NCBI RefSeq assembly: GCF_011682145.1
Contig: NZ_WHJH01000010.1
Span: forward strand, 1 to 64,000
Origin: Massilia mucilaginosa
GTDB lineage: Bacteria; Pseudomonadota; Gammaproteobacteria; Burkholderiales; Burkholderiaceae_D
Direction: 5' to 3'
DNA length: 64,000 bases
The notes under the pieces are model-generated. The model made no database searches. It saw nothing but the letters and a program-made list of their open reading frames with translations, and had not been told where the DNA came from. Positions 1 to 64,000 of the stretch are shown in pieces; positions within the stretch are counted from its first letter, which is position 1; each line of letters begins with the position of its first letter. Position numbers and translations under genes: made by a program.

Positions 1-203
1 TAGGTCTACATGATTCTGAGCCACGATCGCGCTGTCCAATCAAGCTGATAGAATCAGAAGTTATCTCATAAATTCAATCGGTTACAAGATGATTTGGGTA
101 TTTTTACACGAATCCCGGCCAACCCTCTATTCGACAGCCCATCCTTGCTGATAGACTGCAAGCCGCGCACCGGCCGCCCCACGCCGCTCACTCTTCGACG
201 ACC

Positions 204-1691
204 ATGACAGCATCACGACGATTTACCCTGCCTGCGCTCGCAGCTTCCTGCGTGCTGGCCCTGTTGGCCACCGGCGCCAGCGCCCGCAGCGCGGCGGCGG
301 TGCCGGTGCCGGCGAGCGACGCCGAGATCCTGGCCATGATGAAGGCACGCGTCGATATCGATAAAAAAGGCAGCGGCATGGTGGTCGGCCTGATCGATCC
401 ACGCGGCAGCCGGGTGATCTCGTACGGCACCATGAGCATCGGCGGCGCCCCGGCCGGCGCCGACACGGTCTACGAAATCGGTTCGATCACCAAGGTGTTC
501 AGCGCCACCCTGTTGAGCGACATGGCGCTGCGCGGCGACGTCAAGCTGGACGACCCGATCGGCGCCTGGCTGCCGGCCGGCGTCAAGACGCCGCAGTTCA
601 AGGGCAAGCCGATCACCTTGCGCGAACTGTCGGCGCAACTGTCTGGTTTGCCAAGTACGCCAGCGAACCTGGCGCCGGCCAATCCCGCCAATCCGTTCGC
701 CGATTACACCGTCGCGCAACTGTATGCGGCGCTGGGCAGTTACGAGCCGGCGCGCGCCAGCGGCGAAGTGTACGGCTATTCGAATTACGGCGTCGGCCTG
801 CTCGGGCATATCCTGAGCCTGCGCGCGGGAAGCGATTTCGAGACCCTGGTGGGCCAGCGCATCAGCAAGCCGCTGGGCATGGACAGCACCGCCATCACCC
901 TCGGCGCCGACCTGAAACAACGGCTCGCGACCGGCTACGGCATGCCCGGCATGGCGTCCCGGAACTGGGACATGCCGGCGCTGGCCGGCATGGGCGCACT
1001 GCGCTCGAGTACGTCCGACCTGCTCAAGTTCGTCGGCGTCAATGCGGGCCTGATTCCCTCGCCGCTGTATCCGGCCATGCAGGCCGCGCACCAGCGCCAG
1101 CACCCGATTGGCAAGCAGGCGGGCGAATACATCGGCCTGGGCTGGCATATTCTCGACAAGTTCGGCTCGCACATCGTCTGGCATAACGGCGGCACCGCCG
1201 GCTACCGCACCTATATCGGCTTCGATCCGGACACGCGGCGCGGCGTGGTGCTGATGTCCAATTCGCACAGCGGCTCGGACGATATCGCCCGGCGCGCCCT
1301 GAACCGCGCCTTCCCGCTGACCATCCACAGCGCGCCGCCGGCGCTGGTGGCCGCACTGGAAAAACGCGGCTACGAGCAGATCGGCGCGCTCTACCAGGAA
1401 CTGCGCGCCGCCGATCCGCAGTTCAGGCTCGATGAAGCCTTCGTGAACAACTGGGCCTACGAGATGCTCATGCAGGGCAAGCTGAAACAAAGCCTGGCGG
1501 TGTTCAAGTTCAATGCCACGCAATACCCTGCCAGCAGCAATGTGTTCGACAGCCTGGGCGAAGCGCATGAAAAGAACGGCCATCTTGACGATGCCATCGC
1601 CAGCTACCAGCGCGCGCTCGAGCTCGACCCGCAAGCGAAGAACGCGCAGGACAGTCTGAAACGGCTCAATGCCCTGAAACAGGGCAAGTGA
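204..1691 (+). CDS. Secreted serine hydrolase, beta-lactamase class C / esterase family, with C-terminal TPR
   Basis: A 495-residue exported hydrolase. The first 28 or so residues are a signal peptide (basic start, hydrophobic stretch, cut near ASARS), so it should act in the periplasm or outside. The penicillin-binding fold is shown by the three active-site motifs: S94-I-T-K97 (nucleophile and general base), Y192-S-N194, and H327-N-G329 in place of the KTG box, as in many esterase or D-aminopeptidase members. The last 70 residues hold tetratricopeptide-like helices (SLGEAHEKNGHLDDAIASY), an addition common in environmental members of this family. The substrate is unknown; true beta-lactamase activity is less likely than peptidase or esterase activity because of the HxG box. 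It stands alone, with an oppositely oriented operon converging on its 3' end 13 bases away. Confidence 0.85.
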   Translation: MTASRRFTLPALAASCVLALLATGASARSAAAVPVPASDAEILAMMKARVDIDKKGSGMVVGLIDPRGSRVISYGTMSIGGAPAGADTVYEIGSITKVFSATLLSDMALRGDVKLDDPIGAWLPAGVKTPQFKGKPITLRELSAQLSGLPSTPANLAPANPANPFADYTVAQLYAALGSYEPARASGEVYGYSNYGVGLLGHILSLRAGSDFETLVGQRISKPLGMDSTAITLGADLKQRLATGYGMPGMASRNWDMPALAGMGALRSSTSDLLKFVGVNAGLIPSPLYPAMQAAHQRQHPIGKQAGEYIGLGWHILDKFGSHIVWHNGGTAGYRTYIGFDPDTRRGVVLMSNSHSGSDDIARRALNRAFPLTIHSAPPALVAALEKRGYEQIGALYQELRAADPQFRLDEAFVNNWAYEMLMQGKLKQSLAVFKFNATQYPASSNVFDSLGEAHEKNGHLDDAIASYQRALELDPQAKNAQDSLKRLNALKQGK

Positions 1692-1704
1692 AGCGCAGGC
1701 GCGC

Positions 1705-3591
1705 TCAGCCGCGCAGCCCGCCGAGGCCGATCACCGAGGCGGGTACGTGCTTGAACCCGGCACGCTGCAGATTGTTCGCCAGATCGCCGATGAAGTCGTC
1801 GTAATCCCACCACTGATCGCGTCCCTTATATACCTCATCGAGGCCCGGTTCGCACGATTGCGGAACGCCGGTGCCGGAACCCGGGCCGACCCAGGCCGAA
1901 AAACATGCCTGCGCGCCGCCCCGTCCCCGCCAGTGCGGATGCAGGCCGACCTGCTGATCGAGCAGCCAGTCAAAACGCCTGATCAGCGCCAGCCCATGGC
2001 CGCATGCATTCTCCAACGCGGCCCAGACCAGTTTTTCGTCAACGCTGTTGTCGCCAATTAACAGAGACAAATCCAGCATATCCTTGAAGCTCGGCCGCGT
2101 CAGGCAGCGATGCAGTTTCCATGCAATCTGCAATTCGGCCGCCACACAGTTTGGTAGCATGAATGGCGCGCCGGACTGCGGCCGGTATGGCATCGGCTGC
2201 GGGGCTAGCCCGGGTTGCACGCCGAAGCGGACGTTCAGGTGGCAGTGCTCGACCCGCTGCGCGCCGGTCCAGCCGGCCAGATCAATCTTCGCGGCCGGGA
2301 AATCCCCGGCGAACGCGGTGTCGATATGGCATCGGAGCGGATCGTCGGAAAAACCACGAAAGCGCACGCCGTCATCGAGCGCGATGTCGGCAATGGCGGT
2401 CAGCCAGGTCGTCAGCAGCGCGGCATCGGGCGGCCCGAGGCCCACCCAGTCGAGACCGTTTGGAATGCGGCGCCAGCCTTCATGAATCCGCTGGCGGGTC
2501 ACATAACTGCCTTCGAGCATGAAAGGACCGTCGATGATCGCGACGCGCCTGAGAAAGCCCTCCGCCAGCGCGATGCGCGCGTCAGGCGCGGGCGCGTTCA
2601 GGGGCGCCGCCCGAGCAAGCCGCACCGACATGCCGACCGGCTCGGCCGACGGCGCATAAGCTGGCGCCGCCACAGGCGCAAAGCCGGCGCCTTTCAGCAG
2701 CGTGGACAATTCCGCGACAAGCCGGCCGAGGTCGGGCCACAACAGCTCGGCGCCGCCGCAATACACATGTTCCAGCCGGTCTTCGGCCAGGTGCAGGCCG
2801 GGAAACGGTGATGTGCTCGCACGCCACTCTTCAAAACAGTCGGCCATACTGTAACGTCCGCATTTGATCCTCTCCCACGCCGGGTGTAGCACGATGGTTT
2901 GGTCGAGCAGCCAGTTGAAGCGCTCCATTGGCGTCTTATCGCGCCGGCACTCTTCTTCCAGGACCGCCCGGATGACAGCGGCATCGACCGTATTGGCGCG
3001 CAGCACGAGAACGATGTCCATCATGTCCTTGAAGCGTGGCCGGACCATACATTGATGCAGCTTCCACGCCATCTGCAGTTCGGTCGCCACGCTCTTGTTG
3101 ACCGTGAACGCCTCGCCCATGCGGGGCTGGTACAGCAAGGACTGCGGCGGCGGCTCCAGGCGCAGGCCAAAGCTGACGTCGATGTCAACGTCACGGTGTT
3201 GATCGCCTATCCACGCGTCGAGACTGGTATTTACAGTCGGAAAATCGTCGTCCATCGCGTAGTCGATGTCGCGCCAGAACGCGTTTTTAGAAAAACTGTC
3301 GAAACGAATGCCGTCGTCGCAATCGGTTTCGGTGACGGCCGTCGCCCAGGCAGTGAGCTCGTTCGCATCGAGCGCGCCAAGGCCGACCCAATCGAGGTCG
3401 CCGGGCATGCGCCGCCACGCCTGGTCGATCTGCTGGCTGGTGACATAGCTGCCCTTGAGCATGAACGGACCGTCCACAATCGCGGCACGGCGCAGAAAAG
3501 CTTCTTCAGCAACCAGGCGCAGGACCGCATGTTCGTTCATATCGCGTTGCGCGGCGTAGTCCGCGATGTCTTGCATCGTTATTCTCATCAT
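1705..3591 (-). CDS. Tandem AbiEii-like nucleotidyltransferase, second domain lacking catalytic aspartates
   Basis: A 628-residue protein made of two homologous halves (about residues 15-260 and 330-600). Each half follows the AbiEii/AbiGii (MNT-fold) pattern: a GS motif, a DxD, a third Asp, then a conserved Lys helix (AWKLH) and a KD-MLDL-type motif. The first half is intact: K46-G47-S48, D65-L-D67, D136/D138. The second half keeps G361-S362 but reads G379-L-D381 where DxD is expected, and H/N at the third-Asp positions, so it is probably catalytically dead. The start at 3591 is chosen because ATG overlaps the upstream stop as ATGA; an in-frame start at 3606 also exists. Family members transfer nucleotides and act as toxins or phage-abortive proteins; the role of a doubled form is unknown. 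It is the second gene of a two-gene operon. Confidence 0.7.
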   Translation of the reverse strand: MMRITMQDIADYAAQRDMNEHAVLRLVAEEAFLRRAAIVDGPFMLKGSYVTSQQIDQAWRRMPGDLDWVGLGALDANELTAWATAVTETDCDDGIRFDSFSKNAFWRDIDYAMDDDFPTVNTSLDAWIGDQHRDVDIDVSFGLRLEPPPQSLLYQPRMGEAFTVNKSVATELQMAWKLHQCMVRPRFKDMMDIVLVLRANTVDAAVIRAVLEEECRRDKTPMERFNWLLDQTIVLHPAWERIKCGRYSMADCFEEWRASTSPFPGLHLAEDRLEHVYCGGAELLWPDLGRLVAELSTLLKGAGFAPVAAPAYAPSAEPVGMSVRLARAAPLNAPAPDARIALAEGFLRRVAIIDGPFMLEGSYVTRQRIHEGWRRIPNGLDWVGLGPPDAALLTTWLTAIADIALDDGVRFRGFSDDPLRCHIDTAFAGDFPAAKIDLAGWTGAQRVEHCHLNVRFGVQPGLAPQPMPYRPQSGAPFMLPNCVAAELQIAWKLHRCLTRPSFKDMLDLSLLIGDNSVDEKLVWAALENACGHGLALIRRFDWLLDQQVGLHPHWRGRGGAQACFSAWVGPGSGTGVPQSCEPGLDEVYKGRDQWWDYDDFIGDLANNLQRAGFKHVPASVIGLGGLRG

Positions 3592-4166
3592 GCCTGCTCC
3601 AGCCATCCCTTATCGAGTGCGAGATTGCTGTCGAAGACGACGCGTTCCCACTGCTGTTTTTCGATTGTCCATCCGTGCGCGTCAAGCGCTCCGCGCAATT
3701 CATCCACGCGCGAGCGCAAGCCGGCGTGCTCGCCGGTTTCGCGCAGGGTCACGTAGCGGATATCGCCGCCGCGGATGGCGTTGTTCGACAAATGGCCACC
3801 GAAGGGCGCGCACAGCGCCGCCAGTCGCAGGCGGATCGGCTCGGGCACGGCCATGCGGGCGTGCCATTCATAGTAATGATGGCGCTCGCCCGCCACAGGC
3901 CGCGTATCCGGCGAGGCATCCTGCTCGATCTTGCAGCGCACCACCGCGAAACCGGCTTGCGCCGCCTGAACGGCCAGCGCCTGCGCAAAGGCGATGGCTT
4001 GATCGATGGTTCCGGCGCGGCACAAGGACAGCATCGGCTGTACCGGATGCCTACCGCGCGCCAGTGCGATGACCATCGGTTTGGCTTCGATGGCGGCGGC
4101 GAAGCGCGCGAAGCCGGCCCACTGCGAACCGGCCAGCGGTGCGGTGGTCAGGTGAATTTCATACAT
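3588..4166 (-). CDS. Conserved protein paired with the tandem nucleotidyltransferase, function unknown
   Basis: A 192-residue soluble protein with no signal peptide or membrane segment. It is the first gene of an operon with the tandem AbiEii-like gene and overlaps it by four bases (ATGA), so the two products are probably made in fixed ratio and work together. I do not recognise the family with certainty. Visible patterns are a central segment rich in aromatic and basic residues (ERHHYYEWHARM), an HLSNNAI segment, RYVTLRE, and a C-terminal part ending near VVFDSNLALDKGWL. If the nucleotidyltransferase is a toxin, this could be its antitoxin or a substrate-binding partner, but its size and composition do not resemble the wHTH antitoxin AbiEi. 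Function is therefore left open. Confidence 0.65.
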   Translation of the reverse strand: MYEIHLTTAPLAGSQWAGFARFAAAIEAKPMVIALARGRHPVQPMLSLCRAGTIDQAIAFAQALAVQAAQAGFAVVRCKIEQDASPDTRPVAGERHHYYEWHARMAVPEPIRLRLAALCAPFGGHLSNNAIRGGDIRYVTLRETGEHAGLRSRVDELRGALDAHGWTIEKQQWERVVFDSNLALDKGWLEQA

Positions 4167-4522
4167 GGGCTTCCAGTGGCGCGTGGCGTGACTTATCGAA
4201 AAACCAATATGATACAGTGGACGGAACGCCCATCACATCAAGCAAGCAAGGCCGCCAACAAGATCAAACAGCTGGAACACGGCGGCACCCGCCTGCGCAC
4301 GCGATGCGAAGGCCTGTTCGAGCGCATCGTCAGTGCCCGGAACCGGGCTATTTGTCACGGCTCGCGTTTGAAAGTGACCGTGCGTGCTCGCATTCGACGC
4401 CGATATTGAGACAAGAAAACCGTCTCGCTCAAGCGACTCATTTAGGCATACCCAAGAGAAACAGCTGTTGCTCTATGGCGCTTGATCCCATTTTGTTTTA
4501 TGGCATCATTTTTTATGTCATC
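4167..4522. other. Intergenic region with the left copy of an inverted repeat
   Basis: No convincing gene. It contains the left 16-bp inverted repeat (4358-4373) with further partial similarity up to about 4402 to the complement of 6917-6960, and becomes AT-rich after 4480. Promoters for the leftward two-gene operon and the rightward toxin-antitoxin remnant should both lie here, but no box is clear enough to name. Confidence 0.5.
4358..4373 (+). repeat. 16-bp inverted repeat, left copy
   Basis: CGGCTCGCGTTTGAAA. The exact reverse complement is at 6944-6959. Similarity continues imperfectly inward (shared CCGTGC, then TCGCA-TC-ACGCC). The pair brackets the TumE/antitoxin/diguanylate cyclase block. 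Confidence 0.75.
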
Positions 4523-4813
4523 ATGTGCCATACGGATCCGGAATTGGTAAATCTTCAATCGAGTCGTGTTCGACGATGGAGCACTCCAGGAGATGGTGGT
4601 ATGGAGGGTGTTTTCGCGAGTGCCATTCAGCGGTCACGGTGTCAAGTACCGACTGCTTTACGGCATTGATGGGCGGCGCCTGGTTGAGGACGACAACGAA
4701 CGCGAAAAGGTTGATCATCGCCACGTCAAAGGTCGCGAGGAGCCAGTTCCTCGACTGGGGCGCTCATTGACGATTTCCTTGCTGATGTGGCTCGGACAAG
4801 GAACAAGCCATGA
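4523..4813 (+). pseudogene. TumE-like (DUF6516-type) toxin gene broken by two frameshifts
   Basis: Three frames together spell one toxin. Frame one from ATG 4523 gives a short N-terminus (DPELVNLQSSRV). From about 4566 another frame gives the core (FDDGALQEMVVWRV, then KYRLLYGIDGRRLVEDDNE and DHRHVKGREEP). From 4745 a third frame gives the tail STGALIDDFLADVARTRNKP and a stop at 4811-4813. The core matches the TumE family layout (VVWRV, KYRLxYG, DNERxKxDHRH, REEP), and the tail overlaps the antitoxin start as ATGA, the arrangement expected of an intact toxin-antitoxin pair. No single frame covers it, so no full toxin can be made unless the assembly has errors here. Toxin-family assignment is by remembered pattern, not by search. 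Confidence 0.65.
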
Positions 4814-5190
4814 ACGATACCGACCTGCATGTGAATTACGACCGGACCGCATCGAAAGCGTGCGTCCTTGATGCGATCCGCCGCGCCGAGGTGGGCGCTA
4901 TCGCACCGGAAAGCCATGTCACAGTCGAAAGCTGGGACGGGCTTTCCCGAACGCTTACCGGGAAGCGCCTCGAGTTACTGCGCCATGTCCGGAGTAGACC
5001 CGCAGCAACGGTTGCCGAACTCGCCCGAGCGCTTGGGCGAGACTACAAGCGTGTGCATCAGGATGTTAAGATCCCGGCAATGGCCGGCCTGCTCGATCAA
5101 ACACGGGACGGTGTCCGCGCCGCCCACGACGAGATACGGACTGTGATCGGCCTGGCGCCAGAGGACTCACCATTCGCTCCCGCGCCATGA
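4810..5190 (+). CDS. HTH antitoxin-like DNA-binding protein (TumA / HVO_A0114 type)
   Basis: A 126-residue protein with a MarR-like winged helix-turn-helix in the middle: LTGKRLELLRHVRSRP leads into AELARALGRDYKRVHQDVK (recognition helix) and the wing with DEIRTVIGL near the end. This is the pattern of antitoxin partners of TumE-type toxins; the protein would bind the toxin and repress the promoter. It overlaps the upstream broken toxin by four bases and the downstream diguanylate cyclase by four bases (ATGA at 5187). The frame is intact, so the antitoxin has outlived its toxin and may now act only as a regulator, possibly of the cyclase gene coupled to it. Confidence 0.75.
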   Translation: MNDTDLHVNYDRTASKACVLDAIRRAEVGAIAPESHVTVESWDGLSRTLTGKRLELLRHVRSRPAATVAELARALGRDYKRVHQDVKIPAMAGLLDQTRDGVRAAHDEIRTVIGLAPEDSPFAPAP

Positions 5191-6728
5191 AGAGCCCAAG
5201 CATTCGCACTCGTCTGGTCACTTTGGTGCTGGGCTGCGTGCTGCCCATCGCTGTTGTCGCAGCGCTTCTAATTTTTGAGTTTTATGAGCGCGAGCAAGCG
5301 CAGCTCATCAGCAACGCCATAAGCCAGGCGCGCGCCATGGTGTCCGCTATCGACCGGGATTTTGGCCGTACCCAGGCCGCGCTGGAAGCACTTGCCACCT
5401 CTCACCGACTGGCGACTGGTGACCTCAAGGGCTTCCATTCGAGGGCGCTGGGTGCAGTGAAGAACATGCAAGCTGACAGCATCGTGGTCGTGGATGCTAG
5501 CGGGCAATTGCTTCTGTCTACACGGCGGCCGTTTGGCGAACCATTGCCCAAGCTTACTACTGCACCGTTGCTGAAACGCATCATAAAAACCGGCAAGCCA
5601 GGTGTTTCCGATCTTTACATAGGTCCGGTGGTTGGTCGCTTCATCTATACCGTTGCCGTTCCCGTCAAGCGCGACGGCGCGTTCCTGTATCTGCTCAATG
5701 CTACGGCGCCGCCGACCCAGCTCGCCCCGGTGCTGACGGAGCAAAAGCTGCCCCCAACGTGGCGGGCTTCCATTGTGGACAGTACCGGCGCGGTAGTGGT
5801 GCGAACGCATGATTTGGTGAAATTTCTGGGAAAAAAAGTCAACCCAGATCTGTTGCAACGCATGGCCAATGCCGACGAAGATAGTTTTAAGACCAAGACG
5901 CTGGATGGCATTCCCGTAATTACGGTATATAGCCGCTCGCAAGTGAGCAGGTGGTCGGTTGTGCTGGGCATGCCATTGGAGCAACTAACCTTAGGGCTGC
6001 GCGAAACTTTGACCCAGTTGATTGTGGCAACCTTTGCCGCGTTGGGCCTGGGGATCGCTCTGGCATGGTTTATTGGGGGGCGCGTGGCCACGTCCATAGT
6101 TGCGTTGACCAAACCAGCCATTGCACTGGCGCTCGGTGAAACTGCAATCGTCATTGCGCCGTTGTACTTTGAAGAGGCTAACGCGATGGGGCGGGCCTTG
6201 CAGGACACTGCGAAGTCGCTACAGCATGCCAAGCATGAAGCGCAGCACGATGGATTGACCGGTTTGGCCAATCGTTCGTCATTCCACCTCGTGGTCAATC
6301 AGCACTTGGCGCTGTGCCTGCGAAACAAGACAGGACTGGCGATACTATTTATCGATTTGGATGGTTTTAAGGCCGTGAACGATACCTTCGGTCATGCTGT
6401 GGGAGACCAATTGTTGAAAACGGTGTCCATCAGGATCACAGATGCCGTGCGGGAGTCTGATTTCTGTGCGCGACTGGGCGGCGACGAATTTGCGATTGCC
6501 TTGCTGGAATCCGATCTGGAACAAGGTGCAGCGTTTGCACAGCGGCTGATAGAGATTGTATCGGAACCGTATCCGATTGATGGCATCACCGCCACGGTTT
6601 CAGCCAGTGTGGGCGTTGCGGCTTTTCCGGCCTCAGCGACCAGTACTGATACCTTGCTCAAAAAGGCCGATCAAGCGATGTATCATGCCAAAGTTTTGGG
6701 GAAACGACGCTGTTGTGTGGCGACATAG
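5187..6728 (+). CDS. Membrane diguanylate cyclase with periplasmic Cache-like sensor
   Basis: A 513-residue inner-membrane enzyme that should make cyclic di-GMP from two GTP. Layout: membrane segment near residues 10-28, a periplasmic sensor of about 240 residues with Cache character, a second membrane segment near 276-298, a short linker, and a GGDEF domain (about 345-505). The active site is canonical (GGDEF at 431-435). An inhibitory RxxD site (RESD) lies five residues before it, so product inhibition is expected. DGLTGLANR marks the domain start. It starts inside the stop of the antitoxin-like gene (ATGA), so its translation is probably coupled to that gene, an unusual pairing. The base composition looks less GC-rich than flanking genes, consistent with acquisition as a block. 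The signal sensed is unknown. Confidence 0.9.
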   Translation: MKSPSIRTRLVTLVLGCVLPIAVVAALLIFEFYEREQAQLISNAISQARAMVSAIDRDFGRTQAALEALATSHRLATGDLKGFHSRALGAVKNMQADSIVVVDASGQLLLSTRRPFGEPLPKLTTAPLLKRIIKTGKPGVSDLYIGPVVGRFIYTVAVPVKRDGAFLYLLNATAPPTQLAPVLTEQKLPPTWRASIVDSTGAVVVRTHDLVKFLGKKVNPDLLQRMANADEDSFKTKTLDGIPVITVYSRSQVSRWSVVLGMPLEQLTLGLRETLTQLIVATFAALGLGIALAWFIGGRVATSIVALTKPAIALALGETAIVIAPLYFEEANAMGRALQDTAKSLQHAKHEAQHDGLTGLANRSSFHLVVNQHLALCLRNKTGLAILFIDLDGFKAVNDTFGHAVGDQLLKTVSIRITDAVRESDFCARLGGDEFAIALLESDLEQGAAFAQRLIEIVSEPYPIDGITATVSASVGVAAFPASATSTDTLLKKADQAMYHAKVLGKRRCCVAT

Positions 6729-6943
6729 GTCCTCGCACGGTCCCGCTCGGTGACTCAATTTTTCATCTGATGCTGGCGGGCGGATTGCCGGTCTAGTCAA
6801 GCGCAACTAATGTGAGCCGGCCGGCATGGGATGCAAGCCGACGCCGCCGATTGCAAGCTCATTTGCAGATGGCGTGAGCGCGGACGATCTTTCGCTCGCA
6901 GATATTGTGATCCGAAAACGGCGTGGATTGCGAGCACGGCCGT

Positions 6944-6959
6944 TTTCAAACGCGAGCCG
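6944..6959 (-). repeat. 16-bp inverted repeat, right copy
   Basis: TTTCAAACGCGAGCCG on the plus strand, the exact reverse complement of 4358-4373. It lies just past the stop of the downstream SUKH gene, about 215 bases after the diguanylate cyclase stop. Confidence 0.75.
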
Positions 6960-6965
6960 CTATAG

Positions 6966-7523
6966 CTATTCGAAGTCGGGTGGCCAATACTCCCGGTTCG
7001 GCGGATTCACCGAAAAATGGATGCCCAGGGGTGTGGTGAATTGATTAAGGACTAATGCGCCGGCAGCGATACGCGCTACGAATTGCTCCAGAAACTCCAC
7101 AAGAGTCCCGGCAACAGACTCGACCGTCGGAGCGTCGTGCGGAACATAGTAAAGCGTGCCCGAATCTTCCTTGTGGCGAATGCAGAGATAGTCGCCGTTG
7201 GCGTAGAACAAGGGAACGAGTGTCATTGCTTCGGCTTCGTCGGGACGGTCGGATTCGAGGGACATCTGTAGTTCCGCCAAATGGTCGCCGAGGAACTCGG
7301 TTCCTATCCATTCCCAACCGCCAAAAATTCCGTCGCCTTGATTGCAACCATCCGCTTGGCGATACAAAAGACGAACCGGATCGGGAAGCCGAATGCCGGT
7401 CTCATGCTCAAATGATGCTATTTGAGCCGCGCTCGCCGGCTCACTCAATCGCTTCGGCAAGTCGGGATGAAGCGCTTCAAGCGCACTGCGCGCTTCTCCG
7501 AATACATGCTCTAAACTTGCCAT
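6966..7523 (-). CDS. SMI1/KNR4 (SUKH) family protein
   Basis: A 185-residue soluble protein of the SUKH superfamily. The family signature is seen at residues about 28-60 (EPASAAQIASFEHETGIRLP followed by the conserved PDPVRLLYRQADG), then the WEWIGTEFL and VPLFYANGDYLCIR blocks that form the core sheet. Bacterial SUKH proteins are most often immunity proteins against contact-dependent or polymorphic toxins, but no toxin gene is adjacent here: the neighbours are the diguanylate cyclase (convergent) and ethanolamine permease. It may be an orphan immunity gene, which is common beside type VI secretion loci. The C-terminus ends with an aromatic, proline-rich stretch (NREYWPPDFE). Confidence 0.8.
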   Translation of the reverse strand: MASLEHVFGEARSALEALHPDLPKRLSEPASAAQIASFEHETGIRLPDPVRLLYRQADGCNQGDGIFGGWEWIGTEFLGDHLAELQMSLESDRPDEAEAMTLVPLFYANGDYLCIRHKEDSGTLYYVPHDAPTVESVAGTLVEFLEQFVARIAAGALVLNQFTTPLGIHFSVNPPNREYWPPDFE

Positions 7524-7612
7524 GATCTATCTCTTGGGTGGGAACCTTCTATCGGCGCCATGCCGATGCGCTTGCAAGTTTTACCATGCTGCCTGAGCCC
7601 AGTTGAAGCCGT

Positions 7613-8995
7613 TCAGGCATTCTCCACCTGCTGCGGCGCCAACGCCGCGCGCCGTCCCGCCGTCATCAGGAACACCCCGTAGCCGGCCAGCATCAAGCCG
7701 GCGAACACCAGCGACATGACGAAGTTGTAGTACACCATCGTCCCCAGGCAGACCAGCGCGCCCAGCAAGGCGAACAGCGGGAAGAACGGATACAGCGGCG
7801 CGCTGAACGGCCGTACCATCTGCGGCTCGCTGCGGCGCAGCTTGAACAGCGCCAGCATGCTGACGATATACATCGTGATCGCCCCGAACACCGACATGGT
7901 GACGATATTGGCCGTCAGGGTCTGGCCGCCGATCTTGATCAGCTCGTCGCTGTAGATTGCGGCGATCCCGACCACCCCGCCGGCCAGCACGGCCCGGTGC
8001 GGGGTCTTGAAGCGCGGATGAATCCTGGCGAAATAGTGCGGCAGATACCCTTCGCGGGCAAGCGCAAAGATCTGGCGCGAATAGCCGAAGATAATGCCGT
8101 GAAACGAGGCAATCAGGCCGAACAAGCCCAGCCACACCAGCATATGCAGCCAGCCGCTGCTGCCGCCAACGATCATCTTCATCGCCTGCGGCAGTGGATC
8201 GTTGATATTGGACAGCTTGGTCCAGTCCCCCGCCCCGCCCGCGAACAGCATCACGCCCATGGCCAGCGCCACCAGTGTCAGGATGCCGCTCACATACGCG
8301 ATGGGAATCGAGCGGCGCGGGTCCTTGGCCTCTTCGGCGGCCATCGCCACGCCCTCGATGGCGAGGAAAAACCAGATCGCAAACGGAATGGCGGCGAACA
8401 TGCCGGGAACGGCAGCCATGCTGAAGCTATCCTGCCCGGCCCAGCCGCCCTTGGTGAAGTTGACAAGCGAAAATCCCGGTGCCACCACGCCCATAAACAC
8501 CAGCAACTCGAAGATCGCCAGCAGCGCCAGCATCAGCTCCAGCGTGGCCGCCACCTGCACGCCGATGATGTTCATGGTCATGAAAATCACATACGCGCCG
8601 ACCGCCACCAGCTTGGGATCGAGCGCCGGAAACTGCACGTTCAGATAGGCGCCGATGGCCAGGGCGATGGCGGGCGGGGCGAACACGAATTCGATCAGCG
8701 TGGCGGCCCCGGCAATGTAGCCGCCGACCGGCCCGAAGGCGCGCTTGCTGTAGGCAAACGGCCCGCCGGCATGGGGGATCGAGGTGGTCAGCTCGGTGAA
8801 GCTGAAGATGAAGGTGGTGTACATGGCAGCGATGAAGATGGCCGTCACGGCGAAACCGAGGGTGCCGGCCGAGGCCCAGCCGTAGCTCCAGCCGAAATAC
8901 TCGCCAGAAATGACCAACCCGACCGCAATGCCCCACAATTGAAAGGTGCTTAAAGCCTGCTTGAGCGCGGGCGCGCCCGCGGTGTTCGCGTTCAT
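7613..8995 (-). CDS. eat: Ethanolamine permease, APC superfamily
   Basis: A 460-residue inner-membrane transporter with about twelve hydrophobic segments along its full length. The N-terminal block LWGIAVGLVISGEYFGWSYG and the PHAGGPFAYSKRAFGPVGG loop are characteristic of ethanolamine permeases of the amino acid-polyamine-organocation family; the enzyme would import ethanolamine by proton symport. Family length is about 450-480, so it is complete. No ethanolamine ammonia-lyase (eutBC) genes are near, so either they lie elsewhere or the substrate is another small amine. It is a single-gene unit, with about 220 bases of intergenic DNA upstream before the next leftward gene. Confidence 0.85.
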   Translation of the reverse strand: MNANTAGAPALKQALSTFQLWGIAVGLVISGEYFGWSYGWASAGTLGFAVTAIFIAAMYTTFIFSFTELTTSIPHAGGPFAYSKRAFGPVGGYIAGAATLIEFVFAPPAIALAIGAYLNVQFPALDPKLVAVGAYVIFMTMNIIGVQVAATLELMLALLAIFELLVFMGVVAPGFSLVNFTKGGWAGQDSFSMAAVPGMFAAIPFAIWFFLAIEGVAMAAEEAKDPRRSIPIAYVSGILTLVALAMGVMLFAGGAGDWTKLSNINDPLPQAMKMIVGGSSGWLHMLVWLGLFGLIASFHGIIFGYSRQIFALAREGYLPHYFARIHPRFKTPHRAVLAGGVVGIAAIYSDELIKIGGQTLTANIVTMSVFGAITMYIVSMLALFKLRRSEPQMVRPFSAPLYPFFPLFALLGALVCLGTMVYYNFVMSLVFAGLMLAGYGVFLMTAGRRAALAPQQVENA

Positions 8996-9219
8996 GAGTC
9001 ACTCCAGTCCGGGTAAGGTGGGGAAACGTGATACGAAGATGCGGCCAGCGCACGCGCGTCCGGCCATGCTGCCGTCGGACGCGGGGGAACGATGCTGACG
9101 AGTTAAGTATGCCGTTAAATCAACGGTTTTGGGGAAGAGTTCGCTCCAGAATGCGCAACAAAGCGCATCGAGCGGGTCCGGCGCCGCGAAGCGCCGGGGC
9201 ATTCATGCGGCGTCAAGGG

Positions 9220-10764
9220 CTACGGATAACTCTTGAGCAAGACCTGTTCGCCGAGGCTGGTCAACGATTGCTGGCGCTGGTGTTCTTTCTGTTCCTCCGA
9301 CAAACTTGTGTGACCGGTGAGGTACGGTGCCAGCGCCGCCAGCAGGTCGCGCTGGAACGATTGCTGACCCGGGCTGAAAATATCGGACACCAGCTTGCCC
9401 ATCGCATAGCTCAGCACCCGGGCCGACTGGCTGGCGGACTGATTGAGCGTGGCCTTGACCAGGTGTCCGTCGCTGTACGCCAGGTTCATGTCGCTGCTGG
9501 CCGCGTCCTTGATCTGATGATAATCGTAGTTCTGCGATTCTTGGGTGTGGTCCAGTTTGAGCGTGGTGCCGGGCGTGCTCGGCGTATGGAAACTCGCGTT
9601 CAGCTCGGACTTCTGCTGTTGCGAGACGGTGCGCTCGCCCTGGCTGCGCCCGCCCACATTGGTGCTTTGCGACACCTCGTAGGCGAAGCTGTCCAGTTCG
9701 CTCGAGCGCATCGGGTTGATCGCAGTGCTCACCTGGCTGATCGAGGCGCTGAAGTCGGCCAGCCCGCTCAGCACGGCGTGGTCGGCGGCCGCCAGCTCCC
9801 ACTTGCCACCCGTGGCCACGCCGCTGCGGGGCTGCGCGCTCCCGACATTGCTGTTCAGGCCGGTAAAGGCTTCCTTGAACATCGTCATCAGTCCGGCATC
9901 GGCCCGGCCGCGCGATGCCGCCTGGTCGAATTGCTTGAGATTGCTGGCCAGCGCCCTGGCCTGCTGTTCCGGGCTGCCCAGGCCCGCCAGATTGCCGGTA
10001 TCGACGCTGACAGAGGCCGTGCCGGACGGTCCGCTCAGGCTGACCGTGCGCTGCGCGGCGTCGGCGCGGAAGCTCAGCGCCTGGGTCGCTTCGGGGTCGC
10101 CGGCCAGTTTGATGGTGGCGCGCAGGTCGACCGAGGCCAGCACGGCCGGATCGAATTGCGTCAAGCCCTGCAGCCTGACCGAGGGCGGCTCCTGCGTCAT
10201 GCCGTCGATGGCGTCCTGGAAACCGCCGGCCAGGCCGGCCAGCGCGCTGCGCTCGGCATCGCTCAGTTCCGCGCTGCTGCTCATGCGCACCGCCAGGCCA
10301 TCGTCGGTGTTATCCAGCGACAAGGTGACTTCGACCCCGCTTTTGGTGGTGATGCTGAGCGAAATCTTGTCGTTGCCTAGGCCATGCAAGAATGGCGGCG
10401 CGGCCGCGATGCCGTAAGGCGAGGCTAGCGTTGCGGACGGGGCCAGCTGGACCGATTGGGAAACGTTGCCGGCCTCGCCCCTGAACTGGGTCAGCAAGGC
10501 CGCGCCCAGTCCGCTGAAACGGCCGGCCGCCGAGCGCGCGGCGACATTGGCGGCCATCAGCGCGCTGACGCCATCCTGCGCCGCCGATTCCCAATGCAGG
10601 GCGGCGCGGCCGGAGGCGGCCGCGGACAGGCTCTGCGGGCTGAGGCTGACAATGGTCGACGAGGACGGGCGCTGGACGGCCTGCTCATCGTTGCGTTGAG
10701 AAATCGGTACAGGACTGCGCACCGGCACCGTGTTGCGGCTGGAAATGGGAGAAATGGCGGTCAT
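9220..10764 (-). CDS. Cysteine-free Ser/Ala-rich hypothetical protein
   Basis: A 514-residue protein I do not recognise. It has no signal peptide, no membrane segment and not one cysteine. The first 60 residues are rich in Ser, Pro and Arg and look disordered (VPVRSPVPISQRNDEQAVQR). The middle (about 130-250) has alternating hydrophobic patterns suggesting beta structure (KISLSITTKSGVEVTLSLDN), followed by helical Gln/Ala/Ser stretches; the end is basic-acidic helical (SLSEEQKEHQRQQSLTSL). Absence of Cys together with a disordered start and no Sec signal resembles proteins exported by flagellar or other non-Sec routes, but that is inference. Codon use is like the host, so the frame is real. 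Its neighbours give no hint. Confidence 0.7.
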   Translation of the reverse strand: MTAISPISSRNTVPVRSPVPISQRNDEQAVQRPSSSTIVSLSPQSLSAAASGRAALHWESAAQDGVSALMAANVAARSAAGRFSGLGAALLTQFRGEAGNVSQSVQLAPSATLASPYGIAAAPPFLHGLGNDKISLSITTKSGVEVTLSLDNTDDGLAVRMSSSAELSDAERSALAGLAGGFQDAIDGMTQEPPSVRLQGLTQFDPAVLASVDLRATIKLAGDPEATQALSFRADAAQRTVSLSGPSGTASVSVDTGNLAGLGSPEQQARALASNLKQFDQAASRGRADAGLMTMFKEAFTGLNSNVGSAQPRSGVATGGKWELAAADHAVLSGLADFSASISQVSTAINPMRSSELDSFAYEVSQSTNVGGRSQGERTVSQQQKSELNASFHTPSTPGTTLKLDHTQESQNYDYHQIKDAASSDMNLAYSDGHLVKATLNQSASQSARVLSYAMGKLVSDIFSPGQQSFQRDLLAALAPYLTGHTSLSEEQKEHQRQQSLTSLGEQVLLKSYP

Positions 10765-10914
10765 CTTCGCGATTTGTAAAGGATAGTCTGTTTATCAACT
10801 GGACACTTCCGGCCGAACTGACCGACGAAGCAACATTGACATAAGGTTATATCGACGACAAATCACAAATCATGAGGGCTGGCGGGAAAATATCGACATT
10901 ATCCCAATACGCGC

Positions 10915-11500
10915 CTAGTCCAGATATCCCACCCAATAGTATTCGTCCGGACTTTTGCCTTTGAAGAGATGGCCACCGCGCCAAAACGCGACGAACGTGG
11001 ATTCATTGATCTGTTCTTTGGAAAACCAATCCGGCGCTTCCGCGAACACGTAGTTCGGGTACCAGAATCTTCTATCCTCGTCGTGGGCTTCCCCCGCTCT
11101 CCCAGCGCTTCAATGGGCCTTCCCGGAAGCCGGTCGCATGATTCTGGCCGACTCGCCAGGCTTGCACAGCGGCGGCAAAGTCGGACGAGCGCAACTCGAC
11201 ATAGGCGAGTCTATGGGCATACTTCAGATCCAATTTGCAAGCAACCAGAGTTTCGCCACGTCGAAATGCCGTCTCGGCGCGCATGCCGCCTGGCACCAGC
11301 AGTGCCTCTTGAATGAACATCTCGGGAGAGCCATCGAGCCGGCGACCGGTTCGTTTGGCGCCATCATACGACCAAGCATAATGCTGGAATTTCGAGAACA
11401 TGCATCCGGGCGCTGCGCCCCGATACACATATGTGCCAGCGAGGAAAAGCATGCCAAGAATGGCGACCGAAACTACCGCGACAACGGTATCTTTATGCAT
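10915..11500 (-). pseudogene. Hypothetical membrane-anchored protein gene with a frameshift in a G5 run
   Basis: From ATG at 11500 the frame encodes an N-terminal membrane anchor (residues about 5-25, VVAVVSVAILGMLFLAG) and an outside domain, then hits a G-run (C5 at 11091-11095 on the plus strand) and stops soon after with an unnatural tail (142 residues). Removing one base of that run restores a frame that continues EAHDEDRRFWYPNYVF, then PDWFSKEQINEST, to a stop at 10915, for about 194 residues with good protein character. Either a natural single-base insertion has broken the gene, or it is a sequencing error or phase-variable tract. The family is not recognised. Confidence 0.6.
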
Positions 11501-11590
11501 TCAAATAGCCTCATCTGATTTCGGAGGTTTGCCCATCTCAAATTGAGAGCCAGCTTCGTCGTTGTTGATTTCCACAGACCTGCTCGCCTG

Positions 11591-11622
11591 AACAATGGCG
11601 ACACTGAACAATGGCGACACTG
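11591..11622. repeat. Short tandem repeat, 16 bp x 2
   Basis: AACAATGGCGACACTG occurs twice in direct succession (11591-11606 and 11607-11622) with the first bases of a third unit. It lies in the 240-base gap between the frameshifted membrane-protein gene and tatD; no coding role is apparent. Confidence 0.8.
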
Positions 11623-11742
11623 AATAATGCAATGGAGGCTGGATCGTAGTCGGAAGCATTGCTATGTGTCAACGCCATATGATCCGAACTGACAGCAAAG
11701 TCATATTGACAGACAATTAACACTCAGTCCACAATAGCAGTC

Positions 11743-12561
11743 ATGCAGATTTCTCCCCTCATCGATATTGGACTGAACCTCGCCAGCCACCGTTTCACTC
11801 GCGATTGGAAACAAGTCATCGCCCGCGCGCAGGACGCCGGTGTCGAGCGCTTCATTTTGACTGGCACATCGCTCAAGATTTCCAGGGAAGTGGCGCTGCT
11901 GACGGAAAAAATGGCTCCCGGCACTGCATGCTTCACCGCCGGCATTCATCCGCATTACGCGTCCGAGCTCGACGCCGATGCATTGCTCCAGCTGCGCGCA
12001 TTGCTGTCGCATCCGAATGCCGTTGCAGTAGGCGAGACTGGCCTGGACTACAACCGCGACCTGTCGCCGCGCCATGTGCAGCGCGCCGCGCTCGAATCCC
12101 AAGTCGCGCTGGCGTGTACGGTCGGAAAGCCCTTGTTCCTGCATGAACGCGAGGCTGCGGACGACCTGCTGGCCATCCTGGATAACTTCAAGGACCGTCT
12201 GCCGAACTGCGTGGTGCACTGCTTCACCGGTAGCGAGACTGTGGCGCGGCAGTACATCGAGCGCGGCTTCTATCTCGGCATCACCGGCTGGGTCGGGCAG
12301 AAAAACCGCAATCAAGACTTGCTGCGTGCCCTGCAAGCCATTCCGCCCGAGCGCACAATGCTCGAAACCGATGCGCCCTACCTGACCCCGCCCGGCTACG
12401 CGCCGAGCATCGCGGGCAGAAACGAACCGGCGGCCTTGCCGCGCGTCGCCGAACTGCTGGCCATTGCCCGCGGCGTGCCGGTTGAGCAGGTCAGGGCCGA
12501 TGCCTATGCGGCGACGATGGGATTCTTCGGACTCGCCGACTTGCCCCACACGCCGGGCTGA
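11743..12561 (+). CDS. tatD: TatD-family metal-dependent deoxyribonuclease
   Basis: A 272-residue cytoplasmic hydrolase of the TatD family, a TIM barrel with two metal ions. The N-terminus reads LIDIGLNL, as in the TatD branch rather than the DxHxH of YcfH-like members. Other family motifs are all present: AGIHPH, GETGLDYNRD (metal-binding Glu), LHER, VHCFTGS and LETDAPYL. TatD is a 3'-5' exonuclease involved in DNA fragment processing and oxidative DNA repair. Length fits the family. The gene appears monocistronic, preceded by a 240-base intergenic stretch with a short tandem repeat and followed by a PEP-CTERM gene remnant on the other strand. It is the likely last core gene before the type VI secretion cluster. 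Confidence 0.92.
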   Translation: MQISPLIDIGLNLASHRFTRDWKQVIARAQDAGVERFILTGTSLKISREVALLTEKMAPGTACFTAGIHPHYASELDADALLQLRALLSHPNAVAVGETGLDYNRDLSPRHVQRAALESQVALACTVGKPLFLHEREAADDLLAILDNFKDRLPNCVVHCFTGSETVARQYIERGFYLGITGWVGQKNRNQDLLRALQAIPPERTMLETDAPYLTPPGYAPSIAGRNEPAALPRVAELLAIARGVPVEQVRADAYAATMGFFGLADLPHTPG

Positions 12562-12674
12562 CCCCGGTCACATTTCACCTTCTTCAACTCGCTCTCGTCG
12601 CACGCTCGCATCAGCGGGCGCATGATCCTTGCGCTTGCCTCGGTCGCTTGGGTTTTCCATCGCACGCAAATCCA

Positions 12675-12998
12675 TCACCGAGTTTTCGGAAAACAGAGCG
12701 CCGCCCGGGCGACCAGCGCCATTCCCGCCCTAAGCATCGCGTGGGTGGACGGTTCCGGCACCGCCGTGAGCTCGGTGAAGCTGGTCATCTGCGCACCCAG
12801 TGAGTATTTCTCCTTCGTGGTCCACCCGCGCCGGGGCACGCATGAAGATCCCTTCATCGACGACATTGGACTTGGCCCGGAACTGCATGTCGAGGTCGTG
12901 CTGGCTGTCATCGAACGTGAAGCGGCCGACGGTCTTGCCGCCCACATTGATGATGTCGAATTACCGATGATGCCGACGGCGGCGCCTACCCGACTCAT
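12675..12998 (-). pseudogene. Remnant of a PEP-CTERM surface protein gene
   Basis: On the minus strand two frames give pieces of one protein. One frame has DIINVGGKTVGRFTFDD and DLDMQFRAKSNVVDEGIFM, a beta-rich extracellular style. The other, overlapping it downstream, has LTAVPEPSTHAMLRAGMALV, the PEP-CTERM sorting signal (VPEPST plus hydrophobic stretch) used by exosortase. The stop before the first piece and the frame change between the two show that the gene is decayed, and the arginine cluster after the hydrophobic stretch is poor. It points to an exosortase system elsewhere in the genome, as is usual in Oxalobacteraceae. Confidence 0.55.
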
Positions 12999-13240
12999 AT
13001 CAAAATCATAAAATAGTTTACTTGAATTAACATTAATATCGTGAAGCTATTAATGGTTTCTTCATTATGTCCTGCCTTCTCGATCCGCAAATTCTTTGCG
13101 TCATACCCCTGTAACTTTTGAACATTACAATCATTCCCGTTCAATACCGGCTGCGCGACTGTAGGCCGTATTTTAATGCTCGATGATGAAATAACATTTA
13201 CGCCCGTCCGTGAAATAGCGCATTCGCCCAGAGGCCACCA
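12999..13240. promoter_or_regulatory. AT-rich leader upstream of the T6SS operon with a perfect inverted repeat
   Basis: This AT-rich stretch contrasts with its GC-rich surroundings and holds CATTAATA (13031-13038) and its perfect inverse TATTAATG (13048-13055) separated by nine bases. It could be an operator for a dimeric repressor or H-NS-like silencing DNA controlling the downstream secretion operon. No sigma-54 box with correct spacing was found just before tssJ. Confidence 0.35.
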
Positions 13241-13759
13241 TTGCAATCAATATCCAGCTTCATTAGCGCACTGATTACCGTTACCGCCGCCGTCGTGCTC
13301 AGTGCGTGCGCGTCGAGTGCCACGACCAGGGCGTCGCCCTATCGCATCGAATTCCAGGCGGCCCGCGACGTGAATGGCGACAGCCGCCAGCGCCCCTCCC
13401 CGGTGCTGGTCAAGGTATATGCGCTGCGCTCGCCGACCAGCTTCCAGTCGGCCGATTTCTTTGCGCTGCAAAGCCAGGCCGACACGGTGCTGGGCAAGGA
13501 TCTGGTGGAAATCGAACAGCTCGTGCTGGCGCCCGGCGAAAGTCGCTCGATCAAAAAACCGGGCAATCCCGAGGTTACCGCGATCGGCATCGTCGCTGAA
13601 TACCGCTTATTGGAAAAGAATAAGTGGCGCGAAACAATTACCTTGCCCGATCCGAAACAACTGAATGCCTTCAAGTTCTGGCAAACCTTGCCCGATCAGT
13701 TTCTTTTGCAGGTCGGTATTAACAAGGGCGGTATTGCCTTGATTCAAAAAGCCAAATGA
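13241..13759 (+). CDS. tssJ: T6SS outer-membrane lipoprotein TssJ
   Basis: A 172-residue lipoprotein that anchors the TssJLM membrane complex to the outer membrane. The signal peptide ends in a lipobox LSAC with the acylated Cys at residue 23. The body is the small beta-sandwich typical of TssJ, with the conserved pattern SPVLVKVYALRSPTSFQSADFF, and PGES followed by IGIVAEYR. The start is TTG at 13241 with an AGAGG ribosome site seven bases upstream; no ATG gives a proper signal peptide. It is the first gene of the long secretion operon and overlaps tssK by four bases (ATGA at 13756). Confidence 0.9.
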   Translation: MQSISSFISALITVTAAVVLSACASSATTRASPYRIEFQAARDVNGDSRQRPSPVLVKVYALRSPTSFQSADFFALQSQADTVLGKDLVEIEQLVLAPGESRSIKKPGNPEVTAIGIVAEYRLLEKNKWRETITLPDPKQLNAFKFWQTLPDQFLLQVGINKGGIALIQKAK

Positions 13760-15144
13760 AACCCTATTCACCCAATCCGAATATCGCCAGCAGCATGCAT
13801 CAGCGCATTGTCTGGACCGAAGGCATGTTTTTGCGCCCGCACCACTTCCAGCAGATGGAGCGCTATTTCGAAAACTTCGTGCTGGCGCGCGTGCTGCCAA
13901 TGCAGGGTTTTCACTGGGGATGGTCGCGCCTGGTGCTGGACCGGGATGCGCTGGCACTGGGAAAGCTGGCCATCGGCAGCGGCGCCGGGGTCATGCCTGA
14001 TGGAACGCCATTTGCCTTTGAAGCGGACAACGCACCTGCCATGCTGGACGTGCCGGCCCAGCTCAAGGACCAGGACATCGTGCTGGCCTTGCCCTTGTGG
14101 CGTGCCAACCGGCCCGATTTTTCCTGGTCCGACGAGGCCCCGCCCCAGGATGCCGCCGGCAACACCGGCTGGACCCGCCACGACATCGGCGAGTTCGAGA
14201 TCGAAGACGCCAACAGCGATGCATACGGCCCGGCCGTGCTGCAATTCGGCCGCTTGAACCTGCGCCTGATGCCCGCGTCCGCGCTCAATGCGGACTGGCA
14301 GTCGGTCGGCGTGGTGCGCGTGAACGAACGGCGCAACGATGGCCAGGTGCTGCTCGATGACAGCTACATCCCGCCGATGCTCGCTGCCACTTCCCATCCG
14401 GTGCTGGAAAAGTTTGTCTCGCAACTGCACGGTCTGCTACAACAGCGCGGTGACGCCCTGGCCGAGCGCCTGTCGCAGCCGGGCAGCAGCGGCGTGGCCG
14501 AATTCGCCGATTTCCTGCTGCTTGAAGTGATCAACCGCTACACCGGCGTCACCTGGCATGCCGGTCAAAGCAGTCGTCTGCATCCCGAGATGCTCTATAA
14601 AGACATGCTGAAACTGGCGTGCGACCTGGCCACCTATACGTCCGACAAGCGCCGCCCGACGGTCTATCCGCCGTACCTGCACGACGATCTGCGGGCCACG
14701 TTTACGCCGCTGATGGTGGAACTGCGCCGCGCGCTCTCCACCGTCCTCGAGCAGCACGCCATCGCCATCCCGCTGCAAGAGCGCGGCAATGGCATTCGCG
14801 TGGCGCAGATCCCTTCGCTGGAATTGATCCAGGACGCCGGGTTTGTCCTGGCGGTCAATGCCGATATGCCGTCCGACCTGCTGCGCACGCGCTTCCCGGC
14901 GCAACTGAAAATGGGCGCGGTCGAGCGCATCCGCGACCTGGTGCTGCTGCAGCTTCCCGGTATCGGCGTGCGCCTGTTGCCAGTGGCGCCGCGCCATCTG
15001 CCCTACCACGCCGGCTTCACCTACTTTGAACTCGACAAGACCGGCGAGTTCTGGAAGCAGCTGGAACAGTCCGGCGGCCTGGCGCTGCACGTGGCCGGTC
15101 AGTTCCCCGGTCTTTCCATGGAATTCTGGGCCATCCGTCAATGA
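13756..15144 (+). CDS. tssK: T6SS baseplate protein TssK
   Basis: A 462-residue cytoplasmic protein that links the baseplate wedges (TssEFG) to the membrane complex. The start region carries the TssK hallmark IVWTEGMFLRPHHFQQMERYFE. The family pattern continues with GRLNLRLMP, the HPVLEKFVSQLHGLL middle, and the C-terminal FTYFELDKTGEFWKQLE block that contacts the membrane complex. Length matches the family (about 440-450), plus a short N-terminal extension. The first ATG overlaps the tssJ stop (ATGA), so translation is coupled; an internal ATG at 13795 could give a more usual N-terminus. The stop overlaps tssL the same way. Confidence 0.95.
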   Translation: MKPYSPNPNIASSMHQRIVWTEGMFLRPHHFQQMERYFENFVLARVLPMQGFHWGWSRLVLDRDALALGKLAIGSGAGVMPDGTPFAFEADNAPAMLDVPAQLKDQDIVLALPLWRANRPDFSWSDEAPPQDAAGNTGWTRHDIGEFEIEDANSDAYGPAVLQFGRLNLRLMPASALNADWQSVGVVRVNERRNDGQVLLDDSYIPPMLAATSHPVLEKFVSQLHGLLQQRGDALAERLSQPGSSGVAEFADFLLLEVINRYTGVTWHAGQSSRLHPEMLYKDMLKLACDLATYTSDKRRPTVYPPYLHDDLRATFTPLMVELRRALSTVLEQHAIAIPLQERGNGIRVAQIPSLELIQDAGFVLAVNADMPSDLLRTRFPAQLKMGAVERIRDLVLLQLPGIGVRLLPVAPRHLPYHAGFTYFELDKTGEFWKQLEQSGGLALHVAGQFPGLSMEFWAIRQ

Positions 15145-16481
15145 ACACCACCAACACCTTCGGTTTCGATCCACTCGGCCAGCTGGGCCGGCGCGGCGAC
15201 CATTTTGTCGCGCCCAATCCTGGCGGCGCGTCCGCCGCAAACAACATGCAAGGCGCCGGAGCGGCTCCCGCCGCGCCGCCTCCCGGCCAACGCATTTACA
15301 GCGGCAGCAACCCGCTGGTGGCGCTGGCCAACCCGCTGCTCAACCTCATTCCACAGATTCGCACGACCGTGCATCACGCCGATCCGGCCATGCTGCGCGA
15401 GCAGTTGCTGGCCGAACTGCGCCAGTTCGAAACCCGCGCCCGGGAAGCGGGCATTGCCAACGAAACCATTCTCGGCGCACGCTACTGCCTCTGCACCACG
15501 CTCGATGAAGCCGCCACCTTGACGCCCTGGGGCGGCGGTGGCGTCTGGTCGGCCAACAGCCTGCTGGTGACCTTTCATAACGAAACCTGGGGCGGCGAAA
15601 AGTTCTTCCAGTTGCTGTCGCGCCTGGCGCCCTATCCGGCCCAGCACGTCGACCTGCTTGAACTTCAATATTTCTGCCTGATGTTGGGCTTCGAAGGACG
15701 CTACCGCGTGCTCGACCAGGGCCGCTCGCAGCTCGAATTGCTCAAGCAGCGCCTGCTGCAACTGATCCGCACCCAGCGCGGCGAGCATGCCAGCGCGCTG
15801 TCGCCGCATTGGCACGATCCGGTTGTCGCCGCCCGTGCGCAGCGCAGCGTGCCGCTGTGGGCAGTCGCCAGCGTGGCGGCGCTGGCCTGTCTCGGTTTGT
15901 TCGTCGGTCTGCAGTGGTCGCTGTCGTCGCGCTCCGACGAGGTCTATGCCGCGATCGACCAACTGCGCGTGCCGCGCGTGGTGGCCAGCGCCGCCAGGCC
16001 GACCCCGGCACCGCAGGCGCGCCGCCTTGCCCAGTTCCTGGAAACCGAAATCGCCGAAAAACTTGTCAGCGTGCTGGACCTGAGCGACCGCAGCACGATC
16101 ATCATCCGCGGCGACAGCCTGTTCGAGTCGGGCGCCGCCACGGTCAGCAGCAGCCCGGCGCACGCATCCTTGTTGCAGCGCATCGGCAAGGCGCTCAATG
16201 CCGTCCCTGGCGCCGTGCTGGTGGTCGGCTACACGGACGACGTGCCCACCCGCGGATTGCGCTTTGCCTCCAACTGGGAGCTGTCGGTGGCGCGCGCCGA
16301 CAGCGTCAAGACCTTGCTGCAAGCGCTGCTCGATCAACAGGGCCGCCTGCGCGCCGAGGGCCGCGGCGCGGCCGAGCCGGCCGTGCCGAACGACAGCCCA
16401 GCCAACCGGGCGCGCAACCGGCGCGTCGAAATTACCCTGATGGTGCCGCCGGCGGCACCAGCCACCGAGTCCGCGCCATGA
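15141..16481 (+). CDS. tssL: T6SS inner-membrane protein TssL with OmpA/MotB peptidoglycan-binding domain
   Basis: A 446-residue protein of the extended TssL class. Order: proline/alanine-rich N-terminus (1-45), cytoplasmic DotU/IcmH domain (about 50-225, with ARYCLCTTLDEAATLTPWG and the W-S-x-NSLLVTFHNETWGG block), a membrane segment at about 236-260, then a periplasmic OmpA-like domain (about 310-440) with GYTDDVPT and the NRARNRRVEITL signature, which binds peptidoglycan. It forms the trans-envelope complex with TssJ and TssM. It overlaps tssK and tssM by four bases each. Confidence 0.95.
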   Translation: MNTTNTFGFDPLGQLGRRGDHFVAPNPGGASAANNMQGAGAAPAAPPPGQRIYSGSNPLVALANPLLNLIPQIRTTVHHADPAMLREQLLAELRQFETRAREAGIANETILGARYCLCTTLDEAATLTPWGGGGVWSANSLLVTFHNETWGGEKFFQLLSRLAPYPAQHVDLLELQYFCLMLGFEGRYRVLDQGRSQLELLKQRLLQLIRTQRGEHASALSPHWHDPVVAARAQRSVPLWAVASVAALACLGLFVGLQWSLSSRSDEVYAAIDQLRVPRVVASAARPTPAPQARRLAQFLETEIAEKLVSVLDLSDRSTIIIRGDSLFESGAATVSSSPAHASLLQRIGKALNAVPGAVLVVGYTDDVPTRGLRFASNWELSVARADSVKTLLQALLDQQGRLRAEGRGAAEPAVPNDSPANRARNRRVEITLMVPPAAPATESAP

Positions 16482-19400
16482 ATCTTGTTATGAACCTGTT
16501 CGCCAGATTTGCCGGTGTCGTCTTCGGTCGCCATCTGTGGATATTCCTTGGCATGGTTTCCCTGTGCTGCATGATCTGGGTGCTGGGGCCGATCATCGCC
16601 ATCGGCCAGATGCGCCCGCTGGAGAGCGAACTGGCGCGCTGGTGCGTGATCGGACTGGTGTTTGCCTTCTGGCTGCTGCGCGCGCTGTACCGCAACTGGC
16701 GCGCGGCCCGCCTGAACTCCCAGCTGCTGACGCAAATCCGCACGCCCGCCGCACGCCCGAATGCCGCGCCGAGCCCCGCCAACCCGCACCTGGACGAACT
16801 CGGCCAGCGCTTCCAGGACGCCTCCGAGAAACTGAAGACGGCCAGGTTCGCCACCGACGCCAATCAAGGCAAGCTGGCTTTCCTGCAACGCTTCTCGGGC
16901 CAGTATCTGTATCAGCTGCCGTGGTACGTCTTCATCGGCGCGCCCGGCTCGGGCAAGACCACGGCGCTGGTCAATGCCGGCCTGGAATTCCCGCTGGCTG
17001 AACAATTCGGCAAGGCGGCCATTCGCGGCATCGGCGGCACCCGCAACTGCGACTGGTGGTTCACCAATGAAGCGGTGCTGATCGACACGGCCGGCCGCTA
17101 CACCGTGCAAGAAAATCGTGACCATGACCAGGGAGAATGGCAGGGTTTTGTCGATCTCCTCAAAAAATTCCGGCCGCGCCAGCCGCTCAACGGCGCCATT
17201 CTGACCATCAGCATCGCCGACCTGCTCGGCAGCAGCGAGCAGGAACGCGCACTGCATGCGCTCACCTTGCGCAAGCGCCTGCACGAACTGCGCGATCAGC
17301 TCGGCATTCAATTCCCGGTCTACGTCCTGATCACCAAGGTCGATCTGCTGGCCGGTTTTACCGAGTATTTTGCCCAACTGAGCAAGGAACAGCGCAGCCA
17401 GGTATGGGGCCTGACCTTCAAGCTGGACGCCGTGCGCGACAGCAGTTTCGACTTGCCGGGCGCTTTTTCGGCCCAGTACAAGCACCTGCTGGAACGCCTG
17501 TACGCCAGCCTGCCCGAGCAGCTGCTGGCCGAACACGACCCGCGCCAGCGCGAACTGGCCTACCTGCTGCCGCAGGAATTTGCCGGCCTGGAAAGCATCC
17601 TGAGCCAGTTCCTGGCGCACGTCTTCGTCTCGTCGAAATTCGAATCGAACGCCTTGCTGCGCGGCGTGTACTTTACCAGCGGCACCCAGGAAGGCACCGT
17701 GTTCGACCGGGTCCTCGGCGGCATCAAGAACTTCTTGCAGATCAATACCGGCCAGCGCTCGCCGCAGATCGGCGAACCGGGCCGCAGCTTCTTCCTGCGC
17801 AGCCTGTTGCAAGACATCATTTTCAAGGAAGCCGGCCTGGCTGGCATCAATGAACGCTGGCAGAAGAAGCAAACCTGGCTGCGCACCGCCGGCTACGCCG
17901 CCACCGCCGTGCTGGCCGTCGCGCTCTCGCTGGCATGGATCAACAGCTACCGCGCCAACCAGGCTTACGTCGACGACGTCGCAGCGCGCCTGCCAGCGCT
18001 CGAAAAACGCCTCGGCGCAGTCAAACTGAGCGACCGCGAACCGATCACCAGCGTCATGCCGATGCTCGACGCCTTGCACGCCGTGCCGGTCAGCACGGTG
18101 CTCGACGTGGACAAGCCAGCGTTCGCTTACCAGCTGGGCCTGTATCAGGGCGGCAAGCTGCAAGCGGCATCCACCCGCGCTTACGAACGGGCGCTGGACG
18201 ACATGTTCCTGCCGCAGCTGGCGCGCCGCCTGGAAGACAGCCTGCGCCAGGCCCCGGCCAACGACGTGGAACTGAGCTACAACGCCCTCAAGGCCTACCT
18301 GATGCTGTTCGACCCGGCCCATTACGACGCCGATTTCCTGCAAGCGTGGTTGTCGCTGGACCTGGAACGTCAATTGGGCAGCGCCCTGTCGAACGTCCAG
18401 CGCGAGGACCTGCGCGCCCATCTGAAGCGCTTGCTGGCGCAACGGATCGTGGCCTCGCCGTTTGCAATCGACGAGCCGCTGGTGGCGCAAACGCGTGAAC
18501 GGCTGCTGACGCATACCCTGGCCCAGCGCGCCTACGGCACCATGCGGCGCATGCTGCAAGGTAACAATCAACTGCCGACCTTCAATGTCGGCACCGTGGT
18601 CGGTCCCCAGGCCCCGCTGGTGTTCCGGCGCGCAAGTGGGGCCAGCCTGAATCAGGGCGTGCCCGGCTTGTACAGCTATCGCGGCTACTGGGAACTGTTC
18701 GCTCCCGGCCTCGATGCGCGCATCGCCAAACTGGCGGAAGAAGAGAAATGGGTCCTGGCCCAGCCAAAAAGCGCGCCAGCGCAGGCCGCAAGTGTCGACA
18801 ACCTGGCCGCCTGGAGCGCCGAGGTACGGCGCCTGTACCTGACCGACTACATTCGCGTATGGGAAGACTATCTGGGCGACCTGCGCCTGAAGACCGGCGG
18901 CACCCTGGCCCAGAACATCCAGGTCGCGCGCATCCTGTCGTCAAGCGATTCGCCGCTGGTGCGCTTCATGAACGCGGCCGCCAGGGAAACCACCCTGGTG
19001 CGCAAGGACGAGATCAACGGCGCCACCATCGTCGACAAGGCCCGCGACAAACTCGACAGCACGCGCTCGTCCCTGAGCCAGATCTTCGGCCAAAACGACC
19101 TGGCCAACGGAAAGCGCGAGGCGGCCGCTACCGAACGCGTGGAAATGCTGGTCGATACGCGCTTCGCCGCGCTGCGCGAATTCACGACGGCACGCGACAA
19201 AGGCGGCAAGGCCCCGATCGACGGCATTGTCGAGACCCTCGGCGAGCTGTACGCCCAGTTGATCGCCACCGAAACCGCCCTGCGCGACGGCGCCACGCCG
19301 CCACCGAACCAGGTGGTCAGCAAAATCCTGGCCGAAGCCGGCCGCCTGCCGACCCCGTTTCGCGGCATGCTGGGCGAACTGGCCAATTCGTCCGGCAACA

Positions 19401-20110
19401 ACGTGACCCAGGTGCTGCAACAGCAGCTTGGCAAGAATGTCGCCGCCAACGTGGGCCACTACTGCCAGCAAAGCGTGGCTGGCCGCTACCCCTTCGTGCG
19501 CGCCTCCTCGCGCGACATGGCGCTTGGCGACTTTGCCCAGATCTTCGCGCCCGGCGCCCTGATGGACGAGTTTTTCCAGAAGAACCTGGCAAACCAGGTC
19601 GACACGGCGGTGCGGCCATGGCGCTTCAAGGGCGAACAGAAGGCCCGTGCCGGCTACCTCAATTCCTTCGAGCAGGCTGTCGTCATTCGCGATGTGTTTT
19701 TCGCCGGCGGCGCCCGTACGCCCACCATCCGGCTCGATATCAAGCCGGTGCAGATGGACGCCTCCATCGCCCAGTTTGTCATCGACGTCGACGGCCAGGC
19801 AGTGCGCTACGCCCACGGCCCGCAAGTGTCGACGCCGATTCAATGGCCCGGCCCGGCAGGGCGCAACCAGGTGCGCGTGCAGCTTACCGGCAGCAACGGC
19901 AGCAGTGCTTCCCTGATGACCGAAGGCGCGTGGGCGCTGCACCGCATGTTCGACCGCGCCAGCCTGGCGCCGCAGCGCGACGCGGAAAAGATGCTGGCGA
20001 CCTTCGACGTCGGCGGCGCCAAGACCGTGTTCGAAGTGACCGCCAGCAGTGCGCAAAACCCGTTCCGCCTGGCCCAGCTGGCCAGCTTTTCCTGCCCGGG
20101 AGGGATTTGA
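16478..20110 (+). CDS. tssM: T6SS inner-membrane protein TssM (IcmF)
   Basis: A 1210-residue core protein of the trans-envelope complex. Two membrane segments lie near residues 18-40 and 53-70, a cytoplasmic NTPase-like domain follows with Walker A G-A-P-G-S-G-K-T at 154-161, a third membrane segment is near 471-491, and a long periplasmic part with the IcmF-related domain (about 540-850) and the C-terminal beta domain that contacts TssJ follows. Start: ATG at 16478 overlaps the tssL stop (ATGA); the open frame runs further upstream only because of GC-rich codon bias. Length fits the family (about 1150-1300). It ends one base into tagF (TGATG). Confidence 0.95.
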   Translation: MNLVMNLFARFAGVVFGRHLWIFLGMVSLCCMIWVLGPIIAIGQMRPLESELARWCVIGLVFAFWLLRALYRNWRAARLNSQLLTQIRTPAARPNAAPSPANPHLDELGQRFQDASEKLKTARFATDANQGKLAFLQRFSGQYLYQLPWYVFIGAPGSGKTTALVNAGLEFPLAEQFGKAAIRGIGGTRNCDWWFTNEAVLIDTAGRYTVQENRDHDQGEWQGFVDLLKKFRPRQPLNGAILTISIADLLGSSEQERALHALTLRKRLHELRDQLGIQFPVYVLITKVDLLAGFTEYFAQLSKEQRSQVWGLTFKLDAVRDSSFDLPGAFSAQYKHLLERLYASLPEQLLAEHDPRQRELAYLLPQEFAGLESILSQFLAHVFVSSKFESNALLRGVYFTSGTQEGTVFDRVLGGIKNFLQINTGQRSPQIGEPGRSFFLRSLLQDIIFKEAGLAGINERWQKKQTWLRTAGYAATAVLAVALSLAWINSYRANQAYVDDVAARLPALEKRLGAVKLSDREPITSVMPMLDALHAVPVSTVLDVDKPAFAYQLGLYQGGKLQAASTRAYERALDDMFLPQLARRLEDSLRQAPANDVELSYNALKAYLMLFDPAHYDADFLQAWLSLDLERQLGSALSNVQREDLRAHLKRLLAQRIVASPFAIDEPLVAQTRERLLTHTLAQRAYGTMRRMLQGNNQLPTFNVGTVVGPQAPLVFRRASGASLNQGVPGLYSYRGYWELFAPGLDARIAKLAEEEKWVLAQPKSAPAQAASVDNLAAWSAEVRRLYLTDYIRVWEDYLGDLRLKTGGTLAQNIQVARILSSSDSPLVRFMNAAARETTLVRKDEINGATIVDKARDKLDSTRSSLSQIFGQNDLANGKREAAATERVEMLVDTRFAALREFTTARDKGGKAPIDGIVETLGELYAQLIATETALRDGATPPPNQVVSKILAEAGRLPTPFRGMLGELANSSGNNVTQVLQQQLGKNVAANVGHYCQQSVAGRYPFVRASSRDMALGDFAQIFAPGALMDEFFQKNLANQVDTAVRPWRFKGEQKARAGYLNSFEQAVVIRDVFFAGGARTPTIRLDIKPVQMDASIAQFVIDVDGQAVRYAHGPQVSTPIQWPGPAGRNQVRVQLTGSNGSSASLMTEGAWALHRMFDRASLAPQRDAEKMLATFDVGGAKTVFEVTASSAQNPFRLAQLASFSCPGGI

Positions 20111-20814
20111 TGAACGGCCCGTTCAAGACGCTCGTTCCGAGCACCGCAAGCGCGCCGGTCGGCTGGTTCGGCAAGATCCCGTCGGCCGGCGACTTCGTCC
20201 GCCAGCAACTGCCCTACGCGCTGCTGGGCGGCTGGGAGCACTGGCTGCAAAACGGCCTGGCGGCCTTGCAGCAGGCCGGCCCGAACATGCTGTCCACGCA
20301 CTACGCCGTGGCGCCGCTGTGGAATTTCCTGCTGCCGGCGGGACTCGGCCACGACTCCGTCCAGCTCGGCGTTCTGGCGCCCAGTTGCGACCGCGTTGGC
20401 CGCTACTACCCGGTCGCGGCGCTGTGGCCGGTGCCGGTCAACGCCTTCCATAACGGCATGCTGGAGGGCTGCGACGAATTCTACGGCGCGCTCGGCCAGG
20501 CGCTGCTGGAGGCGATCCGCCACGGCCACGCCATCGACCGCCTCGGCAGCGCCCTGGCGCGCGTCAACACCGCGCCGATGAGCACGCGCACCATCGTGGA
20601 CCAGGACGCGTTCTGGCGCCAGGCGCAGGCCGGCACCCGTCGCCACGCCAGGTCCAGCCCCGACCTGGCGCTGTATTTCGACGCCGCCAGTGCCACCAGC
20701 TTCTGGTGGACCAACCAGGGCGACGGCTCGCCCCTGCAGACCTGCACCCACACCGGACAGCTGAACAATGCCCTGTTCGCCCGCCTGTTTGGTCCCCAAC
20801 AAGGATCCGTATGA
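20110..20814 (+). CDS. tagF: T6SS-associated protein TagF
   Basis: A 234-residue cytoplasmic protein. The family signature is the N-terminal VGWFGKIPSAGDFVRQQLP, followed by the W-x-HWLQ block and SCDRVGRYYPVA. TagF acts with the Ser/Thr kinase-phosphatase circuit and represses assembly by a post-translational route in Pseudomonas; here it sits directly before the kinase gene, as expected. Start ATG 20110 forms TGATG with the tssM stop, and the stop overlaps the kinase start (ATGA at 20811). Confidence 0.92.
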   Translation: MNGPFKTLVPSTASAPVGWFGKIPSAGDFVRQQLPYALLGGWEHWLQNGLAALQQAGPNMLSTHYAVAPLWNFLLPAGLGHDSVQLGVLAPSCDRVGRYYPVAALWPVPVNAFHNGMLEGCDEFYGALGQALLEAIRHGHAIDRLGSALARVNTAPMSTRTIVDQDAFWRQAQAGTRRHARSSPDLALYFDAASATSFWWTNQGDGSPLQTCTHTGQLNNALFARLFGPQQGSV

Positions 20815-22469
20815 CCGATTTCTCCAACGCCAGCGTCCTGATCGATCCAGCGGCGGCGGCGGACGCCTCCACGCGCCCGCTGCCCAACGGCCACCGCATG
20901 GAAGAATTCGAAATCACCGGCGTGCTCGGCGCCGGCGGCTTCGGCATCGTGTACCGCGCGTTCGACCATGCGCTCGAACGGGTGGTGGCGATCAAGGAAT
21001 ACATGCCGGCCATGCTGGCGCTGCGCCAGGGCGACCTCTCCATCGCGCTGCGCGGCGAGCGCTTCGCCGCCACCTTCAAGACCGGCCAGGCGGGCTTTAT
21101 CAATGAAGCGCGTTTGCTGGCCAAATTCGACCATCCGGGCCTGATCAAGGTGCTGCGCTTCTGGGAAGACCACGGCACCGCCTACATGGCCACGCCCTGC
21201 TACGAAGGCCTGACGCTCAAGCAGCGCCTGGCGGGCGGGCGCGCCCTCGGCGAAGCGGAGATCATGCGCATGCTGGCGGCCCTGCTGGGCGCGCTCGAAA
21301 CCTTGCACCGCGCCCAGTGCTTCCACCGTGATATCGCCCTCGACAACATCCTGATGCAGCCGGACGGCACCCCGGTCCTGCTCGATTTCGGCTCGGCCCG
21401 CAAGCTTATCGGCGACCTGGTCGACGATTCGAGCATCATGCTCAAACCCGGCTATTCGCCGATTGAGCAATACACCGACGATCCGGCCTTTCCCCAGGGG
21501 CCGTGGACCGACATTTATGCGCTCGGCGCGGTGATTCACATCCTGGTGTCGGGCCAGCTGCCGCCGGCGGCGGTGGTGCGCAGCATTTCGGACAACTACC
21601 AGCCGCTCGAAGGCAGCACCCAGCGCTACAGCGCCACCCTGCTGCGCGCCGCCGATGCTGCCCTGCGCCAGCGCATCGAAGAGCGGCCGCAATCGGTCGG
21701 CGCTTTCGCGACCCTGCTGGGCCTGGCGTCGGCGACGCCGGGCCACTACAGCGCTGCCGATCAGGCGGCCCCGTTGGCGGGCGTGGCGGCGCCAGCGGCA
21801 CACGAAGCCGCGCTTCCAGCCAGCCCGGCGCCCCAGCAAGGCACGCCGCGCGACGCACTTGTCATGTCGGCCTCGGTCGCGCCGCAAGCGCCGTCCGGCG
21901 CGAGCGCTGCGCCAGGCTCGTCGAAACGCTGGTGGGTGCTCGGCGCCGGCGCATCGGCGCTGGCCCTGGGGGCCGTGCTGTGGCAGGTGAACAGCGCGCA
22001 GCCGCCCGAATCGACAACGACCATGAACGCCGCAACGCCGCCGCAGGCGCCGCCACCGATTGCCGAAACAGCGCCCGTGCCTGCCCCGCCCAAGCCCGAA
22101 GCGCCTGCGCCAGTGGTCGACAGCGGCGAGGTGACGGTACCCGCGCCGCTGCCGGCGCAGAGCAGCGAGCCCGAGCCCCCTGCACCGGCGCTGGCCGATG
22201 CCGAGCCCGCGCCCGCGGCCAAACCTGCCGCCGAGCCGGTGCGCAAGCCGATACAGGTCGCGCTGCGTATCAGCCCATGGGGCGAGGTCTATGTGAACGG
22301 CAAAAAACGCGGCGTCAGCCCGCCCATGAAGTCGCTCCAGCTGATGCCCGGCGACTACCAGATCGAAGTGCGCAACGGATCGCTGACGCCGCACCGCCTG
22401 CGCCTGCAGGTGACAGCCGATGCCGCCGCGCCCGATGTGGTCCACGCTTTCAAATCGGGCCAGCCATGA
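20811..22469 (+). CDS. T6SS Ser/Thr protein kinase with PEGA domain (PpkA-like)
   Basis: A 552-residue membrane kinase. The kinase domain (about 28-290) has the Gly loop GAGGFGIVYRA, the ATP-binding K62 in VAIKE, the catalytic H172-R-D174 and metal-binding D192-F-G. A Pro/Ala-rich linker leads to one membrane segment (about 373-392), a long Pro/Ala/Glu-rich periplasmic stalk, and a C-terminal PEGA-type domain (ISPWGEVYVNGKKRGVSPPM). In this position between tagF and tssA, with fha and a PP2C phosphatase at the operon end, it forms a threonine phosphorylation switch for firing of the apparatus. The periplasmic PEGA domain differs from the VWA domain of Pseudomonas PpkA, so the symbol is left blank. 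Confidence 0.9.
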   Translation: MTDFSNASVLIDPAAAADASTRPLPNGHRMEEFEITGVLGAGGFGIVYRAFDHALERVVAIKEYMPAMLALRQGDLSIALRGERFAATFKTGQAGFINEARLLAKFDHPGLIKVLRFWEDHGTAYMATPCYEGLTLKQRLAGGRALGEAEIMRMLAALLGALETLHRAQCFHRDIALDNILMQPDGTPVLLDFGSARKLIGDLVDDSSIMLKPGYSPIEQYTDDPAFPQGPWTDIYALGAVIHILVSGQLPPAAVVRSISDNYQPLEGSTQRYSATLLRAADAALRQRIEERPQSVGAFATLLGLASATPGHYSAADQAAPLAGVAAPAAHEAALPASPAPQQGTPRDALVMSASVAPQAPSGASAAPGSSKRWWVLGAGASALALGAVLWQVNSAQPPESTTTMNAATPPQAPPPIAETAPVPAPPKPEAPAPVVDSGEVTVPAPLPAQSSEPEPPAPALADAEPAPAAKPAAEPVRKPIQVALRISPWGEVYVNGKKRGVSPPMKSLQLMPGDYQIEVRNGSLTPHRLRLQVTADAAAPDVVHAFKSGQP

Positions 22470-23521
22470 ACCTGCCTGACGCTCCCTGCGCCGAGTCGGC
22501 CCTGCTCGGCACCTTGCTCGCGCCAGCCGCCGACGCGCCGCCTTGCGGCCCCAACCTGGAATATGCCGCCCCCTTCCTGGCGCTGATGCAGGCCGCGCAG
22601 CCGCGCGCCGAGCAGCAATACGGCGACACCATCATCGCGGCCGAAGCGCCGGACTGGCGCGAGGTCGCGCGCCAGGGCGAGCAGCTGATCTTGCAAAGCA
22701 AGGACCTGCGCATCGCCTGCCTGCTGGCGCAAGCCTGGACCAACCTGCAAGGCATGCAGGGCTACGCCCAAGGGCTGCGCCTGGTGGCGGAGCTGCTCAG
22801 CCGCTACTGGACCGATGTCTACCCGCGCCTGAAGGACGACGGCGAGGATGACGAGGACATCGACCCATTCCCGCGCACCAATGCGCTGGCGCCGCTGTTC
22901 GAGCCGCAGAGCGTGCTGCGCGACTTGCGCGCCGTGCCGCTGCTCGGCCCCGGCGCCCTCCCTCTGCGCGAGATGGAAGCGGTATTCAATCACAGCGCCC
23001 CGGAGCATGTGAACTACCCCGGTGGACCGGAGCGCCTGCGCATGGAACTGACGCGCGCCCGCAACGACAATCATCCCGCCCTGCTGGCCGTGGGCGAAGC
23101 GCAATGGGCGCTCGAGACGATCGTCGCACTGCTGCGGGAGCACCTGGGACCGGAATGGCTGCCGGAACACCAGCCCGTCGCCAAACTGCTGCAACGCCTC
23201 GCCGAGGTCAGCGGCAGCGGTGGCAGCCACGCTCCCGTCGAGAGCGCGCCTGAGCAGGCAGCTGGCCAGCCTGGCGCGCCACCGGCGCCGGGCGCGCGCG
23301 CAAGCGACTGGCGTACGCAGGAGCTCGGCAGCCGCGACGACGTGCGCCTGATGCTCGAAAAAATCTGCTTCTATCTGGAAAAGCACGAACCGAGCCACCC
23401 GGCGCCGCTGTTGCTGCGGCGCGCGCAACGGCTGATGCAGATGAGTTTCTACGAGATCATGCGCGACCTCGCGCCGGACAGCGTCAGCCAGATCGACCTG
23501 CTGATGGGCACGCAGACATGA
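22466..23521 (+). CDS. tssA: T6SS assembly cap protein TssA
   Basis: A 351-residue cytoplasmic protein with the ImpA N-terminal domain (about 5-160: CGPNLEYAAPFLALMQAA, then APDWREV and the AQAWTNLQGMQGYAQGLRLV helix). A Gly/Ala/Pro linker (about 250-280) separates it from a short C-terminal helical domain with SRDDVRLMLEKICFYLEKHE and PSHPAPLLLRRAQRLM, the ring-forming part. TssA primes sheath and tube polymerisation at the baseplate. It overlaps the kinase gene by four bases and is followed by a 71-base gap before tssB. Confidence 0.92.
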   Translation: MNLPDAPCAESALLGTLLAPAADAPPCGPNLEYAAPFLALMQAAQPRAEQQYGDTIIAAEAPDWREVARQGEQLILQSKDLRIACLLAQAWTNLQGMQGYAQGLRLVAELLSRYWTDVYPRLKDDGEDDEDIDPFPRTNALAPLFEPQSVLRDLRAVPLLGPGALPLREMEAVFNHSAPEHVNYPGGPERLRMELTRARNDNHPALLAVGEAQWALETIVALLREHLGPEWLPEHQPVAKLLQRLAEVSGSGGSHAPVESAPEQAAGQPGAPPAPGARASDWRTQELGSRDDVRLMLEKICFYLEKHEPSHPAPLLLRRAQRLMQMSFYEIMRDLAPDSVSQIDLLMGTQT

Positions 23522-23592
23522 CAGCGCAGCCTTCCCTTTTGACGTCCACACCGTTTTCGACCAATTGACAGCTTTCACAAGGAGTGTTTTCC

Positions 23593-24144
23593 ATGGCTAA
23601 CCGACGGCCCGCAAGCAGCGGCCAGAAATTTATCGCACGTAACCGTGCACCGCGCGTGCAAATCGAATACGACGTCGAAGTGTATGGCGCTGAACGCAAG
23701 GTGCAACTGCCGTTCGTCATGGGCGTCATGGCCGACCTGGCCGGCAAGCAGCTCAATCCACTGCCGGACCTGGCCGAGCGCAAATTCCTGGAAATCGACA
23801 TCGACAATTTCGATGAACGCATGAAGTCGCTGCAACCGCGCACCGCTTTCCAGGTCCCCAACACGCTGACCGGCGAAGGCGTGCTGCAAGTCGACCTGAC
23901 CTTCAACAGCATGGACGACTTCTCGCCGGCCAATGTGGCGCGCAATGTGGATTCCCTGGCGCAGCTGCTCGACGCCCGCACCCAGCTGTCCAACCTGCTC
24001 TCCTACATGGACGGCAAGAGCGGCGCCGAGGAATTGATTAACAAGGTGCTCAAGAATCCGGCACTGCTCGGCAGCCTGGCCGCCCGGCCGGCCAACGACA
24101 CCGCCAGCGGCCCAGCGGCCGCGCAGGGAGACGCGCATGAATGA
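23593..24144 (+). CDS. tssB: T6SS contractile sheath small subunit TssB
   Basis: A 183-residue cytoplasmic protein; with TssC it forms the contractile sheath. The family signature is clear: RVQIEYDVEVYGAERKVQLP, FVMGVMADLAG, FLEIDIDNFDERM, and the C-terminal ARTQLSNLLSYMDGKSGAE that binds TssC. The start ATG 23593 has an AAGGAG ribosome site nine bases upstream; the in-frame GTG at 23584 overlaps that site and is unlikely. The strong site fits high expression of sheath protein. It overlaps tssC by eight bases. Confidence 0.96.
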   Translation: MANRRPASSGQKFIARNRAPRVQIEYDVEVYGAERKVQLPFVMGVMADLAGKQLNPLPDLAERKFLEIDIDNFDERMKSLQPRTAFQVPNTLTGEGVLQVDLTFNSMDDFSPANVARNVDSLAQLLDARTQLSNLLSYMDGKSGAEELINKVLKNPALLGSLAARPANDTASGPAAAQGDAHE

Positions 24145-25657
24145 TTTTTCCGCCCTGCTGGAAGCGGGCACCCTGCCCGCCCACGGTATCAGCGACAACG
24201 CCAGCGCCGACAGCGACTTTGCCCTGCTGCTGCAAAAGGAATTCAAGCCAAAGAGCGAGCAAGCCAACCACGCGGTGCAGAACGCCGTGCGCACCCTGGC
24301 CCAGCAAGCGCTGGCGCACACGGTGACGATGTCGTCGGACGCCTACAGCTCGATCCAGGCCATCATCGCCGAGATCGACCTGAAGCTGTCGGAACAGATC
24401 AACCAGATCTTGCACCACGCCGACTTCCAGCAGCTCGAAGGCGCATGGCTCGGCCTGCATCACCTGGTCAGCAACACCGAAACCGACGAACTGCTGAAGA
24501 TCCGCGTGTTGCCGATTTCGAAAAAGGAACTGGCGCGCAACCTGAAACGCTTCAAGGGCGTGGCCTGGGACCAGAGCCCGCTTTTCAAAAAGGTCTACGA
24601 AGAAGAATACGGCCAGTTCGGCGGCGAGCCTTTCGGCAGCATGATCGGCGACTTCTACTTCGACCACAGCCCGCAGGACGTTGAAACGCTGGCGGAACTG
24701 GCGCGCATCTCGGCGGCCGCGCACTGCCCCTTCATTTCCGCCGCCGCCCCGACCGTGCTGCAGATGGAATCGTGGCAGGAACTGGCCAACCCGCGCGACC
24801 TGACCAAGATTTTCCAGAACACCGAATACGCCGCCTGGCGCAGCCTGCGCGAATCGGAAGACGCGCGCTACATCGGCCTGACCATGCCGCGCTTCCTCGG
24901 CCGCCTGCCCTACGGCGCGCGCACCAATCCGGTCGATGAATTCAGTTTTGAAGAAGACACCGACAGCGCATCGCACGAGCGTTACACCTGGGCCAATTCG
25001 GCCTACGCCATGGGCGTGAACATCAATCGCTCGTTCAAGGAATTCGGCTGGTGCACCTCGATTCGCGGGGTCGAATCGGGCGGCGCGGTCGACAACCTGC
25101 CGTGCCACACCTTCCCGACCGACGACGGCGGCATGGACATGAAGTGCCCGACAGAAATCGCCATCAGCGACCGCCGCGAAGCGGAACTGGCCAAGAACGG
25201 CTTCATGCCGCTGGTGCACCGCAAGAACTCGGACTTTGCCGCGTTCATCGGCGCCCAGTCGCTGCAGCAGCCGGCCGAGTACTTCGACGCCGACGCCTCG
25301 GCCAACGCGCGCCTGTCGGCCCGCCTGCCGTACCTGTTCGCCTGCTGCCGTTTCGCGCACTACCTGAAATGCATCGTACGCGACAAGATCGGCTCGTTCA
25401 AGGACCGCGATGAAATGACCAGTTGGCTCAACAGCTGGATCATGCACTACGTCGATGGCGATCCGGCCAACTCGTCGCAGGAGACCAAGTCGCGCAAACC
25501 CCTGGCCGCCGCCGAAGTCCAGGTCGAAGAGCTGGCCGATAACCCGGGTTACTACGCCGCCAAGTTTTTCCTGCGTCCCCATTACCAGCTGGAAGGCCTG
25601 ACCGTCTCCCTGCGCCTGGTATCGAAATTGCCTTCGCTGAAGAAAGTGGATGGCTAA
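24137..25657 (+). CDS. tssC: T6SS contractile sheath large subunit TssC
   Basis: A 506-residue protein, usual length for TssC. Conserved stretches include FQQLEGAWLGLHHLV, LKIRVLPISKKEL, DQSPLFKKVYEEEYGQFGG, YIGLTMPRFLGRLPYG and FGWCTSIRGVESGG. Together with TssB it builds the sheath around the Hcp tube and is later recycled by ClpV. The first codons lie inside the tssB end. It is followed by 45 bases with a TAGGAG ribosome site for hcp. Confidence 0.97.
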   Translation: MNDFSALLEAGTLPAHGISDNASADSDFALLLQKEFKPKSEQANHAVQNAVRTLAQQALAHTVTMSSDAYSSIQAIIAEIDLKLSEQINQILHHADFQQLEGAWLGLHHLVSNTETDELLKIRVLPISKKELARNLKRFKGVAWDQSPLFKKVYEEEYGQFGGEPFGSMIGDFYFDHSPQDVETLAELARISAAAHCPFISAAAPTVLQMESWQELANPRDLTKIFQNTEYAAWRSLRESEDARYIGLTMPRFLGRLPYGARTNPVDEFSFEEDTDSASHERYTWANSAYAMGVNINRSFKEFGWCTSIRGVESGGAVDNLPCHTFPTDDGGMDMKCPTEIAISDRREAELAKNGFMPLVHRKNSDFAAFIGAQSLQQPAEYFDADASANARLSARLPYLFACCRFAHYLKCIVRDKIGSFKDRDEMTSWLNSWIMHYVDGDPANSSQETKSRKPLAAAEVQVEELADNPGYYAAKFFLRPHYQLEGLTVSLRLVSKLPSLKKVDG

Positions 25658-25702
25658 GCAAGCACCAACCCTGCAAGTCTTTTCTTAATTTAGGAGTTTT
25701 AC

Positions 25703-26179
25703 ATGGCAGCAATGATGTTTATGAAAGTAACTGGCGTCACCGGCGAAGCAACCGATGACAAGCACAAGGATTGGAGCGACATCAAATCGTTCTCGTGGGG
25801 CGCCAGCCAGCCAGGCGGCATGGTCGTCGGTGGCGGCGCGGGCCGCGCCAGCTTCAACGACCTGCAAGTGGTCGCCTACATGGACAAGGCCACCCCGGCC
25901 TTGATCAAGCACTGCGCAAGCGGCATGCATCTCGGCAGCGTGGTTGTCCACGTCTGCAAATCGACGGGCACGAAGAAAGAGTTTTGCGTCGTCACCCTGG
26001 AAGATGTGCTGGTCACATCGGCGCAAATCGTCGGCGTCGATCCGCAAGACACGCTTGAGCGTCTGGTCATGAACTATGGCTTCCAGGCTGCCAAAGTGCG
26101 TCAGGCTTACACCGACAAGCAAGGCAACGGCGCATCGAGCCCAATGGGCTGGAACATCAGCGACAACGTCGAAATGTAA
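25703..26179 (+). CDS. hcp: T6SS tube protein Hcp (TssD)
   Basis: A 158-residue secreted protein that stacks as hexameric rings to form the inner tube and can carry small effectors in its lumen. The family pattern is visible: MMFMKVTGVTGEATDDKHKD, WSDIKSFSWGASQPG, the central DLQVVAYMDKATPALIKHCASG and VTLEDVLVTSAQIVG. The ribosome site TAGGAG lies nine bases upstream of ATG. A strong hairpin terminator follows directly, so hcp may be present in excess of the genes beyond. Confidence 0.97.
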   Translation: MAAMMFMKVTGVTGEATDDKHKDWSDIKSFSWGASQPGGMVVGGGAGRASFNDLQVVAYMDKATPALIKHCASGMHLGSVVVHVCKSTGTKKEFCVVTLEDVLVTSAQIVGVDPQDTLERLVMNYGFQAAKVRQAYTDKQGNGASSPMGWNISDNVEM

Positions 26180-26185
26180 TGTGCG

Positions 26186-26220
26186 GGGTTCATCGCGCCA
26201 CGGCCCGATGAACCCTTTCT
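26186..26220 (+). terminator. Intrinsic terminator after hcp
   Basis: A perfect ten-base stem, GGGTTCATCG (26186-26195) with CGATGAACCC (26206-26215), a ten-base loop and a TTTCT tail. It sits between hcp and tagJ inside the secretion operon, so it probably stops part of the transcripts and raises hcp and upstream mRNA over the downstream baseplate genes. Confidence 0.75.
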
Positions 26221-26232
26221 CAAAGGTGGAAC

Positions 26233-27075
26233 ATGAATCAACATGCGGTCGCTGAAGTAGCAAGCCTGGATGAAGAACATGCGCAGCTCAAGGAGCTGAT
26301 CCGGCGCACACCGGAAGACGCGGACCTGCGCGCGCGGCTGTTCCAGGTGCTGGCATTGCGCGGTGACTGGCCGCGTGCGCAGGCCGCGCTGAGAATGACC
26401 CTGGAACTCAATCCCAACGCCCATTCGCTGGCGGGGACCTACCTGCGGCCGCTGGCGTGCGAACTGCTGCGCGCGCAGGTGTTCGCCGGTGCCCGGCGGC
26501 CCGAGGTCCAGGAAGCCCATGCGGCGGTGTCGGCGGCAGTTGAGCGCCTGGCCGACGCCCTGCAACTCGACGAAGGCGGTAGCCATGCGCAGGCCGGGCT
26601 CTTGCGCGCCGCCGCCATGGCCGACCTGCCGGCGCGCGGCGGACACCTGCGCCTGCACGGCGCCGACACACCTGTCCCGTTCGACTGGCTGGCCGATGGC
26701 GACAGCCGCTTCGGCCCGGTGCTCGAACTGTTCGCAGCCGATCGCTATCTGTGGCTGCCACTGGCCCAGGTGCGGCGCATTCGCCTGGTGCCGCCGACCA
26801 GCCGCTGCGCGCTGGTCTGGTCGCATGGCGCCATCGATCTCGTGACCGGCAAGACCATCCACGGGGCTTTGCCGGTGCGCTACCCCTTGCCCGCCACCGT
26901 GACTGACCAAAAAATCCTGACCGCCGCGTATACCGAATGGCAGCCGCTGGCGGGGGCCGACCAGTATCTGGGCATCGGCCAACGCATGCTGGTGACCGAC
27001 CAGGGCGAATACGCCCTGCTCGATATCGCCGAGATTGTTTTCGAACTTGACGATGCGCAGGCGGGCAATGACTAG
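26233..27075 (+). CDS. tagJ: T6SS accessory protein TagJ (ImpE/SciE family)
   Basis: A 280-residue cytoplasmic protein of the ImpE family. The N-terminal third is helical and TPR-like (LKELIRRTPEDADLRARLFQ, VLALRGDWPRAQAALR, LNPNAHSLAGTYLR). The C-terminal half has the family's FDWLADGDSRFGPVLELF and GADQYLGIGQRMLVTDQGEY blocks. TagJ binds the TssB N-terminus and modulates ClpV recycling of the sheath. It follows the hcp terminator, with its own AAAGGTGG ribosome site, and overlaps tssE by eight bases. Confidence 0.92.
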   Translation: MNQHAVAEVASLDEEHAQLKELIRRTPEDADLRARLFQVLALRGDWPRAQAALRMTLELNPNAHSLAGTYLRPLACELLRAQVFAGARRPEVQEAHAAVSAAVERLADALQLDEGGSHAQAGLLRAAAMADLPARGGHLRLHGADTPVPFDWLADGDSRFGPVLELFAADRYLWLPLAQVRRIRLVPPTSRCALVWSHGAIDLVTGKTIHGALPVRYPLPATVTDQKILTAAYTEWQPLAGADQYLGIGQRMLVTDQGEYALLDIAEIVFELDDAQAGND

Positions 27076-27634
27076 GTCAGGCAACCACGTCCCGCGTCCC
27101 CTGCACGGGCGCCATGACGACGCCGAGCGCCTGCGCCTGGGTGCGCGCGACCGTCTGCGTCCGGCCCTGCTGGAACGCCTGACCGACCACGACCGGCTGC
27201 AAGCCATCGAAATGGAGCCGCCCGGCACCTCCAGTGCGGCCCTGCGCAGCGCCGTCATGCGCGACCTGGTCTGGCTGCTCAATTGCACCGCCATGGCGGC
27301 CGACGTCGATCTCGAGGCTTACCCGCAGGTGGAGCGCTCGGTCCTCAATTACGGCATCCTTCCGCTGTCGGGCAAGCATTTGTCGGAGCTCGATACCCAG
27401 GAACTGGCCGGCAGCCTGCGCCGCGCGATTCTCAGGTTCGAGCCGCGCCTGCTGCCGGACACGCTCCAGGTGCGTTGCGTGTCCGCCCCGGACAGTCTGA
27501 CGCTGCACAACGAACTGGCGTTCGAAATCCGTGCCCAGTTATGGTCGCAACCGTATCCGGTGGAGTTTCTCGTGCGCTCCGACGTGGACATCGAAACCGG
27601 CCACACCAGACTGCACAACCTGGTGGCCGACTGA
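27068..27634 (+). CDS. tssE: T6SS baseplate protein TssE (gp25-like)
   Basis: A 188-residue protein of the GPW/gp25 family, the baseplate component that starts sheath polymerisation. Recognisable are DRLRPALLERLTDHDR, the RDLVWLLNCT helix, the VERSVLNYGILPLSGKH stretch (gp25 core) and the C-terminal LAFEIRAQLWSQPYPVEFLV strands. The start at 27068 lies inside the end of tagJ; the stop forms TGATG with tssF. Confidence 0.94.
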   Translation: MTRSGNHVPRPLHGRHDDAERLRLGARDRLRPALLERLTDHDRLQAIEMEPPGTSSAALRSAVMRDLVWLLNCTAMAADVDLEAYPQVERSVLNYGILPLSGKHLSELDTQELAGSLRRAILRFEPRLLPDTLQVRCVSAPDSLTLHNELAFEIRAQLWSQPYPVEFLVRSDVDIETGHTRLHNLVAD

Positions 27635-29502
27635 TGGATGCACGGCTGCTGGACTACTACAACCGCGAACTTGGCTACCTGCGCGAGATGGGCGCCGAAT
27701 TCGCCGAACAGTTTCCCAAGGTCGCTGGCCGCCTGGGCATGCACGGCATTGACGTGGCCGACCCCTACGTCGAGCGCTTGCTGGAAGGCTTCAGCTTCCT
27801 GACGGCGCGCGTGCAGCTGAAAATGGATGCGCAGTTTCCCCGCTTTACCGAGCAGCTGCTGACGTCGATCTACCCCGGCTATCTGGCGCCGACGCCGTCC
27901 ATGGCGGTGGTGCAGCTGCAGCCGGACCTGACCGTGGGCAGCCTGGCGTCGGGCTTCACCTTGCCGGCCCGGACCTCGCTGCGCGCCGCTCTGGCGCGCG
28001 GCGAACAGACCGCCTGCGAGTTTCGCACCGGCCACGCCGTCACACTGTGGCCGCTGACCCTGGACCAGGTGCGTTTCGGCCCCGCACCGGGCGATCTGCC
28101 GGCGCGCCTGCGCAACCGGGCCAAGGCCGCGCTGCGCATCAACCTGCAGTTTGGCTGCGGTCAGCGCTGCGAAGCGACGCCGCTCGACAAGCTGACCTTC
28201 CATGTGGCCGGTCCCGAGCAGCGCGCCTTGCGCCTGCTGGAACTGGTGGCGGGTCACAGCATCGCCGTGCTGTGCCGGCAAACCGACAGCGGCAATGGGG
28301 CCAGCCGGCCATGGGGCGAGGTGCTCGACGCCAGCGCCGTGCGCCATGAAGGCTTCGACATGGCGCAGGCCCTGCTGCCGGTCGACGAACGCCACTTCCA
28401 GGGCTACCGGATCTTGCAGGAGTATTTCGCCTACCCGGCCCGCCTGCTGTTTTTCAGTATCGCCGGCTTGCAGCGCGCCTTGCGCGGCGTCACCGGCACG
28501 CAGTTCGACATCGTCATCCTGCTCGACCAGGACGATGCAACGCTCGAGCGCCTGGTCGGCACGGGCGACCTGGCGATGCACTGCACGCCGGTGGTGAACC
28601 TGTTCCCGAAACGCGCGGACCGGGTCCTGGTCACGCCCAAGGTCAATGAATACCATCTGCTGGTCGACCGCAGCAAGGCACTCGACTTCGAAGTCCATAG
28701 CGTGACGTCCATGCTCGGCCACGGCAGCGGCGACGACCGCCAGTTCCGCCCGTTTCATGCCTCGTTCGCACGCGATGCGCGCGACCATGGCGCCTACTAC
28801 TGCCTGCGGCGCGAAGCGCGCCTGCTGTCGCAGCGCGCCCGCCAGCAAGGCGCGCGCACCTCCTACAACGGCAGCGATGTGTACATTTCACTGGTCGACC
28901 AGCACGAAGCGCCGTTTGCCGACACCTTGCGCCAGCTATCGGTCGATACGCTGTGCACCAACCGCGACCTGGCCTTGCTGCTCAGTACCGGCGGCGACAG
29001 CGACTTCACGCTCAACGTCTCGGCCCCGGTCGGTGCCATCACGACCGTGCGCGCGCCGTCGCGTCCCCAGGCGCCGCTGGCCGACGGCAAGCTGGCATGG
29101 CAGCTGATCAGCCACCTCGGCCTGAATCACCAGGGCCTGTTCGAGCAGGATGGCGAGCAAGGCGCGGCGATCCTGCGTGAATTGCTTGGCCTGTATCTGG
29201 ACGACAGCCAGGCCGGATTGCAGCGCCAGGTCGAAGGCGTGCGTTCGGTCGTGCACCAGCCGGTGTTTCGCCGCCTGCCCCAGCCTGGCCCGCCGGTGCA
29301 TGGGCGCGGCGTGAAGATCGCCGTGACCGTCGACGAGCAAGCCTTCTCCGGCGACAGTCCGTATCTGTTCGGCGCGGTGCTGGAACAGTTCTTCGCGCGC
29401 TACGTGTCGGTCAATCTGTTCGCCGAGCTGGAGCTCCATAGCGGTAGCCGGGGCCGGATCGCCAGCTGGCCGGCGCGCCTGGGCAACAGGCCGCTGTTAT
29501 GA
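27634..29502 (+). CDS. tssF: T6SS baseplate protein TssF
   Basis: A 622-residue baseplate wedge protein. The start DARLLDYYNRELGYLREMG is the TssF hallmark, with EFAEQFPKVAGRLG and DPYVERLLEGFSFLTARVQ next, and the C-terminal GVKIAVTVDEQAFSGDSPYL, then FARYVSVNLFAEL. Its length matches the family. ATG 27634 shares a base with the tssE stop; the stop overlaps tssG by four bases. It assembles with TssG and TssE into wedges around the VgrG hub. Confidence 0.96.
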   Translation: MDARLLDYYNRELGYLREMGAEFAEQFPKVAGRLGMHGIDVADPYVERLLEGFSFLTARVQLKMDAQFPRFTEQLLTSIYPGYLAPTPSMAVVQLQPDLTVGSLASGFTLPARTSLRAALARGEQTACEFRTGHAVTLWPLTLDQVRFGPAPGDLPARLRNRAKAALRINLQFGCGQRCEATPLDKLTFHVAGPEQRALRLLELVAGHSIAVLCRQTDSGNGASRPWGEVLDASAVRHEGFDMAQALLPVDERHFQGYRILQEYFAYPARLLFFSIAGLQRALRGVTGTQFDIVILLDQDDATLERLVGTGDLAMHCTPVVNLFPKRADRVLVTPKVNEYHLLVDRSKALDFEVHSVTSMLGHGSGDDRQFRPFHASFARDARDHGAYYCLRREARLLSQRARQQGARTSYNGSDVYISLVDQHEAPFADTLRQLSVDTLCTNRDLALLLSTGGDSDFTLNVSAPVGAITTVRAPSRPQAPLADGKLAWQLISHLGLNHQGLFEQDGEQGAAILRELLGLYLDDSQAGLQRQVEGVRSVVHQPVFRRLPQPGPPVHGRGVKIAVTVDEQAFSGDSPYLFGAVLEQFFARYVSVNLFAELELHSGSRGRIASWPARLGNRPLL

Positions 29503-30575
29503 ACGCGACCTGGAGCAATCAGGCGCGCTGGCGGCAGCTGCGCGAAGCGCCGTACGAGCACGATCTGTTCGCGCTGCTGCGCTGGATCGACGCGCGCGCC
29601 GGTGCCGCGCAGCAGCTGGGGCGGACCGGCCATCCGGACCAGGAACCGCTGCGCCTGGCGCAAAAGGCCTCGCTCGCCTTTGCGCCCGCCTCGGTGGCCG
29701 ACCTGCGCGAGCTGGAAGGCCGCGCGCCGCAACTGAGCATCTACGGCTTCGGTGTGTTTGGACCGAACGGGCCGCTGCCGCTGCATCTGACCGAATACGC
29801 GCGCGAACGCGAGCGCATGGCGTCCGATCCGACCCTGGTCGCTTTTGCCGACCTGTTTCATCATCGCCTGATCACCCTGTTTTACCGGGCCTGGGCCGAT
29901 AGCCAGGTGACCGCCACGCTCGATCGCCCGGGCGAGGCGCGTTTCGATGCCCATCTGGCCAGCCTGCTGGGCATGGGACTGCCGGCACAAAAGCGCCCTG
30001 GCGCCATCGGTCTGCATGCGCGCTACTGCCAGGCTGGCCATCTGGGCCGGCAAAGCCGCAATCCGGAAGGCTTGCGCGCCATCTTGCACAGCTATTTCGA
30101 GATCCCGGTCAAGGTCATCGAGCATGTGACGCACTGGGTCAGTCTGGCCGCCGCCGACCGCCTTGCGCTTGGCAACGCGGGCACGGGACTTGGCCGGGGC
30201 AGCACCCTCGGCATGGCCGTGCGCGACGCCCAGTCGCGCTTTCGGCTGGTACTGGGGCCGCTGACACTGGACGACTACCAGCGCTTTTTGCCGGGCGGCG
30301 AGCGTGTCGCCGCGCTGGTCGAATGGGTCCACGAATTTGTCGGCATGGACCTGAGCTGGGATGTCCAGCTGGTGCTGGCCGACGAGCACAAGCCCATGAC
30401 GGCGCTGAGCCGGATGCAGCCGCTCGGCCTGTCGACGTGGCTGGGCAGACGGCCTGCCGACACCCCGCGCGCAGGGAGCACTCACCTGATTCTCGATTAC
30501 ACGGAACGCGCCGCCAGGAAACGTAGCGCGCCGCGCGCCGACTCTCACCTTCAACGAGGAACACTTCATGTCTGA
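29499..30575 (+). CDS. tssG: T6SS baseplate protein TssG
   Basis: A 358-residue baseplate wedge protein. Family patterns include REAPYEHDLFALLRWIDARA near the start, the PEPLRL-like QEPLRLAQKASLAFAPASV, IYGFGVFGPNGPLPLHLTEY, and the central FADLFHHRLITLFYRAWADS. The C-terminus has the usual TWLGR segment. Overlaps: four bases with tssF and eight with tssH. Confidence 0.95.
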   Translation: MNATWSNQARWRQLREAPYEHDLFALLRWIDARAGAAQQLGRTGHPDQEPLRLAQKASLAFAPASVADLRELEGRAPQLSIYGFGVFGPNGPLPLHLTEYARERERMASDPTLVAFADLFHHRLITLFYRAWADSQVTATLDRPGEARFDAHLASLLGMGLPAQKRPGAIGLHARYCQAGHLGRQSRNPEGLRAILHSYFEIPVKVIEHVTHWVSLAAADRLALGNAGTGLGRGSTLGMAVRDAQSRFRLVLGPLTLDDYQRFLPGGERVAALVEWVHEFVGMDLSWDVQLVLADEHKPMTALSRMQPLGLSTWLGRRPADTPRAGSTHLILDYTERAARKRSAPRADSHLQRGTLHV

Positions 30576-33258
30576 AATCAGCCGCCTGGCCCTGTTCGGC
30601 AAGCTCAATCCCAATCTGTACGCAGCACTCGAAAGCGCCACTGCGTTCTGTCGCCTGCGCGGCAATCCGTACGTCGAGCTGGTGCACTGGATCCATCAGC
30701 TATGGCAGGCGCCCGACGGCGATCTGCAGCACGTCGCCAGCCACTTCAATCTGGACCAGGACCAGCTGACGCGCGACTTGCTGGCGGCGCTGGACCGCTT
30801 GCCGCGCGGCGCGGGCGCGGTGAGCGACCTGTCCGGCCATATCGACGACGCTGTCGAACGCGCGTGGGTGTACGGTAGCCTGACGTTCAACGCCGAGAAG
30901 ATTCGCGGCGCGCATTTGCTGCTCGGTTTGCTGAAGACCAGCAGCCTGCGCCATGTGCTGGTCGGTGTCTCGCGCCAGTTCGAGCGGGTCTTGCCGGACG
31001 TCCTGTCCGGCAGCATGGACCAGATCCTGGCCGGCTCGCCGGAACAGGCGCTCGCCGGCGCCGCAGCCCTTCCGCTTGACGGCGTGCCTGCGGCCGCAAG
31101 CGGCAAGGCCCTCGCGCTCTACACGGTCGACCTGACCGCACGCGCCCGTGCCGGTGAAATCGACCCTGTCACCGGGCGCGATGAAGAAATCCGGCAGATG
31201 GTCGACGTGCTGCTGCGTCGCCGCCAGAACAATCCGCTGCTCGCCGGCGAAGCCGGGGTCGGCAAAACCGCCGTGGTGGAAGGCCTCGCACAGCGCATCG
31301 CCAACGGCGACGTGCCGCCGCCGCTGCGCGACGTCGACCTGCTGCTGCTCGACATCGGCCTGCTGCAAGCCGGCGCCAGCGTCAAAGGCGAATTCGAGAA
31401 GCGCCTGCGCGAATTGATCACCGAGGTGCAGGCCAGCGCCCGTCCGGTCATCCTGTTCATCGACGAGATTCACACCCTGATCGGCGCTGGCGGCGCGGCC
31501 GGCACCGGCGACGCCGCCAATCTCTTGAAACCCATGCTGGCGCGCGGCGAGCTGCGCACCATTGGCGCCACCACCTGGGCCGAATACAAAAAGTATATTG
31601 AGAAGGACGCCGCCCTGACCCGCCGTTTCCAGGTCGTGCAGATCGCCGAACCGGACGAGGCGCGCGCCGTCACCATGATGCGCGGCCTGGCCGACAAGCT
31701 GGCCACCCACCACCGCGTGCTGCTGCTCGACGATGCCATCGTGGCGTCGGTGGCGCTGTCGCACCGCTACATTCCGGCGCGCCAGCTGCCGAACAAGGCC
31801 GTCAGCCTGCTCGACACCGCCTGCGCCCGCGTGGCGGTGAGCCAGCACAGCTGCCCGCCCATGCTGGAAGACTGCCAGCGCCGCATCGACGCCATGCTGG
31901 TCGAGCAGGACATCGTGACACATGAGTGCAATCTCGGTGCGGGCGACGCCAGTCGCCTTGAACCGCTGGCCCGGCGCATCGCCGCCGAGCGGCACGAGTT
32001 CGACACCATCAGCGCGCGCTGGCACGCCGAAAAACTGATGGCGGAACAAATTTTCACCCTGCGCGACGCCTTGCAGGCGGCCGCACCCGGCGCGCGTGCC
32101 GCCCGCCTGACCGAATTGCAAGCGGTACTGGTACAGCTTGAATTGCACCAGGAAGAACAGGCGCTGATCCACACCGCGGTCGACGCCCATGCCGTGGCCG
32201 CGGTGGTTGCCGACTGGACCGGCATTCCGGTCGGACGGATGGTCGGCGACGCCGTCGAAGCGGTGCTGGAACTGGCCAATACCCTGGGCCAGCGCGTGAT
32301 CGGCCAGCAGCATGCGCTGGAAGCGATTGCGCGCCGCGTGCAGACCGCGCGCGCACGCCTGGACGATCCGAACAAGCCGGTCGGCGTGTTCCTGCTGGCC
32401 GGTCCTTCCGGCGTCGGCAAGACCGAAACCGCGCTGGCCCTGGCCGAAACCCTGTACGGCGGCGAGCAGAATCTGATCACCATCAATATGAGCGAATTCC
32501 AGGAAGCCCATACCGTCAGCACCTTGAAAGGCGCGCCGCCCGGCTATGTCGGTTACGGCGAAGGCGGTGTGCTGACCGAGGCGGTGCGCCGCCGTCCGTA
32601 CAGCGTGGTCCTGCTCGATGAAATCGAAAAGGCCCACCCGGACGTGCATGAAATCTTCTTCCAGGTGTTCGACAAGGGCTGGATGGAAGACGGCGAAGGC
32701 CGCTACATCGACTTCAAGAACACTGTCATCATCCTGACCTCGAACGTCGGCAGCGATCTCTTGATGCGCCTGTGCCAGGACCCGGACCTGATGCCGGAGG
32801 TCGATGCGCTGGCCGGCGCGCTGCGCGAGCCGCTGCTCAAAGTGTTCCCGGCCGCCTTGCTCGGCCGGCTGTCGGTGGTGCCGTACTTCCCGCTGTCGGA
32901 CAGCATGCTCGCGCGGATCGTCGCGCTGCAATTCGATCGCATCCGCAGCCGCCTGCTGGCCAACCACCAGATTGCGTTCACCTATGAAGACGCCGCCGTG
33001 GCCCTGCTCGGCCAACGCTGCACCCAGCTCGAATCCGGCGGGCGCATGGTCGACGCGGTATTGACGCAGACGGTGCTGCCGCACATCAGCCGCGAGATCC
33101 TGCTGCGCCTGTCGGCACCCGAAAAACTGACCGGCGTGACCATTGGCGCGGAGGGCGGCGAGTTCACGTATCGCTTCGCGCATGCGCACGCTGCGCTGGC
33201 CATTCCGGCCGTACGGTCCGACGACCTGGACGTCGAACTGTCGGCACTGCCGAACTGA
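30568..33258 (+). CDS. tssH: T6SS ATPase ClpV (TssH)
   Basis: An 896-residue AAA+ disaggregase that recycles contracted TssBC sheath. The N-terminal domain (1-150) has the ClpV form ([20 protein letters not shown]). Nucleotide domain 1 has Walker A GEAGVGKT at 227-234 and Walker [10 protein letters not shown]; the ClpB-type middle coil follows (about 405-520, shorter than in ClpB); nucleotide domain 2 has Walker A GPSGVGKT at 612-619, with [16 protein letters not shown]. The ribosome site GAGGA lies ten bases before ATG, inside tssG. It is the last of the continuous overlapping core genes. Confidence 0.97.
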
Positions 33259-33298
33259 GATTGCCTCACCCATGACAAATATGACGAAAGATTTTTTG

Positions 33299-33799
33299 AT
33301 GAACCGACTTGTAAACGTTTGCCCTCCTGTATCCATGTTCAGAACCGCTGTTGTCAAAACTGGTGCGTCGGTGCTGGCGCTCGGCGCCCCGCTCTGGCTG
33401 AGCGCCTGTGCCGATACGCCCCCTGCGCCGGTTGCCGCTCCCGAGCCAACGGCCAGGTCCGCCGCAGTCATATTGAATTCCATGGAGCAGCGCGCGCAAG
33501 CTGCCATTGCGGAAGCCGACAAGCAATTCGCGGCCGGTGACTTCAAGGCAGTCATCGGCAGCCTGACCAGCAGCAAGGCCATCGATTTCGCAAGCACCGC
33601 GACGCAGGTCCAGGCGCACAAGCTGCTGGCGTTCAGCTACTGCCTCACCAAGAAGACCGCGCTGTGCTACGCGCAAGCCCAGCGCGTGATGCAGCTCGAT
33701 CCGGCCTTCCAGCTGCCCGAAGCCGAGCGTTCGCATCCGACCTGGGGGCCGGCGTTCGATGCCGCCCGCAAAAGGGCCGCAGCTCCAGCCAAGTCATAA
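33299..33799 (+). CDS. T6SS-associated lipoprotein with TPR-like fold (TssQ-like)
   Basis: A lipoprotein of about 166 residues from ATG 33299. Earlier (33272, 33281) and later (33335) in-frame ATGs are possible; the last would give the most typical signal peptide. The hydrophobic stretch ends in the lipobox LSAC. The mature part is helical with TPR-like repeats: EADKQFAAGDFKAVIGSLTS, then VQAHKLLAFSYCLTKKTALCY and AQRVMQLDPAFQLP. Small TPR lipoproteins at this place between clpV and fha occur in related betaproteobacterial secretion clusters; they may assist the membrane complex or signalling to the kinase. Name by position and pattern only. Confidence 0.75.
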   Translation: MNRLVNVCPPVSMFRTAVVKTGASVLALGAPLWLSACADTPPAPVAAPEPTARSAAVILNSMEQRAQAAIAEADKQFAAGDFKAVIGSLTSSKAIDFASTATQVQAHKLLAFSYCLTKKTALCYAQAQRVMQLDPAFQLPEAERSHPTWGPAFDAARKRAAAPAKS

Positions 33800-33811
33800 T
33801 CGGGAACACGC

Positions 33812-35287
33812 ATGCGATTGACCATCCTCGAACACGCCGGACAGCCGGTACGCCCGCCGGTCGGCAAGGACTTCTCCCCGCCTGGCGCAACCATTGGGCG
33901 TGGCGCCGACAACCATCTGGTGCTGGCCGACGACACCCGGCAGATTTCGCGCTTGCAGGCATCGGTGCGCATCGATGACAGCGGTACTTACCTGGCCAAT
34001 CTGAGTACGGTCTGCCCGGTGGAAGTGAACGATGCGGCATTGACGGGCGACCAGTTCTGGCGCCTCCAGGATGGCGACCAGGTGCGGATTGGTTTGTATC
34101 TGCTGCAGGTTGGCGCGCAGCAGGCGGCCGATGCCGCCGACAGCCCGCCGCCTGTGGCCGAGGTGGAAGACGCCATCGCCACGGCACCCGCGAGTGTAGC
34201 GCCAGCGCCAGCACCAGCGGCGACGGCGGCTCCCGACGATGCGTTCTGGGATAACCTTGTGTCCGACTTTGCGCCGGCACCGAGCGCCCGGCTGTTTGCC
34301 GCTGCTGCGCCGGTGCCAGCGCCGCTGGCGGTCGCGCAGGCGGCGGCGCCGGAAATGCTGTTGCCGGACGACGCGCTTGCGACGCTGAGCAATCCGTCGG
34401 TCGATCCGCTCGATTTCTTTGCCAACCCTGGCGCGCAATCGCACAGCAACCTGTTCGCCGACAGTGCCAGCGCCCTGCCCGACACCAGCACTGCGCTGCT
34501 GGAACTGGCGCAACAAGAACAGGCGGCGTGCGCCCCGTTCGACACCAGCTCCTTGTTCGGCCGGGCGATTGCCGGCGGCGCGCAAGCGGATCCCGCGCCA
34601 GTGCAGTTCGCTGCCGATATTGCGCCGCCCGTCCGGACGGCGGCGCGGCCCCCATCCTGCGAACCTGCGCCGCCCACACCGGACGCCGCAAGCATGGTCG
34701 CGGCATTTCTGGATGGTGCCGGCTTCACCCCGAATGAAGGCACCCTGACCGACGCGCACTTTCATCAGGCCGGTCGCCTGTTGAGCAAACTGGTCGGAGG
34801 CTCGATGAACCTGCTGACCAGCCGCACGATCATCAAGCGTGAAGTCAAGGCAGAACTGACCATGATGCTCGACAAGGAAAACAATCCGCTCAAGCTGCTG
34901 CCGGACGCCAAGACCGTCCTCAAACAAATGTTCGGGCCACCGTTCCCCGGCTTCATGACGTCCGAGCGCGCCGTCGACGACACCTTCCATGACTTGCAGG
35001 CCCACCAGATGGGCATGCTGGCGGGCATGCGCGCCGCACTCAATCAGCTGTTGCGCAATTTCAGTCCGGAAGTGGTGGACAAGCAGATGGGGGCCGATGT
35101 CTGGTACGACCGCCTGATGCCGAAGGGGCGCGACGGGCGCGCGTGGGTCCGTTATCGCGCGCTGCACCAGGCGGCGGTAACCGCCGTGGAGGAAGACTTC
35201 CATACCGTGTTCGGGCAGGTATTCCTGTCCGCCTACGACGCCGAGGTCGAACTCTACCGCGCACAGAGGATGCAACAGGCATGCTGA
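33812..35287 (+). CDS. tagH: T6SS FHA-domain protein (TagH/Fha)
   Basis: A 491-residue cytoplasmic protein. The N-terminal forkhead-associated domain (about 1-100) shows TIGRGADNHLVLADDTRQIS and SVRIDDSGTYLANLS; the usual SRxH reads S-R-L-Q, a variation seen in this family. A long Ala/Pro linker follows (about 105-290). The C-terminal domain (about 300-491), specific for secretion-associated FHA proteins, has GRLLSKLVGGSMNLLTSRT, KREVKAELTMMLDKENNPLK and EVVDKQMGADVWYDRLMPKG. It is the phospho-threonine reader of the kinase switch. It overlaps the phosphatase gene by seven bases. Confidence 0.92.
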   Translation: MRLTILEHAGQPVRPPVGKDFSPPGATIGRGADNHLVLADDTRQISRLQASVRIDDSGTYLANLSTVCPVEVNDAALTGDQFWRLQDGDQVRIGLYLLQVGAQQAADAADSPPPVAEVEDAIATAPASVAPAPAPAATAAPDDAFWDNLVSDFAPAPSARLFAAAAPVPAPLAVAQAAAPEMLLPDDALATLSNPSVDPLDFFANPGAQSHSNLFADSASALPDTSTALLELAQQEQAACAPFDTSSLFGRAIAGGAQADPAPVQFAADIAPPVRTAARPPSCEPAPPTPDAASMVAAFLDGAGFTPNEGTLTDAHFHQAGRLLSKLVGGSMNLLTSRTIIKREVKAELTMMLDKENNPLKLLPDAKTVLKQMFGPPFPGFMTSERAVDDTFHDLQAHQMGMLAGMRAALNQLLRNFSPEVVDKQMGADVWYDRLMPKGRDGRAWVRYRALHQAAVTAVEEDFHTVFGQVFLSAYDAEVELYRAQRMQQAC

Positions 35288-36042
35288 CCTTGACCACGGC
35301 GCAATGCTCGCATCGGGGCGGGCGCGCCAGCAATGAAGACGCCCTCGGTTCCCGGGTACGTGAAAACGACGCCTGCTTTGCGATCAGCGACGGCGTCGGT
35401 GGCCGCGCCGGCGGCGCCATCGCATCGAAGTTGGCGGTGCACTGGGCCTTGCAGCAGCTCGATGACAAGCCAGCGTACGGACTGCAAGCGATGACGCACG
35501 GCAGCGTGGATGCCGCCGACGCCGCCATCGTCGCGGAACAAAGGCGCAACCCCGAGCGGGCGCACATGGCGGCGACCATGGTGGCGCTGTTTATCGACCG
35601 GCGCGAACGGATGGCGCAGTGGATTCATGTCGGGGACAGCCGCCTGTACCTGTTCCGGCGCGGGCATTTGCTGCGACGCACGCAAGACCACAGCCTGGCC
35701 GCGCAACTGCAACGGGCTGGCTTGTCCTGTAGTCCGGACAAAGCGCATTTGCTCAGCCACGCGCTGGGCCAGGCCGATACCGACACCATCGAGCCTGGCG
35801 TGGCCTGCACGCTTGAAGACGGCGATGCCTATCTGCTGTGCACCGACGGCTTCTGGAACGGGCTCGATGACGCGGCGATGCAGCACTGCCTGCAAATAGC
35901 GGGCAATGTGGCCGATTGGATCGCCCTGCTGGCGGAGCGAGTGCGTCAGCGCAGCGATGGCGAGGGCACGCAAGACAACTACTCGGCGCTGGGCGTATGG
36001 GTCGGCGATCCGCATTTGGTCACCCGCGCGCCTGCCGCTTGA
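35281..36042 (+). CDS. pppA: T6SS PP2C-type Ser/Thr phosphatase (PppA-like)
   Basis: A 253-residue phosphatase of the PP2C/Stp family that reverses kinase action on the Fha switch. The metal-binding motifs are present: SNEDA near the start, AISDGVGGRAGG, HVGDSRLYLFR, the LCTDGFWNGLDD block, and QDNYSALGVWV at the end. ATG 35281 lies inside the last codons of tagH, so the two are coupled. It is the last gene of the apparatus operon; 220 bases of AT-rich DNA with a promoter-like element follow. Confidence 0.94.
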   Translation: MLTLTTAQCSHRGGRASNEDALGSRVRENDACFAISDGVGGRAGGAIASKLAVHWALQQLDDKPAYGLQAMTHGSVDAADAAIVAEQRRNPERAHMAATMVALFIDRRERMAQWIHVGDSRLYLFRRGHLLRRTQDHSLAAQLQRAGLSCSPDKAHLLSHALGQADTDTIEPGVACTLEDGDAYLLCTDGFWNGLDDAAMQHCLQIAGNVADWIALLAERVRQRSDGEGTQDNYSALGVWVGDPHLVTRAPAA

Positions 36043-36125
36043 TAAGCACCCGATTGCAATCCCTACGATAGATATATTACCTGTCGATGACCAAATGAAT
36101 ATAGTCAAAACCTTGGGAAACATTA

Positions 36126-36155
36126 TTGACCGGACCGCTTCAATAACGTTAGCAT
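36126..36155 (+). promoter_or_regulatory. Candidate sigma-70 promoter for the vgrG island
   Basis: TTGACC (36126-36131), an 18-base spacer, then TAGCAT (36150-36155), in an AT-rich gap between pppA and the DUF2169 gene. It would give the effector island its own transcription. Match to the -35 box is five of six and to the -10 box four of six. Confidence 0.35.
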
Positions 36156-36265
36156 AGTCCGCCAATTAAGAAAATTGCAATATCCTATTGTCGGAATCGA
36201 TGTATAGAATACCGCGCGATCCATATCGATTTGAGTTCCAGCGCCACCGGATAAACAAGCAGCAT

Positions 36266-38923
36266 ATGAAAATCATCAAACCGATGCGCCTGGGCGTATT
36301 ACCCCGGCCCTTTACCTGGCAGAAGAAACATTATCTATGCGTGACGGCATACGCGCATGCCACGCTTGGACCCAATCCCCAGCTATTGAATGAACAAGGC
36401 TTGTGGCCGATGCTGGCCAGCGAGCTGGGGGAAACCAGCGTGCTCGACCTGGGCTTGCCAAAGCAATATCCGGAGTTTCTGGTATCCGGTTTTGGCTATA
36501 CCCATCATCAGCAAGATAAAACCCGTTGCGCCGTCTCCGCCCAGGTTGGTCATATTGAAAAACGCCTGACTGTTTTTGGCGACCGCTATTGGATCGCCGG
36601 TGGCGCCAGTGCGCCGGCGCCATTCGACGCCATGCCGCTGGACTGGACGCATGCCTTCGGCGGCGCGGCCTATGCCGGCAATCCGCTTGGCCGCGGCATT
36701 GATGCCGACCATATTGGCGATCGACAGGTGGTCCGGCTGCCCAACATCGAGCTGGCCGGCGAACTGTACCAGTCGCCGGGCAGGCCGCCGTCGGCGCCGG
36801 CCGGCATGGGACCGGTCGACCTCGCCTGGCCGCAGCGCCAGGCGCGCATGGGCGTGCACGACCAGGCCTGGTTCGACAATGACTTCCCCGGCCTTGCCAG
36901 GGACATGGACTGGCGCGCATGGAACGCCGCACCCGACGATCAGCACTTCCCCGCCAGCTTTGAGCTTGCCGGCGCGCCCTACACCTTGCGCAATATGCAC
37001 CCGGAGCACCCGGTGCTGAGCGGAACCATTCCCGACTGGCTTGGCCGTTGCCTCGTGGTCAAACGGCAGCCTGGCAAGCAGATTACCGCCGACATCGACC
37101 TGCGGCTGACCACGGCGTGGTTCTTCCCGCACCGGCTGGAAAGCGTGCTGATATATCACGGCGTGGTCGAGATCGACCAGGACGATGCCCACGACGTTGT
37201 GCAACTGATGCCCGCGCTGGAGCATCGCCATGCAAAACGCGATCATGCCCACTTCCTGAGGGTGCTGGAACAAAGGTGCGACCCGAAGACTGGCAGCAAC
37301 TACGCCTTTCGCGATGGCGACCTGCTGCCTGACGGCGTGGCGCTCGGCCCCCTGTTCCCTGGCGAAGACACCATGTTCGACAAGGCGCCAGGCCCGCTGG
37401 AACGCAATCTTCGGCAGAACATGCAAAACCAGCGCGACAAGGCTGCGCAAACGGCGCGTGAGGAAGGGCTGGTCCCGGACGACATCCTTCCGCCGATGAA
37501 CGCCGCTCCCGAGCTGCCGCGCCGCCTGGAAGATTTGCCGCAATTTATGGAAAAGGTGGATCGGCAGCACGCCGCCGACCTGGATCAAGCCCGGGCAACG
37601 CTGGCCACGACGCGCCGGGAAATGGCGGCCAATCTCCCGCCCGACCATCAGAACCAGCTTGCCATGCTCGACCAGCTGGCGCCTCTGCTCGACAGCAATG
37701 CCGGTGCCACGCGAGCGCCGGCGGCGCCCACCCACAGCTTCGCCGAGGTCAAGGCGAGCCACGTCCACATGGCAGCCTTGGGAAAAACATTTCCCGAAAC
37801 GCCTGCTCCCGAGCTCATGCCGGCCGCCGAGCTGAAAGCCAAAATGCACAAAATGTACCTGCATGGCGTGACCGGTTTCGCGCCAGCCGCCGTGCTGGCC
37901 GGGGATGCGGCCCGGCGCATGCGCGAGCAGGTGGCGGCGATCTACGCCAGCACGCGGGACTTTGCCGGCCTGGACCTGACCGGGGCGGATCTGTCGGGCA
38001 TGGATTTGCGCGGTGCAAATTTTAGCGGCGCCATGCTGGAAAGCGCCGACTTGCGCGGCGCCAAACTGGACGCTTGCAACTTTGCCGAAGCGATCCTGGC
38101 GCGCACCTCGCTTGCCGGCGCCAGCTTTGCGAACGCCAGGTGCGATGGCGCCAGCCTGGCGCAAGCCGACGCCCGCCACGCCTCCTTCGCGCACGCCGTA
38201 CTGAACAAGTGCGCTTGGGAAGAAACCAAGCTCGATCACGCCGACTTCGCGCACGCGCAGATCGGTGAAGTCATGCTGACCGACCTGCAGATTGCGTCGG
38301 CAAGTTTTGACGGTACGCGCTTTTTCTCGGTGACGTTCTACAAAGTTGGCATGCGCGAATGCAGTTTCCGGGATGCACATTTCGAGAAATGCGCCTTTAT
38401 CGAAGGCCGGCAAGAAGATCTGTGCTTCGACAAGGCCACCTTGCAAGACAGCGCATGGGTCACGACCGACGCGGCACGGCTGAGTTTTCGCGGCAGCGTC
38501 CTGCGCACCTGCGCGGTCACCGATAAAACGTCACTCGATGAGGCCGACTTCACGGATGCCCAGCTCTCACAATGCAATTTCCGTGAAATCAGCATGCAGC
38601 GCGCAAATTTCAGCGGTGCGACAGCGGCGATCACGGACTTTTCTGAAGCCAATCTGAGCGGCGCCAACTTGCAGCGCATGAACGCCGGCGGCAGTTTTTT
38701 CACCCGCGCCGTCATGCTCGCCAGCGACCTGCGCGGCGCCAATCTGATTGGCGCAAGCCTGGTGAAGGCCGACTTGCGCTCGTGCGACCTGCGCGGCGCC
38801 AACCTGTTTCGCGCCGACCTGGCGCAAACGCTGGGCGACGGCGGGACCCTGTTCGACCAGGCCTACCTGGAGCAGACCAAATTCCTGCCCCGGCTGGTGC
38901 CTGACAGCGCCCTGGCCGATTGA
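36266..38923 (+). CDS. DUF2169 protein fused to pentapeptide repeats, T6SS effector-loading factor
   Basis: An 885-residue cytoplasmic protein. The N-terminal 330 residues are a DUF2169 domain, starting with the usual KIIKPMRLGVLPRPFTW and containing GFGYTHHQQ and DWTHAFGGAAYAGNPLGRG. A charged helical linker (about 370-570) follows. From about 575 the protein is a run of A-D/N-L-x-x pentapeptide repeats (GADLSGMDLRGANFSG and many more), forming a right-handed beta helix. In Agrobacterium a DUF2169 protein is a chaperone for a type VI DNase effector; by analogy this one should load cargo on the VgrG encoded downstream. The start at 36266 is chosen because the domain begins there; frames upstream lack family residues. 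Confidence 0.85.
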   Translation: MKIIKPMRLGVLPRPFTWQKKHYLCVTAYAHATLGPNPQLLNEQGLWPMLASELGETSVLDLGLPKQYPEFLVSGFGYTHHQQDKTRCAVSAQVGHIEKRLTVFGDRYWIAGGASAPAPFDAMPLDWTHAFGGAAYAGNPLGRGIDADHIGDRQVVRLPNIELAGELYQSPGRPPSAPAGMGPVDLAWPQRQARMGVHDQAWFDNDFPGLARDMDWRAWNAAPDDQHFPASFELAGAPYTLRNMHPEHPVLSGTIPDWLGRCLVVKRQPGKQITADIDLRLTTAWFFPHRLESVLIYHGVVEIDQDDAHDVVQLMPALEHRHAKRDHAHFLRVLEQRCDPKTGSNYAFRDGDLLPDGVALGPLFPGEDTMFDKAPGPLERNLRQNMQNQRDKAAQTAREEGLVPDDILPPMNAAPELPRRLEDLPQFMEKVDRQHAADLDQARATLATTRREMAANLPPDHQNQLAMLDQLAPLLDSNAGATRAPAAPTHSFAEVKASHVHMAALGKTFPETPAPELMPAAELKAKMHKMYLHGVTGFAPAAVLAGDAARRMREQVAAIYASTRDFAGLDLTGADLSGMDLRGANFSGAMLESADLRGAKLDACNFAEAILARTSLAGASFANARCDGASLAQADARHASFAHAVLNKCAWEETKLDHADFAHAQIGEVMLTDLQIASASFDGTRFFSVTFYKVGMRECSFRDAHFEKCAFIEGRQEDLCFDKATLQDSAWVTTDAARLSFRGSVLRTCAVTDKTSLDEADFTDAQLSQCNFREISMQRANFSGATAAITDFSEANLSGANLQRMNAGGSFFTRAVMLASDLRGANLIGASLVKADLRSCDLRGANLFRADLAQTLGDGGTLFDQAYLEQTKFLPRLVPDSALAD

Positions 38924-38970
38924 GACCAAGGAATGCCGATGTTTTTCTTACACTTTCAGCAGGACACCCC

Positions 38971-39324
38971 ATGTTCTTGAAAACCCAGCTTGGCCTCTCC
39001 CTGGCGCCGGTCGATGCCAAGATTCCGATTACCTCGCCCAACGCCGCGCCGGCACCGATGCACATCCCGAATGCCTTCAACATCCTCGTCGGCGGCACCC
39101 CGGCCCACAACCTGGCGACCTTTGCGCCGATGACCATGACCTTGCCCGGGGTTGGCGTGGCCAGCGGTACGGTCATGGGACCGTCGCGCGAAGTGACCGG
39201 CAAATACAACTTGCTGATCAAGGGGACGCCGGCCACGCGCATGACCAGCATGTCGATCCAGAATTCCACCAACGCACCGGGTATCTATCTGGTGCCGGGG
39301 CAGTTCAAGGTGCTGGCATTTTAG
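38971..39324 (+). CDS. PAAR-like protein (DUF4150 type), spike tip
   Basis: A 117-residue protein with a PAAR-like fold of the DUF4150 type. Seen: PITSPNAAPAPMHIPNAFNI, LVGGTPAHNLATFAP, GVASGTVMGPS and FLIKGTPATRM-like LLIKGTPATRMTSM. Such proteins cap the VgrG needle. It has no toxin domain behind it, so effectors linked to it would be separate proteins, for instance the hydrolase encoded 26 bases downstream. A 47-base gap separates it from the DUF2169 gene. Confidence 0.82.
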   Translation: MFLKTQLGLSLAPVDAKIPITSPNAAPAPMHIPNAFNILVGGTPAHNLATFAPMTMTLPGVGVASGTVMGPSREVTGKYNLLIKGTPATRMTSMSIQNSTNAPGIYLVPGQFKVLAF

Positions 39325-39349
39325 CCATGGCTTTCCGAAAGGGTTTTCC

Positions 39350-40141
39350 TTGAAGTACCGCAGCGTTGTCGCCAGTCCGGCCTATTGCCCTCCACCCCGG
39401 CGCTCGCGCCGCATTCTGCATATCGACTCGCGCGAGGCCGCCCCGGTCATGATGGTGACCACCTTGTATCTGCCGGACGGAGCGGGCCCTTTTCCGCTCT
39501 GGGTATTCAACCACGGCAGGAATTTCGGCAATACCGTGCTTCAAGCGCGCAGCCGGCCGGACGCGCTGGCCAAGGTCTTGCTGCGTCAGGGCTATGCGGT
39601 CGCCGCTCCCAACCGCAGAGGGTTTGCCGACTCGGGCGGCCGCCATTTGAGCCATTGGGAAAATCCGCTTTCCGGCGGACTGTGCTGTGCGCGCGACATC
39701 GAGACCGTGGTGCTGGCCATGTCCAGCAAGCCGTATATCGACGCCAGCCGGATCATCGTCAGCGGGCATTCGTATGGCGCGCTGGGAACCTTGGCCTACG
39801 GCATGAAGCCGCACGCCGGCGTGCGCGCCCTGGTGAACTTTGCCGGCGGCCTGCGCGGGGAAATGGACCAGGGCTGGCAGCAGCCGCTACGCGAGGCGTT
39901 CCGCTATTACGGCCGGCGCGCCAGGGTGCGCTCGCTGTGGCTGTACGCCGAAAACGACAGCTTCTGGCCGCTGGACTATGCCAGCTCGCTGCATGAGGCC
40001 TACTGCGAACACGGCGCCAATGCCGAATTTGTCAACCTCGGCCACTTCAAGGAGTGCGCCCACCGCTATGTACTGGACCCGGATGGGGTCGACTTCTGGT
40101 GGCCGAAGGTGGCTGAACTATTACGCGACATCGCAGCATGA
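39350..40141 (+). CDS. Alpha/beta hydrolase between PAAR-like and vgrG genes, candidate T6SS effector
   Basis: A 263-residue alpha/beta hydrolase of dienelactone hydrolase/peptidase style. A triad can be read: nucleophile S141 in G-H-S-Y-G (139-143), acid D203 in YAENDSFW, and base H232 in LGHFKE. An oxyanion region is suggested by VFNHGRN near residue 55. It has no signal peptide, so export by itself is not expected. Start is TTG at 39350, since no ATG fits and the fold begins at once. Its place between the spike-tip and VgrG genes suggests a delivered lipase/esterase effector, but the adjacent genes show no classical periplasmic immunity protein; an intracellular enzyme is the alternative. 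Confidence 0.75.
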   Translation: MKYRSVVASPAYCPPPRRSRRILHIDSREAAPVMMVTTLYLPDGAGPFPLWVFNHGRNFGNTVLQARSRPDALAKVLLRQGYAVAAPNRRGFADSGGRHLSHWENPLSGGLCCARDIETVVLAMSSKPYIDASRIIVSGHSYGALGTLAYGMKPHAGVRALVNFAGGLRGEMDQGWQQPLREAFRYYGRRARVRSLWLYAENDSFWPLDYASSLHEAYCEHGANAEFVNLGHFKECAHRYVLDPDGVDFWWPKVAELLRDIAA

Positions 40142-40190
40142 GCGGCTGTCCGCATCCACACATTGTGTTTAAGCCTGGAAGGAAATTGAT

Positions 40191-42641
40191 ATGGACCGCA
40201 TTGTAAAAGCCCACACGCCCCTCGGCGACGAGGTACTGCTCTTCAGCGCCCTGCGCGGTACAGAAGCGTTGTCGCAGTTGTTCGAATTTGAAGTGGACAT
40301 GATTGCCGATAGCAACGCGCTGGACCTGAAAGCGCTGCTGGGCCAGCCATTGACGCTGGAAATCCAGACGCGCGACGGCGCAGTGCGCTACCTGGACGGC
40401 ATCGTCGGGCGCGGCATGCTGGTGGGACGCGAAGGGGCAACCGCGCGCAGCTGGCGTTACCGCGCCATCGTGCGCCCGTGGTTGTGGCTGCTAACGCAAA
40501 CCAAGGATTGCAAGATCTTCCAGAACAAAAGCGTCGCCGAGATCTTGCAGGAAGTACTCGGGGAATATGGCTTTGCGCTGGAGCTCAATCTGACCGGCAA
40601 TTACCGAACCTGGACCTATTGCGTGCAGTACCAGGAGACCGACTTCGACTTCGTCAGCCGCCTGATGGAACACGAAGGCATCTATTACTACTTCAAGCAT
40701 GCGCTGGGCAGCCATACCCTGGTGCTGGCCGATGACATCGGCGCGCACGAGGTACTGCCCGACTATGCCTCGATTCCCTTCTTCAAGGCCGAGCGCGTGG
40801 CCACGCCCCAGGAAGAGTTCATCGACCGCTACCACGTGGCCCAGGAAATCGCGCCGGGCAGCTACGTCACGGACGACTTCAATTTCACCAAGCCGCGCGC
40901 CAGGCTGCAGAACCAGCGCGCCAACGCCGGTTCGCACCAGCATGGCGACATGGAAGTCTACGACTGGATGGGTGGCTACGCCGAGATGGGCGATGCCGAC
41001 CATTACAGCCGCATTCGCCTCGAAGGATTGCAGTCCGAGCGTGAACGCGACCATGGCCACGCCACAGTGCGCGCCCTGGCGCCCGGCTACCGCTTCAATC
41101 TGAGCAACTGCCCGCGCGACGAAGCCAACCGCGAGTATCTGCTGGTGAGCGTCACGTATCGCTTGCAGGAACCCTGTTACGCCAGCGATCCGACCCCGGC
41201 CTGCTACGAATGCGATTTCGTCACGCAGCCGACCAGCCTGCCGTTTCGCCCGCGCCGGGTCACCCCCAAGCCGCGCACCAACGGGCCGCAAACGGCGACC
41301 GTGGTCGGCCCGGCAGGCGAAGAAATCTGGACCGACGAATACGGCCGCATCAAAGTGCAGTTTCGCTGGGACCGCTACGGCACCATGGACGAAAACAGTT
41401 CGTGCTGGCTGCGCGTGGCAACGAGCTGGGCTGGCTCGAATTTCGGCAACTTGTACATCCCGCGGGTGGGCCAGGAAGTCATCGTCGACTTCATCGGTGG
41501 CGAGGCCGACCGGCCGATTGTCATCGGCAGCACCTACAACGCCGACCAGATGCCACCGTTCGGGCTGCCGGGCGCGGCCAGCAAAAGCGGTATCGTGTCG
41601 CGCTCGACCAAAGGCGGTTCGCCCGCCAATGCCAATTCGCTCGAGTTCGAGGACGCGATCGGCGCGGAAAGGCTGGCCCTGCATGCCGAGAAGGACATGC
41701 TGATCGAAGTGGAGCACAACAAGACCAACACGGTCGGCAATAATCAAGACGAGACCATTGTCGCCAACCATACCGAGTCGATTGGCGCCAACGCGACCCA
41801 ATCGGTGGCGGCCAACCTGACCGAAAGTGTCGGCGCCAATAAGGTGACGTCCATCGACGTCAATCATGCCCATACGGTTGGCGGCACCAGCACCCGCACG
41901 GTCGTTGGCGCCAGCACCGAGCAGCACCAGAGCGGCCATGCGCACAAAGTCACCGGGCACCACGAGCATATCGTCACGGGCGACTACAACGAAACCATCT
42001 ATGGCAATCACAATTATGTGCTGCACGGCGACCATAATTACACGGTGTATGGACATCGCAATTACGATTTGAATGGCAACCAGGTCCATATGCTGAACGG
42101 CAACCAGGCACAGAATGTCATCGGTGATTATCTGCGCGCGGTCAGCGGCAACCAGGACCATATCGTCGATGGCAGTCACGTTCACGTTGTGCATGGCGGG
42201 CATAAGGTAACCGCCAACAATGCCGATTACCATACGAGCGGCGTCCATAATATTTTTGCGGGTGATGTGTTCATCAAAGCGGGCGGCGGCGGCGGCGGGG
42301 CTACTGCCCCCGCTAAAAGTAGCACTGGTGGAGGCACGTACAACAATAAACTCGGCATTACCGCCACCTACGCCGTCGACATTGTCGGGATTGTCAAATT
42401 CTCCTATGCCACAACAGCGTTTTCCGTCGTGCCGCTCAACACCAACATGCGACTCGTCCAAATAGCCTTTCACGGAAAAGCACTCAGCTTTTTCGGTATA
42501 AAAACCGACTTGTGCGGGTGGAAGCGCGACATCAACGGTGTGAAAATTGAAGGAAGTATTGCCTATAACCAGACTTCTACAGTGTCCACCCTGAATGGCG
42601 GGGTACTGATGAATACCAGATTCATGAACCTGATATTTTGA
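40191..42641 (+). CDS. vgrG: T6SS spike protein VgrG (TssI) with C-terminal extension
   Basis: An 816-residue spike. The gp27-like part (1-370) has LFEFEVDMIADSNALDLKAL, YCVQYQETDFDFVSRLMEHE and EGIYYYF. The gp5-like OB domain follows with EIWTDEYGRIKVQFRWDR and SCWLRVATSWAGSNFGNLYI plus PRVGQEVIVDF. The needle (about 500-690) is a beta helix of short repeats (NHTESIGANATQS, later GNHNYVLHGDHNYTVYGHRN). After a Gly-rich linker near 700 comes a C-terminal stretch of about 105 residues that is not standard VgrG and has lower GC; it may be a cargo or adaptor domain. Ribosome site AAGGAA precedes ATG. Confidence 0.95.
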   Translation: MDRIVKAHTPLGDEVLLFSALRGTEALSQLFEFEVDMIADSNALDLKALLGQPLTLEIQTRDGAVRYLDGIVGRGMLVGREGATARSWRYRAIVRPWLWLLTQTKDCKIFQNKSVAEILQEVLGEYGFALELNLTGNYRTWTYCVQYQETDFDFVSRLMEHEGIYYYFKHALGSHTLVLADDIGAHEVLPDYASIPFFKAERVATPQEEFIDRYHVAQEIAPGSYVTDDFNFTKPRARLQNQRANAGSHQHGDMEVYDWMGGYAEMGDADHYSRIRLEGLQSERERDHGHATVRALAPGYRFNLSNCPRDEANREYLLVSVTYRLQEPCYASDPTPACYECDFVTQPTSLPFRPRRVTPKPRTNGPQTATVVGPAGEEIWTDEYGRIKVQFRWDRYGTMDENSSCWLRVATSWAGSNFGNLYIPRVGQEVIVDFIGGEADRPIVIGSTYNADQMPPFGLPGAASKSGIVSRSTKGGSPANANSLEFEDAIGAERLALHAEKDMLIEVEHNKTNTVGNNQDETIVANHTESIGANATQSVAANLTESVGANKVTSIDVNHAHTVGGTSTRTVVGASTEQHQSGHAHKVTGHHEHIVTGDYNETIYGNHNYVLHGDHNYTVYGHRNYDLNGNQVHMLNGNQAQNVIGDYLRAVSGNQDHIVDGSHVHVVHGGHKVTANNADYHTSGVHNIFAGDVFIKAGGGGGGATAPAKSSTGGGTYNNKLGITATYAVDIVGIVKFSYATTAFSVVPLNTNMRLVQIAFHGKALSFFGIKTDLCGWKRDINGVKIEGSIAYNQTSTVSTLNGGVLMNTRFMNLIF

Positions 42642-42647
42642 ACTGCC

Positions 42648-43691
42648 ATGCAAGCACAACATCTTCAATCGAAAATCAGGAACGGCGAAGCGTTGGAGAA
42701 ACTCGACCTGCGCGGGGCAGTGCTGACAGGCCTCGCACTAGCCGGGGGGCAATTCGATCAGGTCGACTTTCGAGGCGCTCAGCTCGATGGCGCCGATCTG
42801 AGCGAGTGCGAATTCATGAACTGCAATTTTGGAGAGGCCGATCTTCGCGATGCAAGCTTGGCCAAAACGACGTGGAACCAATGCAGCCTGAGCCAGGCTC
42901 GGCTCGATCGCGCAGAGGCCAGTGGTGCCACCATGCTCGAATGCGATCTGCGTGGTGCCCTATTGGAATCGTCGCGCTTCGGCAACGCCACGCTACTTCG
43001 CTGCAAGCTCGATGGCGCCAAGCTCATCGCTCTCAGGGCAGAAATGTTGTGTGTGACTGAATGTTCGGCGCATGACTGCGATTTTTCCGAAGCGCTGTTG
43101 GAAAAATCCCTGTTCATGGAGGTCGATTTCGCAGGTAGCGTGTGGCGTGCGGCCAGCTTGAAGAACGTTGTTTTCGCCAAAGCGAAGCTGACCGGGAATG
43201 TGTTTGCCGGACTGTCCATGCCGATGTGCCAGTTCGTCGAAAGCAATCTGGCGCAGACCGATTTCAGCGGGGCGAATATCGCGCACTGCATGTTCAAGGG
43301 TGCGCAACTGCAGGGTGCGCTACTGCGAGGCGTCCAGGCACGCTTTGCCTTGTTCGCCGAAGCCAACCTGGACGGCGCCGATCTGTCGGGCGGGTTTTTT
43401 GAACAAACGCTGTGGCCGCGTGCCAGCCTGCGGACAGCCAACTTGCGCGGCGCCAGGCTCGCCTACGCCACTTTCCAGGCAGCGTGCTGCGAAGGCGCGG
43501 ACTTCCGCGACACCGACCTGCGCTTCGCCGATTTTTCGTATGCCGATCTACGCGATGCCAGCTTCAGCCACGCCGGCTTCGACCGCACCCGGCTGCATCG
43601 CAGCGCGCAGGATGGCGCGACCTGGACCAGCCGGCGCGGCGTCATCGAACACGATGAGCCACTTCTGCATGCCGAACTCTGGTCGCGTTGA
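42648..43691 (+). CDS. Pentapeptide-repeat protein of the vgrG island
   Basis: A 347-residue protein almost wholly of A-[DN]-[LF]-x-x repeats (for example LDGADLSECEFMNCNFGEAD and FAEANLDGADLSGGFF), which fold as a square beta helix. It begins six bases after vgrG. In vgrG islands of this type a DUF2169 protein, a pentapeptide protein, a DUF3540 protein and a DUF4150 protein occur together; the pentapeptide protein is thought to be an accessory or chaperone rather than an enzyme. Similarity to the repeat half of the DUF2169 fusion encoded upstream suggests the two may act together. Gyrase protection, known for some pentapeptide proteins, is not supported by context. Confidence 0.85.
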   Translation: MQAQHLQSKIRNGEALEKLDLRGAVLTGLALAGGQFDQVDFRGAQLDGADLSECEFMNCNFGEADLRDASLAKTTWNQCSLSQARLDRAEASGATMLECDLRGALLESSRFGNATLLRCKLDGAKLIALRAEMLCVTECSAHDCDFSEALLEKSLFMEVDFAGSVWRAASLKNVVFAKAKLTGNVFAGLSMPMCQFVESNLAQTDFSGANIAHCMFKGAQLQGALLRGVQARFALFAEANLDGADLSGGFFEQTLWPRASLRTANLRGARLAYATFQAACCEGADFRDTDLRFADFSYADLRDASFSHAGFDRTRLHRSAQDGATWTSRRGVIEHDEPLLHAELWSR

Positions 43692-43735
43692 GCCTGCCCC
43701 GGCGGTCGCCCTCCCCCATTCATTCAAGGATTCTT

Positions 43736-44389
43736 ATGATGCATACCGTACTCGAACACGCCAGCGCACATGACGCGGCCATTCACGCCATTGCCACGGT
43801 CGTCGCCGATCTTGGTCATGGCAATTTTCTGTTGGACCTTCATGGCGGCACCCTGACCTGCAAGCGCGCCGCCAGTTGCCTGCTGCATCCGGAAACGGGC
43901 GACAAGGTGCTGGTCTCCGGTCCGAGCCGCCAGCAAAGCTACCTGATCGCCGTGCTTGAACGCGACAGCGCGCGCACCGCCAGGGTCGGCGTCGAGGGTG
44001 CCATGGCGATCGGCTACGGCGGCGCGGTGCAGGTCGTCAGCGACGACACCATCAGCCTGGAGAGCGCCGCGCTGTCCCTGACATCGGGGCAGCTGGGCAT
44101 CCGCGCCGAGAGCGCCGTCGTCGTTGCGCAGGAACTGAGCTACCAGGGCCGGCAGTGGCAAGGCGCGCTGGGGGTGCTGCGCCACACCGGGCAGGCGCTG
44201 GAAATGCTGCTGGACAAAGTGCGCCAGGTCGCACGTGTCTGCCATCGCCAGGTCGAGCAAACCGACCATCTGCGCGTGGGCCAGCTCGATTATCAGGCCA
44301 GGGACTATGTGCGGCTACACGGCGACCATGTCATGGTGACCAGCGACAAGCTGCTGAAAATGGACTCAAAACAGATTCATCTGGGCTGA
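43736..44389 (+). CDS. DUF3540-type T6SS accessory protein
   Basis: A 217-residue protein of the DUF3540 kind, found in vgrG islands with DUF2169 and PAAR-like genes. The middle carries ALTCKRAASCLLHPETGDKV-like sequence (here GTLTCKRAASCLLHPETGDK) and a C-terminal beta-helical needle-like part (DTISLESAALSLTSGQ, ending DYVRLHGDHVMVTSDKLL) that resembles spike needles. It may extend or cap the VgrG assembly. The start is ATG 43736, six bases after an AAGGA ribosome site. It is followed three bases later by the small membrane protein gene. Confidence 0.72.
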   Translation: MMHTVLEHASAHDAAIHAIATVVADLGHGNFLLDLHGGTLTCKRAASCLLHPETGDKVLVSGPSRQQSYLIAVLERDSARTARVGVEGAMAIGYGGAVQVVSDDTISLESAALSLTSGQLGIRAESAVVVAQELSYQGRQWQGALGVLRHTGQALEMLLDKVRQVARVCHRQVEQTDHLRVGQLDYQARDYVRLHGDHVMVTSDKLLKMDSKQIHLG

Positions 44390-44392
44390 GGC

Positions 44393-44746
44393 ATGAGCGA
44401 CTTTAGCGCGATGGCGATCGCAGCGGCAATCATTTTGCTGGTTGGCGGGCACGTCTCCTGGCAGATCCGCGGCTTGTTTCGTGCAAGGGCAGCCGACGCC
44501 AGGCTGCTCGCGCACGGCGATGTATGCTATGCAAGGGTCGTCAGTGCGCGCCAGAGCGGCACCCTGATCAATGACCAGCCGCTGTGCGTGGTGCGCCTGG
44601 TGGATGTGCAGGCGCCTGCAACGCAGCGCGACATCGCCCAGGCCATCGCAGCGATCAATCTACCGGCAATACAAACCGGCTGTACGGTCGCCTTGCGGGT
44701 AGACCGTTCCAGCGGGCGGGCGCTGATTGATTTTTCTCGTTCATGA
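44393..44746 (+). CDS. Small membrane-anchored protein at the end of the vgrG island
   Basis: A 117-residue protein with one N-terminal membrane segment (about residues 6-24, MAIAAAIILLVGGHVSW) followed by a small soluble domain (VVSARQSGTLINDQPLCVVR, then TGCTVALRVDRSSGRAL). It starts three bases after the DUF3540 gene and ends the co-oriented island. The topology is unclear: the segment could put the domain in the periplasm, as expected for an immunity protein to an envelope-acting effector, but the domain is also like generic membrane stress proteins. The family is not recognised. Confidence 0.65.
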   Translation: MSDFSAMAIAAAIILLVGGHVSWQIRGLFRARAADARLLAHGDVCYARVVSARQSGTLINDQPLCVVRLVDVQAPATQRDIAQAIAAINLPAIQTGCTVALRVDRSSGRALIDFSRS

Positions 44747-44771
44747 ATCTGGCATCGACCGCCTGAGCGAC

Positions 44772-44811
44772 TTGCGGCGGCTTCCGGCCGCTTAACGGCC
44801 TTACTGCAAGG
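44772..44811. terminator. Hairpin between convergent genes
   Basis: CTTGC (44772-44776) pairs with GCAAG (44807-44811), and inside it GGCCG-CTTAA-CGGCC (44787-44801) forms a second perfect stem. It lies in the gap between the convergent vgrG island and lipoprotein genes. The T-tract is weak, so it is only a possible terminator. Confidence 0.3.
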
Positions 44812-44871
44812 CGCGAGCCATTGCATGATGGTAGTCGTGGCGCCGCATTCGCACGGTCAGTCCTGCCAGAA

Positions 44872-47160
44872 TCAGCTCTTGCCACCACGCGCATGCAGTG
44901 CGAGCTTCTTGACCGATGCACCCAGTTTCCCTTTTTCATTGATGGGATGAAGTTCAATGTCTACTGACTGATTGGTCGCCATGCGGAACCGTAAAGTGAC
45001 CGGGCCACTCGTCAAGACCAGGTAGCTGCCGTCATTACGGGGAGTAATCATATCCGCCGGCCCCACTGCCACCACGTCGCCGCCGGAGAATGTCAGAGCG
45101 TATTGCGATTCCGGCTTCTCGCCCAGGTCGACCACCACAGTCTTATTCCCGTAGTTCTTTGCGTCTAACAACAAGGTATCGGTGGTGACATTGAGAGAAA
45201 CGCTGGCGGCCTTGTCCTTTGTGTCTTCTTTTTCCTTCTTCGGAATCCTGGCCGTTAGGGGATAAAACTGCGAGTCGGTCCACAAGCGGGCATAAGTCCA
45301 GTCAGTTGGAGGGGCTGCGGGTTTGGCAACCTGGCAACCGCTAATCTCGACAAGCAACGGGACGAGCTTAACCTTGCTGTCGGCCTCGGATGGAACCATT
45401 CGCGCAGTATCAAAGGTCAAGCCAACAGTCCGGCGATCATCCCTTACTGAAATCTCCGACGCAAGCAGTCCATAGGCCTGCCTGCTTAAAGTCGATGTTG
45501 CGGCAGCAGGGCTTACGGCAGCTTTTCCGAGGCTCTTACGGGTGCCAGTCTTGGGAACTACTGCGGCGGGTGTGGGCGCTTCAACCAGACCCCAGTGAAC
45601 TGCCGCTTTCAAATTCCCTACGCCAAGTTCCGAGCCGCCTCGCAACGCGATGGCGATGCCTGATTCTATTTCCGCATACACGCCAAGCTGGCCTGCTACA
45701 GGGCACAAGGCTACCGATTTTGGAAGGTCGACAACCGTGGTGCTAAAACGCCCGCCGGGTAGTAAGGACAAAAGGTGCGACCATACGTAAGCCGCCGTCC
45801 GCTCACGCTCGGCCTCCATGCCTGTCTGCATTAAGCGATGCCCCGCGGTGGTACAAGATTGCTTGCGCGCCTCGTCCTCCGCGCCGCCGGTACGTTTGCA
45901 TAGCGATGGCAGGTGCTCCTTGAAGTCTTTTTCAAACGCCTGGTAATTCCCTTCGAGGGGATATTCATCAACTTTTCTCAGGAAATCTTCCGTGAAACCC
46001 AGATGGGCCCATTGTTTGAGAACTGGAGCGAGTCTCTGGCTATATGTCTCACCATCTGAGCGAAGTTCGGTTCCATCAACGACGTGCAGCCATGAGTTCC
46101 GGGAAACCATGCGGGCCACTTCTGACTTCTTGGGAAAGAAGACAAGAACAGAGATGGTATTTGTCCGGGGATGTGTAGCGTAGCCTCCCCCAGGGTCATT
46201 GGCAGCGCCAAATCTGACGCGAAGCGAATTGTCCGAAAGCCGGCCTAACGTCAGGATGGAATTTACGTCCAGCCCCTGCAGGGCTTGCTGGCGGTCTTTT
46301 TGAGAGTTGGCAGAAAAGCCGATCCCGCCAAAGCCCTTAACCAGGTCTAGGGCAACTCCGATATCACGCAGCGCTTCTATGCTCTGAGCGCGTTCGGCAG
46401 TTTCAATGGAGTCAGTCGACAGAAGGGGCACAACAAACGGCGTGCCGGCGGTCGGATCCCTGACAACGGAAGCGCCTGTTGCGGCATCTGATTTTCCAGA
46501 ATAGGAGAAAAAGCTCAAATTGGAGTAAACATCATAGCCAAGGTGCCGGCGTCGAGGCATGACACTTATCTGGACCCGCATGAGATAGGCCTCATATCCG
46601 GTTCGACTTGCCGCGTAGTCGACTTCTGCATTCAATGCCTCGACATCCTGCTTGTACGAAGCCATTGCCCGAAGCGCCAATGAGGAATTTATCGAGGTAA
46701 TTCCCGAAACTTCGGTCGCGGGCTTCGCACCTGCGGCCAGGGCTGTCCCCGCAACGGGTGCGCGCGGCGTACCCGGAGCCTCCTCCGTGCTCGCCTCCGT
46801 TTTGGTATTGTCGTCCTTTCCAGTCTCGGTCGTCGTTGTGGACTTCGACGTCGTCCTGGATACAGTCGGAGCAAGTGATGCTTGCAAGCGCAAAATGCTG
46901 AGATATTTGTCCAACATCGCCTGAGTCGACGGTATCGCCTGGTCCTTAAGCGTCTTTGGGTCAACAGGAATCTCTGGCCGAAGTTTTGCCTTTATGTCGT
47001 TCCATGGGGTGATGGAGACAACCGCCACGTGCACCGACCCGGCTTCATCAAGATTGTCGACGGACTGGCTTCCCGCCGGCGTCTCCTTGAATTTGAGTCC
47101 ATAACTCGAACAACCGATCAACAAGAACATTGCTGCGACGGCTATCACGCCACGGTTCAT
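44872..47160 (-). CDS. Large lipoprotein of unknown function, partner of a PLD-like gene
   Basis: A 762-residue lipoprotein with a signal peptide and lipobox near LIGCSS (Cys 17). After a Thr/Glu-rich linker (about 105-160) there are no motifs that I recognise. Stretches such as RVQISVMPRRRHLGYDVYSN and TNTISVLVFFPKKSEVARMV suggest beta-rich folds, and the last third (NVTTDTLLLDAKNYGNKTVV, then YALTFSGGDVVAVG) looks Ig-like. A perfect GAGGAG ribosome site precedes ATG 47160. It follows the PLD-like gene by 89 bases on the same strand and is clearly less GC-rich than the secretion genes, consistent with a transferred unit. Possible roles are an outer-membrane partner, immunity protein or surface component; none is proven. 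Confidence 0.75.
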   Translation of the reverse strand: MNRGVIAVAAMFLLIGCSSYGLKFKETPAGSQSVDNLDEAGSVHVAVVSITPWNDIKAKLRPEIPVDPKTLKDQAIPSTQAMLDKYLSILRLQASLAPTVSRTTSKSTTTTETGKDDNTKTEASTEEAPGTPRAPVAGTALAAGAKPATEVSGITSINSSLALRAMASYKQDVEALNAEVDYAASRTGYEAYLMRVQISVMPRRRHLGYDVYSNLSFFSYSGKSDAATGASVVRDPTAGTPFVVPLLSTDSIETAERAQSIEALRDIGVALDLVKGFGGIGFSANSQKDRQQALQGLDVNSILTLGRLSDNSLRVRFGAANDPGGGYATHPRTNTISVLVFFPKKSEVARMVSRNSWLHVVDGTELRSDGETYSQRLAPVLKQWAHLGFTEDFLRKVDEYPLEGNYQAFEKDFKEHLPSLCKRTGGAEDEARKQSCTTAGHRLMQTGMEAERERTAAYVWSHLLSLLPGGRFSTTVVDLPKSVALCPVAGQLGVYAEIESGIAIALRGGSELGVGNLKAAVHWGLVEAPTPAAVVPKTGTRKSLGKAAVSPAAATSTLSRQAYGLLASEISVRDDRRTVGLTFDTARMVPSEADSKVKLVPLLVEISGCQVAKPAAPPTDWTYARLWTDSQFYPLTARIPKKEKEDTKDKAASVSLNVTTDTLLLDAKNYGNKTVVVDLGEKPESQYALTFSGGDVVAVGPADMITPRNDGSYLVLTSGPVTLRFRMATNQSVDIELHPINEKGKLGASVKKLALHARGGKS

Positions 47161-47249
47161 GGCAGCTCCTCAAATTTTTAGCGGGACGACAATTGTGAAA
47201 CGAGAGCACGTCAAGGGCCAGGGTGTCCGGAGTCCGATCGCTTGCAGCG

Positions 47250-48962
47250 CTACGAAAACAGCTCGCGGTCGCGGATCTTGATCGGGTCGGTCCAGTCTTC
47301 AAGCCACCATGGCTTTTCCGATTCTTTGCGCGGAGGCAGTCTCAATTCAAGGTGCTTGTTTTTGACCTTCGCGGCTGCCCGACGAACACGGTACTCGTAA
47401 TGATCGAATATGCGGAGTGCCTCGACCATGTACGCCGTCGCCACACGCTGGTCCCTGATGACGACCAGCTGTTCGCCGTTTTTCACGTCAGCCGCTTCCG
47501 AAAAATTGAACGAGCCCATGTAAACACGCGCATCAGGCGTGTTGAAATCAGTAACGATGAATTTGTGATGCAGCCGGATTCCACCACCTCCCGCTATCTC
47601 CCGCGCAAATGGTTCAGGCACATCGTCGGCGAGCACTGCAGGCTGAACAATGGCCATGTGGCCGTTCGCCATTTGCAGGTTGATTCCAGTCTTTTTGTCG
47701 GACATTCCGTAAACGAAGACATTCTCGTTATCGGTAAGCGATGAAATAGCATCGCGCATCGCTCCGTCAGTTTGATAAAGAAATGCGAGCGCGAAGAGCA
47801 CATTCGACTTCGTGTGCGCCCCTACGTAGCGGGCCACAGTATCGAGTACTTTATTGTCACTGCCGTGCGGCGAAAAGGTCACGGCCGCCTGAACGGATGG
47901 CAACCCCAAATCAGACCACCCGGCCGATTGAGATGTTCTAACCCGATTCACGTCATCATCCGGCGACCAGTAGGCCATGAAAGCATTTTCAAAAACTCGG
48001 ACCGGCTCGTCTCCGCGCATGATCACGGCGTTGTTAGCTTGAATGAAGAAACCACGCCAACTGAAATTGGTCGAACCGCATACAACGGCTTTGCATTTTG
48101 GGCCGTTAACAACAATTGTCTTGTTGTGCTGAAGTCCACCCATCTTCTGCCGAATGACATTGCCCTCCCCTGCGCTGTTTGCGAGCATGCTTGCTGCCGC
48201 GTTCTCGGCCGAATGGGGATGGCCGTGATCTGCGCTATTGTCGATGATGATGCGCAAGCGTGGACCTAAAGCCTGCAGGCGCGTCACCACGTCGCGTTCA
48301 CTCAGGTCATACGCAACCACACTGACTTGGGCATCGGAGTCTGCCAAGGCCTCATCAAGTAATCCCAGAATCGCATTCCTGGCTTCAAAGCCCATCCATC
48401 CAAGTGCTTTAGCCGCTTGAGGGTGGGTAGCCACAAACGTGAGGCCATCGGCAGCCGTTGCCGGCAGCAATGACCCAATTTTGTGGCCGTCCTTTAGGTA
48501 GGTCTGTGAGAATTTCTGCGATGACACGTAGCCACGCGTAAAAGCGACGTTAAGCTCACCCTCGTAAGTCTCGAGCCCGAGTTCGATACTTGCCATTTGG
48601 GACTCGCCGTACCGCAGCACGGCATCGGGGTCCATGAAGACGGGGGTGACGCGATAGGTGAATTCGCCTGCCAGCTCTGCTTGGAACGGGAAATGAACCC
48701 ATCGGAATTTCTGGATTGGCGACTCAAGCGTGGATAGTGACTTATCAGCAGTGATTCCAGGAAATCCTAAGCGATTTTTCAAAACCTTGAATTTCACGCT
48801 TCCGGGCGCGCGGTACTCGATCGCAAACCCGGCAAAATCGATTGGTGGCTTGCCGTCACGCCAGTTCATTGCGATCAGCACCATGCTTTCACCACGATGG
48901 ATTTTGAGCGTGAACGGCGCTGTTGCGTTCTTGCCGACCACCGACCAATTGCCATTGCTCAT
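47250..48962 (-). CDS. Phospholipase D-like protein with two HxK motifs
   Basis: A 570-residue protein with no signal peptide. The N-terminal 160 residues are beta-rich and Ig-like (FAIEYRAPGSVKFKVLKNRL). Two PLD half-sites follow. The first, H279-N-K281 with CGSTNFSWRG behind it, has N286 where the Asp of HxKxxxxD is expected. The second, H465-H-K467-x4-D472 with VYMGSFNFSEAAD behind it, is canonical. PLD enzymes use both His residues on phosphodiester bonds of lipids or nucleic acids, so the target could be phospholipid, DNA or RNA. It is the first gene of an operon with the large lipoprotein and lies next to the vgrG island on the opposite strand. Effector, defence nuclease and household roles are all possible. 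Confidence 0.8.
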   Translation of the reverse strand: MSNGNWSVVGKNATAPFTLKIHRGESMVLIAMNWRDGKPPIDFAGFAIEYRAPGSVKFKVLKNRLGFPGITADKSLSTLESPIQKFRWVHFPFQAELAGEFTYRVTPVFMDPDAVLRYGESQMASIELGLETYEGELNVAFTRGYVSSQKFSQTYLKDGHKIGSLLPATAADGLTFVATHPQAAKALGWMGFEARNAILGLLDEALADSDAQVSVVAYDLSERDVVTRLQALGPRLRIIIDNSADHGHPHSAENAAASMLANSAGEGNVIRQKMGGLQHNKTIVVNGPKCKAVVCGSTNFSWRGFFIQANNAVIMRGDEPVRVFENAFMAYWSPDDDVNRVRTSQSAGWSDLGLPSVQAAVTFSPHGSDNKVLDTVARYVGAHTKSNVLFALAFLYQTDGAMRDAISSLTDNENVFVYGMSDKKTGINLQMANGHMAIVQPAVLADDVPEPFAREIAGGGGIRLHHKFIVTDFNTPDARVYMGSFNFSEAADVKNGEQLVVIRDQRVATAYMVEALRIFDHYEYRVRRAAAKVKNKHLELRLPPRKESEKPWWLEDWTDPIKIRDRELFS

Positions 48963-49284
48963 CTCAGTCCTTTTTACAGAAACACCTCGTCAGCGTTTTC
49001 GGCGAGGTGCAGGATGACAAGCACAGGTCTTTCTGATCGGCTTGATATCCGTCAAGCACTGTGCAAGAACGCGATCAACATTAACAGAGAAAATTGTAAA
49101 GATAATCACAAATTATCACATTGATCACATTTCAGACGAATACCGCACAGTTTCCGCTTTACTGGCTGAGCGGGTATGCTCGATCCCCACACGCTCTCGG
49201 ACCATAGCGGACCTCGAAAATTGCGTCGCGCAGTGGGTTTGTCGAGATCCCCGATATCCGGTGGCGACGTTCACGCCGATCGAA
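48963..49284. other. Intergenic region without recognisable features
   Basis: The stretch between the PLD-like gene start and the end of the Xaa-Pro peptidase gene is AT-richer than average around 49070-49130. It should hold the promoter for the PLD operon. I see no gene, repeat or clear hairpin. Confidence 0.4.
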
Positions 49285-50499
49285 TCAAGCGAACGGCTGG
49301 TCCAAACTCGCGGCGGGCCTGGTGAACCACCGAGGCCCGGATGCGCTCATGTAGAAATGATCTTCCAGACGAACGCCGAACTCTCCGGGAACGCAAATCA
49401 TCGGCTCGTTGGAGAAACACATGCCTTGTTCGAGTGCGCGCGTTTCGCCGCCGACCAAATAGGGGCCTTCGTGGATATCCAGGCCGATGCCGTGACCGGT
49501 CCGGTGCGGAAGACCAGGCAGTGCATATCCCGGTCCAAAACCATGTGCTTCCAGAGAGCGCCTCGCGGCCTTGTCCACTTCTTCGCAAGGAACGCCGAGT
49601 TGCGCCGCGTCAAACGCGGCCTGCTGCGCGGCTTTCTCCGCGTCCCAGACGAATCTCTGCCTCTCCGACGCCTCGCCAAAGACATACGTTCTGGTAATGT
49701 CGGAAAGATAGTGATACAGCTTGCATCCGGTATCGATGAGAACCATATCGCCCTGTTTCAAGGTTTGCACGTAGTTCACGCCGTGCGGATACGCGGTGGC
49801 TTCGCCGAATAGTACAATGCAGAAATACGAACCACTCGATCCCACACGCTTGTGAGCAAGGTGGATGAACTCTTCAACTTCTTTCGTGGTAATGCCTTCG
49901 TGCAAGATTGAAGCCGCAGCGCGCTGCACTTGCAACGTCATGTTCATTGCGCATTGAATCAAGGCGATTTCCGCCGCCGACTTGCGCGCCCTGCAAAATG
50001 AGGTCAGCGGCGACGCCGGCCGCAGTGCATACCCCTCGGTCGCCGCCTGTATTGAAGAAAACAGAAACAGTGGCGTACTCTCGTCGATATACAACCGGCG
50101 CGCTGGAGCGGAGCTGTTCGAGATGCCCAGCTTCTCCAGAACTTGACGAAACGTGAGCGCCGGGTTGTCATGCTCATCCCAGCAGACAATGTCACCAGGG
50201 ACTACCCTGAATTTCTCGATCGTCCCCCGCTCGAACGCGGGTGCGATATACACCAATTCACCGGCAGCGGGCAGGATTGCTCCGACCATTCTCTCGCTAG
50301 GATGCCATTGCATGCCAGTGAAATAGGTCAAGTTGCTTCCAGCATTCAAATATAGCGCGTCAATATCTTGCGACACCATAAAACGCTGTGCGCTCTTCAT
50401 CCGCGCAAGGTGTTCCTCCATCCCGATCGGGATCGCGTGCTCGGTCATCAGCGACAATTCGTCAAGCGCCTGTTGCCAAGACTTCTTTCCAATATTCAT
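49285..50499 (-). CDS. M24-family Xaa-Pro peptidase (first copy)
   Basis: A 404-residue cytoplasmic metallopeptidase of the prolidase/aminopeptidase P family, which cuts next to proline. The creatinase N-domain (1-165, YLNAGSNLTYFTGMQWHPSE) precedes the pita-bread catalytic domain. Metal ligands are visible in VLIDTGCKLYHYLSDITRT (two Asp), HRTGHGIGLDIHEGP (His), FSNEPMI (Glu) and GVRLEDHFYM (Glu). ATG 50499 is preferred over the GTG at 50505 because a GGGGAG ribosome site is nine bases from it. It lies 40 bases after the M9 protease gene on the same strand, so it should share its transcript. It is distinct in sequence from the second M24 protein encoded near 57 kb. Confidence 0.88.
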   Translation of the reverse strand: MNIGKKSWQQALDELSLMTEHAIPIGMEEHLARMKSAQRFMVSQDIDALYLNAGSNLTYFTGMQWHPSERMVGAILPAAGELVYIAPAFERGTIEKFRVVPGDIVCWDEHDNPALTFRQVLEKLGISNSSAPARRLYIDESTPLFLFSSIQAATEGYALRPASPLTSFCRARKSAAEIALIQCAMNMTLQVQRAAASILHEGITTKEVEEFIHLAHKRVGSSGSYFCIVLFGEATAYPHGVNYVQTLKQGDMVLIDTGCKLYHYLSDITRTYVFGEASERQRFVWDAEKAAQQAAFDAAQLGVPCEEVDKAARRSLEAHGFGPGYALPGLPHRTGHGIGLDIHEGPYLVGGETRALEQGMCFSNEPMICVPGEFGVRLEDHFYMSASGPRWFTRPAASLDQPFA

Positions 50500-50539
50500 T
50501 TTCACCGACTCCCCCCGTTTTTCGTTTCACTACAAACGT

Positions 50540-51478
50540 TCATTTGGCAGTAACCTTGTTTCCATTGGCGCCAGACTTGAGTTCGCTCGACACTGTTATT
50601 AACCAGTCCTCGAACTCCTTATCGTAGCTGTCGCCCCACTCTCGTGTGACGGCTTGATATCTGGGGTAATCTCCGACGCGGGTAAAGGCAAGCATCCTTT
50701 CAATTTCCTGGCGCTTGTTTTCCATCATGAAGCGAACCGCAAGATAACTCCACGCGTACACGCGATCCTTGCCGGTATTGTTTTCGTAACCCGTGTCGAA
50801 AAGCGCACTGAGCTTGAAGGCATTGGTTTTCGCGATCCGCATGGCTTCGGGATGCGCCGCCCCCCGCGCCAGATACTCCGCAATTCCTTCAGTCCACCAC
50901 ACCAGATACGGCGTGGCCGGTGCCGGTTTCGGGCAATTTTCAGGCGGACTATGCGAATCATGCAGATTGCGGCAAAAGTCGCCATGCAAGTTGAAGCGTG
51001 CGTCGAGGAAATGAACAAACTCGTGTTCCAAATTGTGGATACTGCCATCCGCTTTCTGATTGGCAATGAACTCCGCTTGATTGCCTGGCCGCTCAGGAAA
51101 GCCTTCCAGGTACATGCCGCCATTATCGGTCGGAATATCGAAATGCAAGCCCGCGTATTTTTCATACTCCGCCTTCGAACGATAAATATTCGCACGCAGA
51201 CTCTCGTTGAAGTCGTTTGAAACAGATTTGCCGATCGTTGCAAACATGCGGTGGAAGCGTTGCTCAACGCCGCTGAGCGATGTGCAAGCCCTGGTCTCGA
51301 ATTCGCGCGTCAGTGCCTGGGAGCGCAGCGTCACACTCGGGCCGCATCGCCAAGTACGGCTGAGTACCGCATCGACGCTTGCCGTGGCGTGAGGGGGAGT
51401 GCCGAAAGCGAACGACGAGGCATTGGCTGCAAACATGAGCGTCGCGGCATAAAAGGCTGTGAGAGGTCTGGAATACAT
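50540..51478 (-). CDS. Exported collagenase-like metalloprotease (M9 type)
   Basis: A 312-residue exported zinc protease. The first 25 residues form a signal peptide. The zinc site is H152-E-F-V-H156, and the third ligand is the Glu197 of WWTEGIAEYLA, 41 residues further. The spacing and the surroundings (HNLEHEFVHFLDARFN) match the catalytic subdomain of bacterial collagenases (M9) rather than thermolysins. The large activator and collagen-binding domains of clostridial collagenase are missing, so this is a minimal form. Likely target: collagen or gelatin-type proteins or peptides, in periplasm or medium. It is the first gene of an operon with an Xaa-Pro peptidase and divergent from a TonB receptor gene. 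Confidence 0.8.
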   Translation of the reverse strand: MYSRPLTAFYAATLMFAANASSFAFGTPPHATASVDAVLSRTWRCGPSVTLRSQALTREFETRACTSLSGVEQRFHRMFATIGKSVSNDFNESLRANIYRSKAEYEKYAGLHFDIPTDNGGMYLEGFPERPGNQAEFIANQKADGSIHNLEHEFVHFLDARFNLHGDFCRNLHDSHSPPENCPKPAPATPYLVWWTEGIAEYLARGAAHPEAMRIAKTNAFKLSALFDTGYENNTGKDRVYAWSYLAVRFMMENKRQEIERMLAFTRVGDYPRYQAVTREWGDSYDKEFEDWLITVSSELKSGANGNKVTAK

Positions 51479-52067
51479 GACGGTGCGTTGTGAATGAGTC
51501 TGAAGCCATTCTACGGCAGCCGCATCTGTCGCGAGCTTATTGCTGCTGGCTTATGCCGATTTCCCCGGGTTTGATCCATCGATTCCTGAAACCTCAGTAT
51601 CGTCCCGGCATCAAACGAGCTGCGCGGATCTGAATACGAGGCGGCAAGCCGAATTGATAATGTCCAGATCCGCAAGTAGCGAACGCCTGAGCACCAAACC
51701 AGCGCCGCGCTACGACCGCGCATAGTGCCGGGGCGTGCGCCGATCTCGCGCCGCCTGACGCCAATTGTGTGCCAAGTCCCTGTGTAAGTTACTCGACAAA
51801 AGCGGTCGAAAGTCGCATAGACGGGAATTGTCAGCCTGGTTAGCCTATCTCACCCGAACGTGTTTTTATAGCGAGCATATTCGGGTTGGAATCAAAACAC
51901 CATTTCCAGATAGATACTGCTGCATCGCACCTTTGCAAACGCATATACATTGATCAGTCCCAAATGATAGCAATTGCAATATTTACACTTGTGTATTTTA
52001 CACTGTTGCCAGCAAACTATTCGAAAATGTCGTCGTGTACATCATAAAAATGTTTCAGGAGACTTTC
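51479..52067. other. Divergent intergenic region between the protease operon and the TonB receptor gene
   Basis: About 590 bases with no convincing gene. From 51850 it becomes AT-rich, and near 51980-52015 the motif TTTACACT occurs twice close together. Promoters for both directions should be here, possibly under shared control. The ribosome site of the receptor gene (CAGGAG, 52056-52061) is at the right end. Confidence 0.45.
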
Positions 52068-54917
52068 GTGCAAGAAAAATTAATCAGTGCCAGTATTCGC
52101 TTCATCTGCATGACTACGGCAATCGGCGGCGGACTGGCGTTCGGCCCAGCCGCTCATGCCCAGGATGGCGGAATCCAGCGGGTCGAAATTACCGGGTCCG
52201 CAATTAAACGCATTGCCAAAGAAGGGGCATTGCCGGTTCAATTTCTGAGCTCTGCGGACATTCAAAAATCGGGCGCGAAGAGCGTGGAGGAACTGGTCCA
52301 GTCGCTCCCTTCCATGCAGGGCTTCGTCACCGCATCCGAGTCGGTCAATGGCGGCGGCGGCGGCGTTCAAACCGCATCACTTCACAATGTCGGCGCCGCT
52401 TACACACTGGTGCTGCTCAATGGCCGCCGGCTCGCTTCCTATGGATCGGGCAGCGCTGTCAATCTGGCGAGCATTCCGATGACGGCGGTGGAAAGGGTGG
52501 AAATTCTGACGGACGGTGCGTCCACCCTGTACGGGTCCGACGCCATCGCGGGCGTTATCAATTTCATTCTGAAGAAAAACCAGCAAGATTTTCGATTGGA
52601 CGCCGGAGCCGGCCGCCCCGGGAAGAAAGGCGGGCAAAGTTCCAGCTTCTCCGCCTCCAAGGGTTTTGGCGACCTCGACAAAGTTGGCTACAATGTGCTG
52701 CTCACGTACGCCCGCGACAATCAAAGTGAACTCAACGCGAAAGATCGCGATTTCTCCAAATCGGGCTTAAGACAGTTCACCGAGAACGGGAAGACCTACT
52801 CGACCTACCTTCTCGCCGCGAATACTGCACCGGCCTCCGCCACATTGAGCCTGAAGGACAATTCGGTAAAGATCTTCTCGCCGAACTATTACAAAGATGG
52901 AAAATGCGCGCCGGATACCGCTTTCGTCGGCAGCAGCGACGACAAGTCCTGCTGGTACGACTATGCGGGCACCGTTCAATTGGTTCCCAAATCGGTACGC
53001 GACAGTGTATTTTCTTCGTTCAACATGAAGATCAACGAGGAGCTGTCTGTTTTCGGCGAACTGGTCCTGTCGAAGTTTACCCAGACGGCGCGCTACGCAC
53101 CGGCCGCGCAACGCTTGAGTTTGCCCTTGAATGGCGATTTGTACGCCAGGGAAGTTCTGCCCTACCTGGCGAACATCGGGGTCGCGCCTGGCGACGTGAA
53201 ATCAGCCTCCATGAACATCCGTTTTACGGATGCGGGAGGCAGGGCGCGCGACTACATGACCAAAGCAAAACACCTCGCCCTTGGCGCATCGGGCGTCAAG
53301 AACGGGTTCGACTACTCGGCATCGTTTACCCATTCCGAGAACAGCCAGGAATCGACCTTCGTGGCCGGCTTTTTGAGCAAGAATACTTACAACGATATTG
53401 TCGCCTCGGGCAAATTCAATCCCTTCGGCCCGTCCGGGAGCGCATCGGCGGTGCTGGCCCCCGCCGTCCTGAATACGACCGAAAACACCACCGACGTCAA
53501 ATTGGACAGGATCAGCGCCTCCGTCGGCCATGCGCTTTTCGACGCGCCCGGTGGGGCCTCGCAGCTGGCGCTCAGTGCGGACTATGCGCGACAGCGCTAC
53601 GATTTCATGCCCAGCGCAATTTCCCAAGGAAGCAACGCGCAGCAGCCCAACTATACCGATACGCCCCTGGGCGACTCCGCCGATCACCTGCCGGTGCGTG
53701 CCAGCCGCAACAACTGGGGTGCATCGGCTGAATGGATGACGCCCGTATCGAAGACGCTGGAGGTGACCGCGGCCGCGCGCTACGATGCCTACTCCGCAGT
53801 GAAAAACAAGATGGTATTCGATCCATCCGACGGCAAGCTTCTTCCTTCCGCCGAGCAAGGCAATGCGAACAAGAAGGCGACCTACAAGCTCGCGTTCCGC
53901 TACACCCCTGTTGAAAACCTCCTGCTCAGGGGATCGTATGGAACCGGTTTCAAGGTGGCGAGCATGGACGCGATCGCTTCCCCGACTGTCCAGGCAGGCA
54001 ACACTTCCGGGTCCTACGCCTGCCCGGTCAGGGCGCCTGATCCACGCGCCGCCTACTGCACCGGAACCACCCAGCAGTACTTGCTCAGCGGCGGCAACAA
54101 TCTGTCGGGTTCAAGTGGTCTGCGCCCCGAAAGGTCTCAACAATATTCGATCGGCGCCCGTTTCGATCCGGTGAAAAACCTGTCTCTCGGGCTCGATCTG
54201 TGGTCGATCAAAATGAAAGACCAGTTGACCACGCTACCGGAGCAATTCCCGTTCGCGGACCCGGCCAAGTTCAACAACAACTTTTCGATTGTCTTCGATC
54301 AAGGAATTGGCGCCAATAAGCTCGTCACCTTGCTGCCGACCTTTAACCTCGCAGCCGCCAGGTACGGCGGCATCGACTGGGATAACTCGTATACCATCAG
54401 GACCAGCCTGGGCAAATTGGACCTCAAATGGAACGGCACCTACATGTTGAAGTCCGAAGTCGAGGTTCCGGGATCCCCTACGGAAAGCAGCGTCGGCCGG
54501 TTTGACGCCTACAACAACGCGACGTCGAGAACAGTGTCGCGCTTATCGGCCAGTTTTGCCAGTTCCGAGCGCTATACCAACACGCTCGCCATCAACTTCC
54601 GCTCCGGTTATCACGACCAGGTGCTGACGCCGGACGACAATGCGCTGAAACTGGTCAATGCCGATGGAAGTTTGCCGGTCGGCTTCGTCGGCCTGGCGCG
54701 CAAGGTGAAATCGTTTACAACCGTCGACTGGCAAACGCGCGTGCAATTGAAGCAGTACAGCAATTTGACAATCTCGGCGGGCATTCGCAACCTGCTCGAT
54801 GCGGATCCACCGCTCAGCATTCGCACCGCTGGCGGCGGCAATCAGGCTGGCTATGACGCGCGCTATGCCAGTGCTCTCGGACGGCAGTTCTATGTCAATG
54901 GCGGCGTGAGCTTCTGA
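52068..54917 (+). CDS. TonB-dependent outer-membrane receptor
   Basis: A 949-residue outer-membrane receptor. GTG 52068 is preferred as start because CAGGAG lies six bases before it and a signal peptide follows at once (ending GPAAHA); ATG 52050 is possible. The plug (about 40-170) shows RVEITGSAIKR (TonB-box-like region), VEELVQSLPSM, YTLVLLNGRRLASYG, and VERVEILTDGASTLYGSDAI. The rest is a beta barrel ending in aromatic F (GRQFYVNGGVSF). The plug type is that of oligopeptide- or carbohydrate-uptake receptors, not of siderophore receptors. With peptidases, a peptide transporter and proline catabolism nearby, peptide uptake is the best guess. Confidence 0.88.
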   Translation: MQEKLISASIRFICMTTAIGGGLAFGPAAHAQDGGIQRVEITGSAIKRIAKEGALPVQFLSSADIQKSGAKSVEELVQSLPSMQGFVTASESVNGGGGGVQTASLHNVGAAYTLVLLNGRRLASYGSGSAVNLASIPMTAVERVEILTDGASTLYGSDAIAGVINFILKKNQQDFRLDAGAGRPGKKGGQSSSFSASKGFGDLDKVGYNVLLTYARDNQSELNAKDRDFSKSGLRQFTENGKTYSTYLLAANTAPASATLSLKDNSVKIFSPNYYKDGKCAPDTAFVGSSDDKSCWYDYAGTVQLVPKSVRDSVFSSFNMKINEELSVFGELVLSKFTQTARYAPAAQRLSLPLNGDLYAREVLPYLANIGVAPGDVKSASMNIRFTDAGGRARDYMTKAKHLALGASGVKNGFDYSASFTHSENSQESTFVAGFLSKNTYNDIVASGKFNPFGPSGSASAVLAPAVLNTTENTTDVKLDRISASVGHALFDAPGGASQLALSADYARQRYDFMPSAISQGSNAQQPNYTDTPLGDSADHLPVRASRNNWGASAEWMTPVSKTLEVTAAARYDAYSAVKNKMVFDPSDGKLLPSAEQGNANKKATYKLAFRYTPVENLLLRGSYGTGFKVASMDAIASPTVQAGNTSGSYACPVRAPDPRAAYCTGTTQQYLLSGGNNLSGSSGLRPERSQQYSIGARFDPVKNLSLGLDLWSIKMKDQLTTLPEQFPFADPAKFNNNFSIVFDQGIGANKLVTLLPTFNLAAARYGGIDWDNSYTIRTSLGKLDLKWNGTYMLKSEVEVPGSPTESSVGRFDAYNNATSRTVSRLSASFASSERYTNTLAINFRSGYHDQVLTPDDNALKLVNADGSLPVGFVGLARKVKSFTTVDWQTRVQLKQYSNLTISAGIRNLLDADPPLSIRTAGGGNQAGYDARYASALGRQFYVNGGVSF

Positions 54918-54924
54918 TTGCGAA

Positions 54925-54958
54925 GCGGGATGCGGCTTTAGCGCGGCATCCATCCCGC
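54925..54958 (+). terminator. Hairpin after the TonB receptor gene
   Basis: A perfect eight-base stem, GCGGGATG (54925-54932) and CATCCCGC (54951-54958), starts seven bases after the stop codon. The loop is 18 bases and no T-tract follows, so termination may be weak or Rho-assisted. Confidence 0.35.
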
Positions 54959-55098
54959 TCGACTCGGCAGCCGGTGGCGCCAGCCCCGCTGCCGTTCATG
55001 CATCGGGCCGCGGCGCCATCCGCACACACGCGAGCCAGTGTCGTGTGTGAAATCGACATCATCGGCAATCCGTGGAGCCGCCTTCGATCCGCCAAGCG

Positions 55099-56772
55099 CT
55101 AGTCTCTCGTCTTCCGATCCAACACCAGCATCGCCACCGCCGATGCCAGTGCCAGCAAGGCAAAGCCGGACCACATCAGCAGGGGCTGATGAAGTCCCTT
55201 CGCGATGGAGGAGTATGCCCAACCGGAGAGAACGCCGGCCAGCAGGCTTCCCAGCGCCATCGATATGAAATAGTAGCCCATGAACATGGCGGTCTTTCCT
55301 GGCGGGGAAACCGCGCTGACAAACTCCTGGCTCTTGGGGGACACAATGGTTTCCGCGATGGCAAAGACGGCGATTGCCCCCAGCACGATCGCGCCACCGT
55401 AGGCCGAGCCTGCCGATAATCCGATGACGATGAGCGAGACCATCAGCGTGAGCACGCCGAAGACCAGCACCGGCAGTGCTCGGAAGCGGCGGGCGAACAC
55501 GCTCACGCCAATCTGGCAGACGATGATGATCAAGAATTCGATATTGATCATGTACTCGGGCGCGATCTGGCGATAGGTCGCCGCCAGATGCTGCGCCAGG
55601 CTGTCGGCGTCGGTGCGACCAGACTGCAGCGCGCCAAGACTGCCATGGAGCACGTCGTCCGGTACCAGGATCCTGAGATTGGCCAGCGAGCGACTCACTT
55701 CCATGATCGCATCGCTGGTGGGCGGCCGCTGCTGAACGCTGGCCAGCAGTGCTTTCACCTCATCCAGGTTGACGTGCGCGAGCACATCGGCGGCGCGCGG
55801 CGATACCGCAGTGAAAAACCGCACCAGGTCGCCCGTATCGACAAAGTCCTTGATGAAAAGCGGCAGTGTCAGGAAGAGCTGGTAGTAAACCGCCCAGAAA
55901 ACCGACAAAATGAGCAGGTAGGCCACAAAGCGCCGGTCGCCGACGCGGACCGGCTGGGCATGCCAATTGCCTGAGCGGCTGTTACGCACCAGGAAACTCC
56001 AGGCCATGTTCCCACCGATCCATGCCAGCAGGACCGATAGCAGGACCAGGAACGATCCGGCCGTCTTGATAAAATACATGACGACAGCGAGCGCGGGAAC
56101 AATCAGGACCAGGAGCCGGACGTTGCCAAGGACCTCGCGCGAGTCGGCCAGCACCGTCTTGAGCGAGCGCGTATCGCTGCCGGTTGCGGCAGGCTCGCGG
56201 TACAGAAAGATGGCCGGTATCAGATTGATCGCCACCCAAAAAGACGACATCGTAAACACCAGATCCCAGCTGATCGCCCGCACATAGCCGGCAACGATGG
56301 GGCCAAGAAAGCCGCCCACATTGACCATCATGTAGAAAATACCGAAGCCCAGCCCGCGATTGCTGTCGTCCGTCGTGCGGCCGACCGTCCCGATCGCCAC
56401 CGGCTTGAATATCGCGGCGCCGACGGCAACCAACACAAATACCGCGCAAAATGGCCAGAAACTGTGCATCTTCCCCAACAGAAAATAGGAGGGCGCCATG
56501 ACCAGCGACGACACGATGAACATCTTCCGGTAGCCGTAGCGATCGGCCAGCGCGCCAGTAAACACGGGGAGAATGTACAGCACAAACGGCACAATACCTT
56601 GGAGAAACCCCCTCTCCTCATCGCTCAAACCGAGACCACCCTGCGTGCGGGGCGTGGTCATATACAGCGACGACACGGTGAAGAACCCGTACCACGCCAG
56701 GCGCTCGAATATTTCCATGGTATTGGCGACATAGAATGAGCGGTGAAACTGCTTCCCCTGGCGCTGTTTCAT
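55099..56772 (-). CDS. POT/PTR2-family proton-coupled peptide transporter
   Basis: A 557-residue inner-membrane protein with about 14 hydrophobic segments. The family signature is visible: EIFERLAWYGFFTVSSLYMT at the start (the ExxER-like motif), DRYGYRKMFIVSS, GTVGRTTDDSNRGLGFGIFY and FYMMVNVGGFLGP. POT proteins import di- and tripeptides with protons. A large loop (about 320-410) carries helices unlike standard POT members, as in the longer bacterial group. It is cotranscribed 43 bases after the Xaa-Pro peptidase gene, so imported proline peptides would be cut at once. Confidence 0.87.
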   Translation of the reverse strand: MKQRQGKQFHRSFYVANTMEIFERLAWYGFFTVSSLYMTTPRTQGGLGLSDEERGFLQGIVPFVLYILPVFTGALADRYGYRKMFIVSSLVMAPSYFLLGKMHSFWPFCAVFVLVAVGAAIFKPVAIGTVGRTTDDSNRGLGFGIFYMMVNVGGFLGPIVAGYVRAISWDLVFTMSSFWVAINLIPAIFLYREPAATGSDTRSLKTVLADSREVLGNVRLLVLIVPALAVVMYFIKTAGSFLVLLSVLLAWIGGNMAWSFLVRNSRSGNWHAQPVRVGDRRFVAYLLILSVFWAVYYQLFLTLPLFIKDFVDTGDLVRFFTAVSPRAADVLAHVNLDEVKALLASVQQRPPTSDAIMEVSRSLANLRILVPDDVLHGSLGALQSGRTDADSLAQHLAATYRQIAPEYMINIEFLIIIVCQIGVSVFARRFRALPVLVFGVLTLMVSLIVIGLSAGSAYGGAIVLGAIAVFAIAETIVSPKSQEFVSAVSPPGKTAMFMGYYFISMALGSLLAGVLSGWAYSSIAKGLHQPLLMWSGFALLALASAVAMLVLDRKTRD

Positions 56773-56815
56773 GGTCTGGCACGTCCTGCAATGCGGGCTC
56801 TGGTATTGCTGCGCT

Positions 56816-57910
56816 TCATACGCTGATCTGGAAAAACTTCGGCGCGTGGGTCAGGCAGCTTGCGCCGGCTTCGCCGACCAGGACATCATCTTCGTAGCGA
56901 ACACCGCCGACGCCAGGAATGTAGATGCCAGGCTCGATGGTGACCACGAATCCCGTGTGCAGGGTGTCCTCGCAGCGCTGTCCCAGGAACGGGTGTTCGT
57001 GGAGCTTCAAACCCACACCATGGCCGAGTCCCTTGCCCGCGTAGTGCGCGAACGGCGAGCGGTCGATGATGCGCCTTGCTTCCCGATCAATTTGCTGTCC
57101 GCTGACGCCGGCGCGTGTCGACGCGATCGCCGCTTCCTGCGCTCGCAGGACGGTGCCCATCATGGAGAGCTGCTGCTCGGTCGGCTCGCCCGCAACGAAG
57201 GTGCGCGTCATGTCGGAACGATACCCATTGATCATCGCCCCGAAATCGATCAAGACGAAATCGCCCTCTTTCAAGGCGCGATACCCCGGCACGCAATGCG
57301 GCTTTGCCGAGTTTTCCCCGAACCCGATTATGATTGGAAACGCGAGATCATCCGCCCCCTTGGCCCGCATCAAGTACGCGAGCTCCATGGCCAGGTCGCG
57401 CTCGCTCACGCCGAGCCGAATCTGTGCGACAAGCGCTTCCAGCGCCTGGTCGGCGATCTGCGCAGCCCGCCTGATTTGGGCGACCTCCCACTCGTCCTTG
57501 CACGCCCGGAGACCTTCGACAATACCGTTGATTGGAACCAGCGTTATCGGCTGGAAGTGGTGTTGAATCTTCGTGAACAAATCCAGCGACAGATGCTCGG
57601 ACTCGACCGCCACTCTGGAAACGGCCGCATTGCCCAGCACCTCGCCAATGACCTCGGCCAGGGTGGTTTTCTCCCTGTCCCGGCAAATCACAGTACAGTG
57701 CAGGCAGTCGGCATTGGCTTGCTCGACAAACCGGTAGTCGGTAATCAGATGCAGAGTATGACTTGCGAGTACGCCATACGCGGCCTCGCCGGTATATCCG
57801 GTCAGATATCGGAGATTCTCCGCTGAAAAGACCAGCAGCGCCTCCATGCCATGAGACCGCATCAGCGCCTGGGCATTGGCAATTCTGGATTGATAATTGG
57901 GTATTGGCAT
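56816..57910 (-). CDS. M24-family Xaa-Pro aminopeptidase/dipeptidase (second copy)
   Basis: A 364-residue cytoplasmic metallopeptidase. N-domain: NLRYLTGYTGEAAYGVLA, DYRFVEQANADC. Catalytic domain ligands: VLIDFGAMINGYRSDMTRTF (two Asp), GLGHGVGLKLHEHP (His), VVTIEPGIYIPG (Glu), GVRYEDDVLV (Glu). This is the PepQ/YpdF-like short form. Start at 57910 is the usual beginning (PIPNYQSRIANAQAL); an in-frame ATG at 57958 would add 16 atypical residues. A hairpin-plus-T-run lies about 150 bases upstream on the same strand. It is the first gene of an operon with the peptide transporter. Confidence 0.9.
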   Translation of the reverse strand: MPIPNYQSRIANAQALMRSHGMEALLVFSAENLRYLTGYTGEAAYGVLASHTLHLITDYRFVEQANADCLHCTVICRDREKTTLAEVIGEVLGNAAVSRVAVESEHLSLDLFTKIQHHFQPITLVPINGIVEGLRACKDEWEVAQIRRAAQIADQALEALVAQIRLGVSERDLAMELAYLMRAKGADDLAFPIIIGFGENSAKPHCVPGYRALKEGDFVLIDFGAMINGYRSDMTRTFVAGEPTEQQLSMMGTVLRAQEAAIASTRAGVSGQQIDREARRIIDRSPFAHYAGKGLGHGVGLKLHEHPFLGQRCEDTLHTGFVVTIEPGIYIPGVGGVRYEDDVLVGEAGASCLTHAPKFFQISV

Positions 57911-58055
57911 GGTTAATACTGTCCGATTCAGCACAGCTGCCGACGATCGCATCTTCACGTCGCACCCGAAGCAATAGGCAAGCGATCCGGCGTTCCGGCC
58001 GGGGTCCTATTGCGACAGGCGCAACCATATAAACTGCGCGCCGGAATGAGTAATC

Positions 58056-58081
58056 AAAAAAAGAGGAGCCAGAAGCTCCTC
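58056..58081 (-). terminator. Intrinsic terminator or attenuator upstream of the Xaa-Pro peptidase gene
   Basis: On the minus strand GAGGAGC-TTCTG-GCTCCTC followed by seven T: a perfect seven-base stem (58075-58081 with 58063-58069), five-base loop and T-run (58062-58056). It ends a leftward transcript about 145 bases before the ATG at 57910. No good leftward gene is seen above it, so it may be a leader attenuator. Confidence 0.75.
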
Positions 58082-58848
58082 CAATTTGCCATCGATGGGT
58101 TGACGCCGATACGCCCAAACCCTGGCAAACGTGGAGACAGGACCAGTATAGGAAGCAGCGCCTGCGCTGTCTTGACCTGGCGCCCGGGCAAAATGCGCTA
58201 AAACGGCAGCATCGTATGCAACACCCCGGAAACATGCGCGATGCAAGCGCCAGGTGCCGGCTCGCACACCCTTTCGGCAGAACTGGCCATGCTCGCCAGC
58301 CAAGGCAGGAATGGTGTCGTTGACGGCGCGGCACGGTACGGTACGGAGGCTTGCAAGGCGAATCGCATGAGTATCATGCACAATTCGAGCTGCCAGTGAT
58401 GGGGCCTCGAGCGGCGTAATTGATCTGGGCGTGCGCTGCATGTTCGAAAAGCAGCGGCCGAAGGTCCGCTGGAATTTGAGCAAGCGTGTCTTGCGCAGAT
58501 ACGCTTCGCGCGCGCCGTGCGTTTGCTCGCCCGGCGCGACGACACGCGCATTGCCGATCGCGTTCGCAAACGGCGACGCGGCTGAGAACAATCCATCCCG
58601 ATGGCGCAGGCGCGCTCGCTATGCCTGCGCCGAACAGTTAATGGCGCAAGGCGGACGGCAGACTGCTTACGCTGAGTCTACTGAAACTATTTGTAAACTC
58701 GCCGGTGAGATGGTGCTCCTTTTTTGCCCCGATGGTTTCACCGAGGATAGTAAAGGCACCGGCGAGCCCGACTACCCACAGCATTTTTCTACAATACGCT
58801 GCGCCACTGCCGCGATACGCTGGCAGCTCTTCAACCAAGGGACATCAT
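58082..58848. other. Intergenic region upstream of proline dehydrogenase with an inverted repeat
   Basis: About 770 bases lacking a gene I trust; open frames on both strands have no protein character. CTCGCCGGTG (58698-58707) recurs inverted as CACCGGCGAG (58757-58766), 49 bases apart, 83-151 bases before the proline dehydrogenase start. This may be an operator pair or a leader hairpin. A run of T (58720-58725) lies between them. Confidence 0.45.
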
Positions 58849-59877
58849 ATGAACACGAATAGCAACCCCCAATTTTCCCCAGCATGGCAGGGACGGGTCA
58901 ATGACGCCGCCGAGGCCTTGCGTCGGTTAGCACTTGATGAAGGCGCTAAGGAGCGCTTCTGCCACGATCCCGCGCTCCAGCCGTTCCTGGCGAAGATGTC
59001 AGGCCGCTACGTAGCCGGCAATTCGATCGAGCAGGCCGTTGATGCCGTCCGTGCGATCGGTGCACGAGGCCATGCCGTTTCGGTGGAGTACGTTGGTGAG
59101 AGCTGCCGCGACCGCGCGAGAGCCGATGCCGAAACCACGGTATTCCTGCGCGTGGTCGCGGCGCTCGACGCGGCTAAGCTGGCGTCGACGATCTCGCTGG
59201 ATCTATCTCACATTGGCTCAACAGTCGATCCAGAGCTGGGCTTCGTCAATGCCAGGCGTATTGCTGCCGCCGCCGCGCGCGCGGGGCGCGAGGTAATGAT
59301 CTCGATGGAGGGATCGGAACGGGCGGACTTGATCTACGCGATCTACGGCCGTTTGCACGATGAGGACGGCGCGGCGCATGTCGGCATCACCGTGCCGGCA
59401 AAGCTGCATCGCAGTAAATTGGATTTTCCGAAGCTGATGCAATACCCGGGCAGAATTCGTCTGGTCAAGGGCGCCTTTGCCGAATCAGCCGACATCGCCC
59501 TCACGCGCCATGATCCCTTGCTGGAAATCCGCTATCGCGCCTTCGCGGACGAGCTCATCGCAAGCGGCCGGCCATGCTCGATCGCGACGCATGATGGCGC
59601 GATCCAGCAATATGTCGCCGAGCGCATCAGTCCCCAGGCGGCGCATCGGCAAGGGGTGGAGTTCGAATCGCTCATGGGCCTTGGAACGGAACAAATCGAT
59701 GAACTGTGCCGGTGCGGCTACCCGACCCGCGAATATGCGGTATTCGGAACGGAATATTTTCTCTATGTGCTCAACCGGATTGCCGAGGAGCCCTTGCGCG
59801 TGTATCAAGCCGTGATCGATTTGCTGGCGCCAGGGCTTCCCGGTAGTGGCCAGGCGTGGCGGCCACCAGCTGTTTGA
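58849..59877 (+). CDS. Stand-alone proline dehydrogenase
   Basis: A 342-residue FAD enzyme that oxidises proline to pyrroline-5-carboxylate. Family motifs along the barrel: VSVEYVGE, TISLDLSHIGS, GREVMISMEGSERADL, RIRLVKGAFAES, SIATHDGA, EFESLMGLG, and the C-terminal R-EYAVFGTEYFLYVLNRI helix. It lacks the aldehyde dehydrogenase half of PutA, the usual form in Gram-negative bacteria. Start ATG 58849 has AAGGGA upstream. The last hundred bases overlap, on the opposite strand, the 3' end of the AraC-type gene. In context it would consume proline freed by the two Xaa-Pro peptidases. Confidence 0.87.
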   Translation: MNTNSNPQFSPAWQGRVNDAAEALRRLALDEGAKERFCHDPALQPFLAKMSGRYVAGNSIEQAVDAVRAIGARGHAVSVEYVGESCRDRARADAETTVFLRVVAALDAAKLASTISLDLSHIGSTVDPELGFVNARRIAAAAARAGREVMISMEGSERADLIYAIYGRLHDEDGAAHVGITVPAKLHRSKLDFPKLMQYPGRIRLVKGAFAESADIALTRHDPLLEIRYRAFADELIASGRPCSIATHDGAIQQYVAERISPQAAHRQGVEFESLMGLGTEQIDELCRCGYPTREYAVFGTEYFLYVLNRIAEEPLRVYQAVIDLLAPGLPGSGQAWRPPAV

Positions 59878-60640
59878 ATGTGTGCTGGAAGTGGGCCTGG
59901 TCTGCAAAACCGAGGTCGATTGCCACGTCGGCGAGGGCCTTTCCCTCTTTGAGCTGGACGCGTGCCTGCTGGATCCGTCGATTGATCAGGTAGGCATGGG
60001 GACTCATGCCAAAGGTCTTCTTGAATTCTCGCATGAAGTGGGCGGACGAGAGACCGGCCACGTGACTGAGTGTGTCAATCGACACTGCTTGGCGAAAATG
60101 CGCATCGATGAATTCAGCGGCGCGCGACAGGCGGGATGTGCCAGGGTTGGCCAGCGGGCGAGACATCGCCAGGCACTGCACCAGTGCGGAAAAAAAATCG
60201 ATGCTGGCGCACTGTTTTTGCAAAATGCTTGCATGCCTGTCCATGAGTAGCCGGGACAGCCTATTTAGCTGAGCGAAAAGCTTGGCGGTCAGCGCTTGCG
60301 CGAATGGCCGGTATTGCGTGTCGGCCTCGCCTGCAAGCATGCTTTGCAATTGGCCCAGCCACGCTGGGTCGACATACAACATCGAATAAGACCAGGCCTC
60401 GCCAAGGTGTGGGTTGCAAGCATGAACCTCGCCGGGGTTCATGATCACGACAGTGCCGGCGCCAACCGTTTCAGTACATCGTCCATTGAAGTATGTGCTT
60501 GTGCCAGAACGGATCGCGCCGATCGAAAACACATCGTGCGCGTGCTTTCCATAGCAAAGTGCGCGCCCATCGGCTACCGTACGCAGTTCCAGATAGGGCA
60601 AGGCAGCGTCGCGCCAGAAAATGCAGTCGGTGGCATCCAT
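59771..60640 (-). CDS. AraC-family transcriptional regulator
   Basis: A 289-residue regulator. The N-terminal cupin-like ligand-binding domain (about 10-150) has the HDVFSIGAIRSGTSTYF and VVIMNPGEVHACNP blocks. The C-terminal double helix-turn-helix (about 180-275) has VSIDTLSHVAGLSSAHFMRE and ADVAIDLGFADQAHFQHTFK. The last 15 or so residues run past the domain and overlap the 3' end of proline dehydrogenase by 107 bases. Start at 60640 is chosen (KRMDATD-like start after an AAGAG site); ATG 60661 adds seven residues. It is a likely regulator of the peptide/proline genes, perhaps sensing a peptide or amino acid. Confidence 0.88.
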   Translation of the reverse strand: MDATDCIFWRDAALPYLELRTVADGRALCYGKHAHDVFSIGAIRSGTSTYFNGRCTETVGAGTVVIMNPGEVHACNPHLGEAWSYSMLYVDPAWLGQLQSMLAGEADTQYRPFAQALTAKLFAQLNRLSRLLMDRHASILQKQCASIDFFSALVQCLAMSRPLANPGTSRLSRAAEFIDAHFRQAVSIDTLSHVAGLSSAHFMREFKKTFGMSPHAYLINRRIQQARVQLKEGKALADVAIDLGFADQAHFQHTFKQLVAATPGHYREALAPANRSRLDTRARAPRQSG

Positions 60641-60819
60641 GCGAAGCTCTTTTAAGTACATTCGTCATCGGGATCTCATGATACATGCTTTCTAGATCGC
60701 TTTCTGCTGGCATCTACCTGTCTCTCGCAACAGCCTGGGGACGACTGCCGTAAACGCTGAGCGCGCTGAGCCCGGCATGCCGTGGCCGGAATGGCGACAG
60801 GACAAGAACTGGATACAGT

Positions 60820-61422
60820 CTACGCGCCGCCGTCACCGCTTTTCCGGTCCAGCGCTGATCCCGCTGCCACAGGAGCATGTTGTCCGAAGGCTGCGAAGAC
60901 ACCGTCTTCTCCTATTAGATCGAAAGTAGCCTCATAGTAGGATTTTCCCCATTCGATAAATTCGTCTGCGTCCATCTGCACCACGCCGAGCAGCCATTCG
61001 GCCCCATCATCGATCTCATCGGGAATATGCGCATTTCCGGTTTTCCAAGTTTGACCGTCTTCGCACCAGCAGCAGAATGTGGCGTGCTCGTATTCGGCGG
61101 CCTCATCCTGAAGCAGACTCAAAAACTCAGAAGGGATGCCGTCATAAATCCCGGGCCAGATCTCGTATTCGTCGCGTGCATGCGGACTGACTTCTGATTC
61201 ATGATCAAACCCTTTGATCAACGCCTTTCCGTCCGATGTAAAGAAGGCGACTACATTGTCTCCAGCACCGTTGTCGTATTTACCCATCGAAATGCTGTCG
61301 GACCAGTTCTCGTGATACCAGAACGCTCTGAGCCCATCTTTCGAAGTGACCGCTGCGGCGCACATGGCTGCGCATTGCATGGCACGTCGAAGCTGAGCAA
61401 GTGACAGTTTTGGGGTATTCAT
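60820..61422 (-). CDS. Acidic orphan protein, possible immunity protein
   Basis: A 200-residue acidic, soluble protein with many Trp, Glu and Asp residues and no signal peptide. I do not recognise the family. Visible stretches: RAFWYHENWSDSISMGKYDN, FFTSDGKALIKGFDHESEV, IYDGIPSEFLSLL and CCWCEDGQTWKTGN. The small acidic single-domain form, with a repeated WxxG/DG style, resembles immunity proteins of polymorphic toxin systems, but no toxin is adjacent. An IS6-family remnant ends four bases before its start codon, so its original upstream partner may have been lost by insertion. Confidence 0.65.
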   Translation of the reverse strand: MNTPKLSLAQLRRAMQCAAMCAAAVTSKDGLRAFWYHENWSDSISMGKYDNGAGDNVVAFFTSDGKALIKGFDHESEVSPHARDEYEIWPGIYDGIPSEFLSLLQDEAAEYEHATFCCWCEDGQTWKTGNAHIPDEIDDGAEWLLGVVQMDADEFIEWGKSYYEATFDLIGEDGVFAAFGQHAPVAAGSALDRKSGDGGA

Positions 61423-61426
61423 CTGT

Positions 61427-61771
61427 TTAGCATCCTGAAGTCATTGCAACGGCGCCGCTGAACGTCAGCTCCTGGACATTTCCGGTCGCCCGCCGGCGCG
61501 GGCTGCACCAGATTTGAGCTGGACATATGCTGGCACTATACCGCCTCATGCGCCAGCTGCAGCCGACCGGGCGCTTGTGTTTCCGGGCCATCTTCTCGAT
61601 GAGCGGCAGGAAGCGAATCGCCCACCGGTTAATTGACGCATGGTCGACCGACACGCCGCGCTCTTCCATCATTTCCTCAAGGTGCCGGTAGCTCAGTGGA
61701 TAGCCGGCATACCAGCGGATGCAGACGAGGATCACATCGATAGGAAAGCGCATCCCTTTGACGTTGAGCAT
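61427..61771 (-). pseudogene. IS6-family transposase, 5' fragment
   Basis: The first 77 or so residues are the N-terminus of an IS6-type (IS26-like) transposase: FPIDVILVCIRWYAGYPLSY, RHLEEMMEERGVSVDHASIN, RWAIRFLPLIEKMAR and RPVGCSWRM. At SWRM, where the first catalytic Asp (SWRMDET) should follow, the similarity ends, and the rest (PAQIWCSPRRRATG) is unrelated. All three catalytic residues are therefore missing and the element is dead. Confidence 0.8.
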
Positions 61772-61844
61772 GTCGATTCGTCTTGGGTTTGGACGCCGCA
61801 GTTTACATGATTGCCCCGCCGACGTTCGCTAATGCGACAGAACC
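61427..61844 (-). mobile_element. IS6-family insertion sequence remnant
   Basis: It comprises the transposase fragment and about 73 bases upstream. GGTTCTGTCGCATT (minus strand, 61844 to 61831) is like the terminal inverted repeat of IS6 elements (GGTTCTGTTGCAAAG in IS257) and lies at the expected distance before the gene. No matching end was found on the other side. The remnant lies between the pigment cluster end and the orphan acidic gene. Confidence 0.6.
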
Positions 61845-61877
61845 CCGCGGGCTCACCGGTTACTGATGGCGGGTGGA

Positions 61878-63029
61878 TCAGACTGTCCCGCCGTGGGTTT
61901 CAATGATGGCGGCAAGCGGCCTACGCAGGCATTCGCCGTGCCGCTGCCTGATCGCACCGAGGCGCGCGAAGAAAACGATGCGCCGGTCGCCGCCGGCCAG
62001 GCGCTGCAATTCGCCGCGCGCCCGGTCGTGCTGCAGCATCACGCTGAGCGGGTGCAGCGCAAGTCCGAGCCGCTGCGCGTTCAGCCATACTTCCATTAGG
62101 CGCGCGCCGGCCTGGACCATCACCGTCGATGCAACGTCGTCCGACGGCAGGCTACACAACAGCAGTTGCGCCGAGTCTTCTACCAGCGCCGCCAGTTGCG
62201 CCGCCATGTTATGCGGCACGCGCACGATGCGCAGCACTTGCATGACCTCCGGCGCCAGCACACATTGCATGATGCGCGTACGCAGCGGCGACATCGGTCC
62301 CATCAGGCTATGCAGATAAAAACCGTCCTCGGCCGGCTTGCGCGGATCGAAATGCAGGTAGCGGTAGGTTTCCTTCCATGCGCGGTAGCTGGAGAAGTCC
62401 AGCGCCGCGAACTGCCGTACCAAATCGGCGGCACGGGCAATGAAGGCCGGGCTGCGTTCCACCCGGATATGCAGTGGGTCCCCGGTCAGCTGTTCCGGCC
62501 AGTGCCGTTCCAACAATGGCGCGAGCACCATGTCACTGCAACTGCCCTCGGCAAACGGCGCGCGATGAGTACGGCGCTGCCGGACGCTGTCTTGCAACCC
62601 GGCTAATGCCGTGGCATCCGGAACGCGCTGCGGCTGCAGAGCAAGCAACACCAGGCCCCGGCAGCCATGCCCTTGTTCCAGCGATTGCAAGAACGGCATG
62701 GCTGCCGGGGCCTGGGTATCGAGCATATCCAGCCAGTGCCAGTTGCAGTGAAAGCCCAGCGCATCGAAGGCCGCGCTCAACAAGCCGAGGAACATGCCGC
62801 AACTGAGCTGCATTTCCAGCGCAAGACTGGGTAATGCTCTCAACGTACGCTTGCGATCGATGCCCAGCAGCAGCAACTGCTCGTGCTCCGGCCACGCATG
62901 TGCCGGCAAAAGTTGCGCCCGCATCCGCCTGTCTTCGATGTGCACCAGCTTCCATGGCTGGCAGTTGTGCGACGACGGCGCCTGGCGCGCAATGTCGGCC
63001 GCTTGTAGCAGGTTTTCTTCAAATTCCAT
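61878..63029 (-). CDS. pigM: Nitroreductase-like oxidoreductase, PigM-type
   Basis: A 383-residue protein of the large nitroreductase-like family: IARQAPSSHNCQPWKLVHIE near the start (flavin site), GMFLGLLSAAFDALGF, and the C-terminal NAQRLGLALHPLSVMLQH. In prodigiosin clusters the gene at this place, directly after the phosphopantetheinyl transferase, is pigM, which oxidises the alcohol HBM to the aldehyde in the bipyrrole branch. The name is given by order and family; direct similarity was not computed. It lies nine bases after pigL with an AAGGGA ribosome site. The next gene expected in Serratia, pigN, is not found; the IS6 remnant is there instead. Confidence 0.75.
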   Translation of the reverse strand: MEFEENLLQAADIARQAPSSHNCQPWKLVHIEDRRMRAQLLPAHAWPEHEQLLLLGIDRKRTLRALPSLALEMQLSCGMFLGLLSAAFDALGFHCNWHWLDMLDTQAPAAMPFLQSLEQGHGCRGLVLLALQPQRVPDATALAGLQDSVRQRRTHRAPFAEGSCSDMVLAPLLERHWPEQLTGDPLHIRVERSPAFIARAADLVRQFAALDFSSYRAWKETYRYLHFDPRKPAEDGFYLHSLMGPMSPLRTRIMQCVLAPEVMQVLRIVRVPHNMAAQLAALVEDSAQLLLCSLPSDDVASTVMVQAGARLMEVWLNAQRLGLALHPLSVMLQHDRARGELQRLAGGDRRIVFFARLGAIRQRHGECLRRPLAAIIETHGGTV

Positions 63030-63038
63030 GAACGTCCC

Positions 63039-63785
63039 TTACCCGTGCCCGTGTGACACGCACTGTCCTACCAGCGCCAGCGCGTAATCGCCGATCAGCC
63101 CGCCGTAGCCGCTAAGCTGCGCTCCTTGGCTGCTCGGCAACTGTGCCACAAGGCGCGGCGACACGCCCCATGACAAGCGGCCGTCGCAGCCGATTGCTTC
63201 GAGCTCAATGTCGGCAAACCAGCCGAATATGCTTTTCCCGTGTGCCTTCATGAAGGCTTCCTTGAAGGCCCAGACCGCGGTACGGACGGCATCGCCGCCG
63301 GCGGCGCTGACGCGCAATTCATGCGCAGTAAATGCCATCTCGCGTGCTGCATCCGGAAACTGCCTCACACGCTCTATATCGATGCCGACCGGATAAGCAC
63401 TGGCCGCAGCCACTGCATATCCTTGCGAATGGCTGATGCTGACATGGCCAGCGGCCGCCTGCGGCTGGCCGCGATTGTGTTCGGCACTGCTGTTGCCGAT
63501 GACCAGCGCATGCAACGGCGATTCGGCACCGGCCAGCGCATGCAGATGCTGCAATGCGGCCTTGGCGGCGACGCGCCCGGCCATCCATTCGCGGCGCCGC
63601 TTGGCCAGCCGCAATCCGTGCAGCCGCTCGCGCTCGGCATTGCCAAACATGCGTGCGAGGTAAACATGATCATTTTCGCGCCGCGCTACCGCGTCGACCG
63701 ACACTGCGCTGACAACGCAGTCACCGATGCCCACTGTGCAAGCCGTTTCCGTCTGCGGCAACATGATTGCGGCAATGCCGCTCAT
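63039..63785 (-). CDS. pigL: 4'-Phosphopantetheinyl transferase, PigL-type
   Basis: A 248-residue Sfp-type transferase that moves phosphopantetheine from coenzyme A to carrier proteins. Motifs: AGRVAAKAALQ, GHVSISHSQGYAVA, VGIDIERVRQF (Mg-binding Asp and Glu) and WAFKEAFMKAHGK. In the prodigiosin pathway PigL charges the carrier domains PigG and PigH. The start ATG 63785 overlaps the stop of the previous gene (ATGA); an open frame upstream to 63860 is out of that context. Position between HapK/PigK and PigM supports the assignment. Confidence 0.85.
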   Translation of the reverse strand: MSGIAAIMLPQTETACTVGIGDCVVSAVSVDAVARRENDHVYLARMFGNAERERLHGLRLAKRRREWMAGRVAAKAALQHLHALAGAESPLHALVIGNSSAEHNRGQPQAAAGHVSISHSQGYAVAAASAYPVGIDIERVRQFPDAAREMAFTAHELRVSAAGGDAVRTAVWAFKEAFMKAHGKSIFGWFADIELEAIGCDGRLSWGVSPRLVAQLPSSQGAQLSGYGGLIGDYALALVGQCVSHGHG

Positions 63786-64000
63786 GCAGGCGCCCGGTAA
63801 CCGGCGCCGAGCTGCGTGCCGGCGACTTCCTCCACCACTTCCGCCATCGTGGAAAAGCACTCCACCAGCCGCGCGAAGCTCGCGCTGCCCATGTCGCGCT
63901 TGAATGCCTCGTTGCTGCTCACCTTGATTACCTCGATATAGTGGAACGGCGCATCATGCGCGCTACTGACCCGGTGCACGTCGAAACTGCGGACACTCGG
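63782..64000 (-). CDS. pigK: RedY/HapK (PigK) family protein, 5' end outside the window
   Basis: The last 72 residues of a small ferredoxin-like protein; the frame stays open to the window edge, so the start lies beyond 64000. The visible part FDVHRVSSAHDAPFHYIEVI, MGSASFARLVECFSTMAEVV is like HapK/RedY proteins of prodiginine clusters, which have about 100 residues. Their precise step in bipyrrole formation is unclear. Overlap with pigL by four bases shows an operon. Confidence 0.7.
   Translation of the reverse strand, partial: PSVRSFDVHRVSSAHDAPFHYIEVIKVSSNEAFKRDMGSASFARLVECFSTMAEVVEEVAGTQLGAGYRAPA

Follow-up and report, generated by a model that had tools for sequence, protein, structure and literature searches.

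A candidate pared-down gene module for the use of proline-rich peptides in Massilia mucilaginosa

Gene content of the locus

The window analysed here is a stretch of 64,000 nucleotides from Massilia mucilaginosa (contig NZ_WHJH01000010.1). An earlier note, made from the sequence alone, had assigned seven neighbouring genes in it to a single path that starts with collagen cleavage outside the cell and ends with the oxidation of proline. All seven open frames were confirmed at the positions given there, within 11.4 kb, and are listed below with one further feature.

49285..50499, minus strand: M24a, Xaa-Pro dipeptidase-like (Pfam M24, 190.5 bits, and Creatinase_N)
50540..51478, minus strand: short M9 peptidase (P0002, 312 aa; Pfam Peptidase_M9, 249.5 bits)
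52035..54917, plus strand: TonB-dependent receptor (P0003; Pfam Plug and TonB barrel)
55099..56772, minus strand: POT-like MFS transporter (P0004; MFS_1, 107 bits; PTR2, 23.3 bits)
56816..57910, minus strand: M24b, PepQ/YpdF-like Xaa-Pro peptidase (Pfam M24, 223.7 bits, and Creatinase_N)
58423..58469, plus strand: probable 47-bp remnant of a long M9 gene (91.5% identity to L013:6105-6059)
58849..59877, plus strand: PRODH-like protein of a divergent subfamily (Pfam Pro_dh, 64.4 bits)
59771..60661, minus strand: AraC-family regulator (Pfam)

Pfam supported the earlier calls of a TonB receptor, an AraC regulator and two M24 peptidases, and detected no hydroxyproline catabolic genes among the seven window proteins. 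The proposed same-strand pairs, protease with M24a and M24b with transporter, are separated by 40 bp in the first case and by 43 bp in the second, where M24b lies upstream of POT, and the PRODH-like and AraC genes overlap tail to tail. The divergent promoters that had also been proposed were not borne out, as a scan for sigma-70-like sites found 5 where 6.3 were expected from shuffles and was no better than chance. For the TonB receptor, inspection by eye favours as start the GTG at 52068, which follows AGGAG, over 52035.

Both M24 proteins resemble enzymes of known structure. M24a matched 5cik/4r60, annotated as proline dipeptidase, in phmmer searches (E 1.6e-117), and M24b matched the proline dipeptidase 3q6d (E 2e-68) and YpdF (5cnx, E 3.9e-56). 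The M24 domain has five metal ligands, and in alignments to 5cik and 3q6d, inspected by eye, D, D, H, E and E are kept in both proteins. A genus-core copy of M24a, with 63-67% identity, lies elsewhere: among 16 other genomes of the genus, 14 have it at full length, G013 has it in fragments and G011 has none. The source genome carries its own core copy on contig C372, next to what look by eye like genes of a TRAP transporter; in G007 the distance between the core copy and a Pro_racemase gene is about 1.1 kb. We considered the window M24a as the genus-core gene and rejected this; it is an extra paralogue.

Conservation in close and distant genomes

Of 195 family genomes, three have both a POT orthologue (E at most 1e-40) and a short M9 protein (match above 250 bits), and at these thresholds no other has either; the two genes are adjacent in all three, although one of the short M9 copies, that of Massilia atriviolacea, is broken. 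In this species M24b, POT, TonB and the broken short M9 are syntenic with the window, and the corresponding place lacks M24a as well as the PRODH-like and AraC genes; the refuting condition set by the earlier note, scattering of the genes in close relatives, therefore had a mixed outcome. The PRODH-like gene and AraC were not in the G017 stretch either. A related-locus search with P0004 returned a single locus, in M. atriviolacea, and in a sample of the class (369 genomes, 1e-40) POT was seen in the window genome and in none of the 368 others.

The segment at 58423-58469 matches M. atriviolacea DNA over its 47 bp (E 1e-12), co-linear with the syntenic block, and at the corresponding place M. 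atriviolacea carries a long M9 gene. At the protein level the match covers 14 residues only and scores 26.9 bits, against 24.3 for the highest-scoring of 100 shuffles. From this alignment the segment is probably a remnant of the long M9 gene kept in M. atriviolacea. A remnant of this kind, the broken short M9, the lack of hydroxyproline enzymes at the locus and its patchy presence among the family genomes are what an acquired locus in decay, no longer working as a unit in the Massilia lineage, might leave behind. Such decay is nonetheless barely credible, as all five genes from M24a to M24b are intact open frames in the window and their identities to M. atriviolacea (TonB 92%, POT 86%, M24b 81%) suggest constraint.

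Distant relatives of the transporter were reached through a short-M9 search of 398 genomes of the phylum, and in one distant family (f141) the POT gene was present in 32 of 246 genomes. Its neighbours were counted by tblastn and compared with 29 control stretches, placed by hand and not at random, in 21 of the same genomes; the 32 loci represent 13 genera and are not independent, and the marker proteins came from the window and from L093, itself one of the 32, so that counts are also given by genus and with L093 removed:

M24 peptidases beside POT: 25/32 loci; 24/31 without L093; 10 of 13 genera; 0/29 controls
Δ1-pyrroline-2-carboxylate reductase: 25/32; 24/31; 10 genera; 0/29
trans-3-hydroxyproline dehydratase: 21/32; 20/31; 9 genera; 0/29
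any M9: 14/32; 13/31; 8 genera; 0/29
4-hydroxyproline (4-Hyp) epimerase: 5/32; 4/31; 3 genera; 0/29

By best hit, an M24a-type peptidase was assigned at 7/32 loci and an M24b-type at 17/32. Relatives of M24a, short M9, M24b and POT occur in one locus in L145, L146, L147 and L150, all from one genus, and at L093 short M9 and POT are accompanied by a 4-Hyp epimerase, PepQ and a pyrroline-2-carboxylate reductase that exceed NCBIfam cut-offs. PRODH-like and AraC genes were found at none of the 32 loci. The conserved co-occurrence that the earlier note had suggested looking for was observed for M9, POT-like transporter and M24 together, and not for the PRODH-like and AraC genes. A P0003-like receptor was detected at 3/32 loci versus 0/29 controls, and the link of TonB to the module comes mainly from two close species.

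Six of the 32 loci (L135, L137-L140 and L154, the last only 11.7 kb long) carried none of the other markers. These loci, together with the broad use of M24 and POT families in peptide salvage, are in keeping with a general di/tripeptide salvage system that has no tie to collagen and in which M9 and M24 would handle any proline-containing peptide. The neighbours found elsewhere are, however, specifically trans-3-hydroxyproline dehydratase, pyrroline-2-carboxylate reductase, 4-Hyp epimerase and M9, and hydroxyproline is chiefly a collagen residue, which makes general salvage an unlikely account. Two further loci count against reading the linkage as a strict rule: L094 (G886) has a short M9 without an adjoining POT, and L095 has a lone 320-aa M9 without the insert described below.

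In unrooted trees, the short M9 proteins of the window and G017 form a pair (95/92) that clusters with genus g347 (97/92; L136 left out), and the POT proteins of the window and M. atriviolacea are joined with that of G017 at 90/92 (34 rows; L155, whose POT is split over two frames, left out).

Properties of the encoded proteins

The assignment of P0002 to the M9 proteases holds: in addition to its Pfam score, it contains HEFVH and WWTEG, which align with the HExxH and downstream Glu motifs of 7wss, and it aligned to the collagenase structures 7wss, 7esi and 9l5o with E values of 1.4e-54 to 2.2e-52. A signal peptide was read by eye. Peptidase_M9_N, the M9N activator domain, gave no hit in P0002, which consists of the peptidase domain alone; M9N is present in the long M9 of the same genome (L002, an M9N+M9+PPC protein on contig C55) and in that of M. 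atriviolacea (L013). Between HEFVH and WWTEG, the window protein and 11 other intact members of its clade carry a two-Cys insert that occurs in 0/8 long M9 proteins compared, and the clade is separated from other M9 rows at a support of 100/99. The structure model (mean pLDDT 72, under 50 in the insert at 171-180) carries no evidential weight. The curated model that the short M9 matches is named 'Collagenase'.

According to the available portions of the published accounts, the peptidase domain of VhaC, as an EGFP fusion, cuts peptide and not triple-helical collagen, for which its activator domain is required (PMC8799719), and the activator domain of ColG is likewise needed for triple-helical collagen (PMC11032491). 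The window protein shares its peptidase domain, HExxH and WWxEG with M9 collagenases of the VhaC/Ghcol type; unlike VhaC, it has no activator domain and contains the two-Cys insert. A role as a triple-helical collagenase was rejected on account of the missing activator domain, and the claim of extracellular collagen cleavage by this M9 is not sustained. As a peptidase-only protein with a two-Cys insert and without a helix-opening domain, P0002 is probably a peptide trimmer rather than a collagenase.

In P0004, residues E20, E23 and R24 form the ExxER of the first helix, a POT-family motif, and are invariant in 4/4 orthologues. Its best solved match is YePEPT (E 6.7e-12), followed by the 'di-tripeptide' chains 4ikv/4ikx and next by the efflux pump NorA (6e-8). 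Scores for PTR2 (23.3 vs. a cut-off of 27) and TIGR00924 (85.9 vs. 130.2) fall below the curated POT thresholds, and orthologues in L093 and L034 exceed the PTR2 cut-off, at 36.1 and 29.8. The description of P0004 as a POT peptide transporter thus agrees with the motif and the best solved match but not with the curated models; by sequence it is a probable di/tripeptide importer.

The PRODH-like protein resembles the monofunctional proline dehydrogenases of Thermus and Deinococcus in fold. Its AlphaFold model (mean pLDDT 82.0) has the PRODH barrel, a Foldseek comparison with 2g37 gave E 3.4e-20, and all 50 PDB matches among the matches listed are PRODH or PutA. It differs from these enzymes at residues of the proline site that they conserve, a Lys, an Asp, a Tyr and a paired Arg; at the aligned places the window protein has D, S, K and N. 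Across its subfamily, K is replaced by D, D by S and Y by K or R in 13/13 aligned sequences, and R by N in 12/13 and by H in one; the alignment includes 12 of 13 close homologues (L061 of G173 is absent, no frame having been picked up), and the weak homologues L069-L071, with a mixed residue pattern, were left out of the count. The label of stand-alone proline dehydrogenase is therefore supported by family and fold but not by the active-site residues. The subfamily occurs in 1/18 genomes searched (17 of the genus and G017). One of nine other PRODH-like loci, L097, has an AraC gene (55%) overlapping the PRODH-like gene (64%), without M9, POT or M24; a weak AraC match (28%, 54 bits) lies near the PRODH-like gene of L104, and a DapA-like match (28%) near that of L100.

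These results bear on the complete seven-gene path, in which PRODH would be the last enzyme and AraC the regulator. The clustering of all seven genes and the PRODH fold speak for it, but the active-site residues are replaced, PutA is encoded elsewhere in the source genome (contig C359), the window M9 has no activator domain, and the PRODH-like and AraC genes are missing from every distant POT locus and from the stretches compared in M. atriviolacea and G017. On synteny, residues and the distant loci we reject this path, which we hold to be highly improbable; its final step through the PRODH-like protein is not supported. From 58849 onwards, the PRODH-like and AraC genes are judged to be a separate unit outside the module; the five genes M24a, short M9, TonB, POT and M24b remain, with short M9 and POT as the core.

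A proposed peptide-utilisation module and its published counterparts

From gene families, synteny, co-occurrence, linkage and the absent activator domain, all directly established, we infer what the module does and on which substrate, where in the cell its parts act and in what order, and how it is regulated. Positions 49285-57910 are likely to form a reduced module for feeding on peptides rich in proline/hydroxyproline, for example from gelatin or collagen. The TonB receptor would bring oligopeptides into the periplasm, and the exported short M9, lacking a helix-opening activator domain, would trim Gly-X-Y chains that are already unwound, leaving small pieces. Di/tripeptides would then enter with protons through the POT-like transporter, Xaa-Pro/Xaa-Hyp bonds would be split in the cytosol by both M24 enzymes, and free proline would pass to PutA. 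Any use of triple-helical collagen would require the other M9 protein, on contig C55, which has the activator domain. The reductase and dehydratase, the steadiest neighbours elsewhere, are not at the window locus, which counts against the module reading. A Pro_racemase-family gene of the source genome lies on contig C111, and such genes are present in 16/18 genomes searched.

The earlier view that such a locus had not been described does not stand, since a collagen-utilisation cluster of this kind was published for Colwellia BB5 (Borchert et al. 2021, PMC7883544), with comparable clusters in C. piezophila and C. psychrerythraea GAB14E. As given in the accessible part of that paper, it has in common with the window an M9, a TonB receptor, an MFS transporter, a YpdF-type aminopeptidase and a PepQ-type dipeptidase in one locus, and it too was interpreted as serving collagen peptide uptake and Pro/Hyp use. 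It is larger, at ~21 kb and at least 15 genes, and also encodes peptidyl-prolyl isomerases, a PutR regulator and Hyp enzymes. The window, compared by gene description, lacks Hyp enzymes at this locus, and its module is limited to five genes, with an M9 that consists of the peptidase domain only. Neighbourhoods of t3HypD and Pyr2C reductase, with TRAP/ABC systems in Bacilli, were described by Zhao et al. 2014 (PMC4113996) and share with the distant POT loci a trans-3-Hyp dehydratase and an OCD-type reductase accompanied by peptidase and transport genes; the main text of that paper, so far as it was available, uses neither 'collagen' nor 'oligopeptide'. The window module is a pared-down, patchily distributed variant of an already described cluster type.

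A broader reading, which we offer tentatively and at slightly less than even chances, joins these elements. The short M9 proteins, some of them lipoproteins, would be an unrecognised peptidase-only M9 subfamily with a two-Cys insert, acting as periplasmic Gly-X-Y trimmers that partner a dedicated POT-like transporter. The module would move between gammaproteobacterial families and Massilia-type bacteria and could shed its Hyp enzymes, and the PRODH-like neighbour would belong to a separate enzyme family with a reaction other than proline oxidation.

As a caution, family hits alone do not justify the names 'collagenase' or 'proline dehydrogenase'. What began as a guess from one sequence has become a comparative statement across bacterial families, in which a POT-like transporter, sometimes with a peptidase-only M9, accompanies Pro/Hyp enzymes and Xaa-Pro peptidases, and it offers a testable function for two groups that the curated models used here name poorly, the POT-like transporter and the short M9.

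Arrangement of the window genes and their counterparts in the family

The seven genes that the earlier note had read as one unit in the 7.7 Mb window genome are genuine open frames, assigned by Pfam to an M24 peptidase (M24a), an M9 peptidase, a TonB receptor, an MFS/POT-like transporter (POT), a second M24 peptidase (M24b), Pro_dh (PRODH-like) and AraC. M9 and M24a lie 40 bp apart on the same strand, and M24b and POT, likewise on one strand, are separated by 43 bp. Elsewhere, the window holds the following features:

13756-42638: type VI secretion genes VasE, DotU/OmpA, ClpV-type AAA, FHA C-terminal and VgrG-like
1708-3606 and 204-1688: a protein of 633 aa that matches an AbiEii-type nucleotidyltransferase, adjoining a protein with a Pfam Beta-lactamase (PF00144) fold
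61881-63785: a nitroreductase-like protein adjoining a 4'-phosphopantetheinyl transferase, where a biosynthetic cluster may begin or end

In the sister species M. atriviolacea, DNA synteny extends over window positions 51779-58212 (83% identity) and 50600-51597 (75%), and the block takes in M24b (81%), POT (86%) and TonB (92%). The short M9 gene, meaning one that encodes the peptidase domain without the M9N activator domain, is also syntenic but broken, its match being split over two frames with stops inside. Thus part of the locus is kept together in a close relative, although M24a, PRODH-like and AraC had no match of their own in the M. atriviolacea stretch, where ∼0.9 kb of contig is left past the short M9. 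Upstream of its M24b, M. atriviolacea carries a 974-aa M9 gene with M9N, M9, PKD and PPC domains. A 47-bp match to this long gene (91.5%, E 1e-12) was detected at window 58423-58469, co-linear with the syntenic block. Because the protein-level match at this site (14 residues) scored 26.9 bits and the highest-scoring of 100 shuffles reached 24.3, the site is a probable remnant of a long M9 gene. If the remnant is real, each species would have one intact M9 gene at the locus, a different one in each, a pattern resembling reciprocal M9 gene loss.

POT orthologues (E 1e-40 or better) were found in 3 of 195 family genomes, those of the window, M. atriviolacea and G017, and short-M9 matches above 250 bits in the identical three; the short type occurs in 2 of 17 genus genomes. 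Seventeen further family genomes with an M9 match (E <=1e-10) gave 178-203 bits and open frames of 747-826 aa, with one exception (G059, 464 aa). Short M9, POT and an OCD-family gene are grouped together in G017, and the second-best solved-structure match of the OCD protein is pyrroline-2-carboxylate reductase. No match to M24a, M24b, TonB, PRODH-like or AraC was detected in the 19.9 kb read there.

Linkage to proline and hydroxyproline genes in distant genomes

A short-M9 search of 398 phylum genomes identified G880 and G886 (open frames of 322-326 aa, 271-296 bits). In the G880 locus, L093, three products score above their cut-offs: 4-hydroxyproline epimerase (573 bits against 376), PepQ Xaa-Pro dipeptidase (487 against 339) and pyrroline-2-carboxylate reductase (373 against 322). 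A trans-3-Hyp-dehydratase-like racemase (344/540) and a PepP-like M24 (344/465) stay below theirs. Short M9 and the POT orthologue lie in the same stretch, along with genes for a DapA-family protein, an aldehyde dehydrogenase and a D-amino-acid-dehydrogenase-like protein. In G886 (L094) short M9 is present and POT absent. Short M9 lies beside POT in 3 of the 4 non-window genomes in which it was found independently of POT (M. atriviolacea, where it is broken, G017, G880 and G886).

A POT model search of 246 genomes of G880's family gave 32 positives in 13 of 52 genera. The 32 loci read (31 fetched stretches plus L093) were 19.9 kb long, except L132 (14.5 kb), L141 (17.4 kb) and L154 (11.7 kb); 29 other 19.9-kb stretches, hand-placed in 21 of the POT-bearing genomes, served as controls. 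Every marker tabulated scored 0/29 in the controls, and generic markers (ALDH, ECH) matched in two control stretches.

Markers in POT loci (tblastn, E <=1e-12, 40% coverage). The second count drops L093, the source of part of the markers.
Marker; loci; loci without L093; genera
Pyrroline-2-carboxylate reductase; 25/32; 24/31; 10/13
Any M24; 25/32; 24/31; 10/13
trans-3-Hyp dehydratase; 21/32; 20/31; 9/13
M24b-type; 17/32
Any M9; 14/32; 13/31; 8/13
PepP-type; 8/32
M24a-type; 7/32
4-Hyp epimerase; 5/32; 4/31; 3/13
P0003-like (window) TonB; 3/32
PRODH-like; 0/32
AraC; 0/32

Conserved co-occurrence was thus observed for POT with M24 and, less often, M9, but not with PRODH-like or AraC. Four loci of genus g516 (L145, L146, L147 and L150) combine POT, M24b, M24a and short M9 with reductase and dehydratase. 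A universal link is opposed by six POT loci that have no marker (L135, L137-L140 and L154).

Several neighbouring genes were also recorded. In L146 a prolyl oligopeptidase family S9 gene (17135-19258) lies directly past M24a. In three loci of genus g521 (L137, L138, L139), which have none of the Pro/Hyp markers, the POT orthologue is divergent to a ∼700-aa protein (no Pfam match for L138:6964-9060), and a nearby gene was read by eye as succinylarginine dihydrolase; a different substrate for this POT is possible. In L175 (G007:C203) the genus-core M24a copy has a Pro_racemase-family (hydroxyproline-epimerase-like) gene ∼1.1 kb away and a DapA/LhpH-like gene (42%) nearby, so a tie to hydroxyproline is possible for the M24a family in other places as well.

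The short M9 subfamily

Twelve intact short M9 proteins (window, L034, L093, L094, L125, L130, L131, L145, L146, L147, L150 and L155) are 302-337 aa long, with the M9 match beginning near the N-terminus; 11 of them come from POT loci, partly as a consequence of how they were collected. In all twelve a two-Cys insert follows HExxH and precedes WWxEG; this insert is absent from 8/8 long M9 (L127, L129, L133, L136, L152, L002, L004, L005) and from the short L095. In unrooted trees the short clade separates from the remaining M9 rows at 100/99, window and G017 pair at 95/92 within a group with genus g347 (97/92), and in the POT tree G017 groups with window and M. atriviolacea (90/92).

M9 was present and M9N absent in the five short proteins scanned with Pfam (window, L034, L146, L130, L093). 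According to PMC8799719, the VhaC peptidase domain, as an EGFP fusion, cleaved peptide and not triple-helical substrates, and PMC11032491 attributes opening of the helix by ColG to the activator domain. Because of these data, the window M9, to which the earlier note assigned extracellular collagen cleavage, is better read as a putative trimmer of unwound peptides. It would act in the periplasm or outer membrane. A lipobox-like Cys was read by eye in six short M9 (L093, L094, L145, L146, L147, L150). The window genome also encodes an M9N+M9+PPC protein (contig C55).

The PRODH-like gene and the kind of cluster

The PRODH-like protein (P0006) has the PRODH fold, yet it carries D, S, K and N at the positions that align with Lys, Asp, Tyr and the first Arg in the conserved proline site. 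A search of 195 genomes gave 13 close homologues; when 12 of them were aligned with P0006, D, S and K/R occupied the first three positions in 13/13 sequences and N the fourth in 12/13 (H in L101); PutA of the window genome (contig C359) keeps the usual residues. These replacements, and absence of the gene from the POT loci, argue against proline oxidation by this protein as the last step of the path. Among 18 genomes (17 of the genus plus G017) only that of the window has the PRODH-like gene. M9, POT and M24 were found in 0/9 other PRODH-like loci (9.8-13.5 kb each), and in one of these nine, L097, a 55% AraC relative overlaps PRODH-like tail to tail (6077-6123, 47 bp), as in the window (59771-59877, 107 bp). 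We therefore read PRODH-like and AraC as a unit separate from the module, in which AraC may control PRODH-like rather than the module genes. Descriptions of PRODH-like proteins with altered sites, or of the short M9 subfamily, were not found in literature whose coverage lacked most subscription journals.

Synteny and linkage back the core idea of the earlier note, but not its last step, its reading of M9 as a collagen-cleaving enzyme or its claim of novelty. An association of trans-3-Hyp dehydratases with OCD reductases and with peptidases was already made in PMC4113996, and PMC9028926 reports that Massilia antarctica has a colA gene and is strongly gelatinase-active. PMC7883544, the main text of which mentions neither Massilia nor Betaproteobacteria, describes a ∼21 kb Colwellia cluster in which M9, a TonB receptor and an MFS transporter occur with YpdF, PepQ, pyrroline reductase/OCD and Hyp genes; it reports a similar cluster in two further Colwellia genomes. 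As in the window, M9, TonB receptor and MFS transporter share one locus there. The earlier note had taken such a set to be undescribed; the window locus is a variant of an already known kind of cluster.
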